64,000 nucleotides of DNA, taken from assembly GCF_000814825.1 (NCBI RefSeq), contig NZ_CP009302.1, positions 930,001-994,000 on the forward strand, read 5' to 3'. Under the pieces are notes generated by a model. That model saw only the letters and a program-made list of their open reading frames with translations, ran no database searches and was not told the origin of the DNA. Shown one piece after another: positions 1 through 64,000 of this stretch. The position numbers and the translations under genes are program-made. Source of the DNA: Berryella intestinalis (GTDB lineage: Bacteria > Actinomycetota > Coriobacteriia > Coriobacteriales > Eggerthellaceae). Within the stretch, counting starts at the first letter, position 1, and every line of letters begins with the position of its first letter.

Positions 1-2
1 TC

Positions 3-197
3 TACAAGGCCCTGAAGGGCACGATGGCGGAAATCTATATGCAACTGCTCAGAATCCGCGCAGGAGGCGAAATCAGCGCTTCTACGGAGGCTACCTTGCA
101 GGTTCTGTCCACCATCTTTGCCGGGCTAGAGCCATCTGAAAAGCCCGCCGAAATCGATACCGAAAACCAAAGCGTATGGGATTTGAAAAGAGAGTGA
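3..197 (+). CDS. C-terminal end of an unrecognised protein (5' truncated by window edge)
   Basis: An open frame enters from the window edge and runs 64 codons to a TGA at 195-197. The tail is mostly helical-looking and mildly acidic, ending VWDLKRE. I do not recognise the family. It is followed within a few bases by an 18-bp imperfect palindrome and then by another plus-strand gene. It could be the last gene of an accessory operon or a chromosomal gene beside the mobile region; the visible part is too short to decide. Confidence 0.45.
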   Translation, partial: YKALKGTMAEIYMQLLRIRAGGEISASTEATLQVLSTIFAGLEPSEKPAEIDTENQSVWDLKRE

Positions 198-200
198 GGG

Positions 201-218
201 TGTCCGTTCGTGGGGACA
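201..218. repeat. 18-bp imperfect palindrome, TGTCCG-type
   Basis: TGTCCGTTCGTGGGGACA begins three bases after the stop codon of the upstream gene. It matches the restored target of the IS1595-type element at 16985-18815 (TGTCCGTTAGCGCGGACA) at 15 of 18 positions. A related half site (GATAACGGGGACA) flanks the second copy of that element at 42696. It could be a weak terminator, an operator or a small dispersed repeat that the element targets. Confidence 0.4.
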
Positions 219-279
219 TGGAGGCATAGGACCCCTCATTAAAATCAGTAAAGTATTTCAAAAATCAAGGGGGTTGCTC

Positions 280-729
280 GTGGAAGAAGCCGTCTTAGCT
301 ACACATATTTCCGAGGACCTTGCTATTCGCAGGGGTTTCCTGGTGCTGCAAGAATCATTCTCCGAAGACTACCTGCTTCATCACCTTGATCCCGTGGAGG
401 GCGAATATATTGCTGATATCATGATTGTTTATGACTGTTGCGCGCGATCAAGGGTTCCGCACAGCCCGGTTCTTTTACGGCTTGAAAACTATGACCTCGT
501 ATTACTCTGTTCCGCCAGTTTCGACCTAAGGGCATGGAAAGGAGCAGTACCGAACCACATTCCCCTTCGTAACAACATCGAGGTTGATTGCTGCTGGGCT
601 TGGATCAGCGACAAATCAGTACGTTATATGGCCGGTGACACCATCTCGAGCATAACAATTGAAGGCACGGCTGAAAACTTAAGCATAGTAATAATTGGTC
701 AAGAGAGTACATGCTCATTCCGTATGTAA
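280..729 (+). CDS. Hypothetical protein, 149 aa
   Basis: The family is not recognised. The protein is acidic and rich in beta-branched residues, with several cysteines (including two CC pairs), no transmembrane segment and no signal peptide, so it is probably cytosolic. A TTG at 274 is in frame, but the purine-rich AAGGGGG at 267-273 is correctly spaced from the GTG at 280, so I chose the GTG. The gene is more AT-rich than the chromosomal genes at the right end and faces the convergent hsdR gene, which suggests an accessory gene. The small all-beta look would fit an immunity or defence-associated protein, but nothing in the sequence proves this. Confidence 0.5.
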   Translation: MEEAVLATHISEDLAIRRGFLVLQESFSEDYLLHHLDPVEGEYIADIMIVYDCCARSRVPHSPVLLRLENYDLVLLCSASFDLRAWKGAVPNHIPLRNNIEVDCCWAWISDKSVRYMAGDTISSITIEGTAENLSIVIIGQESTCSFRM

Positions 730-850
730 TCAATGAGCCGTCGGCGCTATTGAATTGCTGCTCTATTTATACGATTTCGACAAAAGACGAGACGCACTCA
801 ATTTTGTCGCCATTGAGCTCTCTCCCTATTTCGCTATTTCTCGAGAACGC

Positions 851-884
851 AAAAAATGGCCCGCGCCATTACGGGCGGGCCATT
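851..884 (-). terminator. Intrinsic terminator after hsdR
   Basis: The arms AATGGCCCGC (855-864) and GCGGGCCATT (875-884) form a 10-bp stem. The A-run at 851-856 reads as a T-run on the minus strand. It lies about 30 bases past the hsdR stop and would end the hsdM-hsdS-hsdR transcript. Confidence 0.75.
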
Positions 885-915
885 GCTGTCTCCCGAAACA
901 AAGGGATGCAATTCT

Positions 916-3900
916 TTAAGACTCCGTTAGAATGTGGCGCCTTAAATCTTCGACGGAAATTCGCTTTCCCTCCAAAACAAGATCGTACAAAAGGCTTGCC
1001 ATTCTAGCCAAAGACTGCGAGTCAGACAGGGTACTGTCAGCAAATGCATCGTAGTCTTCGTTCTTGTAGGTCATTGCATATTTCTGGGCACTTTGCCTGA
1101 TTCTGCCGCCAGCCAATACGGTTTCTTTACTATTAGAGGGGTTTTTGATCTGTGCCAAGGTCATATCGCTTGTCTCAACAAAATCAGCAGCCCCGTTGAG
1201 GAAAATCGCAGCAGCCAAGGGGTCTCCACCTGGGAACATTTCGTTGATTGCGGCAAGAATATCAGACAGCCATTCTTCCTTTGGCGTACGGCTTTCTCCG
1301 CCCTTGCTCATCGGACGAAGAGGAGTTGCTTCCTCAGGCGTCTCAGGTTTAGTCAGCCTGACGAGCTTTAGTTCTGTCATAACCAATCCGCTAACGTCAA
1401 AATCATCGCTTGAACCGCCACGCAGACGATGACCAAGAAGCTTCGCGAAACCATCGAAGGCTTCCAATTCAGGGTCTTCGAAAGCAATTGCCTGAGATAT
1501 AAAGCTATATGCAGAATGGTAATGATGTAGCTTCTTACGGAAGCCGAGCAAATGTTTAATTGCTTCATTGGACTCATTCAGCTTGGCTGCTGCCATCTTT
1601 TCGGTCTCAATATCACCGTTTGCGCGAGAGGTCTCAACCAAGTCATGCCATTGACGCTTCTCGGTAACTGCCGCATCCATGGCTTCTTTCCAACGGTTAG
1701 TTGGAATAGCCACGGCATTATAGAGGGCAGTGCGACTAGCTTCACGCTCATCCTTGGACACGGCTATGAACTCTTTGACGCGAGCTGCCTTGTAATCTTC
1801 AAAGTCGCCAAGGGTATAAATGCCCCATTCGTCCAAGGCCTCTTTATCGTCATAGACGATATCAGGGTCTTGAGCCTTGCACATCTCGGCGCCGTTGTCG
1901 TACTTCTTGAATGCAGCAACAACAGTATCAGGGTCATTGACGAAATCGACAATGAACACTTCTTCTTTGTTGTGATACGTGCGATTCAGCCGGGAGTAGG
2001 TCTGAACGATCTCGATGTCGTTCGCAATGTACTTGTCGATATACATTGCGCAGAGTTTGGGTTGATTAAAGCCGACTTGGAACTTGTCGCAAACAATCAG
2101 GAAACGGTTCCCTTGGTCTTCGAACGCGTCCTCAATGGTCTTGTGACCAAGCTCATTCATGTTGACTTCGGTGTAGTCGTAGTCCCGGCGAATCATCGCG
2201 AAAGGATTATCTTCGAGGTATTTGTCCTCATCGACGATTGCCTGAGTCCCATTGACCTTACCGCTGAACGCAACCAAAGGTTCGCCAGGCACATAAAACT
2301 TCAGTGCGTCGGCAACTTTATCTCGATCATACTCAGGGTGAGCCTTGATGTAAGCGTCGATCGCGTACTTATAGCGCACAACATTAGGCCGTGAAGAAGT
2401 CACGACCATAGCTTTGGCGTGGCCGTCAAGGAGGTGGGCGACGTTTTTCATAAAGTGTTCAATGATGAACTCTACTTTTTCCATTACGTTTGTCGGTTGC
2501 AAAGACTGCCATTTTGCAATCTCGCTAAACGCCTTCTTGGGGTCAACGAGAGCATCCTTTTTGTGCTCTGATGCAATCTTGTAAGCCGTCTTGTAAGGCA
2601 TGTAACCCTTCAAAACGTCAAGGATGTAACCTTCCTCAATTGCCTGTCGCATCGGATACAGGTGGAAGGAGGTCATAATCTCGCGGTCGCTGTCGTCAAA
2701 CCTTCCCGAAGGTGTACCGAACAGAGTCTTGGTCTCTGCCTTAGGTGTTGCCGTGAACGCCATGAAGGAGACGTTGGTTGGCATAAGGTGGGACTCCTGA
2801 ATGAGCCTGGTACGTGCTTCTGCAAACTCTTCGTCGCTCGCATAGTCTTCACGGTTCAGATCGACCGCTTTACCAGAAGAGGCAAACATCAACGCAGCTG
2901 ACACGCCCTGGGAGTCGGAGCCGCCCTGACCCTGGTGGGCCTCGTCGATGATGACTGCGAAGTTTGCATCCTTGAGCGCGTCAAGAGTAGCGATGCCCTG
3001 AAGGGCATACTTGAAGGTCTGGACGGTGACGACGATAATCTCGCGCTTCTCCTCGAGGGCTTTTACCAACTTGCCGTTTTTGGAGCCCGAAGTATCGTCA
3101 ATCAACTCGATAACACCACGGGTGCGCGTGAGCTGGGGAATGGTCTTCTTAATGTTGGTATCAAGGGCAACACGATTGGTCACAACGATGACGCTGGTGA
3201 AGACTTTGTTTTTGTTGCCGTTTCTCGTCGCGCAAGCGGATGAGCTCATGAGCCGTCCAGGAGATGGTCTCTGTCTTGCCGGAGCCCGCCGAATGCTCGA
3301 TAAGATAATGCTGACCAGGGCCATTCTCCTTAACATCAGCAATAATCTTCAGAACGCTATCCCACTGGTGGTAGCGAGGAAATAGCTGAACCTTGAAAAG
3401 CTTGGTTGAACCGTCCGGCTGACGCTTATTATCCACTTCCTCAAAGATGAAATTCGTGAAGATGCGTACCCAGTTCTCGGGCATACAGATGTCATTCCAG
3501 AAATAGCCGGTCGGATACTCAGCGTCGCCCTTCTGCATTGGAGGGTTGCCCGCATGACCGTCGTTGCCTCTGTTGAACGGAAGGAACTTCGGCTTCTTCG
3601 GGGAGAGGTCTGTGCACATCCAGACCTCATCCTCGGACATGGCAAAATGAACCACAGCGCCACGCTTGTATGCGAGAAGAGGATTCTTGCGTTTGGTGTC
3701 AGGTTCAATGGGTTTGCGCCTTGTTTGGTACTCAATGATGGCGTCATGAACAGTTTGGGTCATCTCGGTTTTGATTTCACAGGTTGCGACTGCGATACCA
3801 TTAATGAAGAACGCCAAATCGATGGAGTTCTTGCCCTGAGTCTGATAATGAACCTGACGCATAACGCGAAGGACATTGTTCTCGTAGTTGTGCTTTGCGA

Positions 3901-4267
3901 CCGCGTCGCGAGGGTCGTCAGGATAAGCCCCAGCGCAAGTGATGTTCTGGAAGCCTGCCATCGGGAAACCGTAGCGAAGCACCTGAATGGTGCCCTTCTC
4001 CGGCTTCTCCAGGTACTTGATCAAGTTGCGCTTGAGGTTCTCGCGCCAGTTGTTAGGAGACTGCTTCTGCATTCTCTCTAACTTTTCAGGGTCGATACGA
4101 CGCTGGTACTCGATGAAGTCGTCGAACACCAGCGCAGTCCCCGCGTCAAAACCTTTGTCATTATCGGACTTAACCCACTTAACACCATCAAGCTGTGTCA
4201 AGTTGGTGAGTTTTCGAGCAACATACTTCTCGAACTCAGTCTCCAAATGGATGTCTCCAGCAGGCAT
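916..4267 (-). pseudogene. hsdR: Type I restriction endonuclease subunit HsdR, frameshifted
   Basis: HsdR is the motor and nuclease subunit of type I restriction enzymes. The N-terminal part (4267 down to about 3225) carries the nuclease-like region with DLAFFINGIAVATCEIK and the Walker A motif HSAGSGKTETISW. The remainder continues in another frame with VIVVTNRVALD, the DEAH box IIDEAHQGQGG, FTATPK and the helicase motif TYSRLNRT. The shift falls between Walker A and DEAH. Removing one base from the TTT at 3221-3223 (plus strand) restores RDENGNKNKVF and gives one protein of about 1116 residues, normal for the family. The start (ATG at 4267) lies five bases after the stop of the hsdS remnant, the usual M-S-R order. 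As written the enzyme is dead; a sequencing error or slippage at this short homopolymer remains possible. Confidence 0.85.
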
Positions 4268-4272
4268 ATTTG

Positions 4273-4551
4273 CTATGCCTCCTTCCTGCAGTCGATCTTG
4301 CCAGTCACAGCCTGGTAGATGATAGACTTGCGGTAATCTGCGAGCCTTTCGGCCACGGCACGTTGCTTCTCGATAGCTTGGTCAATCTGAGCGCATTTGA
4401 CATCAAGATGACCAGCAATTGCTTTCTGCTCTTCAATCGGCGGAACAGGAAATACGAAGTTCTTGAACACCGGAGCTTGAAGACGCCAACGGCCCAAACC
4501 ACTAACACCGGCGCCTAAGCCATAGAAGATTTCTTCTGGGGCGGTTGACAA
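4273..4551 (-). pseudogene. hsdS: 3' fragment of hsdS (specificity subunit)
   Basis: The fragment encodes the end of the second target-recognition domain and the distal conserved helix: EEIFYGLGAGVSGLGRWR, then PVPPIEEQKAIAGHLD and a long helix with AQIDQAIEKQRAVAERLADY. This matches the central repeat of the 5' part (PPYDEQQSIADYLDEKCSQ at 7395-8534). Sequence before about position 4537 is no longer hsdS-like, so the first residues of this frame are inserted DNA. The two pieces join naturally at YSKKI / IFYGLGAG, showing one hsdS split by about 2.9 kb. No start signal of its own is visible, so it is probably not translated. Confidence 0.85.
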
Positions 4552-4599
4552 GGGCTGTCCTTCAGCCCTGCAATTAAGAGGATGATGAGCTGGCTGAGC

Positions 4600-5505
4600 T
4601 CATGAAGGGCCTTGGGAGCGAGGGGTGCCCACCAGCAATTCAGCCTCGATGGTGATGCTTTTCACACGCGATAGATTTAGGGACTCCGCGTCGATGCCGA
4701 ACAGCAGCGGCGTCATCTCGGCGAACACGCGGACGTCCCTTTCGGACATCTCGAAGGTGCGCGTCACCTTGATGCGGTCGGTCATCTTGAAGTGCTTCTC
4801 AAAGCAATCGGTCACCAGCTGGTTTGAGTATTCCTTGCTGCGCAAAGATCCTTCAGCAAGGTGGCGCAGCTCCGTAAGATGATTGCTGCCTGGAACCACT
4901 TTGACCAGCACTCCTGGCGCGGAGGCGTTTCTGGTTGGGGTGAGAACGCGCTTGAATTCGTCGTAGTTCGAGGGAGCGAATACGTCCACCACGCAGTTGA
5001 TGGAGCCTTTCAGCACGGGGATGTTCGTCAGGTCGCCAACCAGCCATTTGACCGCCTTTCTGGAATCGTGGCGGGCCGCCATCAGCATGGCGTCTTTTGA
5101 GAGGTCAAACGCCACCACGTCGACACAGAGGTTTTCTCGGATTGCACGTGCATAGAAGCCTTCTCCGCATCCCGCGTCGAGCACGCGGAATGGCGTCGCG
5201 TTCACAGCTGCAGGACCCTCGCTTGGGGAAAGGGCCCTTCCTACCGCGGTGAGGACGGCTTCTTTCACGTGGTCGTAATACCCTGCCTCCAGGATTGCCA
5301 TGCGGCTCTCAAAGGATTCTTTGCTGTAGTGGGCTGACTGCCTGGAGGGCCCTAGAAGGTTTACGTACCCCTGCTTTGCGATATCGAAGCAGTGCCTCTT
5401 CGGACATACGAGGCTCCCTTCCTGCAGCTTCAGGGCGCTGTGGCAAAGGGGGCAAGAGAGCACGTCGGCGCTGTCAGCAAATCGCGCGTATCTGTCGAGT
5501 ACCAT
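4600..5505 (-). CDS. rlmA: RlmA-type 23S rRNA (guanine-N1)-methyltransferase
   Basis: RlmA-family enzymes methylate G745 or G748 in hairpin 35 of 23S rRNA; the G748 branch (TlrB) gives tylosin/mycinamicin resistance in producers. The N-terminus has the family zinc site CPLCHSALKL and CPKRHCFDIAKQGYVNLL (about residues 18-50). The SAM-binding motif VLDAGCGEGFYARA follows at about residue 110, then VVAFDLSKDAM. The length of 301 aa is normal. The ATG at 5505 is preceded by a purine-rich AGGAG on the minus strand. The gene lies between the two halves of hsdS, so it arrived with the insertion and is not part of the restriction operon. Whether it acts on G745, G748 or another base cannot be read from the sequence. 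Confidence 0.8.
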   Translation of the reverse strand: MVLDRYARFADSADVLSCPLCHSALKLQEGSLVCPKRHCFDIAKQGYVNLLGPSRQSAHYSKESFESRMAILEAGYYDHVKEAVLTAVGRALSPSEGPAAVNATPFRVLDAGCGEGFYARAIRENLCVDVVAFDLSKDAMLMAARHDSRKAVKWLVGDLTNIPVLKGSINCVVDVFAPSNYDEFKRVLTPTRNASAPGVLVKVVPGSNHLTELRHLAEGSLRSKEYSNQLVTDCFEKHFKMTDRIKVTRTFEMSERDVRVFAEMTPLLFGIDAESLNLSRVKSITIEAELLVGTPRSQGPS

Positions 5506-5726
5506 TGCGTCTCCTTTCGTCCAAGCAATTCTAGCGGATGAGTCTTCCCCAGCAGTGCATGGCTAATCACAGCAGGCAGAACCGCACAGTGACAAATAGC
5601 TGAGCTATTTCAAGCTGGGATTTCGGTATTCTGCTGCCCTCTTTTGGGCCACTTCATTTCGCCACGCTTTTGACAGGAGCAACAGGGTCCTCGCGCGCAA
5701 AACGCATATGGGCAATGCAGCCGTCT

Positions 5727-5840
5727 GTCAGGGCATGCCTGCGACCCCGAACCAGCCGAAAGGGCGGTGGATCTGCCCGTCAGGGCATGCCTGTGCCCCC
5801 GAACCAGCCGAAAGGGGGGTGGATCTGCCCGCCAGGGCAT
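5727..5840. repeat. 52-bp tandem repeat, two copies plus a partial third
   Basis: Units start at 5727, 5779 and 5831 (partial). Each begins G(T/C)CAGGGCAT and contains CCGAACCAGCCGAAAGG and GGTGGATCTGCCC. The two full copies differ at only a few bases. They lie in the 400-bp non-coding gap between the rRNA methyltransferase and the ISL3 element. There are no spacers, so this is not CRISPR. No gene is visible in 5506-5905. Confidence 0.7.
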
Positions 5841-5905
5841 TGGCAGAAGAAAGAATGCCGAGATACTCAATAAGAAGATTGATAACCTTCAGCAGGTGAA
5901 AAAAG

Positions 5906-7471
5906 GAGGCTTCGGTAGTTTGTGTGACAAGGGGCTAGCCTAGGCAGCAACGCTCTTCGCTCCCTTCACGCCCTTCTTCCTCGCCTTCACCGGGCGACCC
6001 GGGAGCTGGGGCTGGCAGTCGCCGCACCTGAGCATGAGCAGGGCCACGAGGTTGTCGGTGTTGCGGAAGCCGTAGCCCATCCTCACCGCCACCTTGATCT
6101 TGTTGTTGATGGCCTCTACGCGCCCGTTGCTGATGCCGAGCTCGACTGCGGCGATGATGTCGTCGCGCCGGCGGCGCACCTTCTTCTCCACGGCGACGAC
6201 CTTGGCGATCTTGCAGTAGGCGGCCCTGTGCATCCAGTCGTCGAGCAGCTCGGCGGCCTCGGAGCCGTCGGCTGCCCGGAAGACGGCCCGCAGGTCCTCC
6301 TTGAGCTCCCAGGCCCTGACCAGCCGCGAGCCGGCCCTCTTCTTGAGCGCCTCGAGCCTCGCCCTCTGGCCGTCGGTGAGGTCCTCGGGGTTCTTCACGA
6401 GCGCGTAGCGGCTGCCCTTGATGGAGGCCGCCTCCTCCTCGAGCGCCCTGACCTCCTCGGGCGGCAGCTCGCCTTTGGCAGGCCTGCCGCGCTTGCCCTC
6501 GGGCCTGGGCCTGGCGGCCCTGGCGGCGGCCCTGGCGGCGTTCCACTCCTCGCAGCGCACGGCGTCGAGCGCGTCGTTCATCCACTGGACCACGTGGAAG
6601 GGGTCCATGACCCACCTCGCGTTGGGGCAGCGGCGCTTGACCAGCTGCCTTATCCACCTCGCGCCGTCGGCGGTCACCACCTCTATGGCGCGCCTCTGCT
6701 CGCGCGTGAGCTCGTCGAGGAACAGGTTGAGCACGTCCTTGCCGGTGCCCTCGTGCGCCCAGATGAGGCAGCCGCGGTCGTGGTCGACGACCACCGTGAC
6801 GTACTTGTGGCCCTTCTTGTACGACGTCTCGTCGATGCCGATGCGGCGCACGCCGTCGAACCTCGAGGCGCCGCGCGCGGCCTCCAGCTCGGCGTAGACG
6901 CGCCTGCACACGCCGCCCACGCTGTGCCACTCGACGCGGGCGAGCTCGGAGACCGCCGAGGCGGTGCAGCGGACCGCCAGCCACGCCACCCAGTCCTCGA
7001 AGTCGCGCGTGAAGCGCGCCCCGTGCCGCGCCCAGGGGACGGCCTCGGTGCGCACGCCGTGCTCCGGGCAGCGCACCCTGCAGGGCGCGTACTCCAGGTA
7101 GCAGGCCGAGCGCGCCAGGTCCATCGCCCTCCACAGCCTGGGGGCCCCGCGGTTCGCCATGTCGTAGAAGTCGCAGGCCCTGCCGCATACGGGGCAGCGG
7201 CGCTGCTCGCGCTTGTAGGGCCGGACGCTCACGACGATGCGCTCGGCCTCGATGCGCGCGCCCAGGACGACCGTGCGGGCCAGACCGAGGGCGAGAAGTA
7301 GTAGACTCTTCATGCGTCACACCTCTTCGGTTGTCTGAATTTGGCTTAGTAATCATAGGCGGATGACGCGGAAACGGCCCCTCCCGGGGCCGTTTCAGTT
7401 CCAGATCGTTGTTTTCGCCCGCTGAGCTGGGCCTATGCCGGAATCTCTCCCACAGAAACCACCGAAGAGCC
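5906..7471 (-). mobile_element. ISL3-family insertion sequence
   Basis: A single ISL3 transposase is bracketed by imperfect inverted ends. The right end, read inward from 7471, is GGCTCTTCGGTGGTTTCTGT and the left end from about 5906 is GAGGCTTCGGTAGTTTGTGT; TTCGGT, GTTT and TGTG are shared. The right end cuts hsdS after YSKKI. The 8 bp beyond each end (GAAAAAAG and AGATTTTC) do not form a direct repeat, so either the left end is not the original insertion boundary or DNA was lost or rearranged. Confidence 0.7.
5940..7313 (-). CDS. ISL3-family transposase
   Basis: This DDE transposase of 457 aa is full length for ISL3. It has an N-terminal zinc-binding region (CPVCGRACDFYD and a later CRVRCPEHG). 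The catalytic residues fall in IGIDETSYKKGHKY (D), VMDPFHVVQWMNDA (D) and SNGRVEAINNKIKV (E). The C-terminal GYGFRNTDNL block is typical. The GC-rich coding style contrasts with the AT-richer hsd genes it interrupts, indicating a different recent source. The frame is intact, so it may still be active. Confidence 0.92.
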   Translation of the reverse strand: MKSLLLLALGLARTVVLGARIEAERIVVSVRPYKREQRRCPVCGRACDFYDMANRGAPRLWRAMDLARSACYLEYAPCRVRCPEHGVRTEAVPWARHGARFTRDFEDWVAWLAVRCTASAVSELARVEWHSVGGVCRRVYAELEAARGASRFDGVRRIGIDETSYKKGHKYVTVVVDHDRGCLIWAHEGTGKDVLNLFLDELTREQRRAIEVVTADGARWIRQLVKRRCPNARWVMDPFHVVQWMNDALDAVRCEEWNAARAAARAARPRPEGKRGRPAKGELPPEEVRALEEEAASIKGSRYALVKNPEDLTDGQRARLEALKKRAGSRLVRAWELKEDLRAVFRAADGSEAAELLDDWMHRAAYCKIAKVVAVEKKVRRRRDDIIAAVELGISNGRVEAINNKIKVAVRMGYGFRNTDNLVALLMLRCGDCQPQLPGRPVKARKKGVKGAKSVAA

Positions 7472-8534
7472 AGATTTTCTTTGAATAACAAGTCTGGAGC
7501 AGATACAGCATATATCGGTCGAAGGATAGGTTGGGATTTTGGATTTTGAAGACACGATAGTCAGGGCTTGTTACGCCAGGATATTTTGAGATATCGACCC
7601 AACCAGTTAGCAAGTCCATGTGGTTCATCGCAAAATCACCAGGCTCAACTAGCTGATAATTCGCATAGCTTTCTGCAACTTGCCCCTGATTACTTTCCAA
7701 ATCTTTTGGCACGATACCGCGCTGAGTGATGGAAAGCACTGTGTGGCCTTCTTCGCCAGCAATATCTTTTTTTATATCAAACAAGTACTTCAAACGACGG
7801 GTTTCCCAGTTTTTGGGAATATCGCCAATCCATTCAATGCCACTGGCTTTCATCTCCACATCGGGGTTGAGACCCTTGGTAGCACAATGAAAGATTAGGG
7901 TTTTCTTGTAATCGGCAAGGCGGTCTGCAATGCTGTTGCAGCGTTCGATAGCTTGGTCGATCTGGGAGCACTTTTCATCGAGGTAGTCTGCGATACTTTG
8001 TTGCTCGTCGTAAGGCGGAATAATTGCCGTCGTGTTCTTCAAACGCGTTTGATTGACTGAATAGACTTTGACATCTATGAGCATTTTTCTAAACTGGTCA
8101 CGCCATCCGTCGGTCAAAAACATATATGCAAAAAACCTACTATCACAATCAATGATTGGACGCGCGGTAATCGCATGATATCCCGCAAATATCGGATACT
8201 CTTTGTCTATCAGGACGGCATTTCCGCATCCACCCAAATCCTCGGATGTATCTGCAAAAATGAAATCGCCCTTCGAGCATAAACAACTGGGGTTTGTCTT
8301 CAAATAAACCTCTGGAACAAACCTAATCAATTCATCAACAACGCGTGTACCAGGATTTTTCTTCGAGTGAATTTGACCATAACTAATGACGGGAACGCCC
8401 TCATCGGTTAAGTCTTCTTTCTTTATGGAAAGACCTTTACCAAAAGAGAACATAAACCGAAGTCTTTTGGTTGACCAATTTGAAGGAATTTCCTCAATCC
8501 AGCCAACACCAGAATCTTTCATGGGCCTAATCAT
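7395..8534 (-). pseudogene. hsdS: 5' part of hsdS, truncated by the ISL3 end
   Basis: HsdS supplies DNA target recognition to the type I complex. Two half-repeats are visible: EEIPSNWSTKRLRFMF (about residue 15) and GDIPKNWETRRLKYLF (about residue 220), separated by the conserved helical spacer PPYDEQQSIADYLDEKCSQ. Genuine hsdS coding ends at 7472; the last 25 or so residues are read from the IS terminus, so the second recognition domain lacks its end and the distal helix. The ATG at 8534 overlaps the hsdM stop by 8 bases. A truncated subunit with one intact recognition domain can sometimes dimerise, so residual methyltransferase specificity is conceivable. Confidence 0.85.
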
Positions 8535-10605
8535 TGAAGACCTCCTTCATAAAGGTCTCAAGGTCGGTCTCCATTTCAAGAAGCTCATCAGCAATTTTTT
8601 GGGGGTCTTCGGGCTGAACGTATTTGTAGAAATACTTGTTGAAGGAAATCTCAGTACCCACGATGCCGACACCACCAGCAATACGGTTGTCAGGACCTAC
8701 CCAAGTATCTTCAATGCTCTGGTCAATCCAGGCGTCCTCGGCATAAGGCAAGACCTCGTTTGTCATGTAGTCACCAAAGTCCATGCCCCACGGGATTTGC
8801 TCAAAGTCTTTCAACTCAGGGTCAGGAACGATCTCGCCCTTCTTGTCCAGAAGAACATCCCATTCAGAGTTAGTCTCACCAAACGTGGAACGGATGGCTT
8901 TTGCAAGCGGTGCTGCAGTTAGCTTAATCTTAGTCGGATAACTCTTGATGAACGCCTTGGCAAACTCATCGGCCCAAGCCCAGGTTTGGTAGCCAGCTTC
9001 CTTTCCCAGAGCATCCTTCAAAGCCATTGCAATGTCCGCATCAAGCTTAGACATCGGCTTTGAAGAGGTAAGAAGATCTTCAAACTTGCTCGTATTCACA
9101 TTAATCTTTGCACGCAGAGGACGCTGGGTCGTGACCTTGCGGAACATGAAGTCAGTCACAGGAACGATCACAGATTCCTCGGTCTGTCGACCGTCGTAAT
9201 AAAGTTGTGCAATATGGTCAATTTGAGCCTGCGACAACTCAAAACGCTTCTTCGCCTTAGGCTTGCGAAGCTGGGTCCGCTGTTCAGATGCATCGATAAG
9301 CTGAACCATACCCTTGCGGTTAGCAGGCTTATCGTTGGTCAAAATCCAGAGGTAAGTTGCAATGCCAGTACGGAAGAAGATATCCGTAGGCAGCTTTACA
9401 ACGCAATCCAGATAGTCTTGTTCCAAAATCCAACGGCGAATGTTGGAAGGGCCAGAACCAGCATCACCATTGAACAAAGGAGACGCGGAAAGAACAATAC
9501 CAGCGCGAGACGGTTTTATAGAACCGTCCTTTTCACGCCTGTGGAATTTAGAAATCAGATGCTGCAGGAACAGCATGGAACCGTCAGAGATGGACGGTGT
9601 GCCGGCACCGAAGCGTCCATTGAAGCCCTTTGCCGCTTCAGCGTTAACGCTATCTTGTTCCTTCTCCCACTTCTTGCCGTAAGGAGGATTGCTCAGAATA
9701 TAGTCAAAGGTTTTGCCCGGGAAGGCATCGCCTGTATCAGCATCGGAAAGAAGCGTGTCGCCGTAAGCGATAAAGCGAGACAGGTCTTCGGTCGAAGAGG
9801 TGCCCGTATGGCGAAGCAAAAGCGAAGCTTTGCCCATTGCCCAGTTCTCTGCTTCAATTTCCTCACCGTAAGGAAGGATCGATGCTGGAGCAACCATCTT
9901 CTTTTCGGAGTGCCATTCGTCGAGAAGGTCAAGGCCGTCCGTAATGAAGCCGCAATGACCGCAGGTGGGATCATACAGAGTACGGACGATACCAGAGTCG
10001 GAGTTCATCAGCTCGTCATCGTTTGCGAAGACCATGGTGACTGCAAGGCGAACAACATCTTTAGGGGTCATGAAGTCTTCCGCGTCTTCGGCAATCTCAT
10101 CACCGAATTTCTCAATAAGGTGTTCGTAGATTTCTGACATCTCACGGTCAGAAACATTTTCAGGAGACAGGTCGAACCTGCCAAAACGTTTGCAAACTTC
10201 ATAGAGCATGTCGTGTTCTTCCAGCGAACCCCACACCTCGCCGGTCTTGAAACGCTGCATGATGGAACGAGCATTGGGCGAGAATGCGTCGATGTAGTTG
10301 TTCAGCGCCTGGAGAGTACCCGTAGAAGGCAAAGTTGAAAGTCGATAGTTGGAGACGTTATAGAAAGGCTTATTAGATATGAAGCAGTAGTTGTCGTGCT
10401 CGCGACCCCATTTACTTTCATTCTTCTTGAAACAATCACAAACGGCTTCGCGAGTGGGCTCAAGGACGCATTCCAGCCTGCGCAGAAGAGCGAACGGAAG
10501 AACAACCTTGTTGTAGTCCTTTCGCTTTACGATGTCGCGAACATAGTCGGCAATGTTCCATATTTCATTCGCATAATTAAAGCTTTTCTTATCTCCAGCC
10601 ATCAT
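8527..10605 (-). CDS. hsdM: Type I restriction-modification DNA methyltransferase HsdM
   Basis: HsdM is the adenine-N6 methyltransferase subunit that partners HsdS. The N-terminal helical domain (KRKDYNKVVLPFALLRRLE) is typical. The SAM motif region reads DPTCGHCGFITDGL, where most HsdM have DPTCGTGGFL, so two motif I residues are unusual. The catalytic NPPY is intact in ILSNPPYGKKWEKE. The length of 692 aa is slightly long but normal. Two adjacent ATGs (10605 and 10602) follow GGGAGGAA; the second is better spaced. The gene is about 80 bp downstream of the WYL regulator and leads the hsdM-hsdS-hsdR order. With hsdS and hsdR broken it may be an orphan. Confidence 0.92.
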   Translation of the reverse strand: MMAGDKKSFNYANEIWNIADYVRDIVKRKDYNKVVLPFALLRRLECVLEPTREAVCDCFKKNESKWGREHDNYCFISNKPFYNVSNYRLSTLPSTGTLQALNNYIDAFSPNARSIMQRFKTGEVWGSLEEHDMLYEVCKRFGRFDLSPENVSDREMSEIYEHLIEKFGDEIAEDAEDFMTPKDVVRLAVTMVFANDDELMNSDSGIVRTLYDPTCGHCGFITDGLDLLDEWHSEKKMVAPASILPYGEEIEAENWAMGKASLLLRHTGTSSTEDLSRFIAYGDTLLSDADTGDAFPGKTFDYILSNPPYGKKWEKEQDSVNAEAAKGFNGRFGAGTPSISDGSMLFLQHLISKFHRREKDGSIKPSRAGIVLSASPLFNGDAGSGPSNIRRWILEQDYLDCVVKLPTDIFFRTGIATYLWILTNDKPANRKGMVQLIDASEQRTQLRKPKAKKRFELSQAQIDHIAQLYYDGRQTEESVIVPVTDFMFRKVTTQRPLRAKINVNTSKFEDLLTSSKPMSKLDADIAMALKDALGKEAGYQTWAWADEFAKAFIKSYPTKIKLTAAPLAKAIRSTFGETNSEWDVLLDKKGEIVPDPELKDFEQIPWGMDFGDYMTNEVLPYAEDAWIDQSIEDTWVGPDNRIAGGVGIVGTEISFNKYFYKYVQPEDPQKIADELLEMETDLETFMKEVFND

Positions 10606-10685
10606 TTCCTCCCAAGCAGCAAAAGCTATACTCCGTTTGAACCTTTCGCAGCGAAAAAGATGCTGCTTTCTCTCTTCAAAGGGCT

Positions 10686-11669
10686 TTATTCATCCTTGAG
10701 CAAATCTCTCAAGTATTCTTTGTATTCCTCAACCAGGCTCTTTGGCCCGGCAATAGTTACCGTCTTTCCCATGCCGGCGATCCAGCCGAAGAACTGCTCG
10801 CTCTTCCTGATCCGGACATGGGCCTTGGCGGACGCGTCGTCGATCCTGGAGATCTCCGCCGAGTCTCCGAAGCGGTCCATGACGATCTCGACCTTGTCGG
10901 CCCTCACGCTGAGCGTCGCCGTGACCTCCTCACCGCCGAACCTGCCGAAGTACTCGTACTTCCCCTCATCGTAGACATGATGGGCTATCTCGTCGTTTCG
11001 GGAGGCCTCACTATCGGACACCCTCACCTTGCCCATTCGGTCGAGGCGGTACTCGACCATGTTGCCGTGGTCGTCGTCCCAGGCGGTCAGGTAGTAGAAC
11101 CCGTCCGCATAGGCGATTTCCACGGGCGTCACGACGTGCGGCCTCCCGTCTCGGGTCGCGTAGCGCTCCCCGTCGACGTTTCGGCGGTAATAGGCGAACT
11201 CCACCTTCCTGCGGAGCCTTAGGGCCTCGTGGATGGCGTCCACGTTCGCGAACACGCTCTGGCTCTTCGTCTTGATCCTGCCGGGGACGTGGATCCTGCG
11301 CTCCAGGAGCGCCCTCTGGTGGTCGCTGGCGAGCAGCTTGATGTTGGTCACCAGCGCGTTGCACTGCCGCTTCGTCAGCGCCTTGCTCGATTGCACCGCG
11401 TCAACCATGAGCATGAGCTCGTCGAGCTCGAAGTCTCGCCGGACTATGGCGTACTCCACTGGGTTCCTCTGGTAGGTCTGGATGTCGCATCCGAACTCCA
11501 GAAGCACCTCGATGTCGCGGTAGACGCTCTTGCGCTCAGCCTTGATGCCGAACTGCTCCAGCCTCTCGATGATCTGCCTCATCGACAGGCCGTGCTCCGC
11601 GTCGGTTTCCTCCTCGAGGATCTGCTTGACGTAGAGGGTCTTCAGCTTGGCCTTGTTGTTGTACGTCAC
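10686..11669 (-). CDS. WYL-domain transcriptional regulator
   Basis: The protein is about 327 aa with an N-terminal winged-helix region (QIIERLEQFGIKAERKSVYR) and a central-to-C-terminal WYL domain (VTPVEIAYADGFYYLTAWD and YRLDRMGKVRV). WYL proteins sense ligands, often nucleic acids or nucleotides, and commonly control phage-defence or mobile genes. An upstream in-frame ATG at 11885 exists, but the GTG at 11669 has GGTGAGG at proper spacing and begins at the domain, so I chose it. A 13-bp palindrome overlaps the -10 box (TATATT, 11709-11714), which suggests autorepression. The same palindrome precedes parA. The gene is co-directional with the hsd operon and may regulate it. Confidence 0.85.
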   Translation of the reverse strand: MTYNNKAKLKTLYVKQILEEETDAEHGLSMRQIIERLEQFGIKAERKSVYRDIEVLLEFGCDIQTYQRNPVEYAIVRRDFELDELMLMVDAVQSSKALTKRQCNALVTNIKLLASDHQRALLERRIHVPGRIKTKSQSVFANVDAIHEALRLRRKVEFAYYRRNVDGERYATRDGRPHVVTPVEIAYADGFYYLTAWDDDHGNMVEYRLDRMGKVRVSDSEASRNDEIAHHVYDEGKYEYFGRFGGEEVTATLSVRADKVEIVMDRFGDSAEISRIDDASAKAHVRIRKSEQFFGWIAGMGKTVTIAGPKSLVEEYKEYLRDLLKDE

Positions 11670-11697
11670 GGGAGCCTCACCGTCTCTGGCCTTGGGG

Positions 11698-11710
11698 TTT
11701 GTCCGACAAA
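11698..11710. promoter_or_regulatory. Operator palindrome at the WYL gene promoter
   Basis: Read on the minus strand the site is TTTGTCGGACAAA, directly after and overlapping the -10 box TATATT (11709-11714) and about 28 bases before the WYL gene start. The identical 13-mer occurs in the parA promoter in the same orientation relative to transcription (12636-12648). Binding by the WYL protein or by ParB is inferred. Confidence 0.65.
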
Positions 11711-11714
11711 TATA

Positions 11715-12117
11715 TCCTCGTATTCTATCGCAGAACGCGGTTACCGAATAGATGGGTGTCCCATAGTGTCGCCTCTTGGCACCCAGCGGCCACGGCCTCC
11801 CGGGTGGCGATTCCGCCCGCGCATCTTCCACGCGCCCTCCGCATGCCATCCCGCCCTGGCTTTCCTTGACCACGCACGCTCGCACGGAACCGCAGGGGCT
11901 ACAAGGGCCGCGATATTTTTCCGATTTCTTTCGGCGGTGGGAGGGAGGTTTGGATCCCGCCGAAACAAACCGCTGCGCTCCGGAAAACTAGCGGCATGGG
12001 GATGATTGTTCCAAGACATGTCTTCGCTTCCTCCCTTTCCGCCCCCTCGGACCCGCGCGCTCTCCGTGTCACAAGGCAAGCCACAGGGGCGAGCCGATAA
12101 GACTAGGAGGTCACGTT
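11715..12117. other. Intergenic gap between the WYL gene and the YraN-like gene
   Basis: About 400 bases separate the divergent WYL and YraN-like genes. The left edge holds the WYL promoter. AGGAGGTC at 12105-12112 is the ribosome binding site of the downstream gene. Longer frames here are antisense or low-quality, and no repeat or RNA gene was recognised. Confidence 0.5.
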
Positions 12118-12486
12118 ATGAGCAATCTGCACGAGAAGGCAATCGCCGCTTCCGAGAGGTTCCTGGAGCGCAGGGGCTACGAAGTCCTCTCCACCAGTTG
12201 GGAGGCACCCGACGGCTTCGGCACCATCGACGTCGTCGCGATGGACGAGGACACCATCGTCTTCGTCACCGTCGAGGCCAAAAACGCCACCGACGGCTTC
12301 CCCGAGGAGGACAACGACCGCGTCAAGCGCGAGGCCCTCGCAGCCAAGTGGCTCGCGGAGAACGCCGAGCGCGGTGACATCTCGGTCCGATTCGACGCAA
12401 TCTCGATGATGGTCGTGAGCGAGGACCGAGCCCTCCTGCGCCATCACATCAACCAGCTTTCCACGATGGAGTCCGACGAGGAGTAG
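12118..12486 (+). CDS. YraN/UPF0102-family endonuclease-like protein
   Basis: A protein of 122 aa with the compact PD-(D/E)XK-like fold signature of the YraN (UPF0102) family: an N-terminal helix (EKAIAASERFLERRGYEVL), then FGTIDVVAMDEDTIVFVTVE followed by AK at the position of the catalytic E-x-K. The genome copy of yraN normally sits near rnhB; here it begins the mobile-element module, 250 bases before parA, so it is an accessory copy possibly acting during DNA transfer or entry. The start ATG follows a strong AGGAGGTC. A strong terminator follows the stop. Confidence 0.75.
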   Translation: MSNLHEKAIAASERFLERRGYEVLSTSWEAPDGFGTIDVVAMDEDTIVFVTVEAKNATDGFPEEDNDRVKREALAAKWLAENAERGDISVRFDAISMMVVSEDRALLRHHINQLSTMESDEE

Positions 12487-12511
12487 CGACCTCCACTCCT
12501 CCGAGGAGGAG

Positions 12512-12545
12512 GCCGGGCGCCCGCAGGGGCGCCCGGCTTTCGTTT
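12512..12545 (+). terminator. Intrinsic terminator after the YraN-like gene
   Basis: GCCGGGCGCC (12512-12521) pairs with GGCGCCCGGC (12528-12537) around a 6-base loop and is followed by TTTCGTTT. It separates the nuclease-like gene from the parA promoter. Confidence 0.8.
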
Positions 12546-12600
12546 GCTCGCACGACGAGCCCATGCCCATGGATCTCCGCGGTGCACCTTTCCTTCTTAC

Positions 12601-12658
12601 ATCGTACGTTATCGTACGTTTTGTGATATGATGTGTTTGTCGGACAAAAACGTACGAT
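12601..12658 (+). promoter_or_regulatory. parA promoter with repeated operators
   Basis: Two direct copies of ATCGTACGTT (12601-12610 and 12611-12620) are mirrored by AACGTACGAT at 12649-12658. Between them lie a -10 box TATGAT (12627-12632) and the 13-bp palindrome TTTGTCGGACAAA (12636-12648). The layout fits a tightly autoregulated partition operon. The CGTACG repeats may be ParA/ParB sites or a centromere-like parS set; the 13-mer is shared with the WYL promoter. Confidence 0.65.
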
Positions 12659-12735
12659 TCAGACGAAATAAGGTTTCGTTGGCGCGGGACTTCCACATCG
12701 CCCGCGCCACCGATGCAAGAAGGAAAGGGATTTCC

Positions 12736-13503
12736 ATGCGCACGATAGCCATATCCAACTACAAGGGAGGCGTCGGCAAGACCACCACGGCGGTGAACCT
12801 GGCCAGCATCTACGCCTCCCAGGGCAAGAGGGTCCTGCTGATCGACCTCGACCCCCAGGCCTCCGCCACGGACTTCTTCGGCCTCTACGAGAGGGCAGCC
12901 GCCGAGGACCGCACCTCCATCGAGCTCCTCTACGGAGGACGACCCGTCTCCAAGCTCGCCTACGAGACCGACACCGACGGGCTCTCCGTGATCCCCTCCA
13001 CCATCGAGCTGGTGGACCAAAACGAGCTGCTCCTGCGCGAGCAGAGGCTCAAGTTCGCCCTGGACGACGCCTCCGAAGACTACGACGTCTGCCTCATCGA
13101 TTGCTCCCCGGTCATGAAGCGCCTCGCCTTCAACGCCTACCTCGCCGCCGCCGACGGCGGCCTGGTGGTGATTCCCGTGAAGCTGGACTCCACCGTCATG
13201 CGTGGCACCGCCCTCACGGTGGAGGCGACCAAGTCGATCGCCGAGGCGCTTAGGATGCCGACACCGAAGTACCGAATCCTGCGCACCTGCGTCCCCGGAC
13301 GCATGACCAACGCCGAGTCCACCGGCGCGCAAGTGCTGGACAACTTCTTCCCGCAGTCCCAGTTCGAGACCGTCATCCACGCCAGCTCGAAGGTCTGCGA
13401 GGGCAGCTGGCAGTGGAAGCCCGTGACGGCCTTCGAGCCCGGCAGCAGGCCGGCGCTCGACTACGCGGCGCTCGCCGAGGAGATATCACATGAGCTCGCC
13501 TAG
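12736..13503 (+). CDS. parA: ParA-family partition ATPase
   Basis: ParA ATPases move plasmid or element DNA with ParB. The deviant Walker A KGGVGKTTTAVNLA sits at the N-terminus (about residues 10-20) and Walker B-like VLLIDLDPQASATDFFG follows. The protein is 255 aa, a short plasmid-type ParA without an N-terminal HTH. A longer frame from 12544 exists, but the ATG at 12736 follows GAAAGGGA and starts directly at the ATPase fold. It overlaps parB by 14 bases, indicating translational coupling. Its presence suggests the element is maintained extrachromosomally at least transiently. Confidence 0.92.
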   Translation: MRTIAISNYKGGVGKTTTAVNLASIYASQGKRVLLIDLDPQASATDFFGLYERAAAEDRTSIELLYGGRPVSKLAYETDTDGLSVIPSTIELVDQNELLLREQRLKFALDDASEDYDVCLIDCSPVMKRLAFNAYLAAADGGLVVIPVKLDSTVMRGTALTVEATKSIAEALRMPTPKYRILRTCVPGRMTNAESTGAQVLDNFFPQSQFETVIHASSKVCEGSWQWKPVTAFEPGSRPALDYAALAEEISHELA

Positions 13504-14392
13504 GGACGTGGCCGCAGGCTTCTCCATCACAGGGCTTCTTGACCAGTCATCCAAGACCAGGGAGCGCTACCCCGTCGTCGAGATCGACGTGCGAACCATC
13601 GCAGACCACCCCGCTAACGTAACCTACTCCATGGAACGCGAGAGCATCCGCAAGCTCGCCCTCTCCATCGCCGAGAACGGCCTAACGGACATCCCGCTGG
13701 TGAGAAAGATGGGCGACGGGTCATGGCAGATGATCTCGGGCCACAGGCGCAAGGCGGCATACGAGCTACTCTCCAGGGAGGACCCCTCGTACGAGAAGAT
13801 GCCCTGCCGCATCATCGAGGGAATCAGCGACGAGCAGTCCGTGACGTTGCTGCACACGGCGAACTACTTCGTCAGGGCGCTGACCGTTTCCGAGAGGGCC
13901 GCCGCAACGAGCGCCCTCGGCATGGAGGTCAGGGCACTGCGGCAAAAGGACAAGTCCCTCACGGGAATGCGCACCGAGGACGTCAAGGCCAGGATTATCG
14001 AGCAGCAGACGGGCCGCAGGGTTTCCGGCAAGACCATCCAGCGCGAGGAGCGCATGGCCCGAAGGATTGCCGAGGACCTCTCCCCGGAATGGGCCTCGGA
14101 GGCAGACAGCGGCAACCTCACCGCCGCCGCAGTGGAGGCGCTGAGCAGCCTTCCGAAGCCCGACCAGTCGGACCTCTACGAGCGCAAGGGCCGCGGCCTC
14201 GTCAGCAAGAAGCAGCTGTCCGACTACGTGGTCGAGTACGCCGGCGCGAAGCATGTTGCCGACCCGAGGCTCGCGAAGGCCAAGCGCCAGATCGCCGCGT
14301 GGCTCGACGAGCCGCACCGCAACGTCACCGACCACGACCTGCGGGCCCTCCGCGAGATTGCGGAGATGACGGCCCGCTTCATGAAGAGATGA
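13490..14392 (+). CDS. parB: ParB/Spo0J-family partition protein
   Basis: The N-terminal ParB nuclease/CTPase-like domain shows DVRTIADHPANV, IAENGLTDIPLVRK and the conserved GHRRKAAYELL. This is followed by a helix-turn-helix region (about residues 120-190) that would bind the centromere. At 300 aa it is a typical plasmid ParB length. The start overlaps the end of parA. The candidate oriT and palindromes follow within 10 to 220 bases. The CGTACG repeats upstream of parA are plausible binding sites. Confidence 0.9.
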   Translation: MSSPRDVAAGFSITGLLDQSSKTRERYPVVEIDVRTIADHPANVTYSMERESIRKLALSIAENGLTDIPLVRKMGDGSWQMISGHRRKAAYELLSREDPSYEKMPCRIIEGISDEQSVTLLHTANYFVRALTVSERAAATSALGMEVRALRQKDKSLTGMRTEDVKARIIEQQTGRRVSGKTIQREERMARRIAEDLSPEWASEADSGNLTAAAVEALSSLPKPDQSDLYERKGRGLVSKKQLSDYVVEYAGAKHVADPRLAKAKRQIAAWLDEPHRNVTDHDLRALREIAEMTARFMKR

Positions 14393-14400
14393 CCTTTCAT

Positions 14401-14609
14401 GCCGCCTGGTCCCGTAAGGGGCTCAGGCGGCAAATCCAGCAAGTAGCCCATGGGCGTCAGACAGAAATCTGACAGCCCAAGGCATTTGTTCCGGGCACGT
14501 TCGAGCAGCTTTGTCGCGAGCTGTGTGAGGGCTCGCTCCGGAGTACGCCCGGAATAGCAGGCGGCCGCGGTGAAAAGAAAAGCGGCTCGCCTGGCGGGGG
14601 ATCCCCCGC
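14401..14609. other. Candidate origin of transfer (oriT) between parB and mobC
   Basis: This 274-bp gap contains three ordered inverted repeats. GCCGCCTG/CAGGCGGC occupies 14401-14408 and 14424-14431. GTCAGA-CAGAAA-TCTGAC occupies 14456-14473 inside GGGC/GCCC arms. A perfect 16-bp palindrome GCGGGGGATCCCCCGC lies at 14594-14609. oriT sites of MobC/relaxase systems lie just upstream of mobC and contain such hairpins. The nick site itself is not identified. The first hairpin could instead be the parAB terminator. Confidence 0.5.
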
Positions 14610-14666
14610 GCCCCTGCTTTAGACAAACCACGACCGCGCGATGCGCGGAGAGCATAGGAGCAAACC

Positions 14667-15089
14667 ATGGCAAAGAAGACCAACAAGGAACAGCGGCTCA
14701 CCTTCCGCATGGCTCAGGAAGACTACGAGAAGCTGGAGAAGCGCTGCGAGGATGCGGGGCTGACCAAGTCCGAGTATCTCCGATACCTCGTGCGAATCCC
14801 CCTGGCCACCGAGGAGAACCCCGAGGCGGAGCATGCGATTCTCGTGGACCGAAAGGCGATGAACGCTATGTCGAGGGAGCTGACCAAATGGGGGTACCAC
14901 TACAACCAGGCGGTCCATGCGATGAACTCCATCAACTACTACGTCGCGCGCGGCACCATCGACCGAGAGTTCATCGGCACCAAGGCGGAGGAGATCGAGG
15001 TGGAGCTCGTCACCGTGAACCGCAACGCTGAGCGCCTCGCCTACGAGCTCGGCCAGATGCAGAGCCTTGTTTTGGTGGCTGACAAGTAA
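14667..15089 (+). CDS. mobC: MobC-like relaxosome accessory protein
   Basis: A protein of 140 aa with an N-terminal ribbon-helix-helix-like segment (RLTFRMAQEDYEKLEKRC, then GLTKSEYLRYLVR) and a C-terminal helical region (NQAVHAMNSINYY) typical of bacterial MobC. MobC opens the oriT DNA for the relaxase. The start ATG at 14667 is preceded by AGGAGCAAACC. The stop overlaps the relaxase start in TAATG, a translationally coupled pair. Confidence 0.88.
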   Translation: MAKKTNKEQRLTFRMAQEDYEKLEKRCEDAGLTKSEYLRYLVRIPLATEENPEAEHAILVDRKAMNAMSRELTKWGYHYNQAVHAMNSINYYVARGTIDREFIGTKAEEIEVELVTVNRNAERLAYELGQMQSLVLVADK

Positions 15090-16342
15090 TGCCAATTCTG
15101 AAACCGATATCGGGGCATGGCTCAACCGTCGGAATCAGGCGGTATCTGGAGAAGAAGAACCGCGCGTTAGCAAGGGACTTCTTCAATCTCTCGTGGGACG
15201 AGCGTAAAGACATCGACACTCCCGAGGACAAGAAGGAGTTTGTGCTCTGGGATGTCGAGATGGATGCGACAAGGGCCGAGTTTGGACATGACGAACCTTG
15301 GCATGGAATGAGGGCCAGAACTTTCAAGCACTTCGTCCTCTCCCCGGACCCAGATGACGCCATCGGCCTTGCAGAGCTGCGGGAGCTTTCAAGCGCCTGG
15401 GCCCTCAGGTTCTTCCCCGACAACCAGATCGCCATCGTCTACCACGACGACAACGCTCGCGGCATCCCCCATGCCCACATCGTCGTCAATAGCACCAACC
15501 TCCTAACTGGCAACAGAATGCACACCGAGCACCCCGAGGACCTTAACCGGGCGCTGCAGGACATGGCGCGGGAGCGAGGACTTTCGGGCCTGTCGAACCA
15601 GAGGAAGCCATCTGAGGGCAAGGCTGACGCGGCTGAGAAGAACAAGGTTAACGCGCCCAGGACACGGAGAAACGTCTACCTGGGACGGCAGGAGAGGGAA
15701 ATCGCCAAGGCGGGCGGATACACCTGGGTCGGCGATATCAGGGCGCGCGTGGCCCTTGCGAAGACCATGGCCGCCAGCGAGGCGGAGTTCTTCGCGATCC
15801 TGGACGCCTTGGACGTTCATGTGGCCGACAACTCCTCGAAGGCGCGCCGGGACGACTGGATCTTCTCGCTTGCGGACTGGCCTTCGAAGAAGGTCTCCGG
15901 AGAGCGGCTTGGCTACACCTACGGCAAGCAGATGCTGCAGCGGCGCTTCGATAGGAGCGGGGCATACAGACCCACCGAGAAATCAATCGACGAGATCAGG
16001 AAGCGCGCCGAGAACGCTGTCGAGCTGAACGACCTGGAGGACCTTTCAAAACTCTCCGCTGCGCTGGAGACTTGCGCGAAGTTCGATGTCGAGTCCCTGG
16101 AGGAGTTCGATGCTCGCCTCGCTACCCTCTCCCGACGCGGCCAGATCGGCAGCGAGGGCGCCCAGAGGCTCATGCAGGCGAAGGAGTATATGACCGAGCA
16201 CGGGCTTATGCCTCAGCAGGTCAGGTACGAGCAGAGGCAGGAGGAGCTTGTCGACAGGCGCAGGTCCAGGACGAACCAGAACGAGCAAAGAAGCCTGGCT
16301 GCAAGGCAACGTGAGCAACAGCGAAGGAGGAACGAGCGATGA
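15089..16342 (+). CDS. MobA/VirD2-type relaxase
   Basis: The relaxase nicks oriT and is carried into the recipient attached to the strand. The three-histidine metal motif is clear: AIVYHDDNARGIPHAHIVVN at about residues 114-133. The likely catalytic tyrosine lies near the N-terminus in GIRRYLEKKN. The C-terminal half is charged and coiled-coil-like (QQVRYEQRQEELVDRR). At 417 aa it is a compact MOBP-like relaxase. It shares TAATG with mobC and overlaps the next gene by four bases (ATGA), forming mobC-relaxase-orf. It stands opposite in strand to the transfer genes at 24-40 kb. Confidence 0.88.
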   Translation: MPILKPISGHGSTVGIRRYLEKKNRALARDFFNLSWDERKDIDTPEDKKEFVLWDVEMDATRAEFGHDEPWHGMRARTFKHFVLSPDPDDAIGLAELRELSSAWALRFFPDNQIAIVYHDDNARGIPHAHIVVNSTNLLTGNRMHTEHPEDLNRALQDMARERGLSGLSNQRKPSEGKADAAEKNKVNAPRTRRNVYLGRQEREIAKAGGYTWVGDIRARVALAKTMAASEAEFFAILDALDVHVADNSSKARRDDWIFSLADWPSKKVSGERLGYTYGKQMLQRRFDRSGAYRPTEKSIDEIRKRAENAVELNDLEDLSKLSAALETCAKFDVESLEEFDARLATLSRRGQIGSEGAQRLMQAKEYMTEHGLMPQQVRYEQRQEELVDRRRSRTNQNEQRSLAARQREQQRRRNER

Positions 16343-16908
16343 ACATCAGGATCACCTACCCGGGTGGGCGCATCGATGTGTTTGATACGAACGCCTATGC
16401 CACTTCTGCGCCATTCGATTCGAAGAACATGCTCACGGATTTCGAGATCGGCCTGGGCGACATCGAGGAAGAGGGGCTTTGGCTGGTCGCGAACTACTAC
16501 GCCGCCAAGCCCGAGTTCCGAAAGGGTGCCGCGGGAATCCCCGTTGCAAGGCGGTCCCGCGGATGGAGATTCCTACTCTCTACCGCGGAGGAAGCAAAGG
16601 AGCTATGCGACGTCACCGTCGATGGAGAGATGGTCATCGCGAGGATCGCCGGTGATGTCTGCAATATGAGGGAGTTCGAGTCAGCCGCGCTCATGCGCAT
16701 CGGTGCCTCGAACGACGGCGTACTCGAAAGGATAAGGAAACTGCATGCCTTCATGGTCATCGAGACCGGAGAGGAGAATCCAGCTATCCCCGGAGTGACG
16801 AAGACCGCGGTCGAGTACGCGTTAGCAGCGATGGAAAAGCAACCGGAGAAGGGCGGCGCGAGGGTCGTCTCAGAGGATTGGGGTGATATGGATGAAGCTG
16901 ATTGGTAA
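16339..16908 (+). CDS. Unknown protein downstream of the relaxase, 189 aa
   Basis: I do not recognise the family. The sequence is acidic and mixed alpha/beta, with an N-terminal strand-rich part (MNIRITYPGGRIDVFDT) and a C-terminal acidic tail (SEDWGDMDEADW). No signal peptide or membrane helix is visible. The start overlaps the relaxase stop (ATGA), so it is part of the mobilisation operon and may be an accessory to relaxase handling. The end overlaps a tiny hydrophobic frame. Confidence 0.7.
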   Translation: MNIRITYPGGRIDVFDTNAYATSAPFDSKNMLTDFEIGLGDIEEEGLWLVANYYAAKPEFRKGAAGIPVARRSRGWRFLLSTAEEAKELCDVTVDGEMVIARIAGDVCNMREFESAALMRIGASNDGVLERIRKLHAFMVIETGEENPAIPGVTKTAVEYALAAMEKQPEKGGARVVSEDWGDMDEADW

Positions 16909-16963
16909 GTGCATCTCAGGATTTATCAGATGGCTGATTAAAGCCGTATTCAGGTTCATGTAA
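16892..16963 (+). CDS. Small 23-residue cationic hydrophobic peptide
   Basis: An ATG at 16892, just after GGGTGATATGG, opens a 23-codon frame that overlaps the previous gene by 17 bases. The product begins MKLIGKCISGFIRWL and ends KAVFRFM, a lysine/arginine-rich amphipathic helix. It is intact right up to the IS1595-type insertion at 16985. It could be a membrane-active toxin-like peptide or a conserved small conjugation protein; chance is not excluded. Confidence 0.3.
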   Translation: MKLIGKCISGFIRWLIKAVFRFM

Positions 16964-17067
16964 GTGCAGGGTGTCCGTTAGCGCCGTTGTGTTAGACCAC
17001 TTTGGATACTGGGACTTTTCCTATAATCTTTCTTGCTTAAATAGCAGGCGAAAGCGAAGGAGCTCCT

Positions 17068-17562
17068 ATGGTCACCAAGGATGATGCGTGTTGGATAATC
17101 GGCCTTTCCGCAGGTGCGGGCATTGGCGTATATCTTGATGGCGGCTGGGGCGTCGATGCGCTTGTCGGGCGTGAGACCAGGGCTCATAACGACATCGACC
17201 TGTTCGTTCAGCGCGGGGATTACCAAAGGTTCGTGGATCTAATTGCTGATGAGGGGTTTTCCGAGGTGGCTGCATCTTTCACCACCGAAGATCACACGGT
17301 GTGGCAAGACGAGGCGGGGCGCATCGTCGACCTGCATTGCTTCGATTTCGCCGAGAATGGCGATATTCTGTATCAGGGAGATCGTTTTCCCGGGGAGGTC
17401 TTTTCGGGGAGGGGGCGCATCGGCGAGGTGGAGGTGTCGTGCATCGACCCCGAAAGCCAGCTGTTGTTTCACTTGGGCTATCAGCATGACGAGCACGACG
17501 TCCACGATGTCATGCTCCTATGCCGTGAGTACGGTTTCGACGTTCCCGAAGAATATCGCTAG
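17068..17562 (+). CDS. Lincosamide nucleotidyltransferase-like protein (passenger), copy 1
   Basis: Lnu-type enzymes adenylylate lincosamides. This 164-aa protein has the family order: YLDGGWGVDALVGRETRAHN followed by DIDLFV (metal-binding D-x-D), a middle DLHCFDF, and the C-terminal CIDPESQLLFHLGYQ with HDVHDV. The length matches LnuA/LnuC (about 161-164 aa). The ATG follows AAGGAGCTCCT. Its location inside an insertion sequence and its duplication in the window favour a selectable function. Identity to characterised Lnu enzymes looks modest, so the substrate is inferred. Confidence 0.72.
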   Translation: MVTKDDACWIIGLSAGAGIGVYLDGGWGVDALVGRETRAHNDIDLFVQRGDYQRFVDLIADEGFSEVAASFTTEDHTVWQDEAGRIVDLHCFDFAENGDILYQGDRFPGEVFSGRGRIGEVEVSCIDPESQLLFHLGYQHDEHDVHDVMLLCREYGFDVPEEYR

Positions 17563-17633
17563 CTGTTGCTTTTTGCATCGGGTCACGACTTCAGCGCTTG
17601 CCGCAGATGCGCTGCGCCAGACCGCCCTGGACA

Positions 17634-18728
17634 TCACGCCACGCCGTATATGGCCCTCCGCGCACGCGAGTCCCATTTCGCCTGCTTGATCCAGTACTCG
17701 TAGAACGGATAGGGGGTCACCTTGTACTGGCGCCAGGTCTTCTCGTACGTGCCGCGGGCCGCCTGCCTCACTATGAGCTCGGCGAGCTCGTCCGCGCTCC
17801 TGCGGACCTTGAAGCACCACGTCCACTTGAACCAGGCGAGGTAGTTCTCGAGGCGTCTCGTGGAGACGCCCCGGAACCTGCCGATGAAGTGCCTCATCTG
17901 GGAGTGGAGGCTGTTCACCCTGTTGATGGCGTGCTCCTCCCTCTTGCTGGCGATGTGCTCGCCGACGCCGAGGGCGGGCAGGACGCGGCGGTACACGTGC
18001 GCACGGTCCGTCGAGATTATCGCGCCGACCGCGAGCTTGTCGGCGAGCAGCTCCCTGGCTGCCGCCTCGTCGAGGCCGCCCCTCCCCGCGATCTCGTAGA
18101 AGATGTCGCCGGCGTCGTTGATGCCGGTGAGCACGCATATCTTCTCGTGCCCGTCGGTTCCCTGCGACCTTGCGCGGGGCTTCCTGGGCACGCCGGACTC
18201 CGACCTGGAGCGGTTTCCCTTGAAGCTCTCCCTGAAGAAGCACTCGTCGAGCTCGGCCCCGCCGCCGGCCTCCACGCGGAAGGCGGGCATGCGCTTGGCC
18301 ATGGCCTCGAGCAGCCTGTGGCGCATGAAGAACGCCGTCTTGAGGCACACGCCGCACTTTTCCGCCGACTCGCGCAGCGGGAGCATGTCCACGTGGCACT
18401 CCGCGAACCTCATCCAGGCCGACCTGTCGAGCTTGGTGGTGGAGAAGATGCGCATGGTGGCGTCGGTGAAGGTCCTGGCGCACCCTCGGCAGAGGAACCG
18501 CTGACGGCCGCGCCCGTCTCGCCCCCTCTTCACGTAATGCGGGGAGCCGCACCAGGGGCAGGCTCTGTCGGGATCGTCTTCCGCCCCCTCGCTTGCCGCG
18601 AGGTCGAACAACTCCGCGTCTATCAGCGCCTTGAGCGATCTCAGGGCCCTGCTCTTCTCGGCAGCCGTCATCTGCGGGAGGAACTGCCTCGTCAGCTGGG
18701 TGAGCACGTCTTCCATTGCAACCTCCAT
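17634..18728 (-). CDS. IS1595-family (ISXO2-like) transposase, copy 1
   Basis: The N-terminal zinc ribbon CPWCGSPHYVKRG and FLCRGCARTFTDAT (about residues 58-92) and the ISXO2-like DDE-type core are clear: AELDECFFRESFKGN, ISTDRAHVYRRVLP, INRVNSLHSQMRHFIGRF and STRRLENYLAWFKW. At 364 aa it is full length. Two starts four codons apart are possible (MEVAMEDV). It is convergent with the passenger gene and identical to the copy at 40952-42046. Confidence 0.93.
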   Translation of the reverse strand: MEVAMEDVLTQLTRQFLPQMTAAEKSRALRSLKALIDAELFDLAASEGAEDDPDRACPWCGSPHYVKRGRDGRGRQRFLCRGCARTFTDATMRIFSTTKLDRSAWMRFAECHVDMLPLRESAEKCGVCLKTAFFMRHRLLEAMAKRMPAFRVEAGGGAELDECFFRESFKGNRSRSESGVPRKPRARSQGTDGHEKICVLTGINDAGDIFYEIAGRGGLDEAAARELLADKLAVGAIISTDRAHVYRRVLPALGVGEHIASKREEHAINRVNSLHSQMRHFIGRFRGVSTRRLENYLAWFKWTWCFKVRRSADELAELIVRQAARGTYEKTWRQYKVTPYPFYEYWIKQAKWDSRARRAIYGVA

Positions 18729-19004
18729 CTTTCCTGATGATGGAATTGTCGCAATTGGGGGTCCTGCTGCGTGTACTGTGCATAGGACACTTATCCAAAG
18801 CGGTCTAACACAACGGTTAGCGCGGACATAGATTGGCCAACGCTCGTTCTAGAATCCCAGTAATGGGCATTGGCCAGCGAATGCAGCGCCCGGTGTTGAG
18901 ACTCTCGAGTATCAAACAGCTCAAGTCACCGTCAGGCAAAATGCTTCGCTTTACAAATGCCTTAGAATTATCTGGAAAAAGGCATTGGGCGAGGAGATAT
19001 CAAA

Positions 19005-21182
19005 TTGGGTGATGATCACATGCAGTCGGCTCAAAGAAACACGGAGTGGATTAGCTTCTACGAAGAATTCGCAGACTCGCTCCTTAGGTACATGGGTAAT
19101 AGAGGAGAGCTAGTAAGCGCAATTCAATCCGTTTTCTCGAAAGCTGGCTTGAAGCTCCCTAAGCTCGAAGCGGAAAACCCTCCTGCTGACATTGACCCCT
19201 TCACCGTCATCGGCCTTTTCAACAAGGGCATCACCGACAAGAATCGAAAGACGATCATGGGCGCCTTCGCTGAGGAATTCGGGATGTCTTCCCCCGTACC
19301 CGAATCATTCGACGGAGTCCCAGTCCTCAACAACCTTAATGCTACCTTCTACAGGTTCAGAGATGACGCTTCTCGTGGAGAAAACGATATCGACAACCTG
19401 TGGACCCTCTTTGGCGCTGCTATTACTTTCGCGGATGCCAAGACCGAGGAGAACAAAGACGTTTTCTCCTCTTCTTTTGATGCCGTTAAGGACCTTAAAG
19501 GTAACCGCTGGAAGCTCACGATGGGCCTCTACTGGATCCGTCCCTATTCCTTCCTAAACCTCGACAGCCGAAACCGCTGGTTTATCGACGAGATGTCTGG
19601 TTTCCCCGAGGACATCAGGGCAGAGGTCAAGGCTCTTCGAGAAGTTCCCCAGGCAAGCGAATACCTGTCCATTTGCGACCGCATTGCAGCAACGTTCGCT
19701 GATGGTGACTACTGCTTCTCCGACTTCCCCTCGCTTTCCCATGAGGCATGGATTGTCTCCGAAAAGGTTAATGAGGAAAACAGGAAGGCGGCCAGCGATG
19801 ATGTCGCCACCGATGAGGTTCTCACCGATGTAAGGGGAACGCACTACTGGCTATACTCACCTGGCTCAGGGGCGTTTCTTTGGGACGAGCTCAGGGATCG
19901 CGGAGAAATCGCCATCGGCTGGGAGCAGATCGGGGACTTGTCCGCCTATGCGAGCAAGGAAGCCATGAAGCAGGCCATGAAGGAAAAGATCGACCCTTCC
20001 AAGCCTTACAAGAACGCCGCCCACGCGACCTGGCAATTCGCGAACGAGATGAAGCCTGGCGATATTGTCTACGCCAAGCGCGGAATCTCCGAGGTCATCG
20101 GCAGGGGTATTGTCACCTCAGACTACCGCTATGTGCCGTCCTTGGGAAAAGACAGGTCCAATGTCAGATCCGTTGAATGGACCCACGTTGGAACCTGGGA
20201 GCATCCGGGTCAAGCAGCAATCAAGACCCTTACGGACATTACTCCCTACAAGGATTACGTTGAAAAGATGGAAGGCCTCTTCTCCTCTTACGAGTCCGAG
20301 GAAGAGGCGCCCGAATCGGCCTATCCCGCATATACGAAAGACGAGTTCCTCGACGACGTGTTTATGAGCGAGGAAGATTATGAGGAGCTCTCCTTCCTTA
20401 CCCGTACGAAGAAGAACGTGATCATCCAGGGCGCGCCTGGTGTCGGGAAGACATACTGCGCAAAGCGATTGGCGTTCTCCCTCATGGGTCAGAAAGACGC
20501 ATCAAGGGTCATGATGGTGCAATTCCATCAAAGTTATTCCTACGAGGACTTCATCGAAGGTTACCGACCTTCCGGCAGTGGGTTCGAGCTGAGAAAAGGA
20601 CCGTTCTACCGGTTCTGCAAAAAAGCAGAGGTCGACAGCGATAATGAGTATTTCCTCATCATCGACGAGATTAACAGGGGCAACCTTAGCAAAATTTTCG
20701 GCGAGCTCTTCATGCTCATTGAAGCCGACAAGCGAGGTGTTGGCTTAAATCTGTTGTACTCGGACGAAGAGTTCTTTGTTCCGAAAAACGTCCGAATCAT
20801 CGGCATGATGAACACCGCCGACAGAAGCTTGGCGATGTTGGACTACGCCCTTCGCAGGCGATTCGCATTCTTCGACATCCGTCCTGGATTCGATTCAGAT
20901 GGCTTTGGGGCATATGCGGACAATCTGGACAGCAGGCAATTTGATGCGCTGATCGCAACCGTCAAGGCTCTTAATGCTGAAATCGCCGAGGACGAAACTC
21001 TAGGAGAGGGCTTCTGCATTGGCCATAGCTATTTCTGCAATATCCCGAACGGAAAAGCGGATTCCGCACGCCTCAGCACGATCGTCAACTACGAGCTTGT
21101 CCCGCTCTTGCGCGAATATTGGTACGACGAACCGGGCAAGGTCAAGGAATGGACTCAGCGCCTGAGGGCTGCCGTGAGCTAA
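19005..21182 (+). CDS. mcrB: McrB-type GTPase of a type IV restriction system
   Basis: McrB is the AAA+ GTPase that recognises modified DNA and drives the McrC nuclease. The C-terminal AAA+ core has Walker A IQGAPGVGKTYCAKRLAF (about residue 475), YSYEDFIEGYRP, Walker B FLIIDEINRGNLSKIFGE, and the McrB hallmark MMNTADRSLAMLDYALRRR. A central PUA/EVE-like domain (WLYSPGSGAFLWDEL, then MKPGDIVYAKRG and VIGRGIV, about residues 285-400) probably reads modified bases. The extra N-terminal region (about residues 1-250) is of unknown role. The TTG at 19005 is the start: GAGGAG at 18991-18996 is well placed. The partner mcrC is truncated three bases downstream, so cleavage is lost. Confidence 0.88.
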   Translation: MGDDHMQSAQRNTEWISFYEEFADSLLRYMGNRGELVSAIQSVFSKAGLKLPKLEAENPPADIDPFTVIGLFNKGITDKNRKTIMGAFAEEFGMSSPVPESFDGVPVLNNLNATFYRFRDDASRGENDIDNLWTLFGAAITFADAKTEENKDVFSSSFDAVKDLKGNRWKLTMGLYWIRPYSFLNLDSRNRWFIDEMSGFPEDIRAEVKALREVPQASEYLSICDRIAATFADGDYCFSDFPSLSHEAWIVSEKVNEENRKAASDDVATDEVLTDVRGTHYWLYSPGSGAFLWDELRDRGEIAIGWEQIGDLSAYASKEAMKQAMKEKIDPSKPYKNAAHATWQFANEMKPGDIVYAKRGISEVIGRGIVTSDYRYVPSLGKDRSNVRSVEWTHVGTWEHPGQAAIKTLTDITPYKDYVEKMEGLFSSYESEEEAPESAYPAYTKDEFLDDVFMSEEDYEELSFLTRTKKNVIIQGAPGVGKTYCAKRLAFSLMGQKDASRVMMVQFHQSYSYEDFIEGYRPSGSGFELRKGPFYRFCKKAEVDSDNEYFLIIDEINRGNLSKIFGELFMLIEADKRGVGLNLLYSDEEFFVPKNVRIIGMMNTADRSLAMLDYALRRRFAFFDIRPGFDSDGFGAYADNLDSRQFDALIATVKALNAEIAEDETLGEGFCIGHSYFCNIPNGKADSARLSTIVNYELVPLLREYWYDEPGKVKEWTQRLRAAVS

Positions 21183-21185
21183 ACG

Positions 21186-21284
21186 ATGATCCCGGTCAAG
21201 AACATCTACTACATGCTGTCCTACGCCTTCTCCGCACTCAGGAGCAAGGGTTACGCCAGTATGTATCTTTACATTACCTTCTGA
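21186..21284 (+). pseudogene. mcrC: mcrC 5' fragment, truncated by the tet(W) insertion
   Basis: The frame opens three bases after mcrB with MIPVKNIYYMLSYAFSAL, the characteristic N-terminus of McrC, and continues to RSKGYA (about 21257). It then enters tet(W) flanking DNA and stops at 21284. The remaining 300 or so residues, including the PD-(D/E)XK nuclease, are not found on the other side of tet(W) (23.2-23.9 kb), so the insertion also deleted DNA. Confidence 0.85.
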
Positions 21285-23188
21285 AACATATGGCGCACCT
21301 TGTCCAGGCGGCTGTTTGGACGGCGGGGCTGGATGACCGGCTGACCGACAGCGGCCTGATATCCTTTCAGCTCTGTAAGGCATACGCTCCGCCCGTTGGT
21401 GTAAAAGGCCAGATCAGTACGGTATGCCTGTATACAGCGGGCGGGAATCTCGCCAGTAAAGACAACTTCATCCTTTTTTACCTGGGCCGTTTCGATGGTG
21501 GCACAGTATTTCGGTGCATCATGATAAGCCCTGGAAAGATATTCCCGGGGCGCATAGAGGGTGAAGGAGAGATAAGGTTCCAGCAGTTGCGTCCCTGATT
21601 CCTTCAATGCCTGTTCCAATACAATCGGGGCCAATGAGCGGAAGTCCGCCGGCGTGCTGACCGGACTGTAATAAAGCCCGTATTCAAAGCAAATCTTACA
21701 GTCCGTTACGTTCCAGCCGAACAAGCCCTGCTCCAGCCCGTAACGGATACCATCCCTGACAGCGTTTTGAAAACTCTGGTTCAAGTATCCCAGCGAAACC
21801 CGGCTCTCGTATTGTACACCGGAGCCAAGCGGGAGTGGTGTAACAGACAGTCCGATGGATGCCCAAAACGGGTTGGGCGGCACCTCGATATGGATGGTGT
21901 GGCTGGCTGCTTTGAGCGGCCGCTCCATATAAATGACGGTGGGTTCCTTTACCACTGTTTCAAGCTTGTATTTTTCCGACAGCAAAGCGGAAACAACCTC
22001 CAACTGCACCCGGCCCAAAAAAGAAAGAATGATCTCATGGGTGATGGAATCCACCTCGCAGCGCAAAAGCGGGTCAGTATCCGCAAGTTGCGTAAGAGCG
22101 TCCAGCAGCCGTTCTCTTTGCGCTGCCGTTTTCGGCGCAATCGACGTCCGCAGCATGGGGAGGGGGTCCTCGCGCCACCTTTTACGAGGGAGCCGGGTTG
22201 GGTCCCCTAATACATCGTTTAACCTCACGCTGTCGCTGGGAAGGATAACAATTTCACCCGGATAAGCGGTGTCTGTCCGAACAATTTCCCCTTTGGATGG
22301 AATACGCATCTCTGTGATTTTCAGCTTTTCTCTCCCGGCCAGGGCCACCGTATCCCGCAGGCGCAGCGTTCCGCTGTATAACCGTAGATAGACACGCCGC
22401 TGGCCGCAATCGGTGTACTCCACCTTGAAAACGCTGCCGCATAGGGCGGCGCTCCCCTGTTCCCCAATCGGTTGGAACAGCCCTGTCACCGCATCCATCA
22501 ACGGTTGAATGCCAAGGCCATTTTTGGCGCTGCCATGATAGACTGGGAACAGGGAGGCGTCTTGAACCCGCTGCTGTTCCTCCCGCGCAAGTTTTTCCCG
22601 GCTGATTGGTTCTCCTGCGATATACTTTTCCAATAATTCATCGTTATTTTCGATGACCGCATCCCATGCTTCTATGTCGGTATTTTCCTCCAGGACTATT
22701 TCCGGGGACAGCGACACCGTCTGCTTGATGATAATATCGGCGGAGAGCTTATCCCGAACAGACTGAACCACGCTCTGCAAATCAACGCCAGCCTGGTCGA
22801 TCTTGTTGATAAAGATAACGGTGGGAATGTTCATTTTCCGCAGGGCATGGAACAGAATACGGGTCTGGGCCTGCACGCCATCTTTAGCGGAGATCACCAA
22901 GATGGCCCCATCTAAAACAGCCAAAGAGCGGTACACCTCCGCCAAAAAATCCATGTGGCCGGGCGTATCCACAATGTTGACTTTACATCTGTGCCACTGG
23001 AAGGAAGTGACTGCCGCTTGAATGGTAATCCCACGCTGCCGCTCCAAAAACATGGTGTCCGTCCTCGTTGTCCCTTTTTCGACGCTCCCCGGTTCTGAAA
23101 TGGCTCCGCTGGCATATAGCAGGCTCTCCGTCAAGGTCGTCTTTCCAGCGTCTACATGGGCAAGAATTCCAATATTGATTATTTTCAT
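21269..23188 (-). CDS. tet(W): Ribosomal protection tetracycline resistance protein Tet(W)
   Basis: This EF-G-like GTPase removes tetracycline from the ribosome. The G1 motif is [21 protein letters not shown]3 VDTPGHMDF and G4 FINKIDQ. The sequence follows Tet(W) from memory nearly throughout (639 aa, [16 protein letters not shown] to VRHMFQKVM), rather than Tet(M) or Tet(O). The start is preceded by AAGGGAGGACAATCAC. An attenuator and leader peptide lie upstream. The surrounding AT-richer DNA and the clipped mcrC show transfer. No transposase is adjacent to it. Confidence 0.95.
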
Positions 23189-23226
23189 GTGATTGTCCTC
23201 CCTTTACAGCCCCAAAGGGCATAAAA

Positions 23227-23261
23227 ATCCCCAGCAGTAAAATACTTTTACCACTGGGGAT
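23227..23261 (-). terminator. tet(W) attenuator hairpin
   Basis: ATCCCCAGCAGTAAAATAC and its complementary arm GGTAAAAGTATTTTACTGC form a long hairpin in the minus-strand leader, followed by ATTTTTATGCCC. The layout matches leader attenuation known for tet(M)-type ribosomal protection genes. It overlaps the end of the leader peptide. Confidence 0.75.
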
Positions 23262-23292
23262 GATAATTTGCGGACATACACATATACAGCAT
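23248..23292 (-). CDS. tet(W) leader peptide
   Basis: A 14-codon frame reads MLYMCMSANYHPQW and ends (TAA at 23248-23250) inside the left arm of the attenuator. Slow translation through this frame under tetracycline would favour antitermination, as described for tet(M) leaders. Position and length fit a leader; expression is inferred. Confidence 0.55.
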   Translation of the reverse strand: MLYMCMSANYHPQW

Positions 23293-23550
23293 ACACCTGT
23301 TTGTGAGTGCTGTTTTTGGGGATATGTCAAAATTGATAAGGCAAAAGTATTCTTAAATTGGGTACAAAAAACTAAGCCCCTACAAAAGGTACTATCATAA
23401 TCCTTTGTTCCCACTATTTGATTATAGTTTTATTTAAGAATACCTTGCCGCATATTTTTTACTCCTTTTCTGGACTTGAATTATTATATCACATCAGTTT
23501 TAGGAAAACAAGTATCTAAAAGAAATTTTTCTTCCCCTTATATGTAACAA

Positions 23551-23754
23551 TCATACCGGCTTCCTAACGTTCAGAATGTTTTCTGCTGTCTGCTGCGGTG
23601 TTTGGTTGGAATTGTCCAGCCAAAAGCCGATCCGTGGTGTTGTCTGCATTTTACTAAATACAAATTCAATGTATACAGAAAGATATAAGGAGTGGGAGGG
23701 ATTCCGCCGTAGTTGGCATTGTAGGAAAATCCAAAAGTTTAGATTTTCCCACAA
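23551..23754 (-). pseudogene. Possible C-terminal remnant of an unidentified gene upstream of tet(W)
   Basis: A short AT-rich frame ends with RIGFWLDNSNQTPQQTAENI before its stop. The tail looks like a real protein C-terminus, perhaps of a P-loop kinase-like protein, but the N-terminal part lacks a domain and a convincing start. It lies in the 670-bp AT-rich stretch (23189-23858) left between tet(W) and the XRE gene, apparently carried in with tet(W). Nothing else was recognised in that stretch. Confidence 0.2.
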
Positions 23755-23858
23755 TGCTTATCTTTTGGTCTTTGGTTCGGAATAGTGTAGTGCTGGCGGT
23801 CTATCTCTTGTTTTCGGTTGCTTGCTTCCTTACCGTACATGAGCATTCCCTCCGGGGC

Positions 23859-24251
23859 TCATGTCGGTTCATCATCCGCAGCTAGCCTTCGTATGGCGCG
23901 CAGCTCACGAGCAAGGGCGTTGCTCGCCGCCATCAGGTTGATTGTCGAGAAGTCGTCTTGAAAGATGGTCAGGTATCCCAGCTCTTCCATTCGCATCAGC
24001 GATGCAGCTGCGGCTGTAATGCTGATCGGCGTATGGTCCAGCAGCATCTCGAAGGGAACGCCGAGCACCCATGCTATAGCCTCCGCATCTTTCAGACTGG
24101 GGCTTCGATCACCGAGCTCGTAGCTCCTGTAGGCCGACTCCGTCAGTCCGGAGCAGGTCGCTACCGAGCGCTGGGTTAAGCCCAATCTGGAACGCAAGCC
24201 CTTGAGGGCTTCCTGATCAACGGCTACCCGATCCTCAGGCTGCATCGTCAT
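23859..24251 (-). CDS. XRE-family helix-turn-helix regulator
   Basis: The protein is about 130 aa. The HTH occupies its first half: LKGLRSRLGLTQRSVATCSG, then LTESAYRSYELGDRSPSLKD. The C-terminal half is helical. The ATGs at 24251 and 24245 both follow AGGAGG; the 24245 start is better spaced. It is the last gene of the conjugation operon and may sense or repress transfer. It is a candidate binder for the 17-bp palindromes at 38364 and 40622. Confidence 0.82.
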   Translation of the reverse strand: MTMQPEDRVAVDQEALKGLRSRLGLTQRSVATCSGLTESAYRSYELGDRSPSLKDAEAIAWVLGVPFEMLLDHTPISITAAAASLMRMEELGYLTIFQDDFSTINLMAASNALARELRAIRRLAADDEPT

Positions 24252-24378
24252 GCTCCTCCTCGAGTGCCAAATCGTCCCACCCGTCGTCACTCATCGAGCC
24301 AACCCTGATGCAGCAATAGCACACTAGAGCGCAGAGACCCATGACCATGCCGGCTGCGAAGAATGCTGCGTGAATCAT
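24235..24378 (-). CDS. Small membrane protein, DUF3789-like
   Basis: A 47-aa protein begins MIHAAFFAAGMVMGLCALVC, a single N-terminal membrane helix, followed by an acidic tail (DDGWDDLALEEEHDDAA). The ATG at 24378 follows GGAGGCC. The gene overlaps the end of srtB and the start of the XRE gene. DUF3789 mini-proteins are recurrent in conjugative elements; their function is unknown. Confidence 0.6.
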   Translation of the reverse strand: MIHAAFFAAGMVMGLCALVCYCCIRVGSMSDDGWDDLALEEEHDDAA

Positions 24379-25082
24379 GATTCGGCCTCCATCGCATAGA
24401 CGACTGTCCTCGAGTTGCTCGTCTCGTACGAGCACGTGACGAAGGCGAATACCTGTCTGCCGGAACGGTATCCGTCAAGCACGACCTCGCTCTCCGCCTC
24501 CTCTGCGGCCATGTACTCTTCCAGCTCCCCCTGATCGCCGAAACTCAGGCGCACGTTCTTCTTGTTGGCGTTGATGACGTTGACGAGCACAGGCTCGAGA
24601 TGCAGGGTTTGTTCAGGCGTGTACAAGATGATTTCAGCATGTTCCTCAGCAAAAGGCCTGCTGCTGTAACCCGCCAGCGGGGCGAACATCGTCCCGTCCG
24701 ACATGTGGTGCCCGTAGATCATGACTAGGGGGCTTTCCAGACCCTCCTCGCAGCCGTTGGCAACGTAGGGAGTGCCCCATGCGGAGTATCGCCCCTCTGC
24801 ATCGTGGAATAGGTAGAATCCCGGGTCCTCGGTAAATCCCCTGACAACCGGATAGTCGATGGTGGTGCCAGGCACGTAGACCCATGCGATTACGCTGTCC
24901 GGGAGCGAACCCCAGTCGATGACTCTGTCCTGGCCTTCCTCATCTGGATCCGTGATTGCGCGTTGGTAGGTCGGGGAGGGGTTCTGCTCTACCCCGCCCT
25001 GCCCCAACACGAACATGGCGACTCCTGCCACAATCGCCAGGCACGAGAGTGCGACAAGCACTTTCCTTGTTCCGTTCTTCAT
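24375..25082 (-). CDS. srtB: Class B sortase
   Basis: Sortase B-type transpeptidases anchor surface proteins to peptidoglycan. The N-terminal membrane anchor (VLVALSCLAIVAGVAMFVLG) precedes the catalytic domain, with His in VMIYGHHMSDGTMFAPL, Cys in FAFVTCSYE and Arg in TSNSRTVVYA. The length of 235 aa is normal. It sits directly after the VaFE surface protein, its likely substrate. A strong terminator ends three to eight bases before the ATG and no Shine-Dalgarno is visible, so expression is probably low or reinitiation-based. Confidence 0.92.
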   Translation of the reverse strand: MKNGTRKVLVALSCLAIVAGVAMFVLGQGGVEQNPSPTYQRAITDPDEEGQDRVIDWGSLPDSVIAWVYVPGTTIDYPVVRGFTEDPGFYLFHDAEGRYSAWGTPYVANGCEEGLESPLVMIYGHHMSDGTMFAPLAGYSSRPFAEEHAEIILYTPEQTLHLEPVLVNVINANKKNVRLSFGDQGELEEYMAAEEAESEVVLDGYRSGRQVFAFVTCSYETSNSRTVVYAMEAES

Positions 25083-25085
25083 ATG

Positions 25086-25125
25086 CAGAGAAAAAGGGCT
25101 GCGAGGCGCAATGGCCTCGCAGCCC
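25086..25125 (-). terminator. Strong intrinsic terminator between the VaFE gene and srtB
   Basis: GGGCTGCGAGGC (25096-25107) pairs perfectly with GCCTCGCAGCCC (25114-25125) and the A-run at 25091-25095 gives TTTTTCTC on the minus strand. It lies in the 50-bp gap, immediately before the srtB start codon. Read-through would set a low sortase:substrate ratio. Confidence 0.85.
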
Positions 25126-25131
25126 TCCCGT

Positions 25132-28100
25132 TTACTCGGTCACCTCCTCATCGGGCTCAGATTCGCCAGCATCCCCCTTCTTGCGACGGCCCATGAGCGC
25201 AAGTGCCGCTGCGCCCGCACCGGCGAGGACTGCACCTACGAGCGCCAAAATGCCGATGGTGCTGACGGGTGTGGTTGCTCCGGTCTTGTCGTAAGGGGTC
25301 TTGGGAACCTCAGGTGTGTCAGGGTTGTCGACGACGACGCTCTGTCCCGCGTCGTTGATGTCCTGATGGGCCGCCGCAAGGTTACCCTCGGCGGTCAGGC
25401 ACTCCTCGAATGCGACAAGGTTGTTGCCTTCGTTGAGCGAAGATGCATCGAACTCGAAGGTTACGTCAACGGTGCCGTTAGCCTTCTCTGCTACGAACTC
25501 AGCGGAAGTCACGACAGGGTTCCCTTCTGCGTCAGTGAGCGCCTCGCCGGTGGACTTCACCATCAGCGTGCCGTGGACGGTGTAGGTATCGCCCGCGACG
25601 AGGCCCTTGTACTCGACGGTGTCGATGAGCTTCACCTTGCCGGTGACGATGATCTGGTCGCCGTCGGCGGCATCGGTGAGCTTGGTGCCGATCTCGGCCA
25701 CGGTCACGGTCTGGCCCTCGTCGGAAGGATCCTCGTGGGATGCGAGCTGGACGTCTGCCGCGAAAAGCTTCTCGAAGACTACCAGGCTCTTGCCGCCAAG
25801 GCCGGTGCCGTCGAAGGCGATCTCCACTGCCTGGGTGCCATCGGCCTCATCAGGGGTGAAGGTAGCGCTGCCGGTCACCTGCCTCTCTATCAGGCCGTCC
25901 TTGACCATGACGGGCTCCCCGGTCTCGGCGTCGACCAGGGCCGCCTCAAGCGTGTACTCGGTGCCGGGGACGAGGCCCTCGTAGGCCACCTCGTCGACCA
26001 CGGTGATCTCGGTTCCGGTCACCAGCTTGTCGCCGTCGGCCTTGTCGGCGGCGGTGGTGCGGATGTCGAGGAAGTGCACGGTCTGGTCCTCGTCATCGAT
26101 ATCGGCATGCACGGCGACCTCGATGCCGTCGGAGGTCATGGACTCGAAGGCGACGATGTCCTCGCCCGCGAGCAGGCTGGAGTCGAAGGTGAACTCGAGC
26201 TGGACCTCGCCGGCCTCCTGCCTAGGCTTGAAGGTCTTGGTGGCGGTGATGGCGTTGCCATCCGCATCGAGCAGGGCCTCTCCGGTGGATTTCACCATCA
26301 GGGTGCCGGTGACGGTGTACTCGGTGCCGTCGTTCTTGAGGTTCTCGTACCAGACGGTGTCGACCAGGGTGGTCTCGGCGGAAGCCTGTGCCACGTGGTC
26401 GCCGTCGGCCTTGTCGGTCTCCTCGGTCTGGATCTTCGGGCCCTCCTTGTCGTCGAGGCTCATCCACACGGGCTTGGCCACGGTGGAGTCGCGCTCGATC
26501 ACGAAGGTCTTGGTCACCAGGTCGTAGCCCTCGTTGGAGTCGCTGCGGAGCTCTTCCAGGAGGTACTTGCCGTAAGGGAGTGCGGAGAGGCCGTCATCGA
26601 CGGCGGCGTTGGAGCCGTCCTCGCCAAGGGAGAACCATACGCCGGCCTTAGGATCCATGTCGGCTGCCTTGATGCTCTCCGAGGAGAGCAGGCCGTCGTT
26701 GCCGTTGGTGTTGTCGCTGTGCCTGTTCCAGGAGGAGGCCGTGGAGACGTTGCCGTTGCGGTCGGTCACGAGGACGTGGGACTCGCCGGTGGAGACGTTG
26801 GTCACCTTGAAGGCCACCTGCAGGGATGCGTTGGTGTCCTCTGCCATCTTCACGATCTCCAAGTCGTTGCGGACCACCTGGTCGGAGAACTCCAGGGGCC
26901 TCTCGTACCTGTCGCCTGCGACCAGCACGCCCTCTGCCCTCACCTGGAAGGTGCGGGGCCTGCCGTCGGTGAGCAGGTAGGAGTCGTTGGTCTTGGTCTC
27001 CTGGATGGTGTAGGTGCCGTAGGGAAGCGCGTCGGCAGCGGTCTGGGCGGTGTATGCCCCCATCTCGTCGTTCCATGCGGTCGCGATGGTCTCGATGACG
27101 TCGCCGGGCTCGTACCAGCTCCCGTCGACGAGGACCTTGCGCTCGGATGCGTTGGCGATGGTGAACTCGATGCCGGAAAGAGTGGAGCCGGTAGTCAAGG
27201 TGTCATGGGAGTTGCCGCCCAGGGCCTCGGAGGCTCCCAGCTCGACGTCGGACTTCGTCACCTGCACGCCGCCGCGGATGACGTCGTCTGCGCAGGGGCT
27301 GGATGTGAGGTCGACGACCTGTCCGTCAGAATTGATTTCGGCTTTAACGGACCAGTCGGACACGAGGTAGCCCTCGGGGGCCTCGGACTCGACCACGGTG
27401 TACGTGCCGCAAGGCAGCACGTTGGAGGTGGTCTTGGCGATATACGCGCCGGCGTCGCCGTCCCAATACCCGGTGATGGTCTTCACCACCTCGCCGCTTG
27501 CGTAGTAACGGCCGTCGACGAGGGCGTACTTGCCGGAGGAGTTGACGATGTCGTACTTAGCGCCGCCAAGCGTCGCATCGCCCTGGGGCTCGGCCCCTGC
27601 CTGGGAGTCAACCTTGGCCACCTTGAGGCCTCCCTTGTCCCAGGTGAAGCTCATGAGCACCTGGGTGCCAGGGCCCGTGTGGATGCAGAAGGCCTCGAAG
27701 CCCGTGGACACCTTGCCCTTGTTCGCCTTGATGGACTTCCAGGTTTTGCCAAGCAGCTCGCTGCGTGCCCAGTCCTCGAAGTCGCCGTTGGTGCCGAAGA
27801 CGGCATCGGCCTTGGAACCCTGGTAGGCATAGGCCAGGATCACGTGGCTTGCGGCCTTGTACTTGTCGGCGCTCCACCCGCTGCCGTCGTACCAGGAGTC
27901 GGGGAACATGGATGCGTCGAAGCCGGGCGCGCCGTAGCTGAACCACATGGCCGCGATGAGGTCGGCGTCGCTCACGCCGCTCTTGCTGTAGGTGCCGGGA
28001 GCAGGGGTGCTGGCCTGGGGATCCGCACAGTACGCGACCTCGCCGTCGGCATACATATGGGTCGTGGAATAGCCCGCATACGGGATGTCGTCGCCGATGG

Positions 28101-28233
28101 TGACGTTGACGCTGCCTGCCGCGAATGCATTCATGGGCGTGGCTACGCACACGCTCAATGCGAGGGCCATGCTCATGACGACCCTGATGATCTTGGAGGA
28201 TACGATTCTCTCCGTAGTCTTCGCTTTCATCAT
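25132..28233 (-). CDS. VaFE-repeat surface-anchored adhesin of the conjugation module
   Basis: A protein of 1033 aa. A signal peptide (MSMALALSVCVATPMNAFAA) is followed by an N-terminal domain with YCADPQASTPAPGTY and ASHVILAYAYQ, resembling thioester-type adhesin heads. Two Cna-B-like segments come next (GTYTVVESEAPEGYLV and GTYTIQETKTNDSYLL), then three VaFE repeats (VAFESMT, VVFEKLF, VAFEECL). The C-terminus has a YDKTG sorting-like motif, a membrane helix (TIGILALVGAVLAGAGAAAL) and an RRKK tail. Such proteins are thought to promote donor-recipient contact. SD AGGAGG precedes the ATG. The partner sortase follows. Confidence 0.9.
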   Translation of the reverse strand: MMKAKTTERIVSSKIIRVVMSMALALSVCVATPMNAFAAGSVNVTIGDDIPYAGYSTTHMYADGEVAYCADPQASTPAPGTYSKSGVSDADLIAAMWFSYGAPGFDASMFPDSWYDGSGWSADKYKAASHVILAYAYQGSKADAVFGTNGDFEDWARSELLGKTWKSIKANKGKVSTGFEAFCIHTGPGTQVLMSFTWDKGGLKVAKVDSQAGAEPQGDATLGGAKYDIVNSSGKYALVDGRYYASGEVVKTITGYWDGDAGAYIAKTTSNVLPCGTYTVVESEAPEGYLVSDWSVKAEINSDGQVVDLTSSPCADDVIRGGVQVTKSDVELGASEALGGNSHDTLTTGSTLSGIEFTIANASERKVLVDGSWYEPGDVIETIATAWNDEMGAYTAQTAADALPYGTYTIQETKTNDSYLLTDGRPRTFQVRAEGVLVAGDRYERPLEFSDQVVRNDLEIVKMAEDTNASLQVAFKVTNVSTGESHVLVTDRNGNVSTASSWNRHSDNTNGNDGLLSSESIKAADMDPKAGVWFSLGEDGSNAAVDDGLSALPYGKYLLEELRSDSNEGYDLVTKTFVIERDSTVAKPVWMSLDDKEGPKIQTEETDKADGDHVAQASAETTLVDTVWYENLKNDGTEYTVTGTLMVKSTGEALLDADGNAITATKTFKPRQEAGEVQLEFTFDSSLLAGEDIVAFESMTSDGIEVAVHADIDDEDQTVHFLDIRTTAADKADGDKLVTGTEITVVDEVAYEGLVPGTEYTLEAALVDAETGEPVMVKDGLIERQVTGSATFTPDEADGTQAVEIAFDGTGLGGKSLVVFEKLFAADVQLASHEDPSDEGQTVTVAEIGTKLTDAADGDQIIVTGKVKLIDTVEYKGLVAGDTYTVHGTLMVKSTGEALTDAEGNPVVTSAEFVAEKANGTVDVTFEFDASSLNEGNNLVAFEECLTAEGNLAAAHQDINDAGQSVVVDNPDTPEVPKTPYDKTGATTPVSTIGILALVGAVLAGAGAAALALMGRRKKGDAGESEPDEEVTE

Positions 28234-28240
28234 GCGCCTC

Positions 28241-28717
28241 CTAGAACGGGATGTCTTCTCGGCTCATGGACGAGCGGCCTGTGTTGCCTGCGAGCTCGCG
28301 GGAGCCTTCGCGGGCGCCCTTCGCCCTCTCGGAGAGCGATGCGAGGTAACGCTCCCTGCCTGAGTCGAGCGCCTCCTTGAGCTGGCCCGGCATGACCTTC
28401 ACGGTGTTCTTGACGGGGCGTCCCGACTCATCGGTCACGGGGTTGCCGTCCGGGTCCATGACGGTGCGCTTGAGCCAGACCTCCTTGTCGGCCAGCAGCG
28501 GGATGTCCCTGAAGTCCTCGCCCTTGAAGCGCGACTCGTTCACGAACAGGGGGCTGAACTGGTAGAAGCTCAGATCCATGCCGTCCATCACCGTGTCGCG
28601 GGGCAGGGTCACGGAGTTGAACTTGCCCATCTGGCCCGTCTTCTTGTCGAAGTACTCGATTCCCTCCCTCACGAAGCTCTTGTGCACGGTGATGTAAACG
28701 TTCTTCTTGTCTTCCAT
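28241..28717 (-). CDS. SSB-like conjugation protein with a DIPF tail
   Basis: A 158-aa protein with an N-terminal beta-rich region (VYITVHKSFVREGIEYFD) compatible with an OB fold, a low-complexity linker (residues 120-150) and a C-terminal tip SREDIPF. That tip is the hallmark by which bacterial SSB recruits DNA-processing partners. The similarity is architectural; I do not recognise a named family. It is the last gene before the surface module, after the VirB6 gene, and may coat the transferred strand. Confidence 0.55.
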   Translation of the reverse strand: MEDKKNVYITVHKSFVREGIEYFDKKTGQMGKFNSVTLPRDTVMDGMDLSFYQFSPLFVNESRFKGEDFRDIPLLADKEVWLKRTVMDPDGNPVTDESGRPVKNTVKVMPGQLKEALDSGRERYLASLSERAKGAREGSRELAGNTGRSSMSREDIPF

Positions 28718-28833
28718 GCGTGTTTCTCCTTTGCTTGTCTATTTGCCGGGCAATGTGGAAGTCCCGGCTCGTCTTCGATCGTCAACCCTTGCCGCATCTC
28801 AAGGGCATCACCTCCCTCCGCCTAAGGCCGTGC

Positions 28834-29841
28834 CTAGAAGCCGCTCACGATGTCTCGGGCCCAGGCTCCGCTTCGGACCAGGGACAGGACCAGCAGCACG
28901 CACATGGCCAGGTATTGGAGCGCGTACGTCAGGCCGCTCGCGATGGTGTCCACCGGCGTGCCCGTGCCGGGGTTGACGCTCACGATTCCCCCCAGCACGA
29001 CTGGGAAGGAGATGAGCAGGACCAGGATGATCAGGCCCGCCACGCACACGGCGAGGAAGCTCTTGAGGTAGCCGATGCCGATCTGCCTGGTGTGCTCGAA
29101 CCCCAGGAAGGCAAGCGGGATCGGGCTGAAGGCCGCCATGATGTAGAGCTGGATGGCTCGCGCCCAGCAGACGACGAGGGCGACGATGTAGGCCACCAGC
29201 ACCACAAGCCAGCTGATGAGGGAGACGACGAGCATTGCCATGAGGGCCGACACGTCGTCCTCGGTGGTGACGATGGAGACCTCGGCGAGGCTCATGGCCC
29301 CGCCCGTTCCGAAGAGTCCCTCTACCCTGTCGACCGCAAGTCCGATGACCTCGTAGATCGCGGCCATGATGTCGAAGCTGTTCTGGATGAGGAACAGGAA
29401 CACGGCGAAGAACACGAGCAGGAACACGACCTCCTTGACGCCCGGCATGCTCTGGTTGCCGTCCATGCGCTGGGAGATCTCGATGAGCTTCAAGGTGAAC
29501 ACCAGGCCGAGGACGCCGCATCCGATGGGGAGTATCGCCACCTGCCAGGTGCCCCTGGCGATGTCGTACATGGAGACGTCGCTCGAGCTCTGGAGCATCG
29601 AGGAGAAGGGGGCGTCGAGGATTCCCTCGTATCCGATCGAGCCGAGGACGCTCACCTGCGCGTGGAACATCCAGTTGCTCCATTCGCGGAGAAGGTCGCA
29701 GAGCCACGAGTTGATGTCGTCGGCGATCGACGCGTAGGCGTTCTGGCATGGCACGAGCGTGAGGACCAGGAAGGCCAGGGCGATGACGAAGGCGAGCTTG
29801 AACTCCCTCTGCCCCGCTATGCGCTTGACCGCCGCGATCAT
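28834..29841 (-). CDS. VirB6/TrbL-like conjugation membrane protein
   Basis: A 335-aa polytopic protein: a signal/TM at the N-terminus (LAFVIALAFLVLTLVPCQNA), at least six further hydrophobic segments (VVFLLVFFAVFLFLI, LISWLVVLVAYIVALVV and GLIILVLLISFPVVLGG) and the VirB6-type PIPLAFLGFEHTRQIG loop. It forms the inner channel. The ATG at 29841 overlaps the upstream stop (ATGA); the longer frame to 29967 is an artefact. Confidence 0.8.
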   Translation of the reverse strand: MIAAVKRIAGQREFKLAFVIALAFLVLTLVPCQNAYASIADDINSWLCDLLREWSNWMFHAQVSVLGSIGYEGILDAPFSSMLQSSSDVSMYDIARGTWQVAILPIGCGVLGLVFTLKLIEISQRMDGNQSMPGVKEVVFLLVFFAVFLFLIQNSFDIMAAIYEVIGLAVDRVEGLFGTGGAMSLAEVSIVTTEDDVSALMAMLVVSLISWLVVLVAYIVALVVCWARAIQLYIMAAFSPIPLAFLGFEHTRQIGIGYLKSFLAVCVAGLIILVLLISFPVVLGGIVSVNPGTGTPVDTIASGLTYALQYLAMCVLLVLSLVRSGAWARDIVSGF

Positions 29842-30536
29842 AGGGCGCTCAGCTCTTTGGTGGTCTGGTCGTAGCGGAGCTGGACCAGGGTGCTGGCTCC
29901 GTCGTTGAGCGTGAACGAGGTCGTCACGGTCTTGCCGTTGCAGTCGATGTAGACCTCGCCGTCCCATGCCGCGGACGTTGCGTAGGGAGAGCGCTTTGAC
30001 GCCCAGGCCGAAAGCGCGTTGGAGATGCTCTCGTCGTCTGATTCGAGGAGCTCGTTGAGCTTGTCCGAATGCGCAGAGAGGGTGATCTTGGCGTCTGGCG
30101 CCGCGTCAAGGGTGTAGGTGGTCGAGAGCGCGAAGGCGTCGCAGGTGATGGAGACCTCCTCGGTCGACGCATCGATCCTCATCACGCCTTGGGCGGGGGC
30201 GTCCCTCGGGGTTTTCGTCGTGGTCACATTGACGGAGATCCCGCCAGCGTCCGATCGCTCGGAGACGACCTCGTAGTAGGTCACCGAGGTAGAGTCGCCC
30301 TCGCGTTCGATGACAACCCCGTCGGCGATGGTCATCGTCTTCGAGCCGCCGTCGGCGCTCCAGGCTGTTCCAAGGTAGCTCTTGATGCTGTCGGCATCGG
30401 CCTTCTGGGCTGATTCCTTTTCCTGCCCGGTTGCCGGGTCCTCCGAGGGCTGCATGGCGCAGCGGGCAACCCCCGAGCCCGCGAGCAGCACCAGCGCTCC
30501 GATTGCGCACGCCAGCATGAGTCTCTTCTTGTTCAT
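29838..30536 (-). CDS. Membrane-anchored conjugation protein of unknown family, 232 aa
   Basis: An N-terminal helix (MLACAIGALVLLAGSGVARC) is followed by a soluble, threonine/serine-rich extracytoplasmic domain with many beta strands. The Cys at the end of the helix lacks a clean lipobox. It stands where TcpC/VirB8-like or lipoprotein subunits are found in related elements. The ATG at 30536 follows AAAGGAGC at good spacing. It is cotranscribed with the CwlT-like gene upstream and overlaps the VirB6 gene downstream. Confidence 0.65.
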   Translation of the reverse strand: MNKKRLMLACAIGALVLLAGSGVARCAMQPSEDPATGQEKESAQKADADSIKSYLGTAWSADGGSKTMTIADGVVIEREGDSTSVTYYEVVSERSDAGGISVNVTTTKTPRDAPAQGVMRIDASTEEVSITCDAFALSTTYTLDAAPDAKITLSAHSDKLNELLESDDESISNALSAWASKRSPYATSAAWDGEVYIDCNGKTVTTSFTLNDGASTLVQLRYDQTTKELSAL

Positions 30537-30553
30537 TGGGCTTGCTCCTTTCG

Positions 30554-32098
30554 TCATACCTTGCGCAGCGCGCAGGTGAAGTAGTTGATTCCCGTTCCTA
30601 TGCAGCACACGGCTCCGGTATGGGGCTCGTGGATGTACTTGTTCTCTCCTATGTAGATGGCCACGTGCCCCGGCTTGTAGAGGATGTCTCCTGGCTGCGC
30701 TTGGGACAGGGGGATGTGCGTGAGCTCGCTGTACTGGCTCTCCGTGTAATGGCTGATGGCGATCCCGGCCTGCCTGTAGCAGTATTGGGTGAGTCCGCTG
30801 CAGTCCAGGCCCCTGCCGGGAGTCGAACCGCCCCATACGTATGGGACGCCGAGCTGGCTGTAAGCGGCCGCCACGATAGTGTTCGCGTTCGCCCTCGAGC
30901 TCTTGAGGTCCTCGACCGTCATGGTGTCGAACCTTCTCAGGCCGTAGGTGTCCATCACGGACTTGAGGCTCTCGACATAGGTCGAGCTCGTGGCCCAGCC
31001 CGCATCCTTCAGGCCCTCCGCCATGAGGTCCGAGTCATGCTTCTCCATGGCCTCGCGGATGGTTGCGTTGTTCGCATACGTTTCGGCTTGAAGGAAGACC
31101 CTGCTCCTGAACTTGATGCAGTCGACGTCGGACTTGAACACCGTGAAGTACGCGGTGATCGCCGTGTGGACGCCGGCCGTGTACTCCTCGCTGGTCACCC
31201 AGGCGCTCTTCCCTGCGACCTCGGGGCAGCCCGCGAAGCTCCCCGCCCACTTCATGCCGAAGAGGTTGTGGTCTCGCGTCGCAAGCCTGCTCATGGTGTT
31301 GCCTTGGCCGCTCTCCACGATGATCTGCGCGAGGGTGCAGCCGGCGGGATGCCCGTACTTCTCCTGGCATTCGAGCGCGGCCTCGACCATCTCGTAGGTG
31401 ATGTAGGGCGGCAGGCCATCTAGCGATTGCTTGTTCGCCTCGTTTTCCCAGAAGCCGAACAGGGCGCTGACGAGGTTGCTGACGATCAGGACGCCGATGA
31501 CGAAGGCGGCGATGGCCGCGAGCGATCCGAGCGCGATTGAGGCACCGGCCCCGCCTGCTGCGCCGATCGCAGCGGCGCCGGAGGACGAGGCTGCGGCCTG
31601 GGAGGCCGCAGCCGCGGATTGGGCCGCCGCGGCCCTGGACGCCTCCGCCGTCGCCGCGGCAGACGTTGCGCTGGCGCCCTGCTTTGCGCCCAGCGCGGTG
31701 GCGGACTTGGACCCAGCCCTTCTGGCTGCCCTTCTCGAGGCGATACGCCCCTTGATCGCCTTGGCGGATCGATGGGCGTCGTAGGCCTTGGAGCTTCCTT
31801 CGAGCTCCTCGCTGTCGTCGAGCTCGTCGACGGCCATCCTCGCAAGCATCTCCTTGGCAGCTGCCGCCTTGGCCATGCCGCTCTTCCCGGCTGCGGACTC
31901 GGCGATAGCTGTCTCTTCCGCCTTCGAGGCGAAGGTGCGCCTATGCCCTCTCGCTTGCCCCGTCGTGCGTTCCACGGCTTCCCTGATGCCCGCTGCGCTC
32001 TTCCTCTCGGTGAGGGTCGATAGCATCTGGGCCTCGTCGTCGGTGATGGTGCCGGTGTTCGCCAGGGTGACCTTCTCGCTGATGACGAGGTCGGCCAT
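30554..32098 (-). CDS. CwlT-like bifunctional peptidoglycan hydrolase
   Basis: Conjugation wall hydrolases open the cell wall for the channel. After an Ala-rich linker and a single TM (AAIAAFVIGVLIVSNLVSAL, about residue 180), a glucosaminidase/lysozyme-like domain begins (LAQIIVESGQGNTMSRLATR with HNLFGMKWAG). An NlpC/P60 domain follows with catalytic Cys in GRGLDCSGLTQYCYRQAG and His in YKPGHVAIYIGEN. The length is about 514 aa. I chose the ATG at 32098 (GGAG 5 bases upstream); a GTG at 32140 overlapping the virB4 stop is an alternative. A longer frame reaching 33190 is antisense-like noise. Confidence 0.88.
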   Translation of the reverse strand: MADLVISEKVTLANTGTITDDEAQMLSTLTERKSAAGIREAVERTTGQARGHRRTFASKAEETAIAESAAGKSGMAKAAAAKEMLARMAVDELDDSEELEGSSKAYDAHRSAKAIKGRIASRRAARRAGSKSATALGAKQGASATSAAATAEASRAAAAQSAAAASQAAASSSGAAAIGAAGGAGASIALGSLAAIAAFVIGVLIVSNLVSALFGFWENEANKQSLDGLPPYITYEMVEAALECQEKYGHPAGCTLAQIIVESGQGNTMSRLATRDHNLFGMKWAGSFAGCPEVAGKSAWVTSEEYTAGVHTAITAYFTVFKSDVDCIKFRSRVFLQAETYANNATIREAMEKHDSDLMAEGLKDAGWATSSTYVESLKSVMDTYGLRRFDTMTVEDLKSSRANANTIVAAAYSQLGVPYVWGGSTPGRGLDCSGLTQYCYRQAGIAISHYTESQYSELTHIPLSQAQPGDILYKPGHVAIYIGENKYIHEPHTGAVCCIGTGINYFTCALRKV

Positions 32099-32136
32099 GG
32101 AAGCTCCGTCGTTTTGGGACAAGGCGTTTGCCTTCG

Positions 32137-34617
32137 TCACTTCGCACCGCCGATCGGGCCCTCGCGCATGGAGCGCTCTGCGATCGCCGCGGGCTTGGTG
32201 TCGAACAGCTTGAAGAGCTCTCCCTTGGGGAAGTCGTCCTTGATCGGGACTCGGATGCCGCCTGCAACGAGGAGGCCCTCGCCGGCCTTGATGGACTCGT
32301 CGATGAAGCCCCTCTCTGCCGTGGAGAGATCGAGCATCTCCGTCCATGCCTCGAGGTCGGCGGGGCCCTGCTTGTGGAGCAGGAAGAAGTCCGAGTTGAT
32401 CACCATGTCTCGCGCGTTGGCGTTGAGCAGCATGTGCGAGGTGTTCTGGGAGATTCCGGTGCAGATGAGGCCGAACTTTCGGCCCTCGCGCCAGAGCCTG
32501 GCGAAGTAGTCGACGATGGTCGGGTGCCCGAAGAGGGACTGGACCTCGTCGATGTAGAGCCACGTGACGACATCCCTGGGAGGCGTGACCATGACACGGT
32601 TCCTCACCATCTCCAAGGCGGTGAGCATGCCGAACACCTTCATGTTCTGTCCCAGCTCGTGCATGTCGATGTTGGTGATCCTGTTCTCGAAGCCGACGTT
32701 GCTCTGGCCGTTGAAGAAGCTGAAGGCGCCATGGACGTAGCGCTCGTAGCGAAGCGCGATGTCCCTGGCCTCGGCCTCGGGCTGCTCCGCGAGGATGGCA
32801 TGGAAGTCCTCCAGGGTCGGGAGCCTGTCTTCGAGGGCGCAGCGGTCGTAGGCCAGGCCGACGCACCTCGTGATGATGGACCTGTCGTTCTCCGGCAGGC
32901 CCTCCGATCCCTCGGCCATGAGCGCGGACGAGAGGGCCAGGATCGCGTCTGTCTTGTAGGCGAGCTTGGTCGCGTCGCTGCGGTCCGATACGGCAGCCGT
33001 GTCGAACGGGTTGAGCGTCGTGTCGGTTCCCGGCGCAAGGCGGATGTTCGCTCCCCCCAAGGCGCTGATGAGGTTGCCGTACTCTCCGGCCGGGTCGAAG
33101 ATGATCACCTCGTCGCCGGGATGCGCGAGGATGGTATTCGTGATCTCCCTCTTGACGGAGAAGGACTTGCCGCTGCCGGGCTTTCCGCAAACGAAGCCCA
33201 TCGGGCTCGCAAGGAGTCCCCGGTCGCAGATGACGAGGTTTCCCGACTGCTTGGACTGGCCATAGTAACCGCCGCCGGGCTGGTTCAGCTCCTGGCTGGC
33301 GAACGGCATCTGCATGGCGATCTGGCCGGTCGTCAGGTACCTGAAGACGTCGACGTGGTTGTTGCCCAGGGGAAGCACCGAGTTGAGCGCCTCGCGCTGC
33401 CGCAGGTAGAGCGGCTCCACGCCCAGCGAGTTGCCCTGGGCGACGCTCACGATCTGCTCGACCTGCCTGTCGAGCTCCTCCAGGGTCGGCGCATAGGTGT
33501 AGATGAGGCCCGTGTAGCGGAAGAGCCTCTCGTTCTTGTTCCTGAGGAAGTCGAGGAGCTCCTCGGCCTCCTCCTTCGAGTAGCGGAGCTCGGGGGGCAG
33601 GATGGTGTAGTCATAGCCCTTCCTCACCGCGGTTCGCTGCTCGTCGATGATCTCCTTGTCCATCCAGTCGAGCTGGCCCTTCACCAGGGCGAGCGCATCG
33701 GATTGAGCCAGGGGCCGGGCATGGATGTTGACGGACAGCGGGATCGGAAGGTCGATGATGTTTGCGATGTAGTAGTCTTCGAGCACCGATCCGAAGCTCT
33801 TGATAAGCAGGACTTGGCAATAGACGTCGTCCACCCTGAATGCGTCCGCCCTGCCCTGGGGCTTGAAGTCGATGAGCATAGGCGCGATGAGGTCCTTGGT
33901 GCGCAGGCTCGATTTGTGGGACAGTTTGTCCCAGTCGAAGGTGAACTCGCTTTTCGGCCTGAGCTGCGACTGGAGTGCGCGCAGGCGCTCGGTGCCGTCG
34001 AGGGCGTGCGCCTGGCACCGGACTCGCGAGAGGGTCTGGATGCAGTCGCCCTTGATGCGCGAGAGCTTTGGGATTGCGCCGTCGACGTCGGCGGCGCCGA
34101 CCATGTAGGTCAGGTACCTGTGGCGCTCGAGGTTGGAGAAGCCCTCCCTCATCTTGTCGTTGAGGATGCCGTTGTACTCCTCGACGTACTTGGAGGTCGC
34201 TTCGTCGCCCTTTTCGAAGAACGCCCTCTTGCCGATCTCCCTGTCGGGGATGGGCACGTTTGCGATGGTGAGCTGGAAGCAGGTGTCCGCGCTGAAGTAG
34301 TTGTAGAGGCTCGATAGCACGGTGAATACGTTCTCCTGGTTCTCCTTTCTTGCGGATTGGTAGCTGATGTCGGAGAACTCGATGGTCTGGCTGAAGAGGC
34401 CGTCCTCCACCTGGGCTATGCCGTCCTTGTACATGGCGTCGTAGCCGATGTAGCGCAATATGTCTTTCGCCGAGCGCCTGAGCCTCTTCTGGGATTTCGC
34501 CTTCTCGTCGCTCGCCTTCTTGGTCTTGCTGGTCTTGCCGGCGCCCCCAAGGAGCAGTGCCAGCATCCCGGGCCTGGCCTGCGGCGCTTTCATGTCATTG
34601 CTGTTTCGTTGGCTCAT
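32137..34617 (-). CDS. virB4: VirB4-like conjugation ATPase
   Basis: This is the energising ATPase of the type IV secretion channel, 826 aa. The N-terminal VirB4 domain leads to Walker A FVCGKPGSGKSFSVKREI (about residue 490) and EVIIFDPAGEYG, then Walker B VTWLYIDEVQSLFGH and QNTSHMLLN. The start at 34617 overlaps the end of the PrgI gene by 23 bases, the usual PrgI-VirB4 coupling. The gene also contains a 17-bp palindrome, TGGGACAGTTTGTCCCA (33917-33933), matching two operator sites upstream. Confidence 0.95.
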   Translation of the reverse strand: MSQRNSNDMKAPQARPGMLALLLGGAGKTSKTKKASDEKAKSQKRLRRSAKDILRYIGYDAMYKDGIAQVEDGLFSQTIEFSDISYQSARKENQENVFTVLSSLYNYFSADTCFQLTIANVPIPDREIGKRAFFEKGDEATSKYVEEYNGILNDKMREGFSNLERHRYLTYMVGAADVDGAIPKLSRIKGDCIQTLSRVRCQAHALDGTERLRALQSQLRPKSEFTFDWDKLSHKSSLRTKDLIAPMLIDFKPQGRADAFRVDDVYCQVLLIKSFGSVLEDYYIANIIDLPIPLSVNIHARPLAQSDALALVKGQLDWMDKEIIDEQRTAVRKGYDYTILPPELRYSKEEAEELLDFLRNKNERLFRYTGLIYTYAPTLEELDRQVEQIVSVAQGNSLGVEPLYLRQREALNSVLPLGNNHVDVFRYLTTGQIAMQMPFASQELNQPGGGYYGQSKQSGNLVICDRGLLASPMGFVCGKPGSGKSFSVKREITNTILAHPGDEVIIFDPAGEYGNLISALGGANIRLAPGTDTTLNPFDTAAVSDRSDATKLAYKTDAILALSSALMAEGSEGLPENDRSIITRCVGLAYDRCALEDRLPTLEDFHAILAEQPEAEARDIALRYERYVHGAFSFFNGQSNVGFENRITNIDMHELGQNMKVFGMLTALEMVRNRVMVTPPRDVVTWLYIDEVQSLFGHPTIVDYFARLWREGRKFGLICTGISQNTSHMLLNANARDMVINSDFFLLHKQGPADLEAWTEMLDLSTAERGFIDESIKAGEGLLVAGGIRVPIKDDFPKGELFKLFDTKPAAIAERSMREGPIGGAK

Positions 34618-35005
34618 GGAGCTCTGCCCCCTTTCGCTTGGCTGCGCGTCGTGCGCGCCTGTTGGTCTTGCCCGTCTTGACTGCGGCGATTGCCGGGTCG
34701 GTCGGGCTCCTGTAGAGGAGGGATTGGTCATCGAGGTGGTGGGCGGCGAACCTGGGGATGAATTGCTCGAGCCTCATGCCGAAAGGCCGCCAGAAGCCTG
34801 CCAGCCAGAACGGGAGGCTTGCGCACATGACCGGGAAGGCGGCATTCGAGACCTCGATGCCGATCCAGAAGTAGATGATCGCCGCCGTTGCTATGGCGCT
34901 TGCGAAGCCGAGGGTCACGCAGACGAGCGTCCTGAGGCTGAGCTTGCCGACGATCTTCTCCTCGTACTCTCCGATGTCCTTCTGGACGGGGATCTGAAGG
35001 GACAT
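34595..35005 (-). CDS. PrgI-family conjugation protein
   Basis: A 136-aa protein: N-terminal IPVQKDIGEYEEKIVGKLSL, then two membrane helices (TLVCVTLGFASAIATAAIIY and AAFPVMCASLPFWLAGF) and a basic tail. This is the PrgI pattern, the VirB3-like partner of VirB4. It overlaps virB4. SD GGAGGTT precedes the ATG. Confidence 0.88.
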   Translation of the reverse strand: MSLQIPVQKDIGEYEEKIVGKLSLRTLVCVTLGFASAIATAAIIYFWIGIEVSNAAFPVMCASLPFWLAGFWRPFGMRLEQFIPRFAAHHLDDQSLLYRSPTDPAIAAVKTGKTNRRARRAAKRKGAELHEPTKQQ

Positions 35006-35014
35006 TCCAACCTC

Positions 35015-35230
35015 CTAGTTAGGGAGCCAGGAAGTGTCCAGCTGTCCGAAGTAGATGGATGCGGCGATGATGATCGCGCCGCCGGCGATGGTGGAAATCG
35101 CGCTCGCGATCTGGCTGCCGCCCTGCTGCTCGCGGATTGCGAGGCCGAGGCTGACCGCGCCCCAGACGACGAGGAAGCCGCCCAGGAACGTCACGCAGCC
35201 CGAAACGAGGCTGATGATGTTGTTTAGCAT
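35015..35230 (-). CDS. Maff2-like small membrane protein (VirB2-like candidate)
   Basis: A 71-aa protein with two helices (LVSGCVTFLGGFLVVWGAVS and IASAISTIAGGAIIIAASIY). Such two-helix proteins (Maff2/TrbC-like) lie next to PrgI in many actinobacterial and firmicute elements and may be pilin-like. The ATG at 35230 has AAAGGAGACAC upstream; the longer frame is spurious. Confidence 0.7.
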   Translation of the reverse strand: MLNNIISLVSGCVTFLGGFLVVWGAVSLGLAIREQQGGSQIASAISTIAGGAIIIAASIYFGQLDTSWLPN

Positions 35231-35404
35231 GTGTCTCCTTTGCATGTGATTGTCACCCCTGGCCCGCATGTGGAAGATGGGCTGTCGCGGGGTGTTAGAA
35301 TTGGGTTCAGGGGCACGTGCGTGCTCCTTTGCATGGGGCTGCGGCAGCATCGGCATGTGTGGAAGCGTTCCGATGCCTTGTGCGCCGCGCGCTTGCCGCA
35401 ACCC

Positions 35405-37246
35405 TCACTCAGCTACGAGGGAATCCCTCTCATAGGCCCACCTCCTCGCTCTGTATTCCTTGAAGTCGAACGGACCGCGGCCTTCGAGCCTTGCCGACCT
35501 CGGATGCTTGCGCAGGTCGTATTTCTTGTCCTTGAAGGGCTGCGCGCCGTTGATCAGCACCAATCCCTCGTCCCTCGGCATTCGCGCTATCTCGGAGGCC
35601 TGTATCAGGTCTCGCTCGAACACGCCGTAGTTCCTCGTGGTGGAGGGGTTTGCTCCGCGGGAGTCGTTCACCGTCATGTTCTTCACGGTCTGCTTGCCCA
35701 CCATCTCCGATATCTCCTTGTTGGTCTCGTTTGACTTGCCGCCGAGATAGACGAAGGTGTCGCAGGCGTTGACGATGGTGGCTGCGTTGTTGTCGCCGTA
35801 GGTCTCCTTGAGCTGCGAGAGGGACTGCAGGATCATCGACACGGCGATGTTGCGGCTGCGCGTCACGGTGATCATCCGCTCGAAGTCGGGCACCCGGCCG
35901 ATGTTGGCGAACTCGTCGAACATGAAGTGGACGGGGCGCGGGAGCCGGCCCTGGAACCTCGAGAGCGCGACCTCGCATAGCGTGTCCATCGCCAAGTGCA
36001 TGAGCAGCGCGAACAGGAAGTCGAAGGTGGAGTCCGTGTCCGACATGGACGCGAAGACCACGGTCTTCCTGCTCGCGTCGCCCAGGTGGCCGAGGTCCAT
36101 CTCGTCGTAGGAGAGGATCTCGCGGACCTCGTCGATGTCGAAGGGCTTCATGCGGACGTTGCAGCTGACCATGATGGACTTCATTGTCTTGCCGGCCGCC
36201 ACCTTGAACTGCTTGTAGGTGGCCAGGGAGAAGTCCTCTTCCGGCTTCGCGGGCTTGCCGACCTCGATCCACTCGAATGCCTCGACCCCCTCGTCGAAGT
36301 CCCTCCGCTCGGGGTCGTAGGCGGTGGCCGTGGCCTTGGGAGCCAGGCGCCTGCCCGTCTCGATCTCGTTGAAAAGCATGTCGAGCGGGCTCATGTAGTC
36401 CTCGTCGTCCTCGCGGGCGTCTGCGAGGGCGAGCAGCATGATGAGGCCGCCGACGTTCCGGTCCTCGGGCGGGCAGTGGGCGATCAGGTATCCCACCAGC
36501 GCCGTGTAGAGGAGCTTCTCGGCGTTCTCCCAGAAGGGGTCGCCGGAATGCTCCTTGTCGCCCGTCGTGTTCTTCACGAGGCACTCCACGAACTTCAGGA
36601 TGCCCTTCTCGTCGCGTACGTAGGCGAGAGGGTTGAAGTGCATGGACCTGGAGAAGTCGATGGTGTCGAAGGTGAGGATGTCGTAGCCCGATTCCTCGAA
36701 GAGCCAGCCGACGTCCATGATCAGCGTCCCCTTCGGGTCGGTGATGAAGTAGTTGGCGTTCAGCTGGTAGAGGTTCGGCTTGACGTAGTAGCGGGTCTTG
36801 CCCGTTCCGGGTCCTCCCACCACGAGCATGTTGTTGTTGGTCTCCGTCCTCTGGTCGTGGGACGTGTCGATGAAGCGCTTCTTGGATCGCGAGGAGAGGA
36901 TGATGTTGTTGTCCGGATCCTTGGAATCCGCGTAGGCCCCCATCTCCTTGGCGGTCGCCCACCTGGAGCTTCCATGCTCCTCGCCGCGCCGGTAGTTTCC
37001 CATGCGCTCAGCCTCCCTGGCCCAGAAAAGCCACACCGCGCAGGCGCAGGCCGCGCCGATCGCGACGGAGAGGGTGTCTGCGTAGAAGAGGTGGCCCGAT
37101 GCAAGGGAGTCGGGGAGGGTTTCCGCGAATCCCCCACCCGCCATGAGCGGGTTGGTCCCGGTTTCCTGGGCATGGCCCGCGATGACGTTTCCGACGAGGA
37201 AGGAGATCGCCGAGCATATGGCGGCGAAGAGCACATCGCTTCTCAT
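35405..37246 (-). CDS. virD4: VirD4/TraG-type coupling protein
   Basis: This ATPase links the relaxosome to the channel, 613 aa. Two N-terminal membrane helices, Walker A NMLVVGGPGTGKTRYYVKPN (about residue 145), FDTIDFSRSMHFNPLAYV and Walker B-like VHFMFDEFANIGRVPDFE, followed by ITVTRSRNIAVSMILQSLSQ. The start overlaps the pcfB stop (ATGA). Gene order PcfB-VirD4 is as in pCF10-like systems. Confidence 0.95.
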   Translation of the reverse strand: MRSDVLFAAICSAISFLVGNVIAGHAQETGTNPLMAGGGFAETLPDSLASGHLFYADTLSVAIGAACACAVWLFWAREAERMGNYRRGEEHGSSRWATAKEMGAYADSKDPDNNIILSSRSKKRFIDTSHDQRTETNNNMLVVGGPGTGKTRYYVKPNLYQLNANYFITDPKGTLIMDVGWLFEESGYDILTFDTIDFSRSMHFNPLAYVRDEKGILKFVECLVKNTTGDKEHSGDPFWENAEKLLYTALVGYLIAHCPPEDRNVGGLIMLLALADAREDDEDYMSPLDMLFNEIETGRRLAPKATATAYDPERRDFDEGVEAFEWIEVGKPAKPEEDFSLATYKQFKVAAGKTMKSIMVSCNVRMKPFDIDEVREILSYDEMDLGHLGDASRKTVVFASMSDTDSTFDFLFALLMHLAMDTLCEVALSRFQGRLPRPVHFMFDEFANIGRVPDFERMITVTRSRNIAVSMILQSLSQLKETYGDNNAATIVNACDTFVYLGGKSNETNKEISEMVGKQTVKNMTVNDSRGANPSTTRNYGVFERDLIQASEIARMPRDEGLVLINGAQPFKDKKYDLRKHPRSARLEGRGPFDFKEYRARRWAYERDSLVAE

Positions 37247-37791
37247 CGAGCCTTCTGCTCCAAGCGCTCCACCTGGCGAACCTGTTCTCGGGCTGCCTTG
37301 CTTGCAGCCGAGGCGGCCTTGGCCTGCTCGGCTTTCACGGCGAGCCTCTCAGCATCCCTGGACTTGGGCTGGGCGATCCTCTCCTTGGCTTCGTCAAGCG
37401 CCTCGGACGCCTTCCTCTCGAGGTCCGCGAAAACCTCGTCGACGTCCGGCGCGTCTTCGACCTTGAAAACGAGGAAGCCACGCTCGCCATCGTTGTGGAA
37501 GGCATGCTCGATGGAGGCCCTGTCCAGTTCCTCGTCGATGAGCTGCCTGATGGATTCGTATTCCGGAAGCTGCTCGAACTCAGCCATGCTGAGCTTCGCC
37601 CACTGAGGCGCGTCTTCCAGTTCTTCGGCGACGGCGTCCGGGGTCCCTGCGACCTGGCCGCGCGCGTTCCTGAAGGCGTTTGCGAGCCTTTCGGCGCCTG
37701 CCGACATCGCCGCGCCGCCCGCATCCTGCCCGATTCTCAGCATCCAGTCGACGAGCTTCTCGCCGGAGTCGTCCCCGTAGTCGCTTGGCAT
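37243..37791 (-). CDS. pcfB: PcfB-like protein (DUF3801)
   Basis: A 182-aa protein: a helical N-terminus (EKLVDWMLRIGQDAGGAAMS) and a long charged C-terminal helix (KASEALDEAKERIAQPKSRD to the end) that is coiled-coil prone. DUF3801/PcfB proteins pair with the adjacent coupling protein. It overlaps virD4 (ATGA) and follows the unknown gene by 30 bases. Confidence 0.82.
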   Translation of the reverse strand: MPSDYGDDSGEKLVDWMLRIGQDAGGAAMSAGAERLANAFRNARGQVAGTPDAVAEELEDAPQWAKLSMAEFEQLPEYESIRQLIDEELDRASIEHAFHNDGERGFLVFKVEDAPDVDEVFADLERKASEALDEAKERIAQPKSRDAERLAVKAEQAKAASAASKAAREQVRQVERLEQKAR

Positions 37792-37821
37792 AACATGCCG
37801 CCTTTCTCTAAGTTTCCTGGC

Positions 37822-38346
37822 TTATCTTGTGTGGTTGGGTCCTTGTCGGTGCTGAGTTGCGGAATCGAGCGTTGCTGACGCCTGGATGGCTCCCTGGGCC
37901 CTGTCGGCGAGGCTCTGAGGCCTCTCGGGTATCTTCGAGTCCATGTAGCGCAGGGATGTGCACTCCTCCTTGGTCGCGTGACGCATATGTAGCATCGCGT
38001 CCTCGAACTCCGCGGGGTCTAGCGATATCCGACCGAAGCTCCAGCTCTCGAAGTCGACCCATTCCCCGTCGAAGCGCTTGCAGGTCCACCATTCGTCGCC
38101 GCCGTTGACCTGCTGGATGAAGGCGAGGTCCTCGTAGACGAAACCCTGCCTGATGGCCCAGTTCCCGCGCGCGAACGCGTTGCGGAGATCCTCGATGCTC
38201 TCGGCCTTGGAGAACTCGTAGGGGTATTCCTCCATGAAGGGGTCATCCTGCCAGTCGTAGCCGCCGCGCTTGAGCCAGCCGTTCTCCTGGCACTTGGCCA
38301 CGAGGAGCTCGTGCTCCTCTCCGGTGATGGGTGCGAAGCCCTCCAT
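37822..38346 (-). CDS. Unknown first gene of the transfer operon, 174 aa
   Basis: I do not recognise the family. The protein is acidic and aromatic-rich (GYDWQDDPFMEEYPYEF and GGDEWWTCKRFDGEWVDFES), with no membrane helix. The ATG at 38346 follows AAAGGACC. It leads the pcfB-virD4 operon; a 17-bp palindromic operator sits 18 bases upstream of the start, so it is the entry point of transfer transcription. An antirestriction or regulatory role would fit the place, but sequence does not show one. Confidence 0.65.
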   Translation of the reverse strand: MEGFAPITGEEHELLVAKCQENGWLKRGGYDWQDDPFMEEYPYEFSKAESIEDLRNAFARGNWAIRQGFVYEDLAFIQQVNGGDEWWTCKRFDGEWVDFESWSFGRISLDPAEFEDAMLHMRHATKEECTSLRYMDSKIPERPQSLADRAQGAIQASATLDSATQHRQGPNHTR

Positions 38347-38363
38347 GTCGGTCCTTTCGTCGG

Positions 38364-38380
38364 TGGGACAATCTGTCCCA
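38364..38380. promoter_or_regulatory. 17-bp operator upstream of the transfer operon
   Basis: TGGGACAATCTGTCCCA, a near-perfect palindrome with a 3-base centre, lies directly before the first transfer gene. A second copy (reverse complement TGGGACAATCTGTCTCA) lies upstream of the xis/rep operon at 40622, and a third is inside virB4. It probably binds an element-encoded repressor. Confidence 0.65.
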
Positions 38381-38515
38381 GTGGGTCTCTGCTTGGCGGC
38401 GGCGAGGCGCTAGGAGTCACGAGCTCGGTTTTCGTTTGCGGGGATGTTTCAGCTGACCAGCTCTTCCTCGCCGCCAAATGCGCTTATACCAGCAGTGGGA
38501 GGGACGCTGCTGCCG

Positions 38516-39349
38516 TCATCGACGCCTAAGGTTCCCTTGGGTTCCCTTGGTTCCGTCTTCACCGAAAAAGCTGGATTCGCGCCTTCTGTCCCTATTCGGC
38601 AGGCGGACATGCGTCGAGGTCTGCACGATCCTCGAGACGATCGCCTCGGCGGTCTCGCGGTCCCCGTATCTGGCCATCCGGGACAGCAGCGTGTCTACGT
38701 CGTACTGCGACGTGTATATGGTCGGGAGCATGTCCTCGTAGCGGGAGTTGACGATTTGGAAGAGGTTTGTGAGGGCCCAGGAGCTGGTCGTATCCTTGCC
38801 TATGTCGTCCATGATCAGGACGTCGCTGCCGACATAGCGGCTGATGCCAGGCGCGCGGTCGTCGTCGTAGCTGCGCTTGATCTCCTCGAGCATTGAGAGG
38901 GTCGTTCCCATGGCCACGCTGTAGCCCGACAGAACGAACGCCTTCGCGATGGCGCTTGCCGCGTAGGTCTTTCCGGAGCCCACGCATCCCTCGATGTAGA
39001 GCCCGGCTCCCCTGTTTCCCCCGAAGCTAGACAGGTACCGAGCCGATGCCTCTAGGTCGACCCTCGCGCCGAGGAAGCGCCTGGCGATACCCGCCTTGAG
39101 GAACTTGGATTGGAGCTTGGACTCGGCCTCCTTGGCCTCCCTCTCCTCCTCTTTCCGCTTTGCCTCGAGCTCTTCCGGGCAGCCGCAGGGCTCATGGGTG
39201 ATCCACCTGACCTCGCCGCCGTACTCGATGCCGAGGGGAACGGTTGCCCGCCCGCAGTACGTGCAGGCAACCGGTTCCGGCTCGGAGTGCCTCAATCCCC
39301 TGGCCCTTGCCTCCTCGAGCGTAATGAATGGATTCCTCTCGTCCTTCAA
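38516..39349 (-). CDS. DnaC/IstB-like replication ATPase
   Basis: A 277-aa protein. An N-terminal zinc-like motif (CTYCGRATVPL and CGCPEE) is followed by a coiled-coil and an ATPase with Walker A YIEGCVGSGKTYAASAIAKA and Walker B VLIMDDIGKD. DnaC-like loaders place the helicase at an origin. It follows the winged-helix replication gene by 15 bases. The GGTTCCCTTG repeats (38530-38554) fall in its C-terminal codons (GTKGTQGN). Confidence 0.88.
   Translation of the reverse strand: MKDERNPFITLEEARARGLRHSEPEPVACTYCGRATVPLGIEYGGEVRWITHEPCGCPEELEAKRKEEEREAKEAESKLQSKFLKAGIARRFLGARVDLEASARYLSSFGGNRGAGLYIEGCVGSGKTYAASAIAKAFVLSGYSVAMGTTLSMLEEIKRSYDDDRAPGISRYVGSDVLIMDDIGKDTTSSWALTNLFQIVNSRYEDMLPTIYTSQYDVDTLLSRMARYGDRETAEAIVSRIVQTSTHVRLPNRDRRRESSFFGEDGTKGTQGNLRRR
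38530..38554. repeat. GGTTCCCTTG direct repeats at the end of the DnaC-like gene
   Basis: Two exact 10-bp copies (38530-38539 and 38540-38549) and a partial third (GTTCC). The same pattern (GGTTCCCTTG GGTTCCCTAA) occurs at 40557-40576 upstream of the xis/rep operon. Placement at both ends of the replication gene block suggests iterons or regulator sites. Confidence 0.5.
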
Positions 39350-39364
39350 ACGAGGCCGCCTTTC

Positions 39365-39850
39365 CTATCTGAAACCTTTGTTATCAGCCTTTCTTATCGG
39401 CTGACAATTCGTCAGCCCGGGGACTGAAGATTCGTCATCCCCCTGTGCCCTTTCGACTGACAAGATTTCAGGGGGTGACGTTTTGTCAGGGGGTGACGTT
39501 TTGTCAGGGTCTGGACCCCTCGCCCTCGGGGGAATGGCCGACCATACGACCGAGTAGCACTTCGTCTCGACGCCGCTTGCGTGTCGATGGGAGCCCGACT
39601 CCTGGATCAGCCCCTTTTCGAGCAGGTCCGAGAAGGCCCTGTATACGGACCTCTCCGTTGTGTTCAGGAAGCTTGCGAGATGGGGCTTGCTCTCATAAAA
39701 GTCCAATCCTGCCGAGTTGAAGCCGTAGATGCGGGCAAAGACGAGGAGCGGGACTCCAGAGAGTCCCATTCCTTTCATCATGAACCCATGCAACGTGATG
39801 AACCCTTCAGGGGAAGCGCGCTCATCACCCGCGCTCTTGATGTCCTTCAT
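39365..39850 (-). CDS. Winged-helix replication initiator-like protein
   Basis: A 161-aa protein: an N-terminal winged helix like the start of RepA/DnaD-type proteins (LLVFARIYGFNSAGLDFYES, then FLNTTERSVYRAFSDLLEKG) and a proline/threonine-rich C-terminal tail containing repeated DKTSPP. The tail codons form TGAC-N5-GTCA repeats. It is followed by the DnaC-like gene, the usual initiator-loader pair of a conjugative element. The ATG at 39850 has AGGAGAAA upstream. Confidence 0.75.
   Translation of the reverse strand: MKDIKSAGDERASPEGFITLHGFMMKGMGLSGVPLLVFARIYGFNSAGLDFYESKPHLASFLNTTERSVYRAFSDLLEKGLIQESGSHRHASGVETKCYSVVWSAIPPRARGPDPDKTSPPDKTSPPEILSVERAQGDDESSVPGLTNCQPIRKADNKGFR
39402..39506. 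repeat. TGAC-N5-GTCA repeats in the rep gene 3' end
   Basis: TGACAATTCGTCA at 39402-39414 and TGACGTTTTGTCA at 39476-39488 and 39494-39506, the latter two 18 bp apart. They overlap coding sequence for the DKTSPP repeats. Spaced palindromes inside a rep gene are typical iterons or an origin; double use is inferred. Confidence 0.5.
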
Positions 39851-39857
39851 TTTTCTC

Positions 39858-40100
39858 CTAGCCCCTTTGCTCGCGCTCGCGGACTAGGACGGTGTTACGA
39901 AGGACCCAATCGCGGAGCTCCCTCCGATCCGCTATCGATCCACGCTTTGCCCCTGGGAAAGTCCTGAGGGGCAGCGGGTCATCATCGCGTTCCGCGAGCT
40001 CGTACAGCCTTCTCTTGCTTATTCTCAGCAAGTCCATCACCTGCTGGGCGCTGTAGTAGTCCTGAGGTGGCACTGGTCTAGGTCCTGTTGCATCATTCAT
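39858..40100 (-). CDS. AlpA/excisionase-like DNA-binding protein
   Basis: An 80-aa protein with a MerR-like HTH: DYYSAQQVMDLLRISKRRLY followed by PLPLRTFPGAKRGSIADRRE and RDWVLR. AlpA/Xis-type proteins direct excision or regulate transfer. The ATG at 40100 is favoured; longer frames to 40178 have no support. It lies in the xis-rep-dnaC operon. Confidence 0.75.
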   Translation of the reverse strand: MNDATGPRPVPPQDYYSAQQVMDLLRISKRRLYELAERDDDPLPLRTFPGAKRGSIADRRELRDWVLRNTVLVREREQRG

Positions 40101-40195
40101 CGTCTGCCTCGTTTCGAGTTCGTTTGAGGCGGCAAGACGATGCCTCGCCCTTCGATAGCGCCGAAGCTTCGGGTGCAATCAACATGGCTCGGACC

Positions 40196-40441
40196 TCATT
40201 TGTTCGGTTGGTCGCCAAGTGTTCCGTTTGCTTTTATGTATCGGTCAAGAGACAGCCTGTTCACGAGAATCCTCCTTCCCAGCCTGTACGACCTGACCTC
40301 TCCGGCCTTGATGAGCTCATAGGCCTTGGTCCTTCCGGCATGCATGTATTCCTGCATTTCGGCTACGGTCATCCATTCGCTGGGGCCACTCACGGCCTGG
40401 TTCTGATCAGTGCAGCCGCTGCAGTCGCTTTGTGGTCTCAT
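40196..40441 (-). CDS. Excisionase-like HTH protein
   Basis: An 81-aa protein with the excisionase pattern EWMTVAEMQEYMHAGRTKAY, ELIKAGEVRSYRLGRRILVN, SLDRYIKANG. It is the first gene of the xis-rep operon; a 17-bp operator and GGTTCCCTTG repeats lie upstream. The cognate integrase is not in the window. Confidence 0.75.
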   Translation of the reverse strand: MRPQSDCSGCTDQNQAVSGPSEWMTVAEMQEYMHAGRTKAYELIKAGEVRSYRLGRRILVNRLSLDRYIKANGTLGDQPNK

Positions 40442-40556
40442 GCGTCCTCCTATCCTTTCCGCGCCGTATCGCTGCGTTCCGCGGCGTTACGCCATGTACG
40501 TTCATCAGCCTTCTACACGAAAGCGGGAAAGGAGTCTTTTGAGAGGAATGGGCTTC

Positions 40557-40576
40557 GGTTCCCTTGGGTTCCCTAA
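40557..40576. repeat. GGTTCCCTTG repeats upstream of the xis/rep operon
   Basis: GGTTCCCTTG at 40557-40566 and GGTTCCCTAA at 40567-40576. Same 10-bp period as at 38530-38554 in the DnaC-like gene. Confidence 0.5.
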
Positions 40577-40621
40577 GTCCCATATTCAAGAAACTGGCAT
40601 AATATCGGTTGGATGTCTCGC

Positions 40622-40638
40622 TGAGACAGATTGTCCCA
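40622..40638. promoter_or_regulatory. 17-bp operator upstream of the xis/rep operon
   Basis: TGAGACAGATTGTCCCA is the reverse-strand version of the operator at 38364, with one change. It overlaps a second palindrome TGTCTCGCTGAGACA just before it. The double site suggests cooperative repression of excision/replication genes. Confidence 0.6.
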
Positions 40639-40951
40639 GCAGCTGTGAAAGTGCCTCGCTATTCGACGGTGCAGGATGCTCAGCGCCAATGCTGAAATGC
40701 GACCTTCGCCCGGCGCTAACTGTTCCTGACGTACATCGCATCACCACCCGTGCTGTGTTTATGCTGCTCTTACGTGCAGGCAGGCTTGACCGACAGGCTC
40801 ACGCGTAGTTGGCGAGCTTGAAAAATGGTATTACCTGGAGCTATTCGAGCCTGTCCGTCCTAATCGTTGTGTTAGACCGCTTTGGATAAGTGTCCTATGC
40901 ACAGTACACGCAGCAGGACCCCCAATTGCGACAATTCCATCATCAGGAAAG

Positions 40952-42046
40952 ATGGAGGTTGCAATGGAAGACGTGCTCACCCAGCTGACGAGGCAGTTCC
41001 TCCCGCAGATGACGGCTGCCGAGAAGAGCAGGGCCCTGAGATCGCTCAAGGCGCTGATAGACGCGGAGTTGTTCGACCTCGCGGCAAGCGAGGGGGCGGA
41101 AGACGATCCCGACAGAGCCTGCCCCTGGTGCGGCTCCCCGCATTACGTGAAGAGGGGGCGAGACGGGCGCGGCCGTCAGCGGTTCCTCTGCCGAGGGTGC
41201 GCCAGGACCTTCACCGACGCCACCATGCGCATCTTCTCCACCACCAAGCTCGACAGGTCGGCCTGGATGAGGTTCGCGGAGTGCCACGTGGACATGCTCC
41301 CGCTGCGCGAGTCGGCGGAAAAGTGCGGCGTGTGCCTCAAGACGGCGTTCTTCATGCGCCACAGGCTGCTCGAGGCCATGGCCAAGCGCATGCCCGCCTT
41401 CCGCGTGGAGGCCGGCGGCGGGGCCGAGCTCGACGAGTGCTTCTTCAGGGAGAGCTTCAAGGGAAACCGCTCCAGGTCGGAGTCCGGCGTGCCCAGGAAG
41501 CCCCGCGCAAGGTCGCAGGGAACCGACGGGCACGAGAAGATATGCGTGCTCACCGGCATCAACGACGCCGGCGACATCTTCTACGAGATCGCGGGGAGGG
41601 GCGGCCTCGACGAGGCGGCAGCCAGGGAGCTGCTCGCCGACAAGCTCGCGGTCGGCGCGATAATCTCGACGGACCGTGCGCACGTGTACCGCCGCGTCCT
41701 GCCCGCCCTCGGCGTCGGCGAGCACATCGCCAGCAAGAGGGAGGAGCACGCCATCAACAGGGTGAACAGCCTCCACTCCCAGATGAGGCACTTCATCGGC
41801 AGGTTCCGGGGCGTCTCCACGAGACGCCTCGAGAACTACCTCGCCTGGTTCAAGTGGACGTGGTGCTTCAAGGTCCGCAGGAGCGCGGACGAGCTCGCCG
41901 AGCTCATAGTGAGGCAGGCGGCCCGCGGCACGTACGAGAAGACCTGGCGCCAGTACAAGGTGACCCCCTATCCGTTCTACGAGTACTGGATCAAGCAGGC
42001 GAAATGGGACTCGCGTGCGCGGAGGGCCATATACGGCGTGGCGTGA
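40952..42046 (+). CDS. IS1595-family transposase, copy 2
   Basis: Identical in sequence to the copy at 17634-18728 (zinc ribbon, ISXO2-like DDE core, 364 aa), on the plus strand. The intact frame in both copies indicates recent duplication; either could supply transposase. Confidence 0.93.
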   Translation: MEVAMEDVLTQLTRQFLPQMTAAEKSRALRSLKALIDAELFDLAASEGAEDDPDRACPWCGSPHYVKRGRDGRGRQRFLCRGCARTFTDATMRIFSTTKLDRSAWMRFAECHVDMLPLRESAEKCGVCLKTAFFMRHRLLEAMAKRMPAFRVEAGGGAELDECFFRESFKGNRSRSESGVPRKPRARSQGTDGHEKICVLTGINDAGDIFYEIAGRGGLDEAAARELLADKLAVGAIISTDRAHVYRRVLPALGVGEHIASKREEHAINRVNSLHSQMRHFIGRFRGVSTRRLENYLAWFKWTWCFKVRRSADELAELIVRQAARGTYEKTWRQYKVTPYPFYEYWIKQAKWDSRARRAIYGVA

Positions 42047-42117
42047 TGTCCAGGGCGGTCTGGCGCAGCGCATCTGCGGCAAGCGCTGAAGTCGTGACCC
42101 GATGCAAAAAGCAACAG

Positions 42118-42612
42118 CTAGCGATATTCTTCGGGAACGTCGAAACCGTACTCACGGCATAGGAGCATGACATCGTGGACGTCGTGCTCGTCATGCTGAT
42201 AGCCCAAGTGAAACAACAGCTGGCTTTCGGGGTCGATGCACGACACCTCCACCTCGCCGATGCGCCCCCTCCCCGAAAAGACCTCCCCGGGAAAACGATC
42301 TCCCTGATACAGAATATCGCCATTCTCGGCGAAATCGAAGCAATGCAGGTCGACGATGCGCCCCGCCTCGTCTTGCCACACCGTGTGATCTTCGGTGGTG
42401 AAAGATGCAGCCACCTCGGAAAACCCCTCATCAGCAATTAGATCCACGAACCTTTGGTAATCCCCGCGCTGAACGAACAGGTCGATGTCGTTATGAGCCC
42501 TGGTCTCACGCCCGACAAGCGCATCGACGCCCCAGCCGCCATCAAGATATACGCCAATGCCCGCACCTGCGGAAAGGCCGATTATCCAACACGCATCATC
42601 CTTGGTGACCAT
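42118..42612 (-). CDS. Lincosamide nucleotidyltransferase-like protein, copy 2
   Basis: Identical to the passenger at 17068-17562, 164 aa, with the GGWGVDALVGRETRAHNDID core. Convergent with its transposase. Two copies double the gene dosage and offer homology for inversion of the DNA between them. Confidence 0.72.
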   Translation of the reverse strand: MVTKDDACWIIGLSAGAGIGVYLDGGWGVDALVGRETRAHNDIDLFVQRGDYQRFVDLIADEGFSEVAASFTTEDHTVWQDEAGRIVDLHCFDFAENGDILYQGDRFPGEVFSGRGRIGEVEVSCIDPESQLLFHLGYQHDEHDVHDVMLLCREYGFDVPEEYR

Positions 42613-42767
42613 AGGAGCTCCTTCGCTTTCGCCTGCTATTTAAGCAAGAAAGATTATAGGAAAAGTCCCAGTATCCAAAGTGGTCTAACACAACGGATAA
42701 CGGGGACACCTGTGAATCGGCCCCGCTGTAGAATCTGACTACTGGTTGAATTGATGAGAGGGAAAAA

Positions 42768-43103
42768 ATGGAATGCAGAACTCGGTATATCGCAGATTTC
42801 GACATCGCCGGCATGCGTTATTGGGACGGGGCCACCGTCCTTTCGGCATTGAAAGTAGGAGAAGGGCTTTCCCTTGTGGCCGAGTCCGACAATGCAGCGG
42901 ACCCCGATGCGGTGGCCATTTACCGCGATGGAGTTAAACTCGGGTATGTGCCTCGAAGCGAAAACGGTATAGTCTCACAGCTATTGCACTTCGGACACCG
43001 CGACGTGTTGGAATGCCGCATCCTCAAAGTCGATCCCGCAGCGGACACCTGGAAGCAAGTGCGTGTGGGCCTCTACGTGACTGACAAAACCGCGGGGAAA
43101 TAA
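42768..43103 (+). CDS. Stand-alone HIRAN-domain protein
   Basis: A 111-aa protein consisting almost only of a HIRAN domain: FDIAGMRYWDGATVLSALKV, LVAESDNAADPDAVAIYRDG, KLGYVPRSENGIVSQLL. HIRAN domains bind 3' DNA ends, usually fused to helicases or nucleases. The ATG follows GAGGGAAAAA. A -10-like TAGAAT at 42728 lies just after the IS boundary. It is the first gene outside the element; any partner is absent. Confidence 0.8.
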   Translation: MECRTRYIADFDIAGMRYWDGATVLSALKVGEGLSLVAESDNAADPDAVAIYRDGVKLGYVPRSENGIVSQLLHFGHRDVLECRILKVDPAADTWKQVRVGLYVTDKTAGK

Positions 43104-43140
43104 CCGCGCGTCCATCCCCCAGCCGTTATTGGCCACGGCT

Positions 43141-43791
43141 CTACCGCGTAAACACAACGCTTCCCCCGCAGGTGGGGTGGTCGTAAATCACGACGTCGGA
43201 CGCAGTGGTCCGAAAACGCAACAGTTTTATCACGATAAGCACGTCTCCTCCCGCGCACAGGGTCATCAGCATTCCTACGACGGTAACGCCCGGCGTGCTG
43301 GTGACAATGCCGTATGCAAGCGGGATCAGCCCCAGAACCATCAGCGGCATGAGGCCTCCGAGAATGTAGGGCCCTTTCTTAAGAGGGGCTGTGCAGGTGC
43401 AGTACGGCATCAGGCACTTCCAGATGACGCCGAATTCGATGTCGCGGTAATGGTTCTTCGAGAACAGCCCCCATGTAAATCCGTGGATCAGCTCGTGGAC
43501 GACGATCAACGCAATTACCGCGACGAGAACCAGCGGGTCGAACGTGAACTCGAAGCGATTCGGGGACCCTCCCGCCACTGCTGCATACAGCGCAAACGTC
43601 AGCATCGTAAGGGGAACCGCCGCCAGCAAAACTGCCACATTCGCCCCTATAGGACTGATAAGAAGCTCATGTTGTTCATACCCTTCCCTGCTCATCGATT
43701 CGCATACGGTCCGAAAGCGATTGGCCCTACGTTGCTCGGCAGCGGAAAGGCGGCGCGCATCTGGTGCTTGGTTCCTACTGCCTTGGCTCAC
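43141..43791 (-). CDS. DUF3267-like membrane metalloprotease homologue
   Basis: A 216-aa protein with four hydrophobic segments and a HELIHGFTWGLF motif (HExxH-like, zinc-binding) inside a helix, as in DUF3267/site-2-protease-like proteins. The C-terminus is soluble. The start is uncertain: GTG at 43791 or an internal ATG (MSREGYEQHE) near 43690. Its substrate is unknown. Confidence 0.7.
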   Translation of the reverse strand: MSQGSRNQAPDARRLSAAEQRRANRFRTVCESMSREGYEQHELLISPIGANVAVLLAAVPLTMLTFALYAAVAGGSPNRFEFTFDPLVLVAVIALIVVHELIHGFTWGLFSKNHYRDIEFGVIWKCLMPYCTCTAPLKKGPYILGGLMPLMVLGLIPLAYGIVTSTPGVTVVGMLMTLCAGGDVLIVIKLLRFRTTASDVVIYDHPTCGGSVVFTR

Positions 43792-43877
43792 GGCGATATC
43801 CTTTCGAGAGTTAGGGATGAACGAGCGGCACGAACTATTATCTCATAGCCGCCATGAGCGTTTTGCCAGAGGACCCG

Positions 43878-44360
43878 CTACGCCTGTCGATGCGGATTCG
43901 GGGTCTGACGCGCGCACATGATGATACCTATCGCAAGCGATAACCCGACTGCAACGAGCGCCGCCGCATTCGAGCCGAGGCTTATCGCGGGGATTCCCAT
44001 CAACATGCCGCAGATGTATGGAACGAGCCAGACAAGCCAGACGCTCATGCTCAGGCGATGGAATCGCGCGATCGCCTCGGGGTTCTTCCGCAGATACACG
44101 ACCGTGGCCCACACTGCATGAACGAGCATGAGCACGATTGCAAGAGCCCCGGTTGCCGCGTGTATCGGGCTGGCGAAACCGCCGTGCGCCATCTGGGACA
44201 TGAAGGCCGTCCCCGTCGTGTCGAATACGAGGCCCAGATAGAAAAAAGCCAGATGGTTTTTTCTCAGGGAACCGGCGCGCCGTTCGGTGAAAACGCCGAT
44301 CGTGTAGAAAACGAGGGCAAGCGTGATAGCTCCCGATGCGATTGCAAGCATGTTGTTCAT
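43878..44360 (-). CDS. Integral membrane protein, HsmA/TIGR03987-like
   Basis: A 160-aa protein of about five membrane helices: MLAIASGAITLALVFYTIGV, FFYLGLVFDTTGTAFMS, THAATGALAIVLMLVHAVW-like, LSMSVWLVWLVPYICGML and a last helix. It resembles the HsmA/TIGR03987 family. Function is unknown; the TetR gene upstream may control it. Confidence 0.6.
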   Translation of the reverse strand: MNNMLAIASGAITLALVFYTIGVFTERRAGSLRKNHLAFFYLGLVFDTTGTAFMSQMAHGGFASPIHAATGALAIVLMLVHAVWATVVYLRKNPEAIARFHRLSMSVWLVWLVPYICGMLMGIPAISLGSNAAALVAVGLSLAIGIIMCARQTPNPHRQA

Positions 44361-44476
44361 GTAAGTACCGTCCCATCGGTTTACGGGCCGGGTACCTCGC
44401 CTCGGCCCTTCGATGGGTTCATACTAGGATCCGCAACGTGAACAACAAGGGGCTCATGTTCACGAGGCCCGGGCGC

Positions 44477-45106
44477 CTAAACCCGGTAGAGCCCACGCTC
44501 TAGAAGGGCGAGCAGCACCTCGTGTCCTCCACTCCCCTCTCGCAAAGACTCCACCAGGGAACGAGCGGTGAATTCGGCGACCGAAGCGGCGTTTACGCTT
44601 GCCAGCACGCCTTCCCAATCGATTGCGGCGTCATTCTCGAGAACCGCCACGAGGCCCTTTTTCGCATGCTCTATCGCGCTTCCCATGCGAATCCGGGCGG
44701 CTATCAAGTCGGCATGCGGAAGGCTTTCCGCATCTCTGAGCCATTCGCCCCTGAACGTAGCGACGGCCTCTGTGGCGCGGTCGCAGAGCCTCCGGCAGTA
44801 ATCGATGTACGATTCCCCGGTCGTTGTATGGCATAGATCCTTGTAGAGCGCCTGTTCGAAGTAATGCGTGGCGGCGGCTACGACGATATCGCTTTTCGCG
44901 GGGAAGACCTTGTACAGGTAGCCGACCGAAACGTCTGCAGCGCGTGCCACGCCTCGGGCCGATATGGCAGCGAGACCCTGACGACTGCCTATTTCGACGG
45001 CAGCATCAACGATTCTGCGCTTTCGGGCCGCGATGTCGTCGTTCGCGGGGTCGAGGGCGCGACTTCCTGGAGTCTCGCCAACGGAAAAGGTGGGATCTAC
45101 GGCCAT
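44477..45106 (-). CDS. TetR-family regulator
   Basis: A 209-aa protein with an N-terminal TetR HTH: AARKRRIVDAAVEIGSRQGL and ISARGVARAADVSVGYLYKVF. The C-terminal helical domain has an unknown ligand. SD GGGAAG precedes the ATG. It is co-directional with the membrane protein downstream, a likely target. Confidence 0.88.
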   Translation of the reverse strand: MAVDPTFSVGETPGSRALDPANDDIAARKRRIVDAAVEIGSRQGLAAISARGVARAADVSVGYLYKVFPAKSDIVVAAATHYFEQALYKDLCHTTTGESYIDYCRRLCDRATEAVATFRGEWLRDAESLPHADLIAARIRMGSAIEHAKKGLVAVLENDAAIDWEGVLASVNAASVAEFTARSLVESLREGSGGHEVLLALLERGLYRV

Positions 45107-45378
45107 GTGCTATCTTCCCTGCGGTTTGCGGCAGAACGGATCGCTATCCAATAGCTCTCGGCAATTCATTATAGAAACCTTCTCGCTGTTTGCATGTTTC
45201 AAGCCGATGGCAAAAAACCCTATCCCCTGCCCGTCGCGTTTCTCATCGAAGGGCGCCGTTCGAGGAGGCCTCTCCCATCGGGATCAAGCTCGATCCCCGA
45301 TGGAAGGTTTGACAACCCGCAAACGACCTTTCAGACTCTCCTTAACCCGTCGGAGACCCCTTCGCAGGAAGGATGCCC

Positions 45379-46290
45379 ATGCGAACCGCCAGGCTGATCA
45401 TCAACCCTTCTTCAGGACGCGGCGAGGGTGCGTCTGTTTCCGAAGAGGCGCAGCGGCTTCTTCGGTCTTCCTTCGACGTCGTGGAAGCCCACGTCAGCAC
45501 AAGCGCCGATAACGCTATGGCTTTGGCTCGGGATGCGCGTGAAAACAGGTTCGACGCCGTATTCGCTATGGGCGGCGACGGCACCGTAAGCACCGTGGTG
45601 CGCGGGCTTCTAGACGGGGTGGGCGAAAAAGAGGAGATCCCCATTTTGGGGATACTACCTGGAGGAACCGGAAACGGCTTCGCTCGAACGTTGGGCCTGC
45701 CATCTGATGCGGTCGAAACCCTCGAGGCGCTTGACTTCGATACCGCCATTCCGCTCGACGTTTGTTTCGCAAACGGAGTCCCTTTCACTTACACCCTAAC
45801 GGGCGGGTCCCTCCCCGAGGGAATCCGCGAGGTGCCGTCGGAGGACAAGGCCCGGTTCGGTTTCTTGGCATACGTGGCCAGCGAATTGCAGCGAATCGGA
45901 GACGATCGGCATCATCGACTGCGCATTTCGGTCGACGGCGATGCCATGGTGGAAGATATCAATTCATTCGTGGCTCTGTCGGCGAACACGCTTGTTAACC
46001 TGTTCATCTCCAACGCCGACACCGAGATCGATAACGGGCTCATCTATTTGCTCGCGCTCAAAGATGCGTCGCTTGCATCGCTTCTGTCCCTGGTCCCCGA
46101 TGCGGTGACCCAGAGCATCGATGAAAACGACAACGTGATGTTTCTTTGCGGGTCGCATATTCGCGTCGAATGCCTCGATGGAGATATGCGCTGCGGCATG
46201 GATGGCGACGACGGGCCTCTTCTTCCCGTGGATCTAACGGTTCAGCCAGGACGATTGAGGACGTTTCCTCTGCGCAAAGACCTCGCATAA
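45379..46290 (+). CDS. YegS/diacylglycerol kinase-family lipid kinase
   Basis: About 303 aa. The N-terminal nucleotide-binding motif NPSSGRGEGASVSEEAQ and the GGDGTVSTVVRGLL loop are typical, then LPGGTGNGFARTLGLP. These enzymes phosphorylate lipids such as diacylglycerol. AGGAAGG is better spaced from the ATG at 45379 than from the one at 45373. Confidence 0.88.
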   Translation: MRTARLIINPSSGRGEGASVSEEAQRLLRSSFDVVEAHVSTSADNAMALARDARENRFDAVFAMGGDGTVSTVVRGLLDGVGEKEEIPILGILPGGTGNGFARTLGLPSDAVETLEALDFDTAIPLDVCFANGVPFTYTLTGGSLPEGIREVPSEDKARFGFLAYVASELQRIGDDRHHRLRISVDGDAMVEDINSFVALSANTLVNLFISNADTEIDNGLIYLLALKDASLASLLSLVPDAVTQSIDENDNVMFLCGSHIRVECLDGDMRCGMDGDDGPLLPVDLTVQPGRLRTFPLRKDLA

Positions 46291-46309
46291 CGGATGCCTT
46301 TGCCCGCCT

Positions 46310-47014
46310 CTAATCCTCGGCGAGCCGATACCCGACGCGCCATACGGTGGTGAGATAACGCGGCCGCGACGGGTCGTCCTCGATCTTCTCTCTGATCTTG
46401 CGCACGAAAACCGTGATGCTGCTAGGGTCGGCCGCCTCGGCGTCTCCCCAGAGATGCCGGATGATCTGCTCTCGGGTGAACACGTTGCCGGGATCGGACG
46501 CAAGCAGTTCGAGCAGCTCGAATTCACGCACGGAGAGCGCCACCGGTTCGCCCCGAAGGCGCGCCTCGTACTTCCCGGGAAACACCTCCAAGTCGCCCAC
46601 ATGGTAGGAATCGCGGTTCTTGGTTGCGCGCGGATCGGTTCGGGCGGCGGGGGCCCTGCGCCGCAAATGCGCTTTGATGCGCAGGGAAAGCTCTATGGGT
46701 TGAAAGGGTTTCACCAGGTAATCGTCTGCCCCTGCCTTGAATCCGATGCTCTTGTCGACGATATCCCCTTTCGATGACAGGAACAGGACGGGAAGCTCCT
46801 CCCCTTCGGATCGGATGCGCTCGCAGATCTCGAACCCGTTCGTGTCGGGAAGCATGACGTCGAGAATAAGGAAATCGGGCCGCTCGGTGCGCAGCATATC
46901 GAGGCCGTCGACGCCGTTTGCGGCGCAGCAGTACTCGTAACCGTCCCGCGCGGCGATCTGCCCGATGAGAACCTGCAGGCTTTCGTCGTCATCGATAAGC
47001 ATGATCTTCGTCAT
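46310..47014 (-). CDS. OmpR-family response regulator
   Basis: A 234-aa protein. Receiver: MLIDDDESLQVLIGQIAA, phosphoacceptor in RPDFLILDVMLPDT, conserved Lys in DYLVKPFQPIEL. The winged-helix DNA-binding domain ends with SSITVFVRKIREKIEDDPSR. It overlaps the end of the histidine kinase gene by 26 bases and probably controls the neighbouring ttr-like operon. Confidence 0.93.
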   Translation of the reverse strand: MTKIMLIDDDESLQVLIGQIAARDGYEYCCAANGVDGLDMLRTERPDFLILDVMLPDTNGFEICERIRSEGEELPVLFLSSKGDIVDKSIGFKAGADDYLVKPFQPIELSLRIKAHLRRRAPAARTDPRATKNRDSYHVGDLEVFPGKYEARLRGEPVALSVREFELLELLASDPGNVFTREQIIRHLWGDAEAADPSSITVFVRKIREKIEDDPSRPRYLTTVWRVGYRLAED

Positions 47015-48710
47015 GTTCGTCCCCTTCCTGTTTGATCGGTAGCCGAACCGTGAACGTGCTGCCCGAACCGGGTTCGCTTGTCAGGGAAACCGATCCGCCC
47101 AGCATCTCAGAAAGCTCCTTGACCAGGGACAACCCTAAGCCGCTTCCGCCGTAGCGTCTCACTGTCGACATGTTTTCCTGCGAGAACCGCTCGAAGATCA
47201 GATCCCATTTATCCTCGGGAATCCCGATCCCGCTGTCAACGACCTTAAGCGAAACCTGTTCGTCGGCCGCATCGTAGGAGACTCCGACGTGAACCGTTCC
47301 GCCCTTTCCGGTGAACTTGATCGCATTGCTGACGAGGTTCACGAGGATTCGGCGGGTTTTCTCCCAATCCCCCCTGATAATCGGCACGTCCGAGCCGATG
47401 GAGACGGTGAAGTCTATAGATTTCTTCTCGGCGAGCGGCCTGCTGGATGCCTCGACCATGCCCACCACGTCCCCCAAATCGATCCATTCGAGGTTGAGTT
47501 TCTCGGATCCAACCTGGATGCGCGCGGTTTCAAGCACGTTGTCCACCATCTCGAGCAGTATGCGCCCGTTTTTCCCGATCTCTTCGAGCTGAGTGCGCGC
47601 AAGCGCGTTGCTTGCCGGCACGCTTTCCTCCATCAGGTCGGTGAAGGCGAGGATGGAGGTGAGCGGGGTGCGCAGCTCGTGGCTCACGATGGCCAGAAAG
47701 TCCGATTTGAACCGGTTCTCCCTCTTCAGACGGTCGTTGACGCGCTCTACGTGTTGCCGTTGCCGCTCGAGTTCCTCGTTCGCCGCGGAAAGCTGCGTCG
47801 TGCGGTCCCTCACCTGCGATTCGAGGTTCGAGTACATCGACGACAGACGCTCTGCCATCAGCTCGAACTGTGCGAGCAGATCGTCGATCTCGGTTGAGGA
47901 GTAAACGGGCCGGACGCGTTCGACGGCGGTATCGAGCCCCGTTGCGGACGGTTCGGACGACATCCTGACGAAGGTGCGCCTCAGGTTCGCAAGCGGATTC
48001 GTGACCAGGCGCGTAAGCGCGAAATAGACGATCGCCGCCATGCAGACCATCGTCGCTAGGAAAAACAGCACGCCTCGCAGGATGGCGTCGTGCATATTCG
48101 AGAAGTACCAGTCGGTGGGAACCGTTACGCTCACGGCCCCAGCCACATCGCCGACCTCCCAGCCTTCTTTCGGGTATCCCGTCGGGTCGATCTGTCCTGC
48201 GGGGCGTCCGTGGCATTCCGTGCAGTTCTCCGACACCCTCATAACCGACAGGTAGCGAAACACCGACCGTCCGTCCTGGCTCGAAAAGCCGTACTGCTCG
48301 CTCGTCGTGCCGTCGGCGAAGCGCTCGAGAGCGTCTTTTTCGTACTCGTCCGGGGAATTCCTCAGATTGCGGGGGGAAAGCCGCGTGAAGCGGATCGAGT
48401 AGTCGGAGTCGTCCGAGAAAAACGTCGCCACCTCTTCCCCGGCGAGAGCGCAATGCAGGCCCTTGTAGTCGTACGTTCCGTCTGCCGAGCGGTTGATAAT
48501 GTCTTGGTTTATGGAAACGAATTTCCATACCGCGTTCATCTCCGTAACCAAGATGCGCGATTCCTGCAGCATGACGCCTTCGGTCGCCTGCTTCTGCGTG
48601 TGGTACGTCCATGCGACGTCGACCAGCACCAATGCGAGCAGCACGGTTCCCAGAAGGCCGATGATCTTGGCCTTCAGCCCAATGCTCGCCTTTGTCTCAC
48701 CCTGCGCCAC
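46989..48710 (-). CDS. Heme-sensing (Tll0287-like) membrane histidine kinase
   Basis: A 573-aa protein. Two membrane helices flank an extracytoplasmic domain of DUF3365/Tll0287 type with a covalent c-heme motif NCTECHGRPAG (CxxCH). A HAMP-like segment, a coiled coil (QLSAANEELERQRQHVER), the dimerisation/phosphoacceptor box LAIVSHELRTPLTSILA and an HATPase core with VSNAIKFTGKGG, DSGIGIPED and GGSGLGLSLV follow. The heme suggests it senses redox state or an electron acceptor outside the cell. It is followed by the response regulator and preceded by the ttrA-like gene across a hairpin; GTG start at 48710. Confidence 0.85.
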   Translation of the reverse strand: MAQGETKASIGLKAKIIGLLGTVLLALVLVDVAWTYHTQKQATEGVMLQESRILVTEMNAVWKFVSINQDIINRSADGTYDYKGLHCALAGEEVATFFSDDSDYSIRFTRLSPRNLRNSPDEYEKDALERFADGTTSEQYGFSSQDGRSVFRYLSVMRVSENCTECHGRPAGQIDPTGYPKEGWEVGDVAGAVSVTVPTDWYFSNMHDAILRGVLFFLATMVCMAAIVYFALTRLVTNPLANLRRTFVRMSSEPSATGLDTAVERVRPVYSSTEIDDLLAQFELMAERLSSMYSNLESQVRDRTTQLSAANEELERQRQHVERVNDRLKRENRFKSDFLAIVSHELRTPLTSILAFTDLMEESVPASNALARTQLEEIGKNGRILLEMVDNVLETARIQVGSEKLNLEWIDLGDVVGMVEASSRPLAEKKSIDFTVSIGSDVPIIRGDWEKTRRILVNLVSNAIKFTGKGGTVHVGVSYDAADEQVSLKVVDSGIGIPEDKWDLIFERFSQENMSTVRRYGGSGLGLSLVKELSEMLGGSVSLTSEPGSGSTFTVRLPIKQEGDEHDEDHAYR

Positions 48711-48824
48711 GCGAACCCCCGATCCCCTTGAGCGTTTGCGCCGTCTTCGGCGGATCGACCCTTCCCTTTTGAAACTCGGATGTTTCGAGTCGAAAATCCC
48801 TCGGATCGAGGATACCCGAATATG

Positions 48825-48857
48825 CGGAGGGCGAGCGGGAGATCCGCTCGCCCTCCG
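48825..48857. terminator. Hairpin between the ttrA-like gene and the kinase gene
   Basis: A perfect 14-bp stem (CGGAGGGCGAGCGG and its complement) with a 5-base loop immediately after the ttrA stop codon. There is no long T-run on the minus strand, so it may act as a transcript-processing or partial terminator separating respiratory genes from the sensor pair. Confidence 0.6.
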
Positions 48858-48863
48858 GCCTAA

Positions 48864-51800
48864 CTATGCTTTTCTGACCTCCACCCACAAATCGAGCTGG
48901 GCGGCGCCGCCTCCTATGCGGTCCATGAGCCCTCCTCCGCCTTCGACCACGTCGTCGGGCAGAAGGGCGTTGTGCCTGAACCCTCGGTTGCGGCCCCCCG
49001 CAAGGCCCGTCTCCTGATGCCCCGGGATCTCGCCGTCTCTCACCCGCGATTCGGCCAGGTAATCGGGCGCCGCATCGTAGGTGACGCCGTCCACGACGAT
49101 CGGGTAGGCGCGCGACCCCCGGTGGCCGAACGAGTACGCGCTGCCCACCACACCGGGCCGTATGCCCTCGGTCACCTTCACATGCCCCTGGGCCGAACCC
49201 GCCGAGCTCTCGATTTCGACGGCGTCCCCGTTCTCGAGCCCTCGGGCGCGGGCGTCGCTTGGCGACATCCAAACGAAGTTCTCCGTCTCCACCTCGCGCA
49301 ACCACGACGAGGGCATCAGGCGGTACGTACCGTTCGCACGCGCCTTCCAGGTGATCATGGCAAGCGGGTACTCCCCGGGCTTTTCCACCTCGGTTCCGTC
49401 CGCATACGTGATCGGCGTGGTATGCGCGAGCCCGTCATGGTTCTTGCCGCTCAGGGCGTCTTTCGTCGCCGCCGTCTTGGGATCGTAGAAAGCGCACAGC
49501 GCCCCGTAGCGGTACTGGAGCCATTCTCCTTCGAAGCCGTCTCCCGCAAGCCGGTCGGCGGGTGCGAAGCGCCCTCCGCGGTTGAGGACGTACACGACCT
49601 TCGGCCACTCTTCGGGCATCACGGCAGCCTTCCATTGATCGATGTCGAACCCATCGCCCAGCGCCCGCCTGCGCACCTTCTCGAAAAGCGCGAGTTCGTC
49701 GGCATCAGCGTCGGGAACGGGCTCGTCCGAGTAGGCGACGTTCGCCACCAGCTTCATCCAGTAGTCGTATTCGCTGTTCAGTGCCGAAGGAGCCGCATCG
49801 GAGCCGTTCTTTCCCTTCAGGATGGCCCCCTCGCCCACGCCCGGCTTGCCCATCCGCTTCAGAAGCTCGATGTACACGGCTTCGGTGGGACGGGGTCCCT
49901 CGAAGATGCGCGTGGTCGGCTGGCCCAGCGGAAGCAGCTTGAACGGCTGGGTGGGGTAGATCCCCTCCTGCGTGAACCGCTCGAGAAACGTCCGGTCCGG
50001 CAGGATGAAGTCGGCGTAGCGCGCGGTGTCCCCGATTTCGACGTCGAACGCGACGATGAGCTTGATCTTGTCGGTGTCGGTCAGCACGTCGGCCATGCGG
50101 TCTCCGCCCGGGGCCGAATCCACGAGGGAGTAGCGATGCATGAACAGCGCGCCCAGATGGTCGTAGATGTAGCCGGCCCTCAGCGTCGGCACCACTTCCT
50201 GTATCAGGTTCGTGGACATGGAAAGCCACAGCCGTTTGGCAGGATAGCCGTCCTGCTCGAAATACGAGGTCTTCTCGTAGGCGACGTTGTGGCGGGATAC
50301 CGCGATGCCCCATGGCTTGTACCCTCCGGGAACCGTGGCCAGGTCGTAGCGCCCGTTGCCGGTTTCGTACTTCGCCCCCGAAGCGAGGTTTCCGCCCTTC
50401 CAGTCGTTGTTGCCGATGAGGAAGTTCAGGTAGTTTATGGCCCGCACGGCATCGTAGCCGTTGGTGTGCATGCAGGGTCCGCGGTACGAGGTGATGGCCG
50501 CCCGCTTGCCGTGCGAAGTGAACTCGCGCGCCACTTCTTCGATAATCGACACGTCGATGCCGCTCTGCTCGGCGTAATAGTCGAGGGAATGCTCGTTTAT
50601 CCGCTCTTTAAGCAGAGAAAACACGCTTCTCACCCGTATGGTCTTCCCGTCGGCCTCGATTTCGGCATCGACCTCCAGATCTGCGGCGCCGACGGTTTCG
50701 TCCGCTGAAACGAGCTCGCCGTCGACGAGCACGAAACGGGTATCGTCGGGGGTGCCGTCTGCGGACCGGCTGAGGAGCTTGGCGGTTACCACGGGGCGGT
50801 TCGGCATGTCGACGGCTACCAGGTGCGTCGCATCCGACCAGGTGGGCTCGCCGATGCTGTCAGCCGCGCGCTTTCCCGGGGCGGTCAGGTATCGCTCGTC
50901 GTAGCGCTTGTTCGCCAAGATCCACGACGCCATGGCGAACGCGAGCTCCGTATCCTTTCCGGGAACGACGGGAAGCCACAGGTCGGCTTTCGCCCCGCTT
51001 CTCCCCTGCCGCGGGTCGACCACGAACAGCTTCATCCCGCGAGCGCGCGCGACTGAAAGGCGCGGGGCGAACCAGGTGGGCCCCTTGTTCGCCGTCATGG
51101 GTTCGGTTCCCCAGATGATCAGGCATTCGCAGTGGTCGATTTCAGGGTACATGCGGTTGAAACCGGTGGTCGGGTGCGTGCGGGCGTTGCTGACGGCGCC
51201 CGTGAACCCGCATACGCCGCCGTGCCCGTAGGTGTTAACGGTGCCCAGGCCCTTCTGGACGAATCGGCTGCTGATGAACCCGCGGTCGCTTCCGAACGAG
51301 CACAGCAGGTTCGATTTGGGTCCCAAGTCGGGGTGATCGACATCGATGAGCGTGTCGCGCCATTTGTCGTCGAACTCCTTTTTGGACATCGCGCCCGATT
51401 TCACCAGCGCGACGTCGGCATCGACCTTCTCTTTGGGGGCATAGGCCCACCACGAGGAGATGCCCGGCGTTCCCAAGGCGTCCGACCCGTTGATGATCTC
51501 GTTGAGGGCCGTATCCCACGATACGCTTTCCCACCGGTCCTCGCCGCGCTTGCCGACGCGCCGCAAGGGTTCGGTGACCCTCAGGGCGTTGTGGGCAATC
51601 TGAACGCCCGCCTGGCCTTTGAGGCAGGTGACGCCGCCGCTCGCAGAGCGGCCCTTCGTTTTGAAGGACCCGTCCGGGACCAACGCGTCGCGGGGAGAAG
51701 TGCCGTAGGGCATCGGGGCATAGGGCTGCGTGTTCAGCGGGGAATACGGATTGCCCGATATCTTGCGCACCAGCGCTGTCGCTCCCTGCGCGTCTTCGGC

Positions 51801-52100
51801 CGCGTCGCAGATGCGCACCTTGATGGGGCACGAGGTGTTGCAGCCGTTGCACATCGACAGGATCACGTCCTCGGCCGTGTAGGAATCGGTCGAGTCCCCA
51901 CGTCCGTGCGCGTCGTCGGTGTAAGGGTCGTTGCCGGCTATGTGCGATGCGATCCCCGCGCCCACGGCAACCGCACCGAGGGCCACAGCGCAACCCGCTC
52001 CGACAACCGCCCGTCGCGAGGGGGTTCCGAAGCGGTCCCTTTCCGTCGCCTCGGCATTCTCCAGCTCGTTGTCTTTTACGTTCACTTCGTCTCGTTTCAT
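48864..52100 (-). CDS. ttrA: Tat-exported molybdopterin oxidoreductase, TtrA-like
   Basis: A 1078-aa catalytic subunit. Tat signal TPSRRAVVGAGCAVALGA; [4Fe-4S] ligands in SMCNGCNTSCPIKVRI plus the later Cys in GGVTCLKGQAGV; ISGNPYSPLN; molybdenum-ligand region GHGGVCGFTGAVSNAR with a Cys. The size, TtrA-type NPYSPLN motif and B-C-A gene order favour tetrathionate reductase; thiosulfate, polysulfide or arsenate reductases of the same family cannot be excluded. The ATG at 52100 overlaps the ttrC stop (ATGA). The very long frame to 52865 is not real. Confidence 0.75.
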   Translation of the reverse strand: MKRDEVNVKDNELENAEATERDRFGTPSRRAVVGAGCAVALGAVAVGAGIASHIAGNDPYTDDAHGRGDSTDSYTAEDVILSMCNGCNTSCPIKVRICDAAEDAQGATALVRKISGNPYSPLNTQPYAPMPYGTSPRDALVPDGSFKTKGRSASGGVTCLKGQAGVQIAHNALRVTEPLRRVGKRGEDRWESVSWDTALNEIINGSDALGTPGISSWWAYAPKEKVDADVALVKSGAMSKKEFDDKWRDTLIDVDHPDLGPKSNLLCSFGSDRGFISSRFVQKGLGTVNTYGHGGVCGFTGAVSNARTHPTTGFNRMYPEIDHCECLIIWGTEPMTANKGPTWFAPRLSVARARGMKLFVVDPRQGRSGAKADLWLPVVPGKDTELAFAMASWILANKRYDERYLTAPGKRAADSIGEPTWSDATHLVAVDMPNRPVVTAKLLSRSADGTPDDTRFVLVDGELVSADETVGAADLEVDAEIEADGKTIRVRSVFSLLKERINEHSLDYYAEQSGIDVSIIEEVAREFTSHGKRAAITSYRGPCMHTNGYDAVRAINYLNFLIGNNDWKGGNLASGAKYETGNGRYDLATVPGGYKPWGIAVSRHNVAYEKTSYFEQDGYPAKRLWLSMSTNLIQEVVPTLRAGYIYDHLGALFMHRYSLVDSAPGGDRMADVLTDTDKIKLIVAFDVEIGDTARYADFILPDRTFLERFTQEGIYPTQPFKLLPLGQPTTRIFEGPRPTEAVYIELLKRMGKPGVGEGAILKGKNGSDAAPSALNSEYDYWMKLVANVAYSDEPVPDADADELALFEKVRRRALGDGFDIDQWKAAVMPEEWPKVVYVLNRGGRFAPADRLAGDGFEGEWLQYRYGALCAFYDPKTAATKDALSGKNHDGLAHTTPITYADGTEVEKPGEYPLAMITWKARANGTYRLMPSSWLREVETENFVWMSPSDARARGLENGDAVEIESSAGSAQGHVKVTEGIRPGVVGSAYSFGHRGSRAYPIVVDGVTYDAAPDYLAESRVRDGEIPGHQETGLAGGRNRGFRHNALLPDDVVEGGGGLMDRIGGGAAQLDLWVEVRKA

Positions 52101-53347
52101 TTCAGGGCCCCCTCTCCGGCGTCCCGTCTCATCTCGCTCACCGTTGCGGCCGCTTCGCTTCCCCGAACCCTTACCGAGTCGGGGTCGAGCAGCCTGAGTG
52201 AAAGGCCGAACAGACCCAATGCAAGCCCCGAAGCGAAAGCCACCACCCCTATCTCGGCGATATTGGGGGCGTACGAGGCTGCGGGAAGCCCCGGCAGCAG
52301 CGGAACGAGGAAACCGACGGTCACGAATGCGTAGCGCAGCGCGAAAACGCCTATCAATGCGCAAGCGCCGGCAGCAGCCGCACATGCGCCGCTTCCGCTG
52401 CGCAGAGCCGCTACAGCCAAAGCGGCGGAAAAGACGCAGCCGATCCCCACCGCACCGATCCAGAACAGCGGTGCGAAGGAGCCGGTCAGGATGATCTGAG
52501 CTGCTTGGCCGCTGGACGATTCTGCAGGCAGGAGCGATGGCGTCAGCTGGAAATACGTGGCGAAAGCCGATACGGCCATCGACGATAGAAGCACGCACGC
52601 AAGACCCTTCGTGGTCTCGGAGTCGGGGGCCTCGCGGCGAATGCGGGCTAGGACGACGCTGGCGACCAGCAGAAACGATGCGGCGGTCACCACGGCGGCG
52701 GCGTAGAACAGCGCGACGGTGGCTCCGTCGCTCCAGAAATCGCGCGCCTTGACGGCGGCGAAGAGCATCCCCGTACCGCTGGGAGGGCCGACGAACGACA
52801 GAGCAACGCCCAACCCCGCAAGGACGCGTATGGCGAAGTTGCGGTTTGCGCGCCGCGTTTCGCAAGACGGATCGCCCTTAAGGACGAGCAACAGCTGGAT
52901 TCCCGCGATGACCAGGAACGCAAGGTAGAGCTTGATTTCCCAGGAAAGCGCCGAGGACCAACGGAAATGCAGGATCGCCCCCGCGGCGTTGCCCAAGGCC
53001 CCCAGGTCGAGGCCGATGAGAACCATGGATACAGCTAGAAAGACCAGGCTCCCCACAAGCGAAAGGCGCGCCACGGAAGCGAAGCGCCTTATCCTGAACA
53101 GGTACCAAAGCGACGAGATCAGGAACAATCCCCCGGCGAGGCCTGAAAACCAAGTGTAGGCGACCACCCACAAACCCCATGGGACGCGGTTCGTGGTATC
53201 GGCGATGATGAGCCCCTCGGACAAGCGCGCGAACAGGAAGGGGGCGCCCAAAGCTATCAAGACGAAGGTCGCAGCGACCCACGCCAGGGCGGGCCTTCTA
53301 AAAGGGGCGCGTCCCGGTGCTGCGGTGTTTGCCATTCTAGATGCCAT
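52097..53347 (-). CDS. ttrC: NrfD/TtrC-like membrane subunit
   Basis: A 416-aa protein with about nine to ten membrane helices, an NrfD/PsrC-like quinol-oxidising subunit (TNRVPWGLWVVAYTWFSGLA and GLAGGLFLISSLWYLFR). It would pass electrons from quinol to TtrB then TtrA. The ATG at 53347 has GAGGTG at good spacing and lies six bases after the ttrB stop. Confidence 0.82.
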   Translation of the reverse strand: MASRMANTAAPGRAPFRRPALAWVAATFVLIALGAPFLFARLSEGLIIADTTNRVPWGLWVVAYTWFSGLAGGLFLISSLWYLFRIRRFASVARLSLVGSLVFLAVSMVLIGLDLGALGNAAGAILHFRWSSALSWEIKLYLAFLVIAGIQLLLVLKGDPSCETRRANRNFAIRVLAGLGVALSFVGPPSGTGMLFAAVKARDFWSDGATVALFYAAAVVTAASFLLVASVVLARIRREAPDSETTKGLACVLLSSMAVSAFATYFQLTPSLLPAESSSGQAAQIILTGSFAPLFWIGAVGIGCVFSAALAVAALRSGSGACAAAAGACALIGVFALRYAFVTVGFLVPLLPGLPAASYAPNIAEIGVVAFASGLALGLFGLSLRLLDPDSVRVRGSEAAATVSEMRRDAGEGALK

Positions 53348-53352
53348 TGTTA

Positions 53353-54018
53353 TCACCTCAGGTAATAGACTGACGGATTGGTGCCCAGCTCCTCTTTGAG
53401 CCGCGATGCGCGCGACGAAGATGCGAGCTTGGAAACCGCCGACTCCGGATCGTTCAGATCCCCGAACACCCGGGCGTCTCCCAGGCAGGTTTCGCAGCAA
53501 GCCGGAACCTCCCCGTGGGCGATTCGGTGCGAGCAGAACGTGCACTTCCGCGCGGTTCCCTGGAGACCCTGGTCTTTTATGTGACCCGTGCGCTCGACGC
53601 CGTACTCGGGCACCGTCACCTGGTCGGCCGCCTGCATTTCGGTGCGATACGACATCCCTTCGTCAACGGAGCGCGCACCGTAGGGGCAAGCCGCGATGCA
53701 GTACCGGCACCCGATGCAGCGGTTCGCATCGATGACGACGATCCCGTCTTCGCCCCGATACGATGCCTTCACCGGGCAGACCTCCACGCAGGGCGCGTTT
53801 TGGCATTGCATGCACGGACGCGGCGTCATGCGCACGCGCATGTTGGGATACGTTCCCACCTCTTCTTCCAGCACCACGTTGTAGGTGATGCCGGGCGGCG
53901 TTCGGTTCTCGGCTTTGCAGGAAACGGTGCAGGCGTCGCATCCGATGCATTTGAACAGGTCGATGACCATCCCCCAATGCGGCGCGCGTTCGGACAAGCC
54001 TTCGCTCGAAGCTGCCAT
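53353..54018 (-). CDS. ttrB: Four-cluster ferredoxin-like subunit, TtrB-like
   Basis: A 221-aa protein with four Cys clusters: DLFKCIGCDACTVSCKAEN, CMQCQNAPCVEVCPVKAS, NRCIGCRYCIAACPYGARS and RKCTFCSHRIAHGEVPACCE. It is the electron carrier between the membrane and catalytic subunits. It has no signal peptide; the ATG at 54018 follows GGGAGGGGAC. First gene of the ttrBCA order. Confidence 0.85.
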   Translation of the reverse strand: MAASSEGLSERAPHWGMVIDLFKCIGCDACTVSCKAENRTPPGITYNVVLEEEVGTYPNMRVRMTPRPCMQCQNAPCVEVCPVKASYRGEDGIVVIDANRCIGCRYCIAACPYGARSVDEGMSYRTEMQAADQVTVPEYGVERTGHIKDQGLQGTARKCTFCSHRIAHGEVPACCETCLGDARVFGDLNDPESAVSKLASSSRASRLKEELGTNPSVYYLR

Positions 54019-54218
54019 GTCCCCTCCCTTCGATTGTTCCCCCTCATAAGGGCAAGTATAGGAAGGAGCCCGGGTAACCTCTATAGCAGCCGTATTCATT
54101 CTTTCTTGCATAACTATTAGTAAAACATTAACGCCCAGTTCATAGACCTTTTCTTATGGAAAGTAGTAAAATGCAGAGTTACATACGGACCAAGCACCGC
54201 AAAGCAAGGGAGAACATC

Positions 54219-57200
54219 GTGAAGAGGTCACGTAGGATCTTGAAAAAGGTCATCGCACTTGGGATTTCAGGCGTTTTAGTCTCGTCCATGCTTCCGATCG
54301 GCGGCATCGCCAATGCCCTTCCGACAGAAGGAGCCGTAGACGAGCGCTCAACAGCTGAAGCCCCGTCTGTTACGAATGCAGAGGCAAGCGGCGGCGCGGA
54401 CGACAGCGCAACGGAGGGAGCCGATCGAACCGCTGACGTTGCCGCAAAACCAGCTGAAAACACCGCAGATCAAACCAGCGCTGTTGAAACCGCCGTTGAG
54501 CCGGCGGCCTCGGCGGAAAGCAAACCCGCAATGGCTCCCCAGGCGCTTACCGAGCTTTGGGTCGACGGCACGAACGGCGACGACTCGAATGACGGCTCTG
54601 CCGGTGCCATGCTGAAGACGCTTGGCAAGGCGCTCGAGCGCCAGGCTGCCGACACCTCGATCAACGTCATCCACGTTAAGGGCAACCTCGCTCTTTCCGC
54701 GACCGCAAACATCCCCTCGGGCGTCACGCTTTTCATCGAGTCCGAAGGCGCTGCGATCAGCGGGAGCGGCAACAGCATCAACGGCATCGTGCTGAAGGGC
54801 GGCTCTACCCTCAAGGGCGCGGGAACGCTCACGATGACGGGTTTCAAAACCGCACTTACCTCGGAGAAGGGCTCCACCATCACCGATGGCACCTACGTCT
54901 TTAAGAACAACGCAGCGGGAAGCGGAACGTGCGGGCTGTTCCTCGGCGGCACGGTGAAGGGAACATCGGGCAAAGACAAGTTGGTTATCACGGCCGACGA
55001 TAAGAGCAATACCAATTTCTATGCTTCGGGCATGACGTTTGAGAACTGCACGGTCAACGTGACTTCCCAGGCACGCACCTGGTTCGATGCGCGTGACCTC
55101 AATCTGAAGAACGCTTCGCTTACCGTCAAAGGGTTCGGGCAGACGTTCTACATGAACAAGCTGAACATGGAAGGCTCCGACCTCACCATCAACCCGTCGT
55201 TCTACGGACAGACGGGCATGACTATCCAGTCATCCTCGAGCATCGTGAACTCGTACATCAAAGCAAACGCCGGATCGACTGCGGGTATTTCGATCGGAGC
55301 GGCAAACGGCACCATCAACGTCACCAACTCCACGTTGGAGTTCACTAACAACGGTACGGGCGGCCTTAACGTGAACACCGGCAAAGTCGTTCTCACGAAC
55401 TCCACCATCAAGGGAAACGGCAAGAATGCCGGCGCCCTTTTCGGCGCCCAAACCAACGGTTCGATCGAGTTTAAGGAAAACTGCCTGGTCGAGACCCCGG
55501 CAGCCAAGAATAGCGACAACGGAGCCGGGCAGACGTCGAAGAACTTCATCGTGACGGGCGGTTCCTATCTGGTGAAGTACGCTCCGAGCTACAACAGCAG
55601 CCTTGGCAGCACCATCCCTACCAACGGTGCCGCTAATGGCGACGAGCAGCTTTCTTTGTTCACCCTTGCGGATTCATCCACCAACATGCTCAACCCCCTC
55701 AACAAGGATGGCCAGGCGTACGACTACTCCGTCTCCAAAGCGTCGAGCGACGGCGAGAAGCACGTGTGGGTACCCGCTGCCAAGTCGACCTTCAAGCTGA
55801 ATGCCGACGACGCCGCTTCGAAGGTCGACGCAGCGTACGCCGATGGATCTGTGGCTGACAAGACGGCAAGCGCGATGCGCGGATACGCTCTTGGGGCTGC
55901 AAAATCCGTCGAGGGCGGCTCGGTGTCCATGCCGGATGACCCGTTTGCCCCGGGCTATAAGTTCCTGGGCTGGTTCTACAAAGACGCCGCAGGTACTGAA
56001 AAGGCCTTCGATGCCAGCGTCGTGCTTGCAGCCGATACGACGGTGTACGCGAAGTGGGAAAGCGACGCTTCGTCTTACGCGGTCAAGTACCACAACGGCG
56101 CCGATACTGATGTGACTTATCTTGCCTCTTCGAGCAACCCGGCCCGCACGATGCAGGTCCTCTCGATCGACGACGTGACGAAGGCTGCGCCTGCGTTTGC
56201 GCGCAACGGCAAGATCTTCAAGGGCTGGACTACCGAGCCCGACGGTGCGGGTAACGCGGTTGCGGTTGGCGACACGCTGAGCATCCCTGCGGGAACGGCC
56301 GTTTTGAACCTTTACGCAGCCTGGGAAGACAAGCTTGTTTCGGTCAAGTTCTCTGCAAACGGCGGTGCGTTTACCGCCGATAGCGTTTTCAAGAAGAACC
56401 CCGACGTTTTCGATATCGTCTCCGATGCGAACGGCGGCGAGATCGCAGTCGCGAAGAAGCAGGCCAAGGTATCCGACGATATGACCCTTAACGACCTGCT
56501 GAAGTCGTTGGGCACCGGTACTGTCACCGCTTCGACTAAGGGCATCGCCGATCCCGTGAGCAGCGACACCGATGCCGCCTACACGGGAATCGCAACGCGA
56601 AGCTACCATGTGCTCGGAAACGAGGATGTTGAGGAAACGGTCTTCTTCTGGACCACGCACAAATACTACTATTGGTTCAGCGACACGGCCGGTTCTACCA
56701 GGGCGACCATTGACGACAAGGTGAAACTTACCGAAGACCTCACGTTCTATCTGAAGTGGAACCCCGACCCTTCCATCGAAAAGATCGCGGGAGCAAGCTC
56801 TATCCCGAGCGATATGTGGAGCGGGGCTCAGGAAAAGACGACGTCTATCAAGGAAGTCGCCACGGATGAGGCCTTCAGCATGACCGGAGCGGTCGATGCC
56901 CAGATCATAGTCGATCAGATGAATGCGCTTGAAAGTTCCATCGCGGGCGGTTTGGACGACCTTGCCAAGATCTCGCTTTCCGACACTGCATCCGCCTTCA
57001 AAGCCACCATTAAACTCCCCGATGAGGTGGTGATCCCCGCCAATCCCAAGGTGACGGCGACGGGCTTGGGCGATTGCTTCAACCTCGACGGCGTCAGCGT
57101 CAATGGGCGGGAAGTCACGGTGCGCTTTGGTTTGAAAGGCGGCTTCGAGAACTACAAGCAGCTGAAAGACGCCGTGCTTTCAACGGGTAAAGACGATGTG

Positions 57201-59354
57201 CAAACCATGGTTGCCCAGGATCAAAACGCATCCGGCATCGCCAAACCCATCACCGTGACGGTAGAGGGGCTGACGCTCGATTCCAACGCCGTGACCAACG
57301 GCCAGGAATTGACGGCTACGGGCGTTGTGAGCGGCGAATTCTCCTCGTATGCGAAAAACACCGTGAGCGGTAAGGTCAAGAAGTTCGACTTCACCTGGAA
57401 CGGTGATCAGATCGCCGGCAGCGCCGATCCTCGTGGAAACGATATCCGCCAAACCCTGCTGGTGGTAAAGCCCATGGATCAGGAGATCCCCGCCGACATC
57501 GTGGTCGGTTCGGAAACCGAGCACGACGCCGTATACGATGTTGTTCCCGGCGAGACGCTTGATTTCACGGGCACGATCGATGCTTCCGTGGTGAAGAACC
57601 AGATGAAGGGCATCGAGGCGCTGTTCCCCAACACAACCGATTACGACGCGATCGCGCTCGAGGACATGGCCTCTTCGTTTACGGCGAGCTTCAAGATCCC
57701 CGGCAAGATGACGCTTCCCGAAGGTCTGTCCAAGAAGTCCGTCAAGCTCGAGGGCTTCTCTGACACGTTCAGCGTATCCGACCTGACTGTTTCGGGTGAT
57801 ACCGTTACGATCAAGATGGATCTCAAGACCGGTATCAACACCTACAAGGACCTTCAAACGGCCGTTGCCGACAACCTTGGCGACATCATGAAAGTTACGA
57901 TCCCCGGAATCAAGATCAACGACGATCTGGCTGCCGGGGAAACCGCCACGGTTTCCGGCAGCGTGTCCGGTTCGTTCAAGGCGAGCGCCATCAAGAAGGA
58001 TTCGGGAACCGCTAAGGTCTTCGTGTTCAACTGGACCGGCCGGCAGACCGATGAGGGCCGCGACTTCACCCTGCCCAACGATCCCGGCATCAACTTCACG
58101 GTTGTCGCCGTAGCGCCGATGGAATCGAACCTTCCTGCAGATATGCTGGTGGGCGCTAATACCGAGCACGATGCGGTTATCGAGGCCGTTCAGGGATCTA
58201 CGTTCGATTTGACGGGCGCTGTGAGCGCAGCTTCCATCCAGGACCAGATGAACAAGATCGAAGCCGTCTATCCGGGAGCGGACCACGACGGCATCAAGTT
58301 GGACATCGGAGGCTTCTCGTTCGATGCGGCGTTCACGGTGCCCGACGGCATGACGCTTCCCAGTGATCTGGACGCCTCCAAGGTTAAGGCCGTCGACTTC
58401 GGCGGCGGTTTCACCGTAAGCGACGTGAACGTCAGCGGGAAAACCGTAACGGTGACGTTTGCGCTTTCTGATCCCGTCGGGATCAAAACCTACAGCGACC
58501 TCGAGAAGATCGTCGATGCGGCGGGCGGGGCCGACGGCTGGATGAAGCTGGTCGTTCCCGGCATCAAGATCGATAGAAACGCTGCCCCGGATTCCCTCCT
58601 CACTATCAAAGGCGAGGTCAGCGGCAGCTTCCGTGCGTCGGCCACTTCTGCTGCGGGAACGCATAGGGCTTTCTCGTTCACGTGGAACGGCGTGCAGTGG
58701 CCCGACGGCAAGGATTTCGTCGCTACTGACGACGAGACGATTCAGCTCACCATGAAAGTTATCGCGCCTGCGCCCGTAAAGGCTTCTATCGAGGTCGAGA
58801 AGGCACTGGAGGGTCGGGCGTGGAAGTCCGATGATTCCTTCCGGTTTGAGATCTCGCCCCTTGACGGGGCTCCGGCCACTCCCCTTTCCGCGGTTTCGGT
58901 CCAAGCTGATTCCAAGGATCACAAGGCGTCTTTCGGCGAGGCAACCTACACAACGCCCGGTGTCTACTCCTATGAGGTGAAGGAGGTTCCCGGTAACCTC
59001 GCCAACGTTACGTACGACAGCAATGCCTACAAGGTCGTTGTCACGGTTTCTGACGGGGCGAACGGCACCCTTGTGGCGTCGGTTGCCTACCCTGATGGCA
59101 TGGACGGCGCCGTGCGCTTCACCAACACGTACAAGGCCGCACCTACCGACGACAAACCCGTTGCTCCCATCGATAATGGGAAGAAGACCCCCGATGAGAC
59201 GGCAGCTCCCCACACGGTGGTGAAGGTCGTGGCTCCCAGAAGCGCTTCTCCCCGCACGGGAGACGACCTTGGGATCCTTGCAGGGTTGGCGGTTGCGGTA
59301 GCGCTTTCCAGCGCTGCGGCTTACAAGCTGTCTACCCGTAAGAGGAAGTCCTAA
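54219..59354 (+). CDS. Large sortase-anchored surface protein with three 215-aa repeats
   Basis: About 1711 aa. The GTG at 54219 follows AAGGGAGAACATC and starts a typical signal peptide (KRSRRILKKVIALGISGVL); ATGs at 54156 and 54171 lack a ribosome site. An N-terminal Ala/Thr/Glu-rich region, a right-handed beta-helix-like region (55.0-55.6 kb) and two Listeria-Bacteroides type repeats (YKFLGWFYKDAAG and FKGWTTEPDGAG) follow. Three homologous repeats of about 215 aa begin near 56785, 57465 and 58110 (LPADMLVGANTEHDAV type), then a Spy0128/FctA-like pilin domain and the sorting signal SPRTGDDLGILAGLAVAVAL plus basic tail. Adhesion is inferred. Confidence 0.85.
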   Translation: MKRSRRILKKVIALGISGVLVSSMLPIGGIANALPTEGAVDERSTAEAPSVTNAEASGGADDSATEGADRTADVAAKPAENTADQTSAVETAVEPAASAESKPAMAPQALTELWVDGTNGDDSNDGSAGAMLKTLGKALERQAADTSINVIHVKGNLALSATANIPSGVTLFIESEGAAISGSGNSINGIVLKGGSTLKGAGTLTMTGFKTALTSEKGSTITDGTYVFKNNAAGSGTCGLFLGGTVKGTSGKDKLVITADDKSNTNFYASGMTFENCTVNVTSQARTWFDARDLNLKNASLTVKGFGQTFYMNKLNMEGSDLTINPSFYGQTGMTIQSSSSIVNSYIKANAGSTAGISIGAANGTINVTNSTLEFTNNGTGGLNVNTGKVVLTNSTIKGNGKNAGALFGAQTNGSIEFKENCLVETPAAKNSDNGAGQTSKNFIVTGGSYLVKYAPSYNSSLGSTIPTNGAANGDEQLSLFTLADSSTNMLNPLNKDGQAYDYSVSKASSDGEKHVWVPAAKSTFKLNADDAASKVDAAYADGSVADKTASAMRGYALGAAKSVEGGSVSMPDDPFAPGYKFLGWFYKDAAGTEKAFDASVVLAADTTVYAKWESDASSYAVKYHNGADTDVTYLASSSNPARTMQVLSIDDVTKAAPAFARNGKIFKGWTTEPDGAGNAVAVGDTLSIPAGTAVLNLYAAWEDKLVSVKFSANGGAFTADSVFKKNPDVFDIVSDANGGEIAVAKKQAKVSDDMTLNDLLKSLGTGTVTASTKGIADPVSSDTDAAYTGIATRSYHVLGNEDVEETVFFWTTHKYYYWFSDTAGSTRATIDDKVKLTEDLTFYLKWNPDPSIEKIAGASSIPSDMWSGAQEKTTSIKEVATDEAFSMTGAVDAQIIVDQMNALESSIAGGLDDLAKISLSDTASAFKATIKLPDEVVIPANPKVTATGLGDCFNLDGVSVNGREVTVRFGLKGGFENYKQLKDAVLSTGKDDVQTMVAQDQNASGIAKPITVTVEGLTLDSNAVTNGQELTATGVVSGEFSSYAKNTVSGKVKKFDFTWNGDQIAGSADPRGNDIRQTLLVVKPMDQEIPADIVVGSETEHDAVYDVVPGETLDFTGTIDASVVKNQMKGIEALFPNTTDYDAIALEDMASSFTASFKIPGKMTLPEGLSKKSVKLEGFSDTFSVSDLTVSGDTVTIKMDLKTGINTYKDLQTAVADNLGDIMKVTIPGIKINDDLAAGETATVSGSVSGSFKASAIKKDSGTAKVFVFNWTGRQTDEGRDFTLPNDPGINFTVVAVAPMESNLPADMLVGANTEHDAVIEAVQGSTFDLTGAVSAASIQDQMNKIEAVYPGADHDGIKLDIGGFSFDAAFTVPDGMTLPSDLDASKVKAVDFGGGFTVSDVNVSGKTVTVTFALSDPVGIKTYSDLEKIVDAAGGADGWMKLVVPGIKIDRNAAPDSLLTIKGEVSGSFRASATSAAGTHRAFSFTWNGVQWPDGKDFVATDDETIQLTMKVIAPAPVKASIEVEKALEGRAWKSDDSFRFEISPLDGAPATPLSAVSVQADSKDHKASFGEATYTTPGVYSYEVKEVPGNLANVTYDSNAYKVVVTVSDGANGTLVASVAYPDGMDGAVRFTNTYKAAPTDDKPVAPIDNGKKTPDETAAPHTVVKVVAPRSASPRTGDDLGILAGLAVAVALSSAAAYKLSTRKRKS

Positions 59355-59400
59355 CTGCGCAATCGATGCCGCAGCCTGCGGCACGGTTGGATAACCGAGC

Positions 59401-59430
59401 GAGCCCCGAGATCGTACGATCTCGGGGCTC
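59401..59430. terminator. Perfect 30-bp palindromic terminator after the surface protein
   Basis: GAGCCCCGAGATCGT and its exact complement form a 15-bp stem with no loop-size asymmetry, 46 bases after the stop, followed by GTTGC. The T-run is weak, so it may act bidirectionally. Confidence 0.75.
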
Positions 59431-59464
59431 GTTGCATAAGGGGTCGGACTAGGGAAACTGGGGT

Positions 59465-59625
59465 TATAGGACAATGTTTCCCACGCGAGCTCGGGATCCA
59501 GGTAGGTAAAGAGCGTCCCTTGGGAGACGAGCCTGGAAAGCGAGCTCCTAGCCTTCCTGAACCGGACGTGGGTGCGGCCCCAGCGGCCTATGTTGAACTC
59601 ATCTTGTTTTACGCTCTTAGATGGC
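59465..59625 (-). pseudogene. Remnant of a TnpV-like transposon protein
   Basis: A minus-strand frame without a start reads EFNIGRWGRTHVRFRKARSS then LSRLVSQGTLFTYLDPEL. The IG-x-x-GR-x-x-x-x-x-LK-like and G-x-L-x-x-YL spacing matches the body of TnpV proteins found in Tn4451-type transposons. There is no complete gene and the frame drifts into the terminator. It suggests an old insertion was lost here. Confidence 0.4.
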
Positions 59626-60204
59626 GTCTACAAACTTAATCTCATAGTTTTGATTCATGGACGCACCTATTCTTTGAACATATCCCCCTAGAAGGGTCTT
59701 TGCTTGCTCCTTTGCTTGGTTCATTAAATCGGTATCGGCTTCTATCGACCTCTTCATCTCTTCTTGAGCGATTTCATAAGCCTTTGATTGATCAGAGGTT
59801 TCAATTCCCGTAAGCAGTCCGGTATCTTTATAGATGTCGGAGAAGGTGTTTTCGTCGGCCACCGGAAGTCCGATAACTTGGGCCTCCGGGATGTAGATGG
59901 TGACTACGTTGTTTTGATCGGGTCCCTCGATCTTTACTTTTGATACGTCGATTCCAAGGGTCACTTTGCAGTCATACTCAAACCATGCCTTCTTGTACCC
60001 TACATTTATCCCGAAGAGGATATCGGTTCCGTCGTTGTATATTTCAGCGACATTGTGATAAGTGCATTCTTTCGTTGCCAATTCCGCAATCTTTGTATAT
60101 CCGGAAAAGTCGGGTGTATTGCTTTCTTCTTTTCTGCAACCGGTCATACAAAGAGCGAGTGCGGATATCAAAACTGCAATGCACGCTGCTTTTCTAGGAT
60201 TCAT
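59617..60204 (-). CDS. DUF4230 lipoprotein
   Basis: A 195-aa protein with a lipobox signal (ACIAVLISALALCMTGCRKE) and a single DUF4230 domain (VTIYIPEAQVIGLPVADEN). The ATG at 60204 follows GGAGAGC. It overlaps the upstream DUF4230 gene, forming a pair. Function is unknown. Confidence 0.72.
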   Translation of the reverse strand: MNPRKAACIAVLISALALCMTGCRKEESNTPDFSGYTKIAELATKECTYHNVAEIYNDGTDILFGINVGYKKAWFEYDCKVTLGIDVSKVKIEGPDQNNVVTIYIPEAQVIGLPVADENTFSDIYKDTGLLTGIETSDQSKAYEIAQEEMKRSIEADTDLMNQAKEQAKTLLGGYVQRIGASMNQNYEIKFVDAI

Positions 60205-60940
60205 TTTGCTCTCCAGTTCCACTGTATTCGGAAAGGCTTTTGAATTGCAGACTCAAATCATCACCGAGTAGCGGTAACGTAAGTGCACGGATGGTGTCTT
60301 CGAGGCTCTTGAGTGATTCTGCTTGTATTTGTTCCCTGTTTACTTCTTTCGCTGCATCTTCTTTGCATAGAGCTATGACGGTGGGTAGTTCCGCGTTTGT
60401 TTTCTCAGGCAGATATCCGAATTGGTTGTTGTCTAGGATGGGATCAGATATTGTCGCGGGCGGAATGTAGGCTGTCACGATGCTGTTCTCTTTGTCTATC
60501 GAGAATTCGATAGCTGACATATCGTAGCTTGCCCGAACGTGAGCGGTATATTTGACTCGATAATCGACAGCGTCCATCCAAAGAAAGCTGCTGTGACTTT
60601 CGGCTATGCCTTTGTACGTGTAATCAATGGTATTCAGGTTTTCGACATTAACCACATCTCTTAATTCCGACTCTGTAATATATCGTGTCCCATTGCGATC
60701 GAGCGCAAGGGGCAAAACTATGCCGCAAACGACGGCAATTGAAACAACGACGACAACAACAACCAATCCGGTTTTCTTCAAAGACCACCTTCCAAAAAGG
60801 ATCTTTGCTTTTGCCCCCGATTCCTTTTCCGTTCCGCATTCGCCCTGTTGCGCTGGAGCTTCAGGTACTTGCTCAAGATGGATTTGACCCTCGGTGCATT
60901 CGCCGTTTACAGCTCCCTTTCTTTGGGGGTCGTTATCCAT
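60194..60940 (-). CDS. DUF4230 membrane protein
   Basis: A 248-aa protein: charged N-terminus, one membrane helix (TGLVVVVVVVSIAVVCGIVL) and an extracytoplasmic DUF4230 domain (SIVTAYIPPATISDPILDNN). It is coupled to the lipoprotein gene by an 11-base overlap. SD AAGGAGG. The two paralogues probably act together at the cell surface. Confidence 0.72.
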   Translation of the reverse strand: MDNDPQRKGAVNGECTEGQIHLEQVPEAPAQQGECGTEKESGAKAKILFGRWSLKKTGLVVVVVVVSIAVVCGIVLPLALDRNGTRYITESELRDVVNVENLNTIDYTYKGIAESHSSFLWMDAVDYRVKYTAHVRASYDMSAIEFSIDKENSIVTAYIPPATISDPILDNNQFGYLPEKTNAELPTVIALCKEDAAKEVNREQIQAESLKSLEDTIRALTLPLLGDDLSLQFKSLSEYSGTGEQNES

Positions 60941-61048
60941 ATTGCCTCCTTACCTCTTTCTATAAATATGGTTACTCTACAACTGTAGAAAATCCGAGTT
61001 CTTCTCCTCGTCAGAATTTCTTAACGGTGGTTGCTTTAAGGGGTCGAG

Positions 61049-61153
61049 ATGAAACTAAAGCATATTTTCGGCATTGTTGTCACACTTCTGATTGTGGTAC
61101 TGGCAGCCGTTTTGCTCGCAAGTTCATTTGGCATTCTCGATATTCGACTTTAA
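61049..61153 (+). CDS. Small 34-residue membrane peptide
   Basis: An ATG at 61049 with TAAGGGG five bases upstream opens a 34-codon frame, MKLKHIFGIVVTLLIVVLAA then VLLASSFGILDIRL, a single membrane helix. It is the only plus-strand gene between two minus-strand genes and its stop is five bases from the YccF stop. It is not long enough to judge by family, but start, ribosome site and helix fit a real small protein. Confidence 0.4.
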   Translation: MKLKHIFGIVVTLLIVVLAAVLLASSFGILDIRL

Positions 61154-61157
61154 GAAG

Positions 61158-61517
61158 TTAATAAACTTTAGCTCCAAACGGCAGCAGTGATAATTTGGCC
61201 ATCTTGAAAAGCTGAATTCCAAATGGAATGCCAACAACAGTCGCGCAAAATACGATGCCGCAGATTGCGTATGTGATTGCTTCCCAGATGCCGATAAAAA
61301 GAACCCAAATAACGTTCGCCAGGAGCGACGGAACACCGCCACCGTATTCAATGGTTTTCCCAAACGGCGTTAACGTTAGCTTTGCCATCTTGAAGGCCTG
61401 GCGTCCAAGCGGAATTCCGATAATCGTGATGTAGAACACTATGCCTGCGATAGCCCACGCTAACGCGGTCCATATACCGCCAAGGAGTATCCAAATAATG
61501 TTCCCGATGGTTTGCAT
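61158..61517 (-). CDS. YccF-family inner-membrane protein
   Basis: A 119-aa protein with two tandem YccF halves: IWILLGGIWTALAWAIAGIV, TIIGIPLGRQAFKMAKLTLTP and their repeats VIWVLFIGIWEAITYAICGI, VVGIPFGIQLFKMAKLSLLP. Four membrane helices. Function is unknown. SD AGGAGGAT precedes the ATG. Confidence 0.9.
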   Translation of the reverse strand: MQTIGNIIWILLGGIWTALAWAIAGIVFYITIIGIPLGRQAFKMAKLTLTPFGKTIEYGGGVPSLLANVIWVLFIGIWEAITYAICGIVFCATVVGIPFGIQLFKMAKLSLLPFGAKVY

Positions 61518-61649
61518 AGTATCCTCCTGTCACACGAGAAACCATCATCCATTATCGGCCTTGTTTTTTTCGCGAAAGGAAGGCGGTATCGATCACCGTT
61601 CAAATCCTTCAGGAAGACCCGTCCGCTTTATTCGGCATTTACTGTGCTT

Positions 61650-64000
61650 TTACTTCGCCCTTCTACGAGTTGCAACCAGGGCGATCAGGGCTGCGCAGCT
61701 TACGGCCACGATGCCTCCGACAGCCAGTCCGTCGCCCGTCACGGGCATCACGGAGCGCGCAGCCGATTTGGGCGCCACGGTAACGGAACCGTTGGCAGCT
61801 TTCTCTCCACCGCTCGGATCCGAGGGGTTCGGCTGCACGGGCGACACGGGATCCTTCGGATCGATCGGGTCGACGGGCTTGGGATCAACGGGATCAACGG
61901 GATCGACAGGTTTGGGATCGATGGGGTCTACCGGATCCACCGGGTCGGGCTGTTTGGGCTCGTGCGTGTTCACGACCTTGAAGCCATCTGCCGCGTTACC
62001 CGAGACCGCTGATTCGTAGTCCTTCACAGCGTCTTCGACCAGCTCATAGGAAATCTGGCGGCCATGGTTGTGCTTGAGGACGCCCTCGAACGCAGCCTTC
62101 CAGCCGGTGTCGGCAGAAAGGGTTTTCGATCCCACTTCGACGCCGTCTGCCTTCAGGCGAACGGTAACGGTCTTGGGTCGCAGTTTGTCCCGATCATCGG
62201 CATCGGACCACTCCTTGGCTACCGCGATGTCCATCCTTTCGGGCGAGTTGGTAACCGAGAACGTCGCTTTGGGATGAGCTTCGGTTGAGGGCGAAGAGGC
62301 TTCCAGAGCGGACTCCGTCGCCGTAACTGCGAAGCCCGCGGGAACGTTCTTCTCGTCGACGGTATACGTGACGGGAAGCGACTTCAGCTGCTTGTCCTTG
62401 TCGTACACCGCTACGTGAGAGGCCGCAAACGCTTTTCCGGAGCCGCCGACGGTTACGGGCACATCGAGGCTCCCCTCGGTCCAGGCTCCCTTGTCGTCCG
62501 CAAGCACTTCCCTGTTAGCAGAGCCCTCCGGAAGGGCGCTTTTATCGTAGCTGGCGGATACCGAGATCACGACATCGGTCTTTTCGTCCTCGGGCGTATC
62601 CGCGCTCCAGCGCTTCAGCACCTCCACCTCATGCATAGGCGCCCAACCTGCGTAGAAATGCGTTTCGATCGTTCGAGGCCCGACAATGGCCGCCACGTCG
62701 AACGGATTGTCGGCGGTGAAGTCGGCGGGGTCGGTCTCATCAGGGCGATCGAACCATCCGATGAACGCGTGAAGATCCCTTGCAGGGTATTCGCTCGGGA
62801 CCGCAATGCCGGTCACCGGCGCCATGGTGGCCTTATCCACGTACGGCGCCTCAGCCAGCGCGTCCGAATAGAAGTGGTACACGGCCTCCATCGTCGGATC
62901 GTCGCCGGTCTGCTTGTTGAACGAAACGAGCTCAGGGTTCGCATCGTTGCGGTTGCCATGGAACGTCACGGCCGCCCGCTTGCCGACAACCACTTCATGA
63001 GAGGGGTTGAGGAGGAAGTCCCACACACCCAGCGGATCGGCGTCAGCCGCCGCGTAATCGGCTTCGGGCATCTTGCTCATCATGAACAGCTTGGCCGAAT
63101 CGCCGTGGGTCGGCTCGTATCCGTTGATGCCGCGTGCGACCAGATAACCGCACTTGATCTGCATGTTTTCGGCATAGGCGGCGAAATCCCCCGTCGGAGC
63201 CCATTTCGTTTCGCTGATGGACACGCCGATCTTGTTGACAAGCTCACCGGTGAGGTTGATCCACGACTGCCCGTCGAGAACCCTGACGTCCTCGGCGATC
63301 GACGCCTTCGGCGTGATGGTTACCGGAGCGTAGGCGTACACGGATGCGCCGGACAGCTCGTCCGGATCGACGTCGACGCTCTTGGGTCCGACGCGCACGT
63401 TGTTGTTGGCGATGGTGGCATCATCGATGGTAAGGGCGCCGGCGTTGTAGATCCCGGCACCGTAACCGCTGCGCTGCTGGAAGTCGGTTCCACGCGCGTT
63501 CGTGTAGCCCTCGCTGATCCTCGCGCCACCCGACACGACGGCCGTGCCCTGGTTGAAGATGATGCCGCCGCGCGACGTCGCCCCCTTGGAGTACGCACCG
63601 CCGTTGATGTTCAGCTTGGATCCGATGCCCATGAAGATCTGGCCGCCTACGTAGTTAGGCGCGTTCGTGTGGTTTACCGGCTGGCCCGAGGCGTTGTAGT
63701 CCGACTCGGTCAAGGGCAGCTCGGTTGCCGGGAGCGTGTTCACGTCCTCGCGGATGGTTCCCGTTTCCTCGATCGTGGTGTTCGTGAGGTTCAGCGCGAT
63801 GCTGGAGGGCATGTTCATGGCCGTGCCCACCGAGATGGCGCCGCCGGCATTGCTGGCCCCCATGTTCGATATGCTGACGTTTTCCAAGGTGGCCGTACCC
63901 GATGAAGCCGGGAGGAACTTGCCCTGCCCGTCTTCGGCAAAGGTTCCCTCGAAGCAGATCGCGCCGCCGAATTTAGCCGCCCACTGGCTGTGGCCCGGAT
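61650..64000 (-). CDS. Large sortase-anchored surface protein, C-terminal part
   Basis: The frame is open to the window edge, so the N-terminus is missing; the visible part is about 783 aa. A Pmp/right-handed beta-helix-type region (AGGAISVGTA and GGIIFNQGTAVVSGGARISE) is followed by an InlB-like LBR repeat (DLHAFIGWFDRPDETD), a Cna-B domain (IAVAKEWSDADDRDKLRPKT), a Pro/Asp-rich wall spacer (VDPVDPIDPKPVDP repeats) and a sorting signal VMPVTGDG with a helix and an RRRAK tail. The sorting motif differs from that of the other surface protein (SPRTG). Confidence 0.85.
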   Translation of the reverse strand, partial: PGHSQWAAKFGGAICFEGTFAEDGQGKFLPASSGTATLENVSISNMGASNAGGAISVGTAMNMPSSIALNLTNTTIEETGTIREDVNTLPATELPLTESDYNASGQPVNHTNAPNYVGGQIFMGIGSKLNINGGAYSKGATSRGGIIFNQGTAVVSGGARISEGYTNARGTDFQQRSGYGAGIYNAGALTIDDATIANNNVRVGPKSVDVDPDELSGASVYAYAPVTITPKASIAEDVRVLDGQSWINLTGELVNKIGVSISETKWAPTGDFAAYAENMQIKCGYLVARGINGYEPTHGDSAKLFMMSKMPEADYAAADADPLGVWDFLLNPSHEVVVGKRAAVTFHGNRNDANPELVSFNKQTGDDPTMEAVYHFYSDALAEAPYVDKATMAPVTGIAVPSEYPARDLHAFIGWFDRPDETDPADFTADNPFDVAAIVGPRTIETHFYAGWAPMHEVEVLKRWSADTPEDEKTDVVISVSASYDKSALPEGSANREVLADDKGAWTEGSLDVPVTVGGSGKAFAASHVAVYDKDKQLKSLPVTYTVDEKNVPAGFAVTATESALEASSPSTEAHPKATFSVTNSPERMDIAVAKEWSDADDRDKLRPKTVTVRLKADGVEVGSKTLSADTGWKAAFEGVLKHNHGRQISYELVEDAVKDYESAVSGNAADGFKVVNTHEPKQPDPVDPVDPIDPKPVDPVDPVDPKPVDPIDPKDPVSPVQPNPSDPSGGEKAANGSVTVAPKSAARSVMPVTGDGLAVGGIVAVSCAALIALVATRRRAK

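Follow-up and report, generated by a model that had tools for sequence, protein, structure and literature searches.

A 13-bp palindrome at partition, transfer and defense loci of a coriobacterial mobile element is a candidate MobC binding site

In the 64-kb stretch of Berryella intestinalis DNA analyzed here (the window), a 13-bp palindrome is present at the promoter of a WYL-domain regulator gene and at the promoter of the partition gene parA, and a diverged third copy lies in an oriT-like hairpin downstream of parB. As judged by comparison with related elements, the three sites change in lockstep, are independent of both the WYL protein and this ParAB pair, and are associated with the strand residues of MobC, a NikA-like ribbon-helix-helix (RHH) protein. 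The palindrome is therefore likely to be a MobC binding site at the par-mob promoter, at oriT and at the WYL-defense promoter, where MobC would repress both operons. MobC fits best because of the association of its residues with the site, its membership in the NikA-like family, and the retention of the site in elements that lack a nearby WYL gene or lack this parAB.

Two promoters with the same palindrome

The two exact copies of TTTGTCGGACAAA occupy 11698-11710 (minus strand) and 12636-12648 (plus strand). Both have the same orientation relative to transcription, which confirms the coordinates given in the initial annotation. That annotation reported no other copy in the window. This is true for exact copies, and the search for further exact copies of TTTGTCSGACAAA was also negative in the whole genome (1,967,093 bases, 1.97 Mb); an additional, diverged copy (CGTCAGACA, 14455-14463) had been missed. 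With 2,095 distinct 13-mers recurring within the window, repetition alone is little proof of function, but recurrence is rare among perfect 13-bp palindromes (3 of 35 in the window). The repeated palindrome is probably functional, and we consider the pair to be more than chance because it is kept in another genus and changes in lockstep in other elements (see below).

The plus-strand copy lies 3 nt past the predicted -10 box (TATGAT, 12627-12632, plus strand), which was identified from the sequence and its alignment with relatives. The promoter at approximately 12600-12640 probably drives four plus-strand genes: parA (12736-13503), encoding a partition ATPase of 255 aa; a parB-like gene (13490-14392), encoding a 300-aa protein with Noc/Spo0J relatives in the PDB and a Pfam ParB_N score of 25.3 bits, just below the cut-off of 26.3; mobC (14667-15089; Pfam PF21983), encoding the relaxosome accessory protein that we propose to bind the site; and a MOBP-type relaxase gene (15089-16342; Pfam Relaxase PF03432, E=1e-13; the best NCBIfam match, MobP1, was below its cut-off). 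A single promoter for these genes is suggested by four related loci (L273-L276) that appear to use the same promoter directly for mobC. A consensus promoter scan called neither the parA nor the WYL promoter, and both were recognized by eye and alignment. In nearly all elements, a gene for a UPF0102/YraN-like protein (12118-12486, plus strand, in the window) separates the WYL slot from parA.

A second, different palindrome, ATCGTACGTTATCGTACGT, covers the parA -35 region (12601-12619, plus strand), and most relatives carry a palindrome of unrelated sequence at this position. This -35 family (ATCGTACGT; 12601-12619 and 12650-12658 in the window) is more variable in sequence than the MobC-type site. 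The palindrome found there in relatives can be long and quite different in sequence, for example AAACAGTTCACAAGTGAACTGTTT in L050.

The minus-strand copy lies in the predicted transcribed leader of the WYL-WCX regulator gene (10686-11669, minus strand; GTG start), which matches the Pfam WYL and WCX families and gave no Pfam match for an N-terminal domain. The predicted -10 box of this gene, TAGAAT (11722-11727, minus strand), is kept in WYL relatives. In all six element-borne WYL promoters examined, the 9-bp core of the palindrome follows TAGAAT by 13-15 nt and precedes the start codon by 34-36 nt. Thus, the proposed overlap of the site with the WYL -10 is probably wrong. The "TATAT" beside the WYL-promoter site lacks conservation, being replaced by GCAT in L018.

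The WYL promoters share a box of their own. GGGACA was the commonest 6-mer, present in 20 of 32 WYL promoters as opposed to an expected 2.4 and a maximum of 8 in 1,000 shuffles. The corresponding window sequence, GGGACACCC (11754-11762, minus strand), is the probable operator of the WYL protein and a better candidate for that role than the 13-mer. For a PafBC-like reading, with the motif TTGTCRGTG-N8-TANNNT, the spacing falls one base short.

The WYL gene is the first gene of a defense slot. In the window it is followed on the minus strand by the type I restriction-modification genes hsdM (8527-10605) and hsdS (7395-8534). This cargo appears damaged: hsdS is truncated at its 3' end, apparently by an ISL3 insertion, next to the gene of an ISL3-type transposase (5940-7313), and two overlapping frames (916-3342 and 3161-4267) make up hsdR. 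A gene for an RlmA-like methyltransferase lies between hsdS and hsdR (within 916-8534). The cargo after WYL varies among elements, being type I in the window and L050, an SNF2-type helicase with DUF4391 in L047, type III in L048, and type ISP in L060. Since the gene after WYL differs, WYL with the MobC-type site is, on comparison of these loci, the constant head of an exchangeable cargo slot.

Lockstep change of the sites and the oriT-like hairpin

A genome from another genus (G062) contained the TTTGTCGGACAAA pair 939 bp apart, with WYL and ParA proteins 87% and 99% identical to those of the window; judging from matching contig coordinates and identities, this is evidently the Enteroscipio rubneri element L047. 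The gene order WYL, UPF0102, parA was retained in the more distant L048, L050 and L060 (Adlercreutzia), where both promoters carried TGTAATACA or CGTAATACG in place of TTTGTCGGACAAA. The WYL-promoter copies thus shift in sequence together with the other copies, while their spacing to the start codon stays at 34-36 nt. The palindrome was therefore found to be conserved in homologous promoters, a check that the initial annotation had proposed, both as an unchanged pair in another genus and as lockstep change in distant elements. These paired sites argue strongly that the par and WYL-defense operons are co-controlled by one regulator, as had been suggested.

The third site in the window, the weak version CGTCAGACA (14455-14463, plus strand), forms part of the left arm of an inverted repeat, GCAAGTAGCCCATGGGCG...GCCCAAGGCATTTGT (14439-14489, plus strand), between parB and mobC. 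Across 17 sequences, this hairpin (GCAAGTAGCCYATGGCGT ... ACGCCATAGCACTTGC and variants) showed compensatory changes in 8 of 12 consensus pairs. It is likely to be the oriT, because it precedes mobC, which encodes a NikA-like protein, and the gene for a MOBP-type relaxase.

Most of the readable parA-locus relatives, whose ParA proteins were 57-99% identical, had a palindrome or near-palindrome right after the parA -10 and a matching palindrome in the hairpin that lies 3' of parB (in many cases by approximately 60 nt) and precedes mobC and the relaxase gene. The hairpin site types included GTCNGACA, GTAWTACR, GTATCACG, GTATACRC, GGATACA, GTATATCA, GTGTACAC and GTACGCAC; they were assigned by hand, and the lineages that carry them are not independent. 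In 19 lineages, the mean best 9-mer match between a promoter and its own hairpin was 8.11 of 9, compared with 7.04 when promoters and hairpins of different elements were paired. The own-pair mean was not reached in any of 100,000 permutations; since the lineages are related, this p-value serves only as a guide. With one element per site type, the exact test gave p=0.0004, to be read with the same caution. A match of at least 8 of 9 was found for 15 of the 19 own promoters, as opposed to 4% of random 20-mers from the same loci. Some T3-type promoter copies matched only partly.

Exact copies of TTTGTCSGACAAA also occur in other genomes of the family (L003-L008 and L010-L015), with no WYL, ParA, ParB or UPF0102 match nearby; in the L008 genome, an element of this parA family sits on a different contig. 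Additional copies of CGTATTACG in L273 and L274, the former inside a predicted reading frame, were set aside. A DNA search of plasmids returned generic parA matches only, and viral contigs contained no WYL relative and only distant ParA proteins. Near-identical parA loci were found outside Coriobacteriia, in assemblies of Arcanobacterium haemolyticum, Varibaculum vaginae and Bifidobacterium asteroides (L074, L078 and L079); these may reflect either recent transfer or contamination.

Candidate proteins for binding the site

The protein encoded by mobC matches PF21983 (NikA-like) with 35.6 bits (E=1e-8, cut-off 27), and its gene adjoins both the relaxase gene and the oriT-like inverted repeat. 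Its AlphaFold2 model (mean pLDDT 84) has an extended N-terminus followed by two RHH helices; Foldseek matches of the model include NikA, CopG and Arc, none of them significant by E-value. RHH proteins such as Arc touch DNA via alternating strand residues, and the site within the oriT-like inverted repeat covaries with the strand residues of MobC. This is a correlation; the columns concerned, -4, -2 and -1, correspond to R10, a predicted DNA-contact residue, T12 and F13 of the window protein. Among 135 MobC columns in 31 lineages, the R10 column ranked first for association with site type (adjusted mutual information 0.726), and the T12 and F13 columns ranked third (0.561) and fourth, respectively. 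In the 19 elements that also have ParB, R10 (0.711) was at the top of the 834 columns scored in MobC, ParB and the relaxase. This class-based measure was clearer than a cruder linear pairwise correlation of MobC columns with site similarity, which was weak, with the strand column pair at no better than rank 695 of 9,030.

The association can also be seen in individual lineages. The MobC proteins of L285 and L282 are 36% identical, and both combine the strand residues R-Y-R with the site GTACGCAC. L285 MobC is closer to that of L278 (47%), yet L278 has Q-H-R with GTGTACAC. L071 and L077, 38% identical, both have D-H-R and the GGATACA/GTGGAYACA site type, and T-S-R pairs with a GTAWTAC site in lineages with MobC proteins 33-37% identical.

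Binding of the site by ParB as a parS- or KorB-like operator, through which it would autoregulate parAB, mark a centromere 3' of parB and repress WYL, is suggested by the KorB-like shape of the palindrome. The site flanks parAB on both sides, and the 255-aa ParA has no room for an N-terminal DNA-binding domain, so that ParB would be a natural candidate for autoregulation. The KorB operator OB (TTTAGCSGCTAAA) has the same odd 13-bp layout. A KorB/parS site also adjoins oriT in RA3 (PMC4175270). This reading was set back by L273-L277 and by the column association. The promoter, site, hairpin, mobC and relaxase gene are kept without this parAB in L273-L276, with promoter and site immediately preceding the hairpin, and there the nearest ParA- and ParB-like genes are only 27-30% identical and lie 8-13 kb away; L277, from the window's own genus, has the promoter, the hairpin site and mobC, with no parAB in the stretch read. 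The binder is probably not ParB, since these loci are natural parAB-less versions that keep both promoter and site. Moreover, the ParB columns best associated with site type fall outside the helix-turn-helix and score below MobC R10 (the best, 0.584, is in the C-terminal part), and L071 and L072 have a common site although their ParB recognition helices differ. Altogether, we regard ParB as an unlikely binder.

The initial annotation favored the WYL protein as the binder, with joint control over its own gene and the partition operon; this was rejected on the presence and absence of the site and on the separate GGGACA box. One copy of the site does stand at the WYL promoter, and WYL defense regulators such as BrxR autoregulate via inverted repeats located close to the -10 or 3' of it (PMC9122601). 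However, elements with no WYL gene nearby, for example L051 and its relatives (6 kb read), have the site both at parA and in the hairpin, and most elements that carry the site are of this kind. Conversely, WYL relatives that have not been shown to adjoin parA of this family lack the site in their promoters: among 32 WYL promoters, it was found only in L017, L018, L020, L025, L026, L048 and L060 (which repeats L020), all known to lie beside this parA. Its presence in the oriT-like hairpin also speaks against the WYL protein, which is an improbable binder and is unsupported as the common regulator. Binding by the relaxase or another element protein, with the MobC association due to shared ancestry only, also has a low probability. 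Every mobC is followed by the relaxase gene, so that the two cannot be told apart by presence of the genes, and the lineages are not independent; relaxase columns, however, associate less well with site type (best 0.536, compared with 0.711 for MobC R10). Operators in double-stranded form are typically bound by RHH accessory proteins, not by relaxases.

Proposed control by MobC and comparison with known systems

Returning to MobC as the preferred binder, we infer its binding, repression of both operons, their operon structure and a burst of expression on entry. MobC would bind the palindrome in the oriT inverted repeat, leading to relaxosome assembly. At the start of the parA-parB-mobC-relaxase operon it would autorepress by covering the start site. 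Shortly after the WYL -10, it would form a roadblock past the start and thereby repress the WYL-headed defense operon. In an established cell, MobC would hold both operons low, whereas entry into a cell without MobC would allow both to burst until MobC accumulates. We more tentatively suggest, at somewhat less than even chances, that a relaxosome protein is a master repressor coupling element arrival to partition and to a swappable defense cassette, so that any restriction-modification or other defense cargo placed behind WYL would be subject to it and would be expressed when a naive cell is entered.

If this is true, one small DNA transfer protein times transfer, partition and the carried anti-phage systems in a large family of conjugative elements in gut Coriobacteriia, which would explain how the element gains control of changing defense cargo. 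Rules of RHH recognition could be tested on the ready set of site types and strand residues. Candidate oriT sequences are also gained for elements that carry, in this window, a gene resembling those for tetracycline-resistance ribosomal protection. The EF-G-like protein in question (639 aa; 21269-23188) looks like a tet(W)-type ribosomal protection protein. Elsewhere in the window, an IS1595-type transposase gene is present in two inverted copies (17068-18798 and 40882-42612) together with a gene for a nucleotidyltransferase that matches Aminoglyc_resit and possibly confers lincosamide or aminoglycoside resistance.

In the open literature searched, we found no description of the same site co-evolving in an oriT, a partition promoter and a defense-cargo promoter. 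Parts of this arrangement have known parallels. NikA of R64 belongs to the same Pfam family as MobC. The nikA gene directly follows the R64 oriT, and the oriT inverted repeat, to which NikA binds, contains TGTAATACC, close to the TGTAATACA type. NikA is not known to control any partition or defense gene.

MobC of the IncU plasmid RA3 is likewise encoded directly upstream of the relaxase gene with oriT adjacent. The protein is a repressor of its own operon and recognizes an imperfect palindrome that overlaps the mobC promoter (PMC4175270). The RA3 study concerns control of the mobC-nic operon, whereas here the site is at the promoter upstream of parAB, at a defense operon and in an oriT-like repeat. 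Covariation of a relaxosome accessory protein with its own oriT has a parallel in SmpO of the staphylococcal pWBG749-family plasmids, in which the single change F7K switches oriT-binding specificity and the oriT subtypes have switched more than once in evolution (PMC8136818). The changes described there concern oriT sites, whereas here promoter sites switch along with the oriT-like site.

StbA of R388 acts next to oriT, is an autorepressor, and represses stb and further promoters, including that of ardC; its strong negative feedback has been proposed to cause a burst of transcription once the plasmid has been transferred (PMC3098194, PMC3937220). The entry burst proposed here follows the same overshoot logic. 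StbA, however, binds 9-bp direct repeats (TTGCATCAT) at maintenance and transfer promoters, as opposed to a palindrome that also serves a WYL-headed defense slot. Finally, the WYL gene resembles those of BrxR and CapW, WYL-domain regulators whose genes are linked to anti-phage operons and often head them. Those proteins use their own operators, which are inverted repeats for BrxR, whereas the palindrome described here is most likely that of another protein (PMC9122601, PMC9122588).

Follow-up and report, generated by a model that had tools for sequence, protein, structure and literature searches.

Dispersed palindromes in a Berryella intestinalis conjugative element as probable sites of its own ParB-family protein

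The 17-bp palindrome TGGGACA-N3-TGTCCCA recurs at dispersed positions in a chromosome-integrated conjugative element of Berryella intestinalis, and a comparison of related elements points with good confidence to the element's own ParB-family protein as its binder. The palindromes are probably sites of the parS/KorB-operator type, at which partition and the control of transfer and replication would be combined. This computational reading is built on the conservation of the sites, their co-occurrence with ParB, the covariation of one ParB residue with one base of the site, and similarity to the sopC repeats of the F plasmid. The window referred to throughout is the whole analysed stretch of 64,000 nucleotides (contig NZ_CP009302.1, positions 930,001 to 994,000), and positions are counted from its first letter.

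Results

The palindrome in the window and in the host genome

The element has a conjugative gene order (Table 1). Genes for ParA, ParB, MobC and relaxase lie at 12.5-16.3 kb. The stretch from 21 to 28 kb holds a Tet(M/W)-type resistance gene, an XRE gene, a sortase and an adhesin; the VirB/VirD4 transfer operon reaches 38.3 kb and the xis-HTH-rep-DnaC operon 40.4 kb. An IS-mediated inversion of the module was ruled out, since a sister element has the same gene order and orientation. ARAGORN found no tRNA attachment site.

Table 1. Palindrome sites and genes of the element, in window positions
Feature	Position	Strand	Remark
Site 1, TGGGACA-N3-TGTCCCA, perfect	38364-38380	.	17 nt upstream of the ATG that starts the first transfer gene
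Site 2, one mismatch, perfect in sister	40622-40638	.	180 bp upstream of the xis-like gene
Site 3, perfect, inside virB4	33917-33933	.	codons TGG GAC AAA CTG TCC CA
ParB-family protein, 300 aa, candidate binder	13490-14392	+	profile match, predicted structure, covariation
ParA-family ATPase	12544-13503	+	ORF begins upstream of the likely true start
NikA/MobC-like relaxosome protein	14667-15089	+	sequence match
MobA/VirD2-like relaxase	15089-16342	+	sequence match
174-aa conserved first transfer gene	37822-38346	-	no Pfam match
182-aa conserved gene	37243-37791	-	preceded directly by the site in most relatives, in place of the 174-aa gene
VirD4/TraG coupling protein	35405-37246	-	sequence match
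VirB4 ATPase, CD1110 family, holds site 3	32137-34731	-	sequence match
Excisionase-like HTH_17 protein (xis-like)	40196-40441	-	sequence match
Second HTH_17 protein, weak match	39858-40178	-	sequence match
Probable replication initiator, winged-helix-like, iteron-like repeats within the gene	39365-39850	-	role inferred
IstB/DnaC-type ATPase, probable helicase loader	38516-39349	-	role inferred
XRE gene, candidate of the sequence-only reading	23859-24290	-	HTH_3; rejected as binder

A sequence-only reading of this DNA had reported the palindrome at three places, and both the positions and the arm mismatches were confirmed: sites 1 and 3 have perfect 7-bp arms and site 2 carries one mismatch. 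Site 1 lies directly 5' of the Shine-Dalgarno-like GAAAGGA of the 174-aa gene, and the window has no copy in the neighbourhood of parAB. At no more than one mismatch the window holds three sites versus none in 100 dinucleotide shuffles; at up to three mismatches it holds four, a count that 20 of the 100 shuffles reach, and the excess is gone. The palindrome is also clustered in the host genome (1,967,093 bp), where the three sites of the window, spanning 6.7 kb, are the only copies with one mismatch or fewer. At up to two mismatches the genome has 10 sites versus 5 for a reversed-pattern control, and matches weaker than one mismatch therefore mean little. A perfect 7-N3-7 palindrome is in itself unremarkable, as the window holds 13 of any sequence; what is notable is the recurrence of the same arm sequence.

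The claim that the palindromes mark two promoters found no backing, since a consensus-based sigma-70 scan of positions 37700-41000 returned no promoter-like site. An Rfam scan of the window gave no matches. The second palindrome that had been described as overlapping site 2 is indeed present (TGTCTC-N3-GAGACA, 40614-40628); it is not conserved, because it exists only through the single mismatched base of the window, a base that the sister element, reading GCTGGGACA at the equivalent position, lacks. It was rejected as a conserved part, and the overlap is probably incidental.

Conservation of the sites in related elements

Homologues of the 174-aa protein were searched for in 138 genomes of the same family and matched in 30; 37 loci were fetched, many with extended flanks, and 38 elements including that of the window were followed. 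The sister element, 98% identical, is from Enteroscipio rubneri (G061). It keeps five palindrome sites, four of them exact; its site before xis is perfect and one copy lies between convergent genes.

Exact TGGGACA-N3-TGTCCCA occurs in 14 of the 38 elements, which hold two to five sites each except for G024 with a single one. The core GGGACAAATTGTCCC is found in seven others, in two or three copies each, and TGTGACA or TGYGACA sites in the same layout in five. The remaining 12, some of which are on short contigs, have no recognised site; they include G057c2, which encodes a full ParB and in which a dialect search saw one GGGGTCA-N3-TGACCCC. In 12 of the 14 exact-site elements a site lies in the leader, 17-30 bp before the first transfer genes (with one mismatch in the G061b copy), preceding the 174-aa gene in the window and its sister and the 182-aa gene in the other elements. 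The later-fetched G304b, G102b and G066c (one mismatch) have a leader site at the matching place too. G024 and G046a have none; the genome of G024 contains no ParB match, and its element is left with the virB4 site alone after losing the one in the leader.

The 17-mer is thus a feature particular to elements of this kind, and it recurs before their transfer genes. Because it is element-specific and stands at an equivalent place in different elements, one element-encoded protein likely acts on all sites. The layout is not uniform. In the seven elements whose ParB is of the Ala184 type, a recently spread subgroup, the recognised sites lie in virB4 (7), nlpC (6) and sortase (the 6 whose fetched DNA reaches sortase); all are intragenic and no recognised site is found at the leader. 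In the TGTGACA elements except G137, the sites lie kilobases upstream of rep. As read from the sequence, several relatives have a terminator-like hairpin that stops a few bases short of the leader site.

The copy inside virB4

The virB4 site occupies the same codon position in 20 of the 38 elements and in the three later-fetched ones, in two of which it is still kept at a VirB4 identity of about 50%. Carriers of the site always use TCC for Ser and a Leu codon ending in TG; elements without it differ in residues or codons. In a test on six dereplicated virB4 genes, one codon is kept in 4 of 21 conserved Ser columns and a G-ending codon in 3 of 44 conserved Leu columns. The product of these rates with 19/24 for Asp makes the fixed codons of the site unusual at about 1%. 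Invariance alone is not striking, since 52 of 785 virB4 windows have equally many invariant bases. The codon bias at the site is suggestive, moderately strong and not decisive. The left half of the site follows from a Trp-Asp pair that is conserved in any case.

The ParB-family protein of the element

The genes parA and parB are adjacent in all elements where both were found. ParA matches AAA_31 (E 6e-37), and ParB gives a weak ParB_N match (E 1.5e-5) slightly under the gathering score. An AlphaFold model of ParB from 14 sequences has a mean pLDDT of 82.2 and resembles Noc, ParB and KorB (Z 12.9, 11.9 and 11.3); against the SopB-DNA structure 3mkz the Z score is 3.8. The helix-turn-helix spans approximately residues 162-196, of which 180-196 form the second helix in the model, and the recognition helix starts at S179-G180-K181. 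Residues G84-H85-R86-R87 are invariant in the 14 ParBs. The ENxxR motif of CTP-binding ParBs aligns in part only, and use of CTP is therefore unsure. This ParB family is present in 26 of the 138 genomes at E < 1e-100, and near-identical copies of another subtype occur in related elements of Collinsella, Olsenella, Gordonibacter, Varibaculum and Arcanobacterium. Among plasmids and phages, the search for close relatives returned matches of 25-32% identity only.

Residue 181 of ParB and the site dialects

The base at the third position of the site goes with the type of ParB: Lys181 is associated with TGGGACA, Lys181 together with Ala184 with the GGGACAAATTGTCCC form, and Arg181 with TG(T/C)GACA. 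Exact TGGGACA-N3-TGTCCCA is found in 14 of 16 genomes with a Lys181 ParB versus 8 of 122 others (Fisher 6e-12), where the Lys181 class excludes genomes whose sole such ParB is of the Ala184 subtype and, of the genomes with two types, includes G066, G076 and G102, G057 being placed in the Arg181 class. Exact TGTGACA-N3-TGTCACA occurs in five of the 138 genomes, three of the five carrying an Arg181 ParB versus two of the 133 others (Fisher 2e-4); since the genomes are not independent, both p-values overstate the strength of the association. No genome among the 138 holds both exact dialects. A fourth genome of the Arg181 class, G137, holds three TGYGACA sites and no more. They share one contig, on which the transfer genes follow one of them after 45 bp; the ParB contig of G137 could not be joined to the site contig, and ParB is assigned at the genome level.

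For a covariation test, 14 element proteins were projected on the residues of the window, with five elements of the Arg dialect (four for ParB). Of 280 ParB columns, residue 181 (K/R) alone is fixed per dialect. The xis-like, second HTH_17, rep and MobC proteins have no dialect-fixed column; DnaC has one and VirB4 three, neither being a candidate for site-specific DNA binding. The ParB tree, in which G137 sits on a long branch of unsure exact place, indicates at least two separate changes at residue 181. The ParB of the window groups with Arg181 proteins and not with most Lys181 ones, so that the site dialect tracks residue 181 more than lineage. In G304b, which comes from another family, a Lys181 ParB is accompanied by exact sites both in the leader and inside virB4. 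There are counter-examples: G028 has an Arg181 ParB, no TGTGACA site and a TGGGACA site on another contig, G009 has TGTGACA sites and no ParB match in the genome, G109 and G114 have Lys181 ParBs and no exact site, and an exact TGGGACA site is present in seven genomes without this ParB family.

Discussion

Comparison with known systems

The site closely resembles sopC. According to the F plasmid record, sopC consists of eight repeats of TGGGACCACGGTCCCA and one of TGGGACCATGGTCCCA, and this TGGGACC-AY-GGTCCCA nearly equals the TGGGACA-N3-TGTCCCA of the element. Like SopABC of F and SopAB of phage N15, the element combines ParA with a ParB-like protein. The site centre is 2 bp in F and 3 bp in the element, however, SopB is only weakly similar to the element's ParB in sequence, and sopC is a tandem array beside sopB, whereas the sites of the element are dispersed and far from parAB. 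Residues Lys191 and Arg195 of SopB make base contacts, and Lys191 probably corresponds to Lys181 of the element's ParB; the alignment is weak and varies by run, as one hhalign run aligned the two lysines (E 0.0069, 5.6% probability) and in a second, whose SopB profile held two sequences, E was 0.46 and the alignment shifted. The N15 record shows three dispersed repeats, at 35931, 41125 and 45562. Their sequence, TGCGACC-N2-GGTCGCA (PMC7205306), differs from that of F at the same third base, and the N15 SopB has Asn where the F SopB has Lys191.

For the arrangement of the sites, KorB of RK2 is a further parallel; this relative of ParB uses operators both near and far to repress genes for replication and transfer (PMC11790492). 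The ParB model of the element resembles KorB, and several dispersed sites lie near the replication and transfer genes in both cases. The element differs in being integrated in the chromosome and in having no KorA counterpart that could be identified, and repression is here only proposed. Other replicating integrative conjugative elements carry partition genes as well: SXT/R391 has active partition by srpMRC, an actin-type system unlike that of the present element, and ParA/ParB occur in others such as Tn4371-like ones (PMC4489591). In the part of that source available here, dispersed sites in transfer genes are not named for the ParAB-bearing elements. Chromosomal ParB and Noc share the fold of the element's ParB but have another site sequence, and the present system is on a mobile element. 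Sites of chromosomal ParB and Noc are palindromic, and some are intragenic. A literature search found nothing on ParB control in this element family, which is not proof of absence.

Alternative explanations

The sequence-only reading had named the XRE protein encoded at the end of the transfer operon as the best candidate for a repressor that binds the palindromes and silences excision/replication and transfer together. The protein is an element-borne HTH_3 protein, and XRE repressors often recognise short palindromes. In the sister element, however, only residues 85-143 of it are left, approximately 330 bp with the start and the helix-turn-helix being missing, yet the 98%-identical transfer region persists with all five sites, one of them better preserved. 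Among 12 elements compared, the XRE sequence stands at the operon end only in the window and the sister; no homologue is found there in the other 10, and weaker homologues elsewhere are at other positions. XRE was therefore rejected as the binder, a role that is now very unlikely for it, and the covariation of ParB points elsewhere. The outline of a single regulator likely holds, but a pure promoter-operator view is too narrow because the virB4 copy is fixed in 20 of 38 elements and one subgroup has intragenic sites only. Binding by another regulator of the element, the excisionase-like or the second HTH_17 protein acting on a classical operator for excision, replication and transfer, is improbable to a lesser degree. 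Both are encoded in the operon beside site 2 and the second is present in most elements, but neither has a fixed dialect-specific residue and the excisionase-like protein occurs in only 14 of 21 elements of the TGGGACA dialect. Small excisionase/AlpA-type proteins, moreover, usually bind direct and not inverted repeats.

A closer competitor, unlikely as it is, keeps ParB as the binder and regards the sites as a partition centromere without any role in expression, those near transfer genes lying where they do the least harm. It would fit the intragenic virB4 copy, the seven Ala184-type elements with sites in virB4, nlpC and sortase and none at the leader, and the terminator-like hairpins just before the leader site, which leave little room for a promoter. 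Against it stands the leader site itself, whose repeated position 17-30 bp before a start codon (12 of 14 elements and three later ones), together with the 45 bp of G137 in another dialect, looks like the result of selection. A role of the palindrome as an RNA hairpin that forms in the leader and controls translation of the first transfer gene is scarcely credible. The Shine-Dalgarno sequence does follow the site directly, and the RNA could fold there into a 7-bp stem with a 3-nt loop. Such a role does not suit the copies that lie 180 bp from a gene, inside virB4 or, in the sister, between convergent genes, and the dialect change leaves the 17-mer architecture as a whole intact and tracks a DNA-binding protein.

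A combined role in partition and control

In the favoured reading, a ParB dimer would bind the two TGGGACA half-sites via its helix-turn-helix, and Lys181 at the start of the recognition helix would read the third base, probably the same role that Lys191 has in F SopB. The bound sites would be those scattered over the transfer-operon leader, one or more places around the xis/rep operon and the fixed place in virB4. ParB may load there, perhaps as a CTP clamp, and slide; with ParA it would partition the excised, replicating element. Spread over the adjacent leader, it may hold down the expression of transfer and replication genes. From the leader position ParB could hinder the start of transcription or of translation of the transfer operon, and a terminator-like hairpin before the site would block transcription from upstream. 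Repression of the transfer operon by ParB is a serious possibility that falls somewhat short of being probable. A purely regulatory role is disfavoured because the Ala184 group lacks the leader site and the TGTGACA sites, G137 apart, are kilobases upstream of rep; partition with local repression, in the manner of KorB, would account for leader and non-leader sites alike.

More tentatively, ParB might be the master switch of a widespread family of integrative conjugative elements in the Coriobacteriia. Its clamps at dispersed sites, that in virB4 included, would silence transfer and replication while the element is integrated and partition it upon replication, and a code of one residue and one base (Lys181 for G, Arg181 for T or C) would divide the family into specificity groups.

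If the favoured reading is true, one protein both partitions the element and controls its spread, as in some plasmids. The element of the window carries a Tet(M/W)-type resistance gene and its relatives reach other genera; if ParB couples partition with the control of excision, replication and transfer, it would be a natural place to seek the on-switch of such gut elements. The natural Lys and Arg dialects offer a ready test of how the DNA specificity of ParB changes, in a lineage far from the usual models.

Content of the module

The conjugation module of the window is bracketed by two inverted copies of an 1845-bp unit, 99.8% identical to each other, which contain an IS1595-type transposase gene and an aminoglycoside-adenylyltransferase-like gene. 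The unit is also carried by an Olsenella element (L192), with a protein identity of 99-100%. Where the transfer operon ends, a sortase gene adjoins the gene for a surface adhesin that contains thioester domains and T-Q ester-bond domains. The rep gene holds a tandem pair of 18-bp repeats, TCAGGGGGTGACGTTTTG, and inverted units related to them, which look like replication-origin iterons. CCTGACG-N3-CGTCAGG is present in relatives, near the rep gene too.

Positions of accessory features
Feature	Position	Remark
IS1595-type unit, copy 1	window 16984-18828	inverted relative to copy 2
IS1595-type unit, copy 2	window 40852-42696	inverted relative to copy 1
Surface adhesin and sortase pair	window 25132-28233 and 24375-25082	end of transfer operon
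Repeats within rep gene	window 39468-39503 and 39401-39441	18-bp tandem pair and related inverted units
TGGGACA-type sites	L194 (G055:C43) 751, 3805, 4684, 7723	

ParB and its proposed site in other genomes

The element of genome G024 (L053, L089, L090) seems to have lost parAB, and a whole-genome search of G024 returned no ParB match. Unrelated ORFs occupy the expected parAB position; the sole site remaining on this element is the virB4 copy.

The 8.5-kb contig L194 carries four TGGGACA-type sites, two of them exact, and gave no transfer-gene or ParB matches. It is perhaps a different kind of element sharing the site.

The Ala184-type ParBs L203-L218, 60-62% identical to the ParB of the window, come from Collinsella, Olsenella, Gordonibacter, Senegalimassilia, Varibaculum, and Arcanobacterium. 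Their recognition helices are identical across these genera, which suggests that the element carrying this type spread recently.
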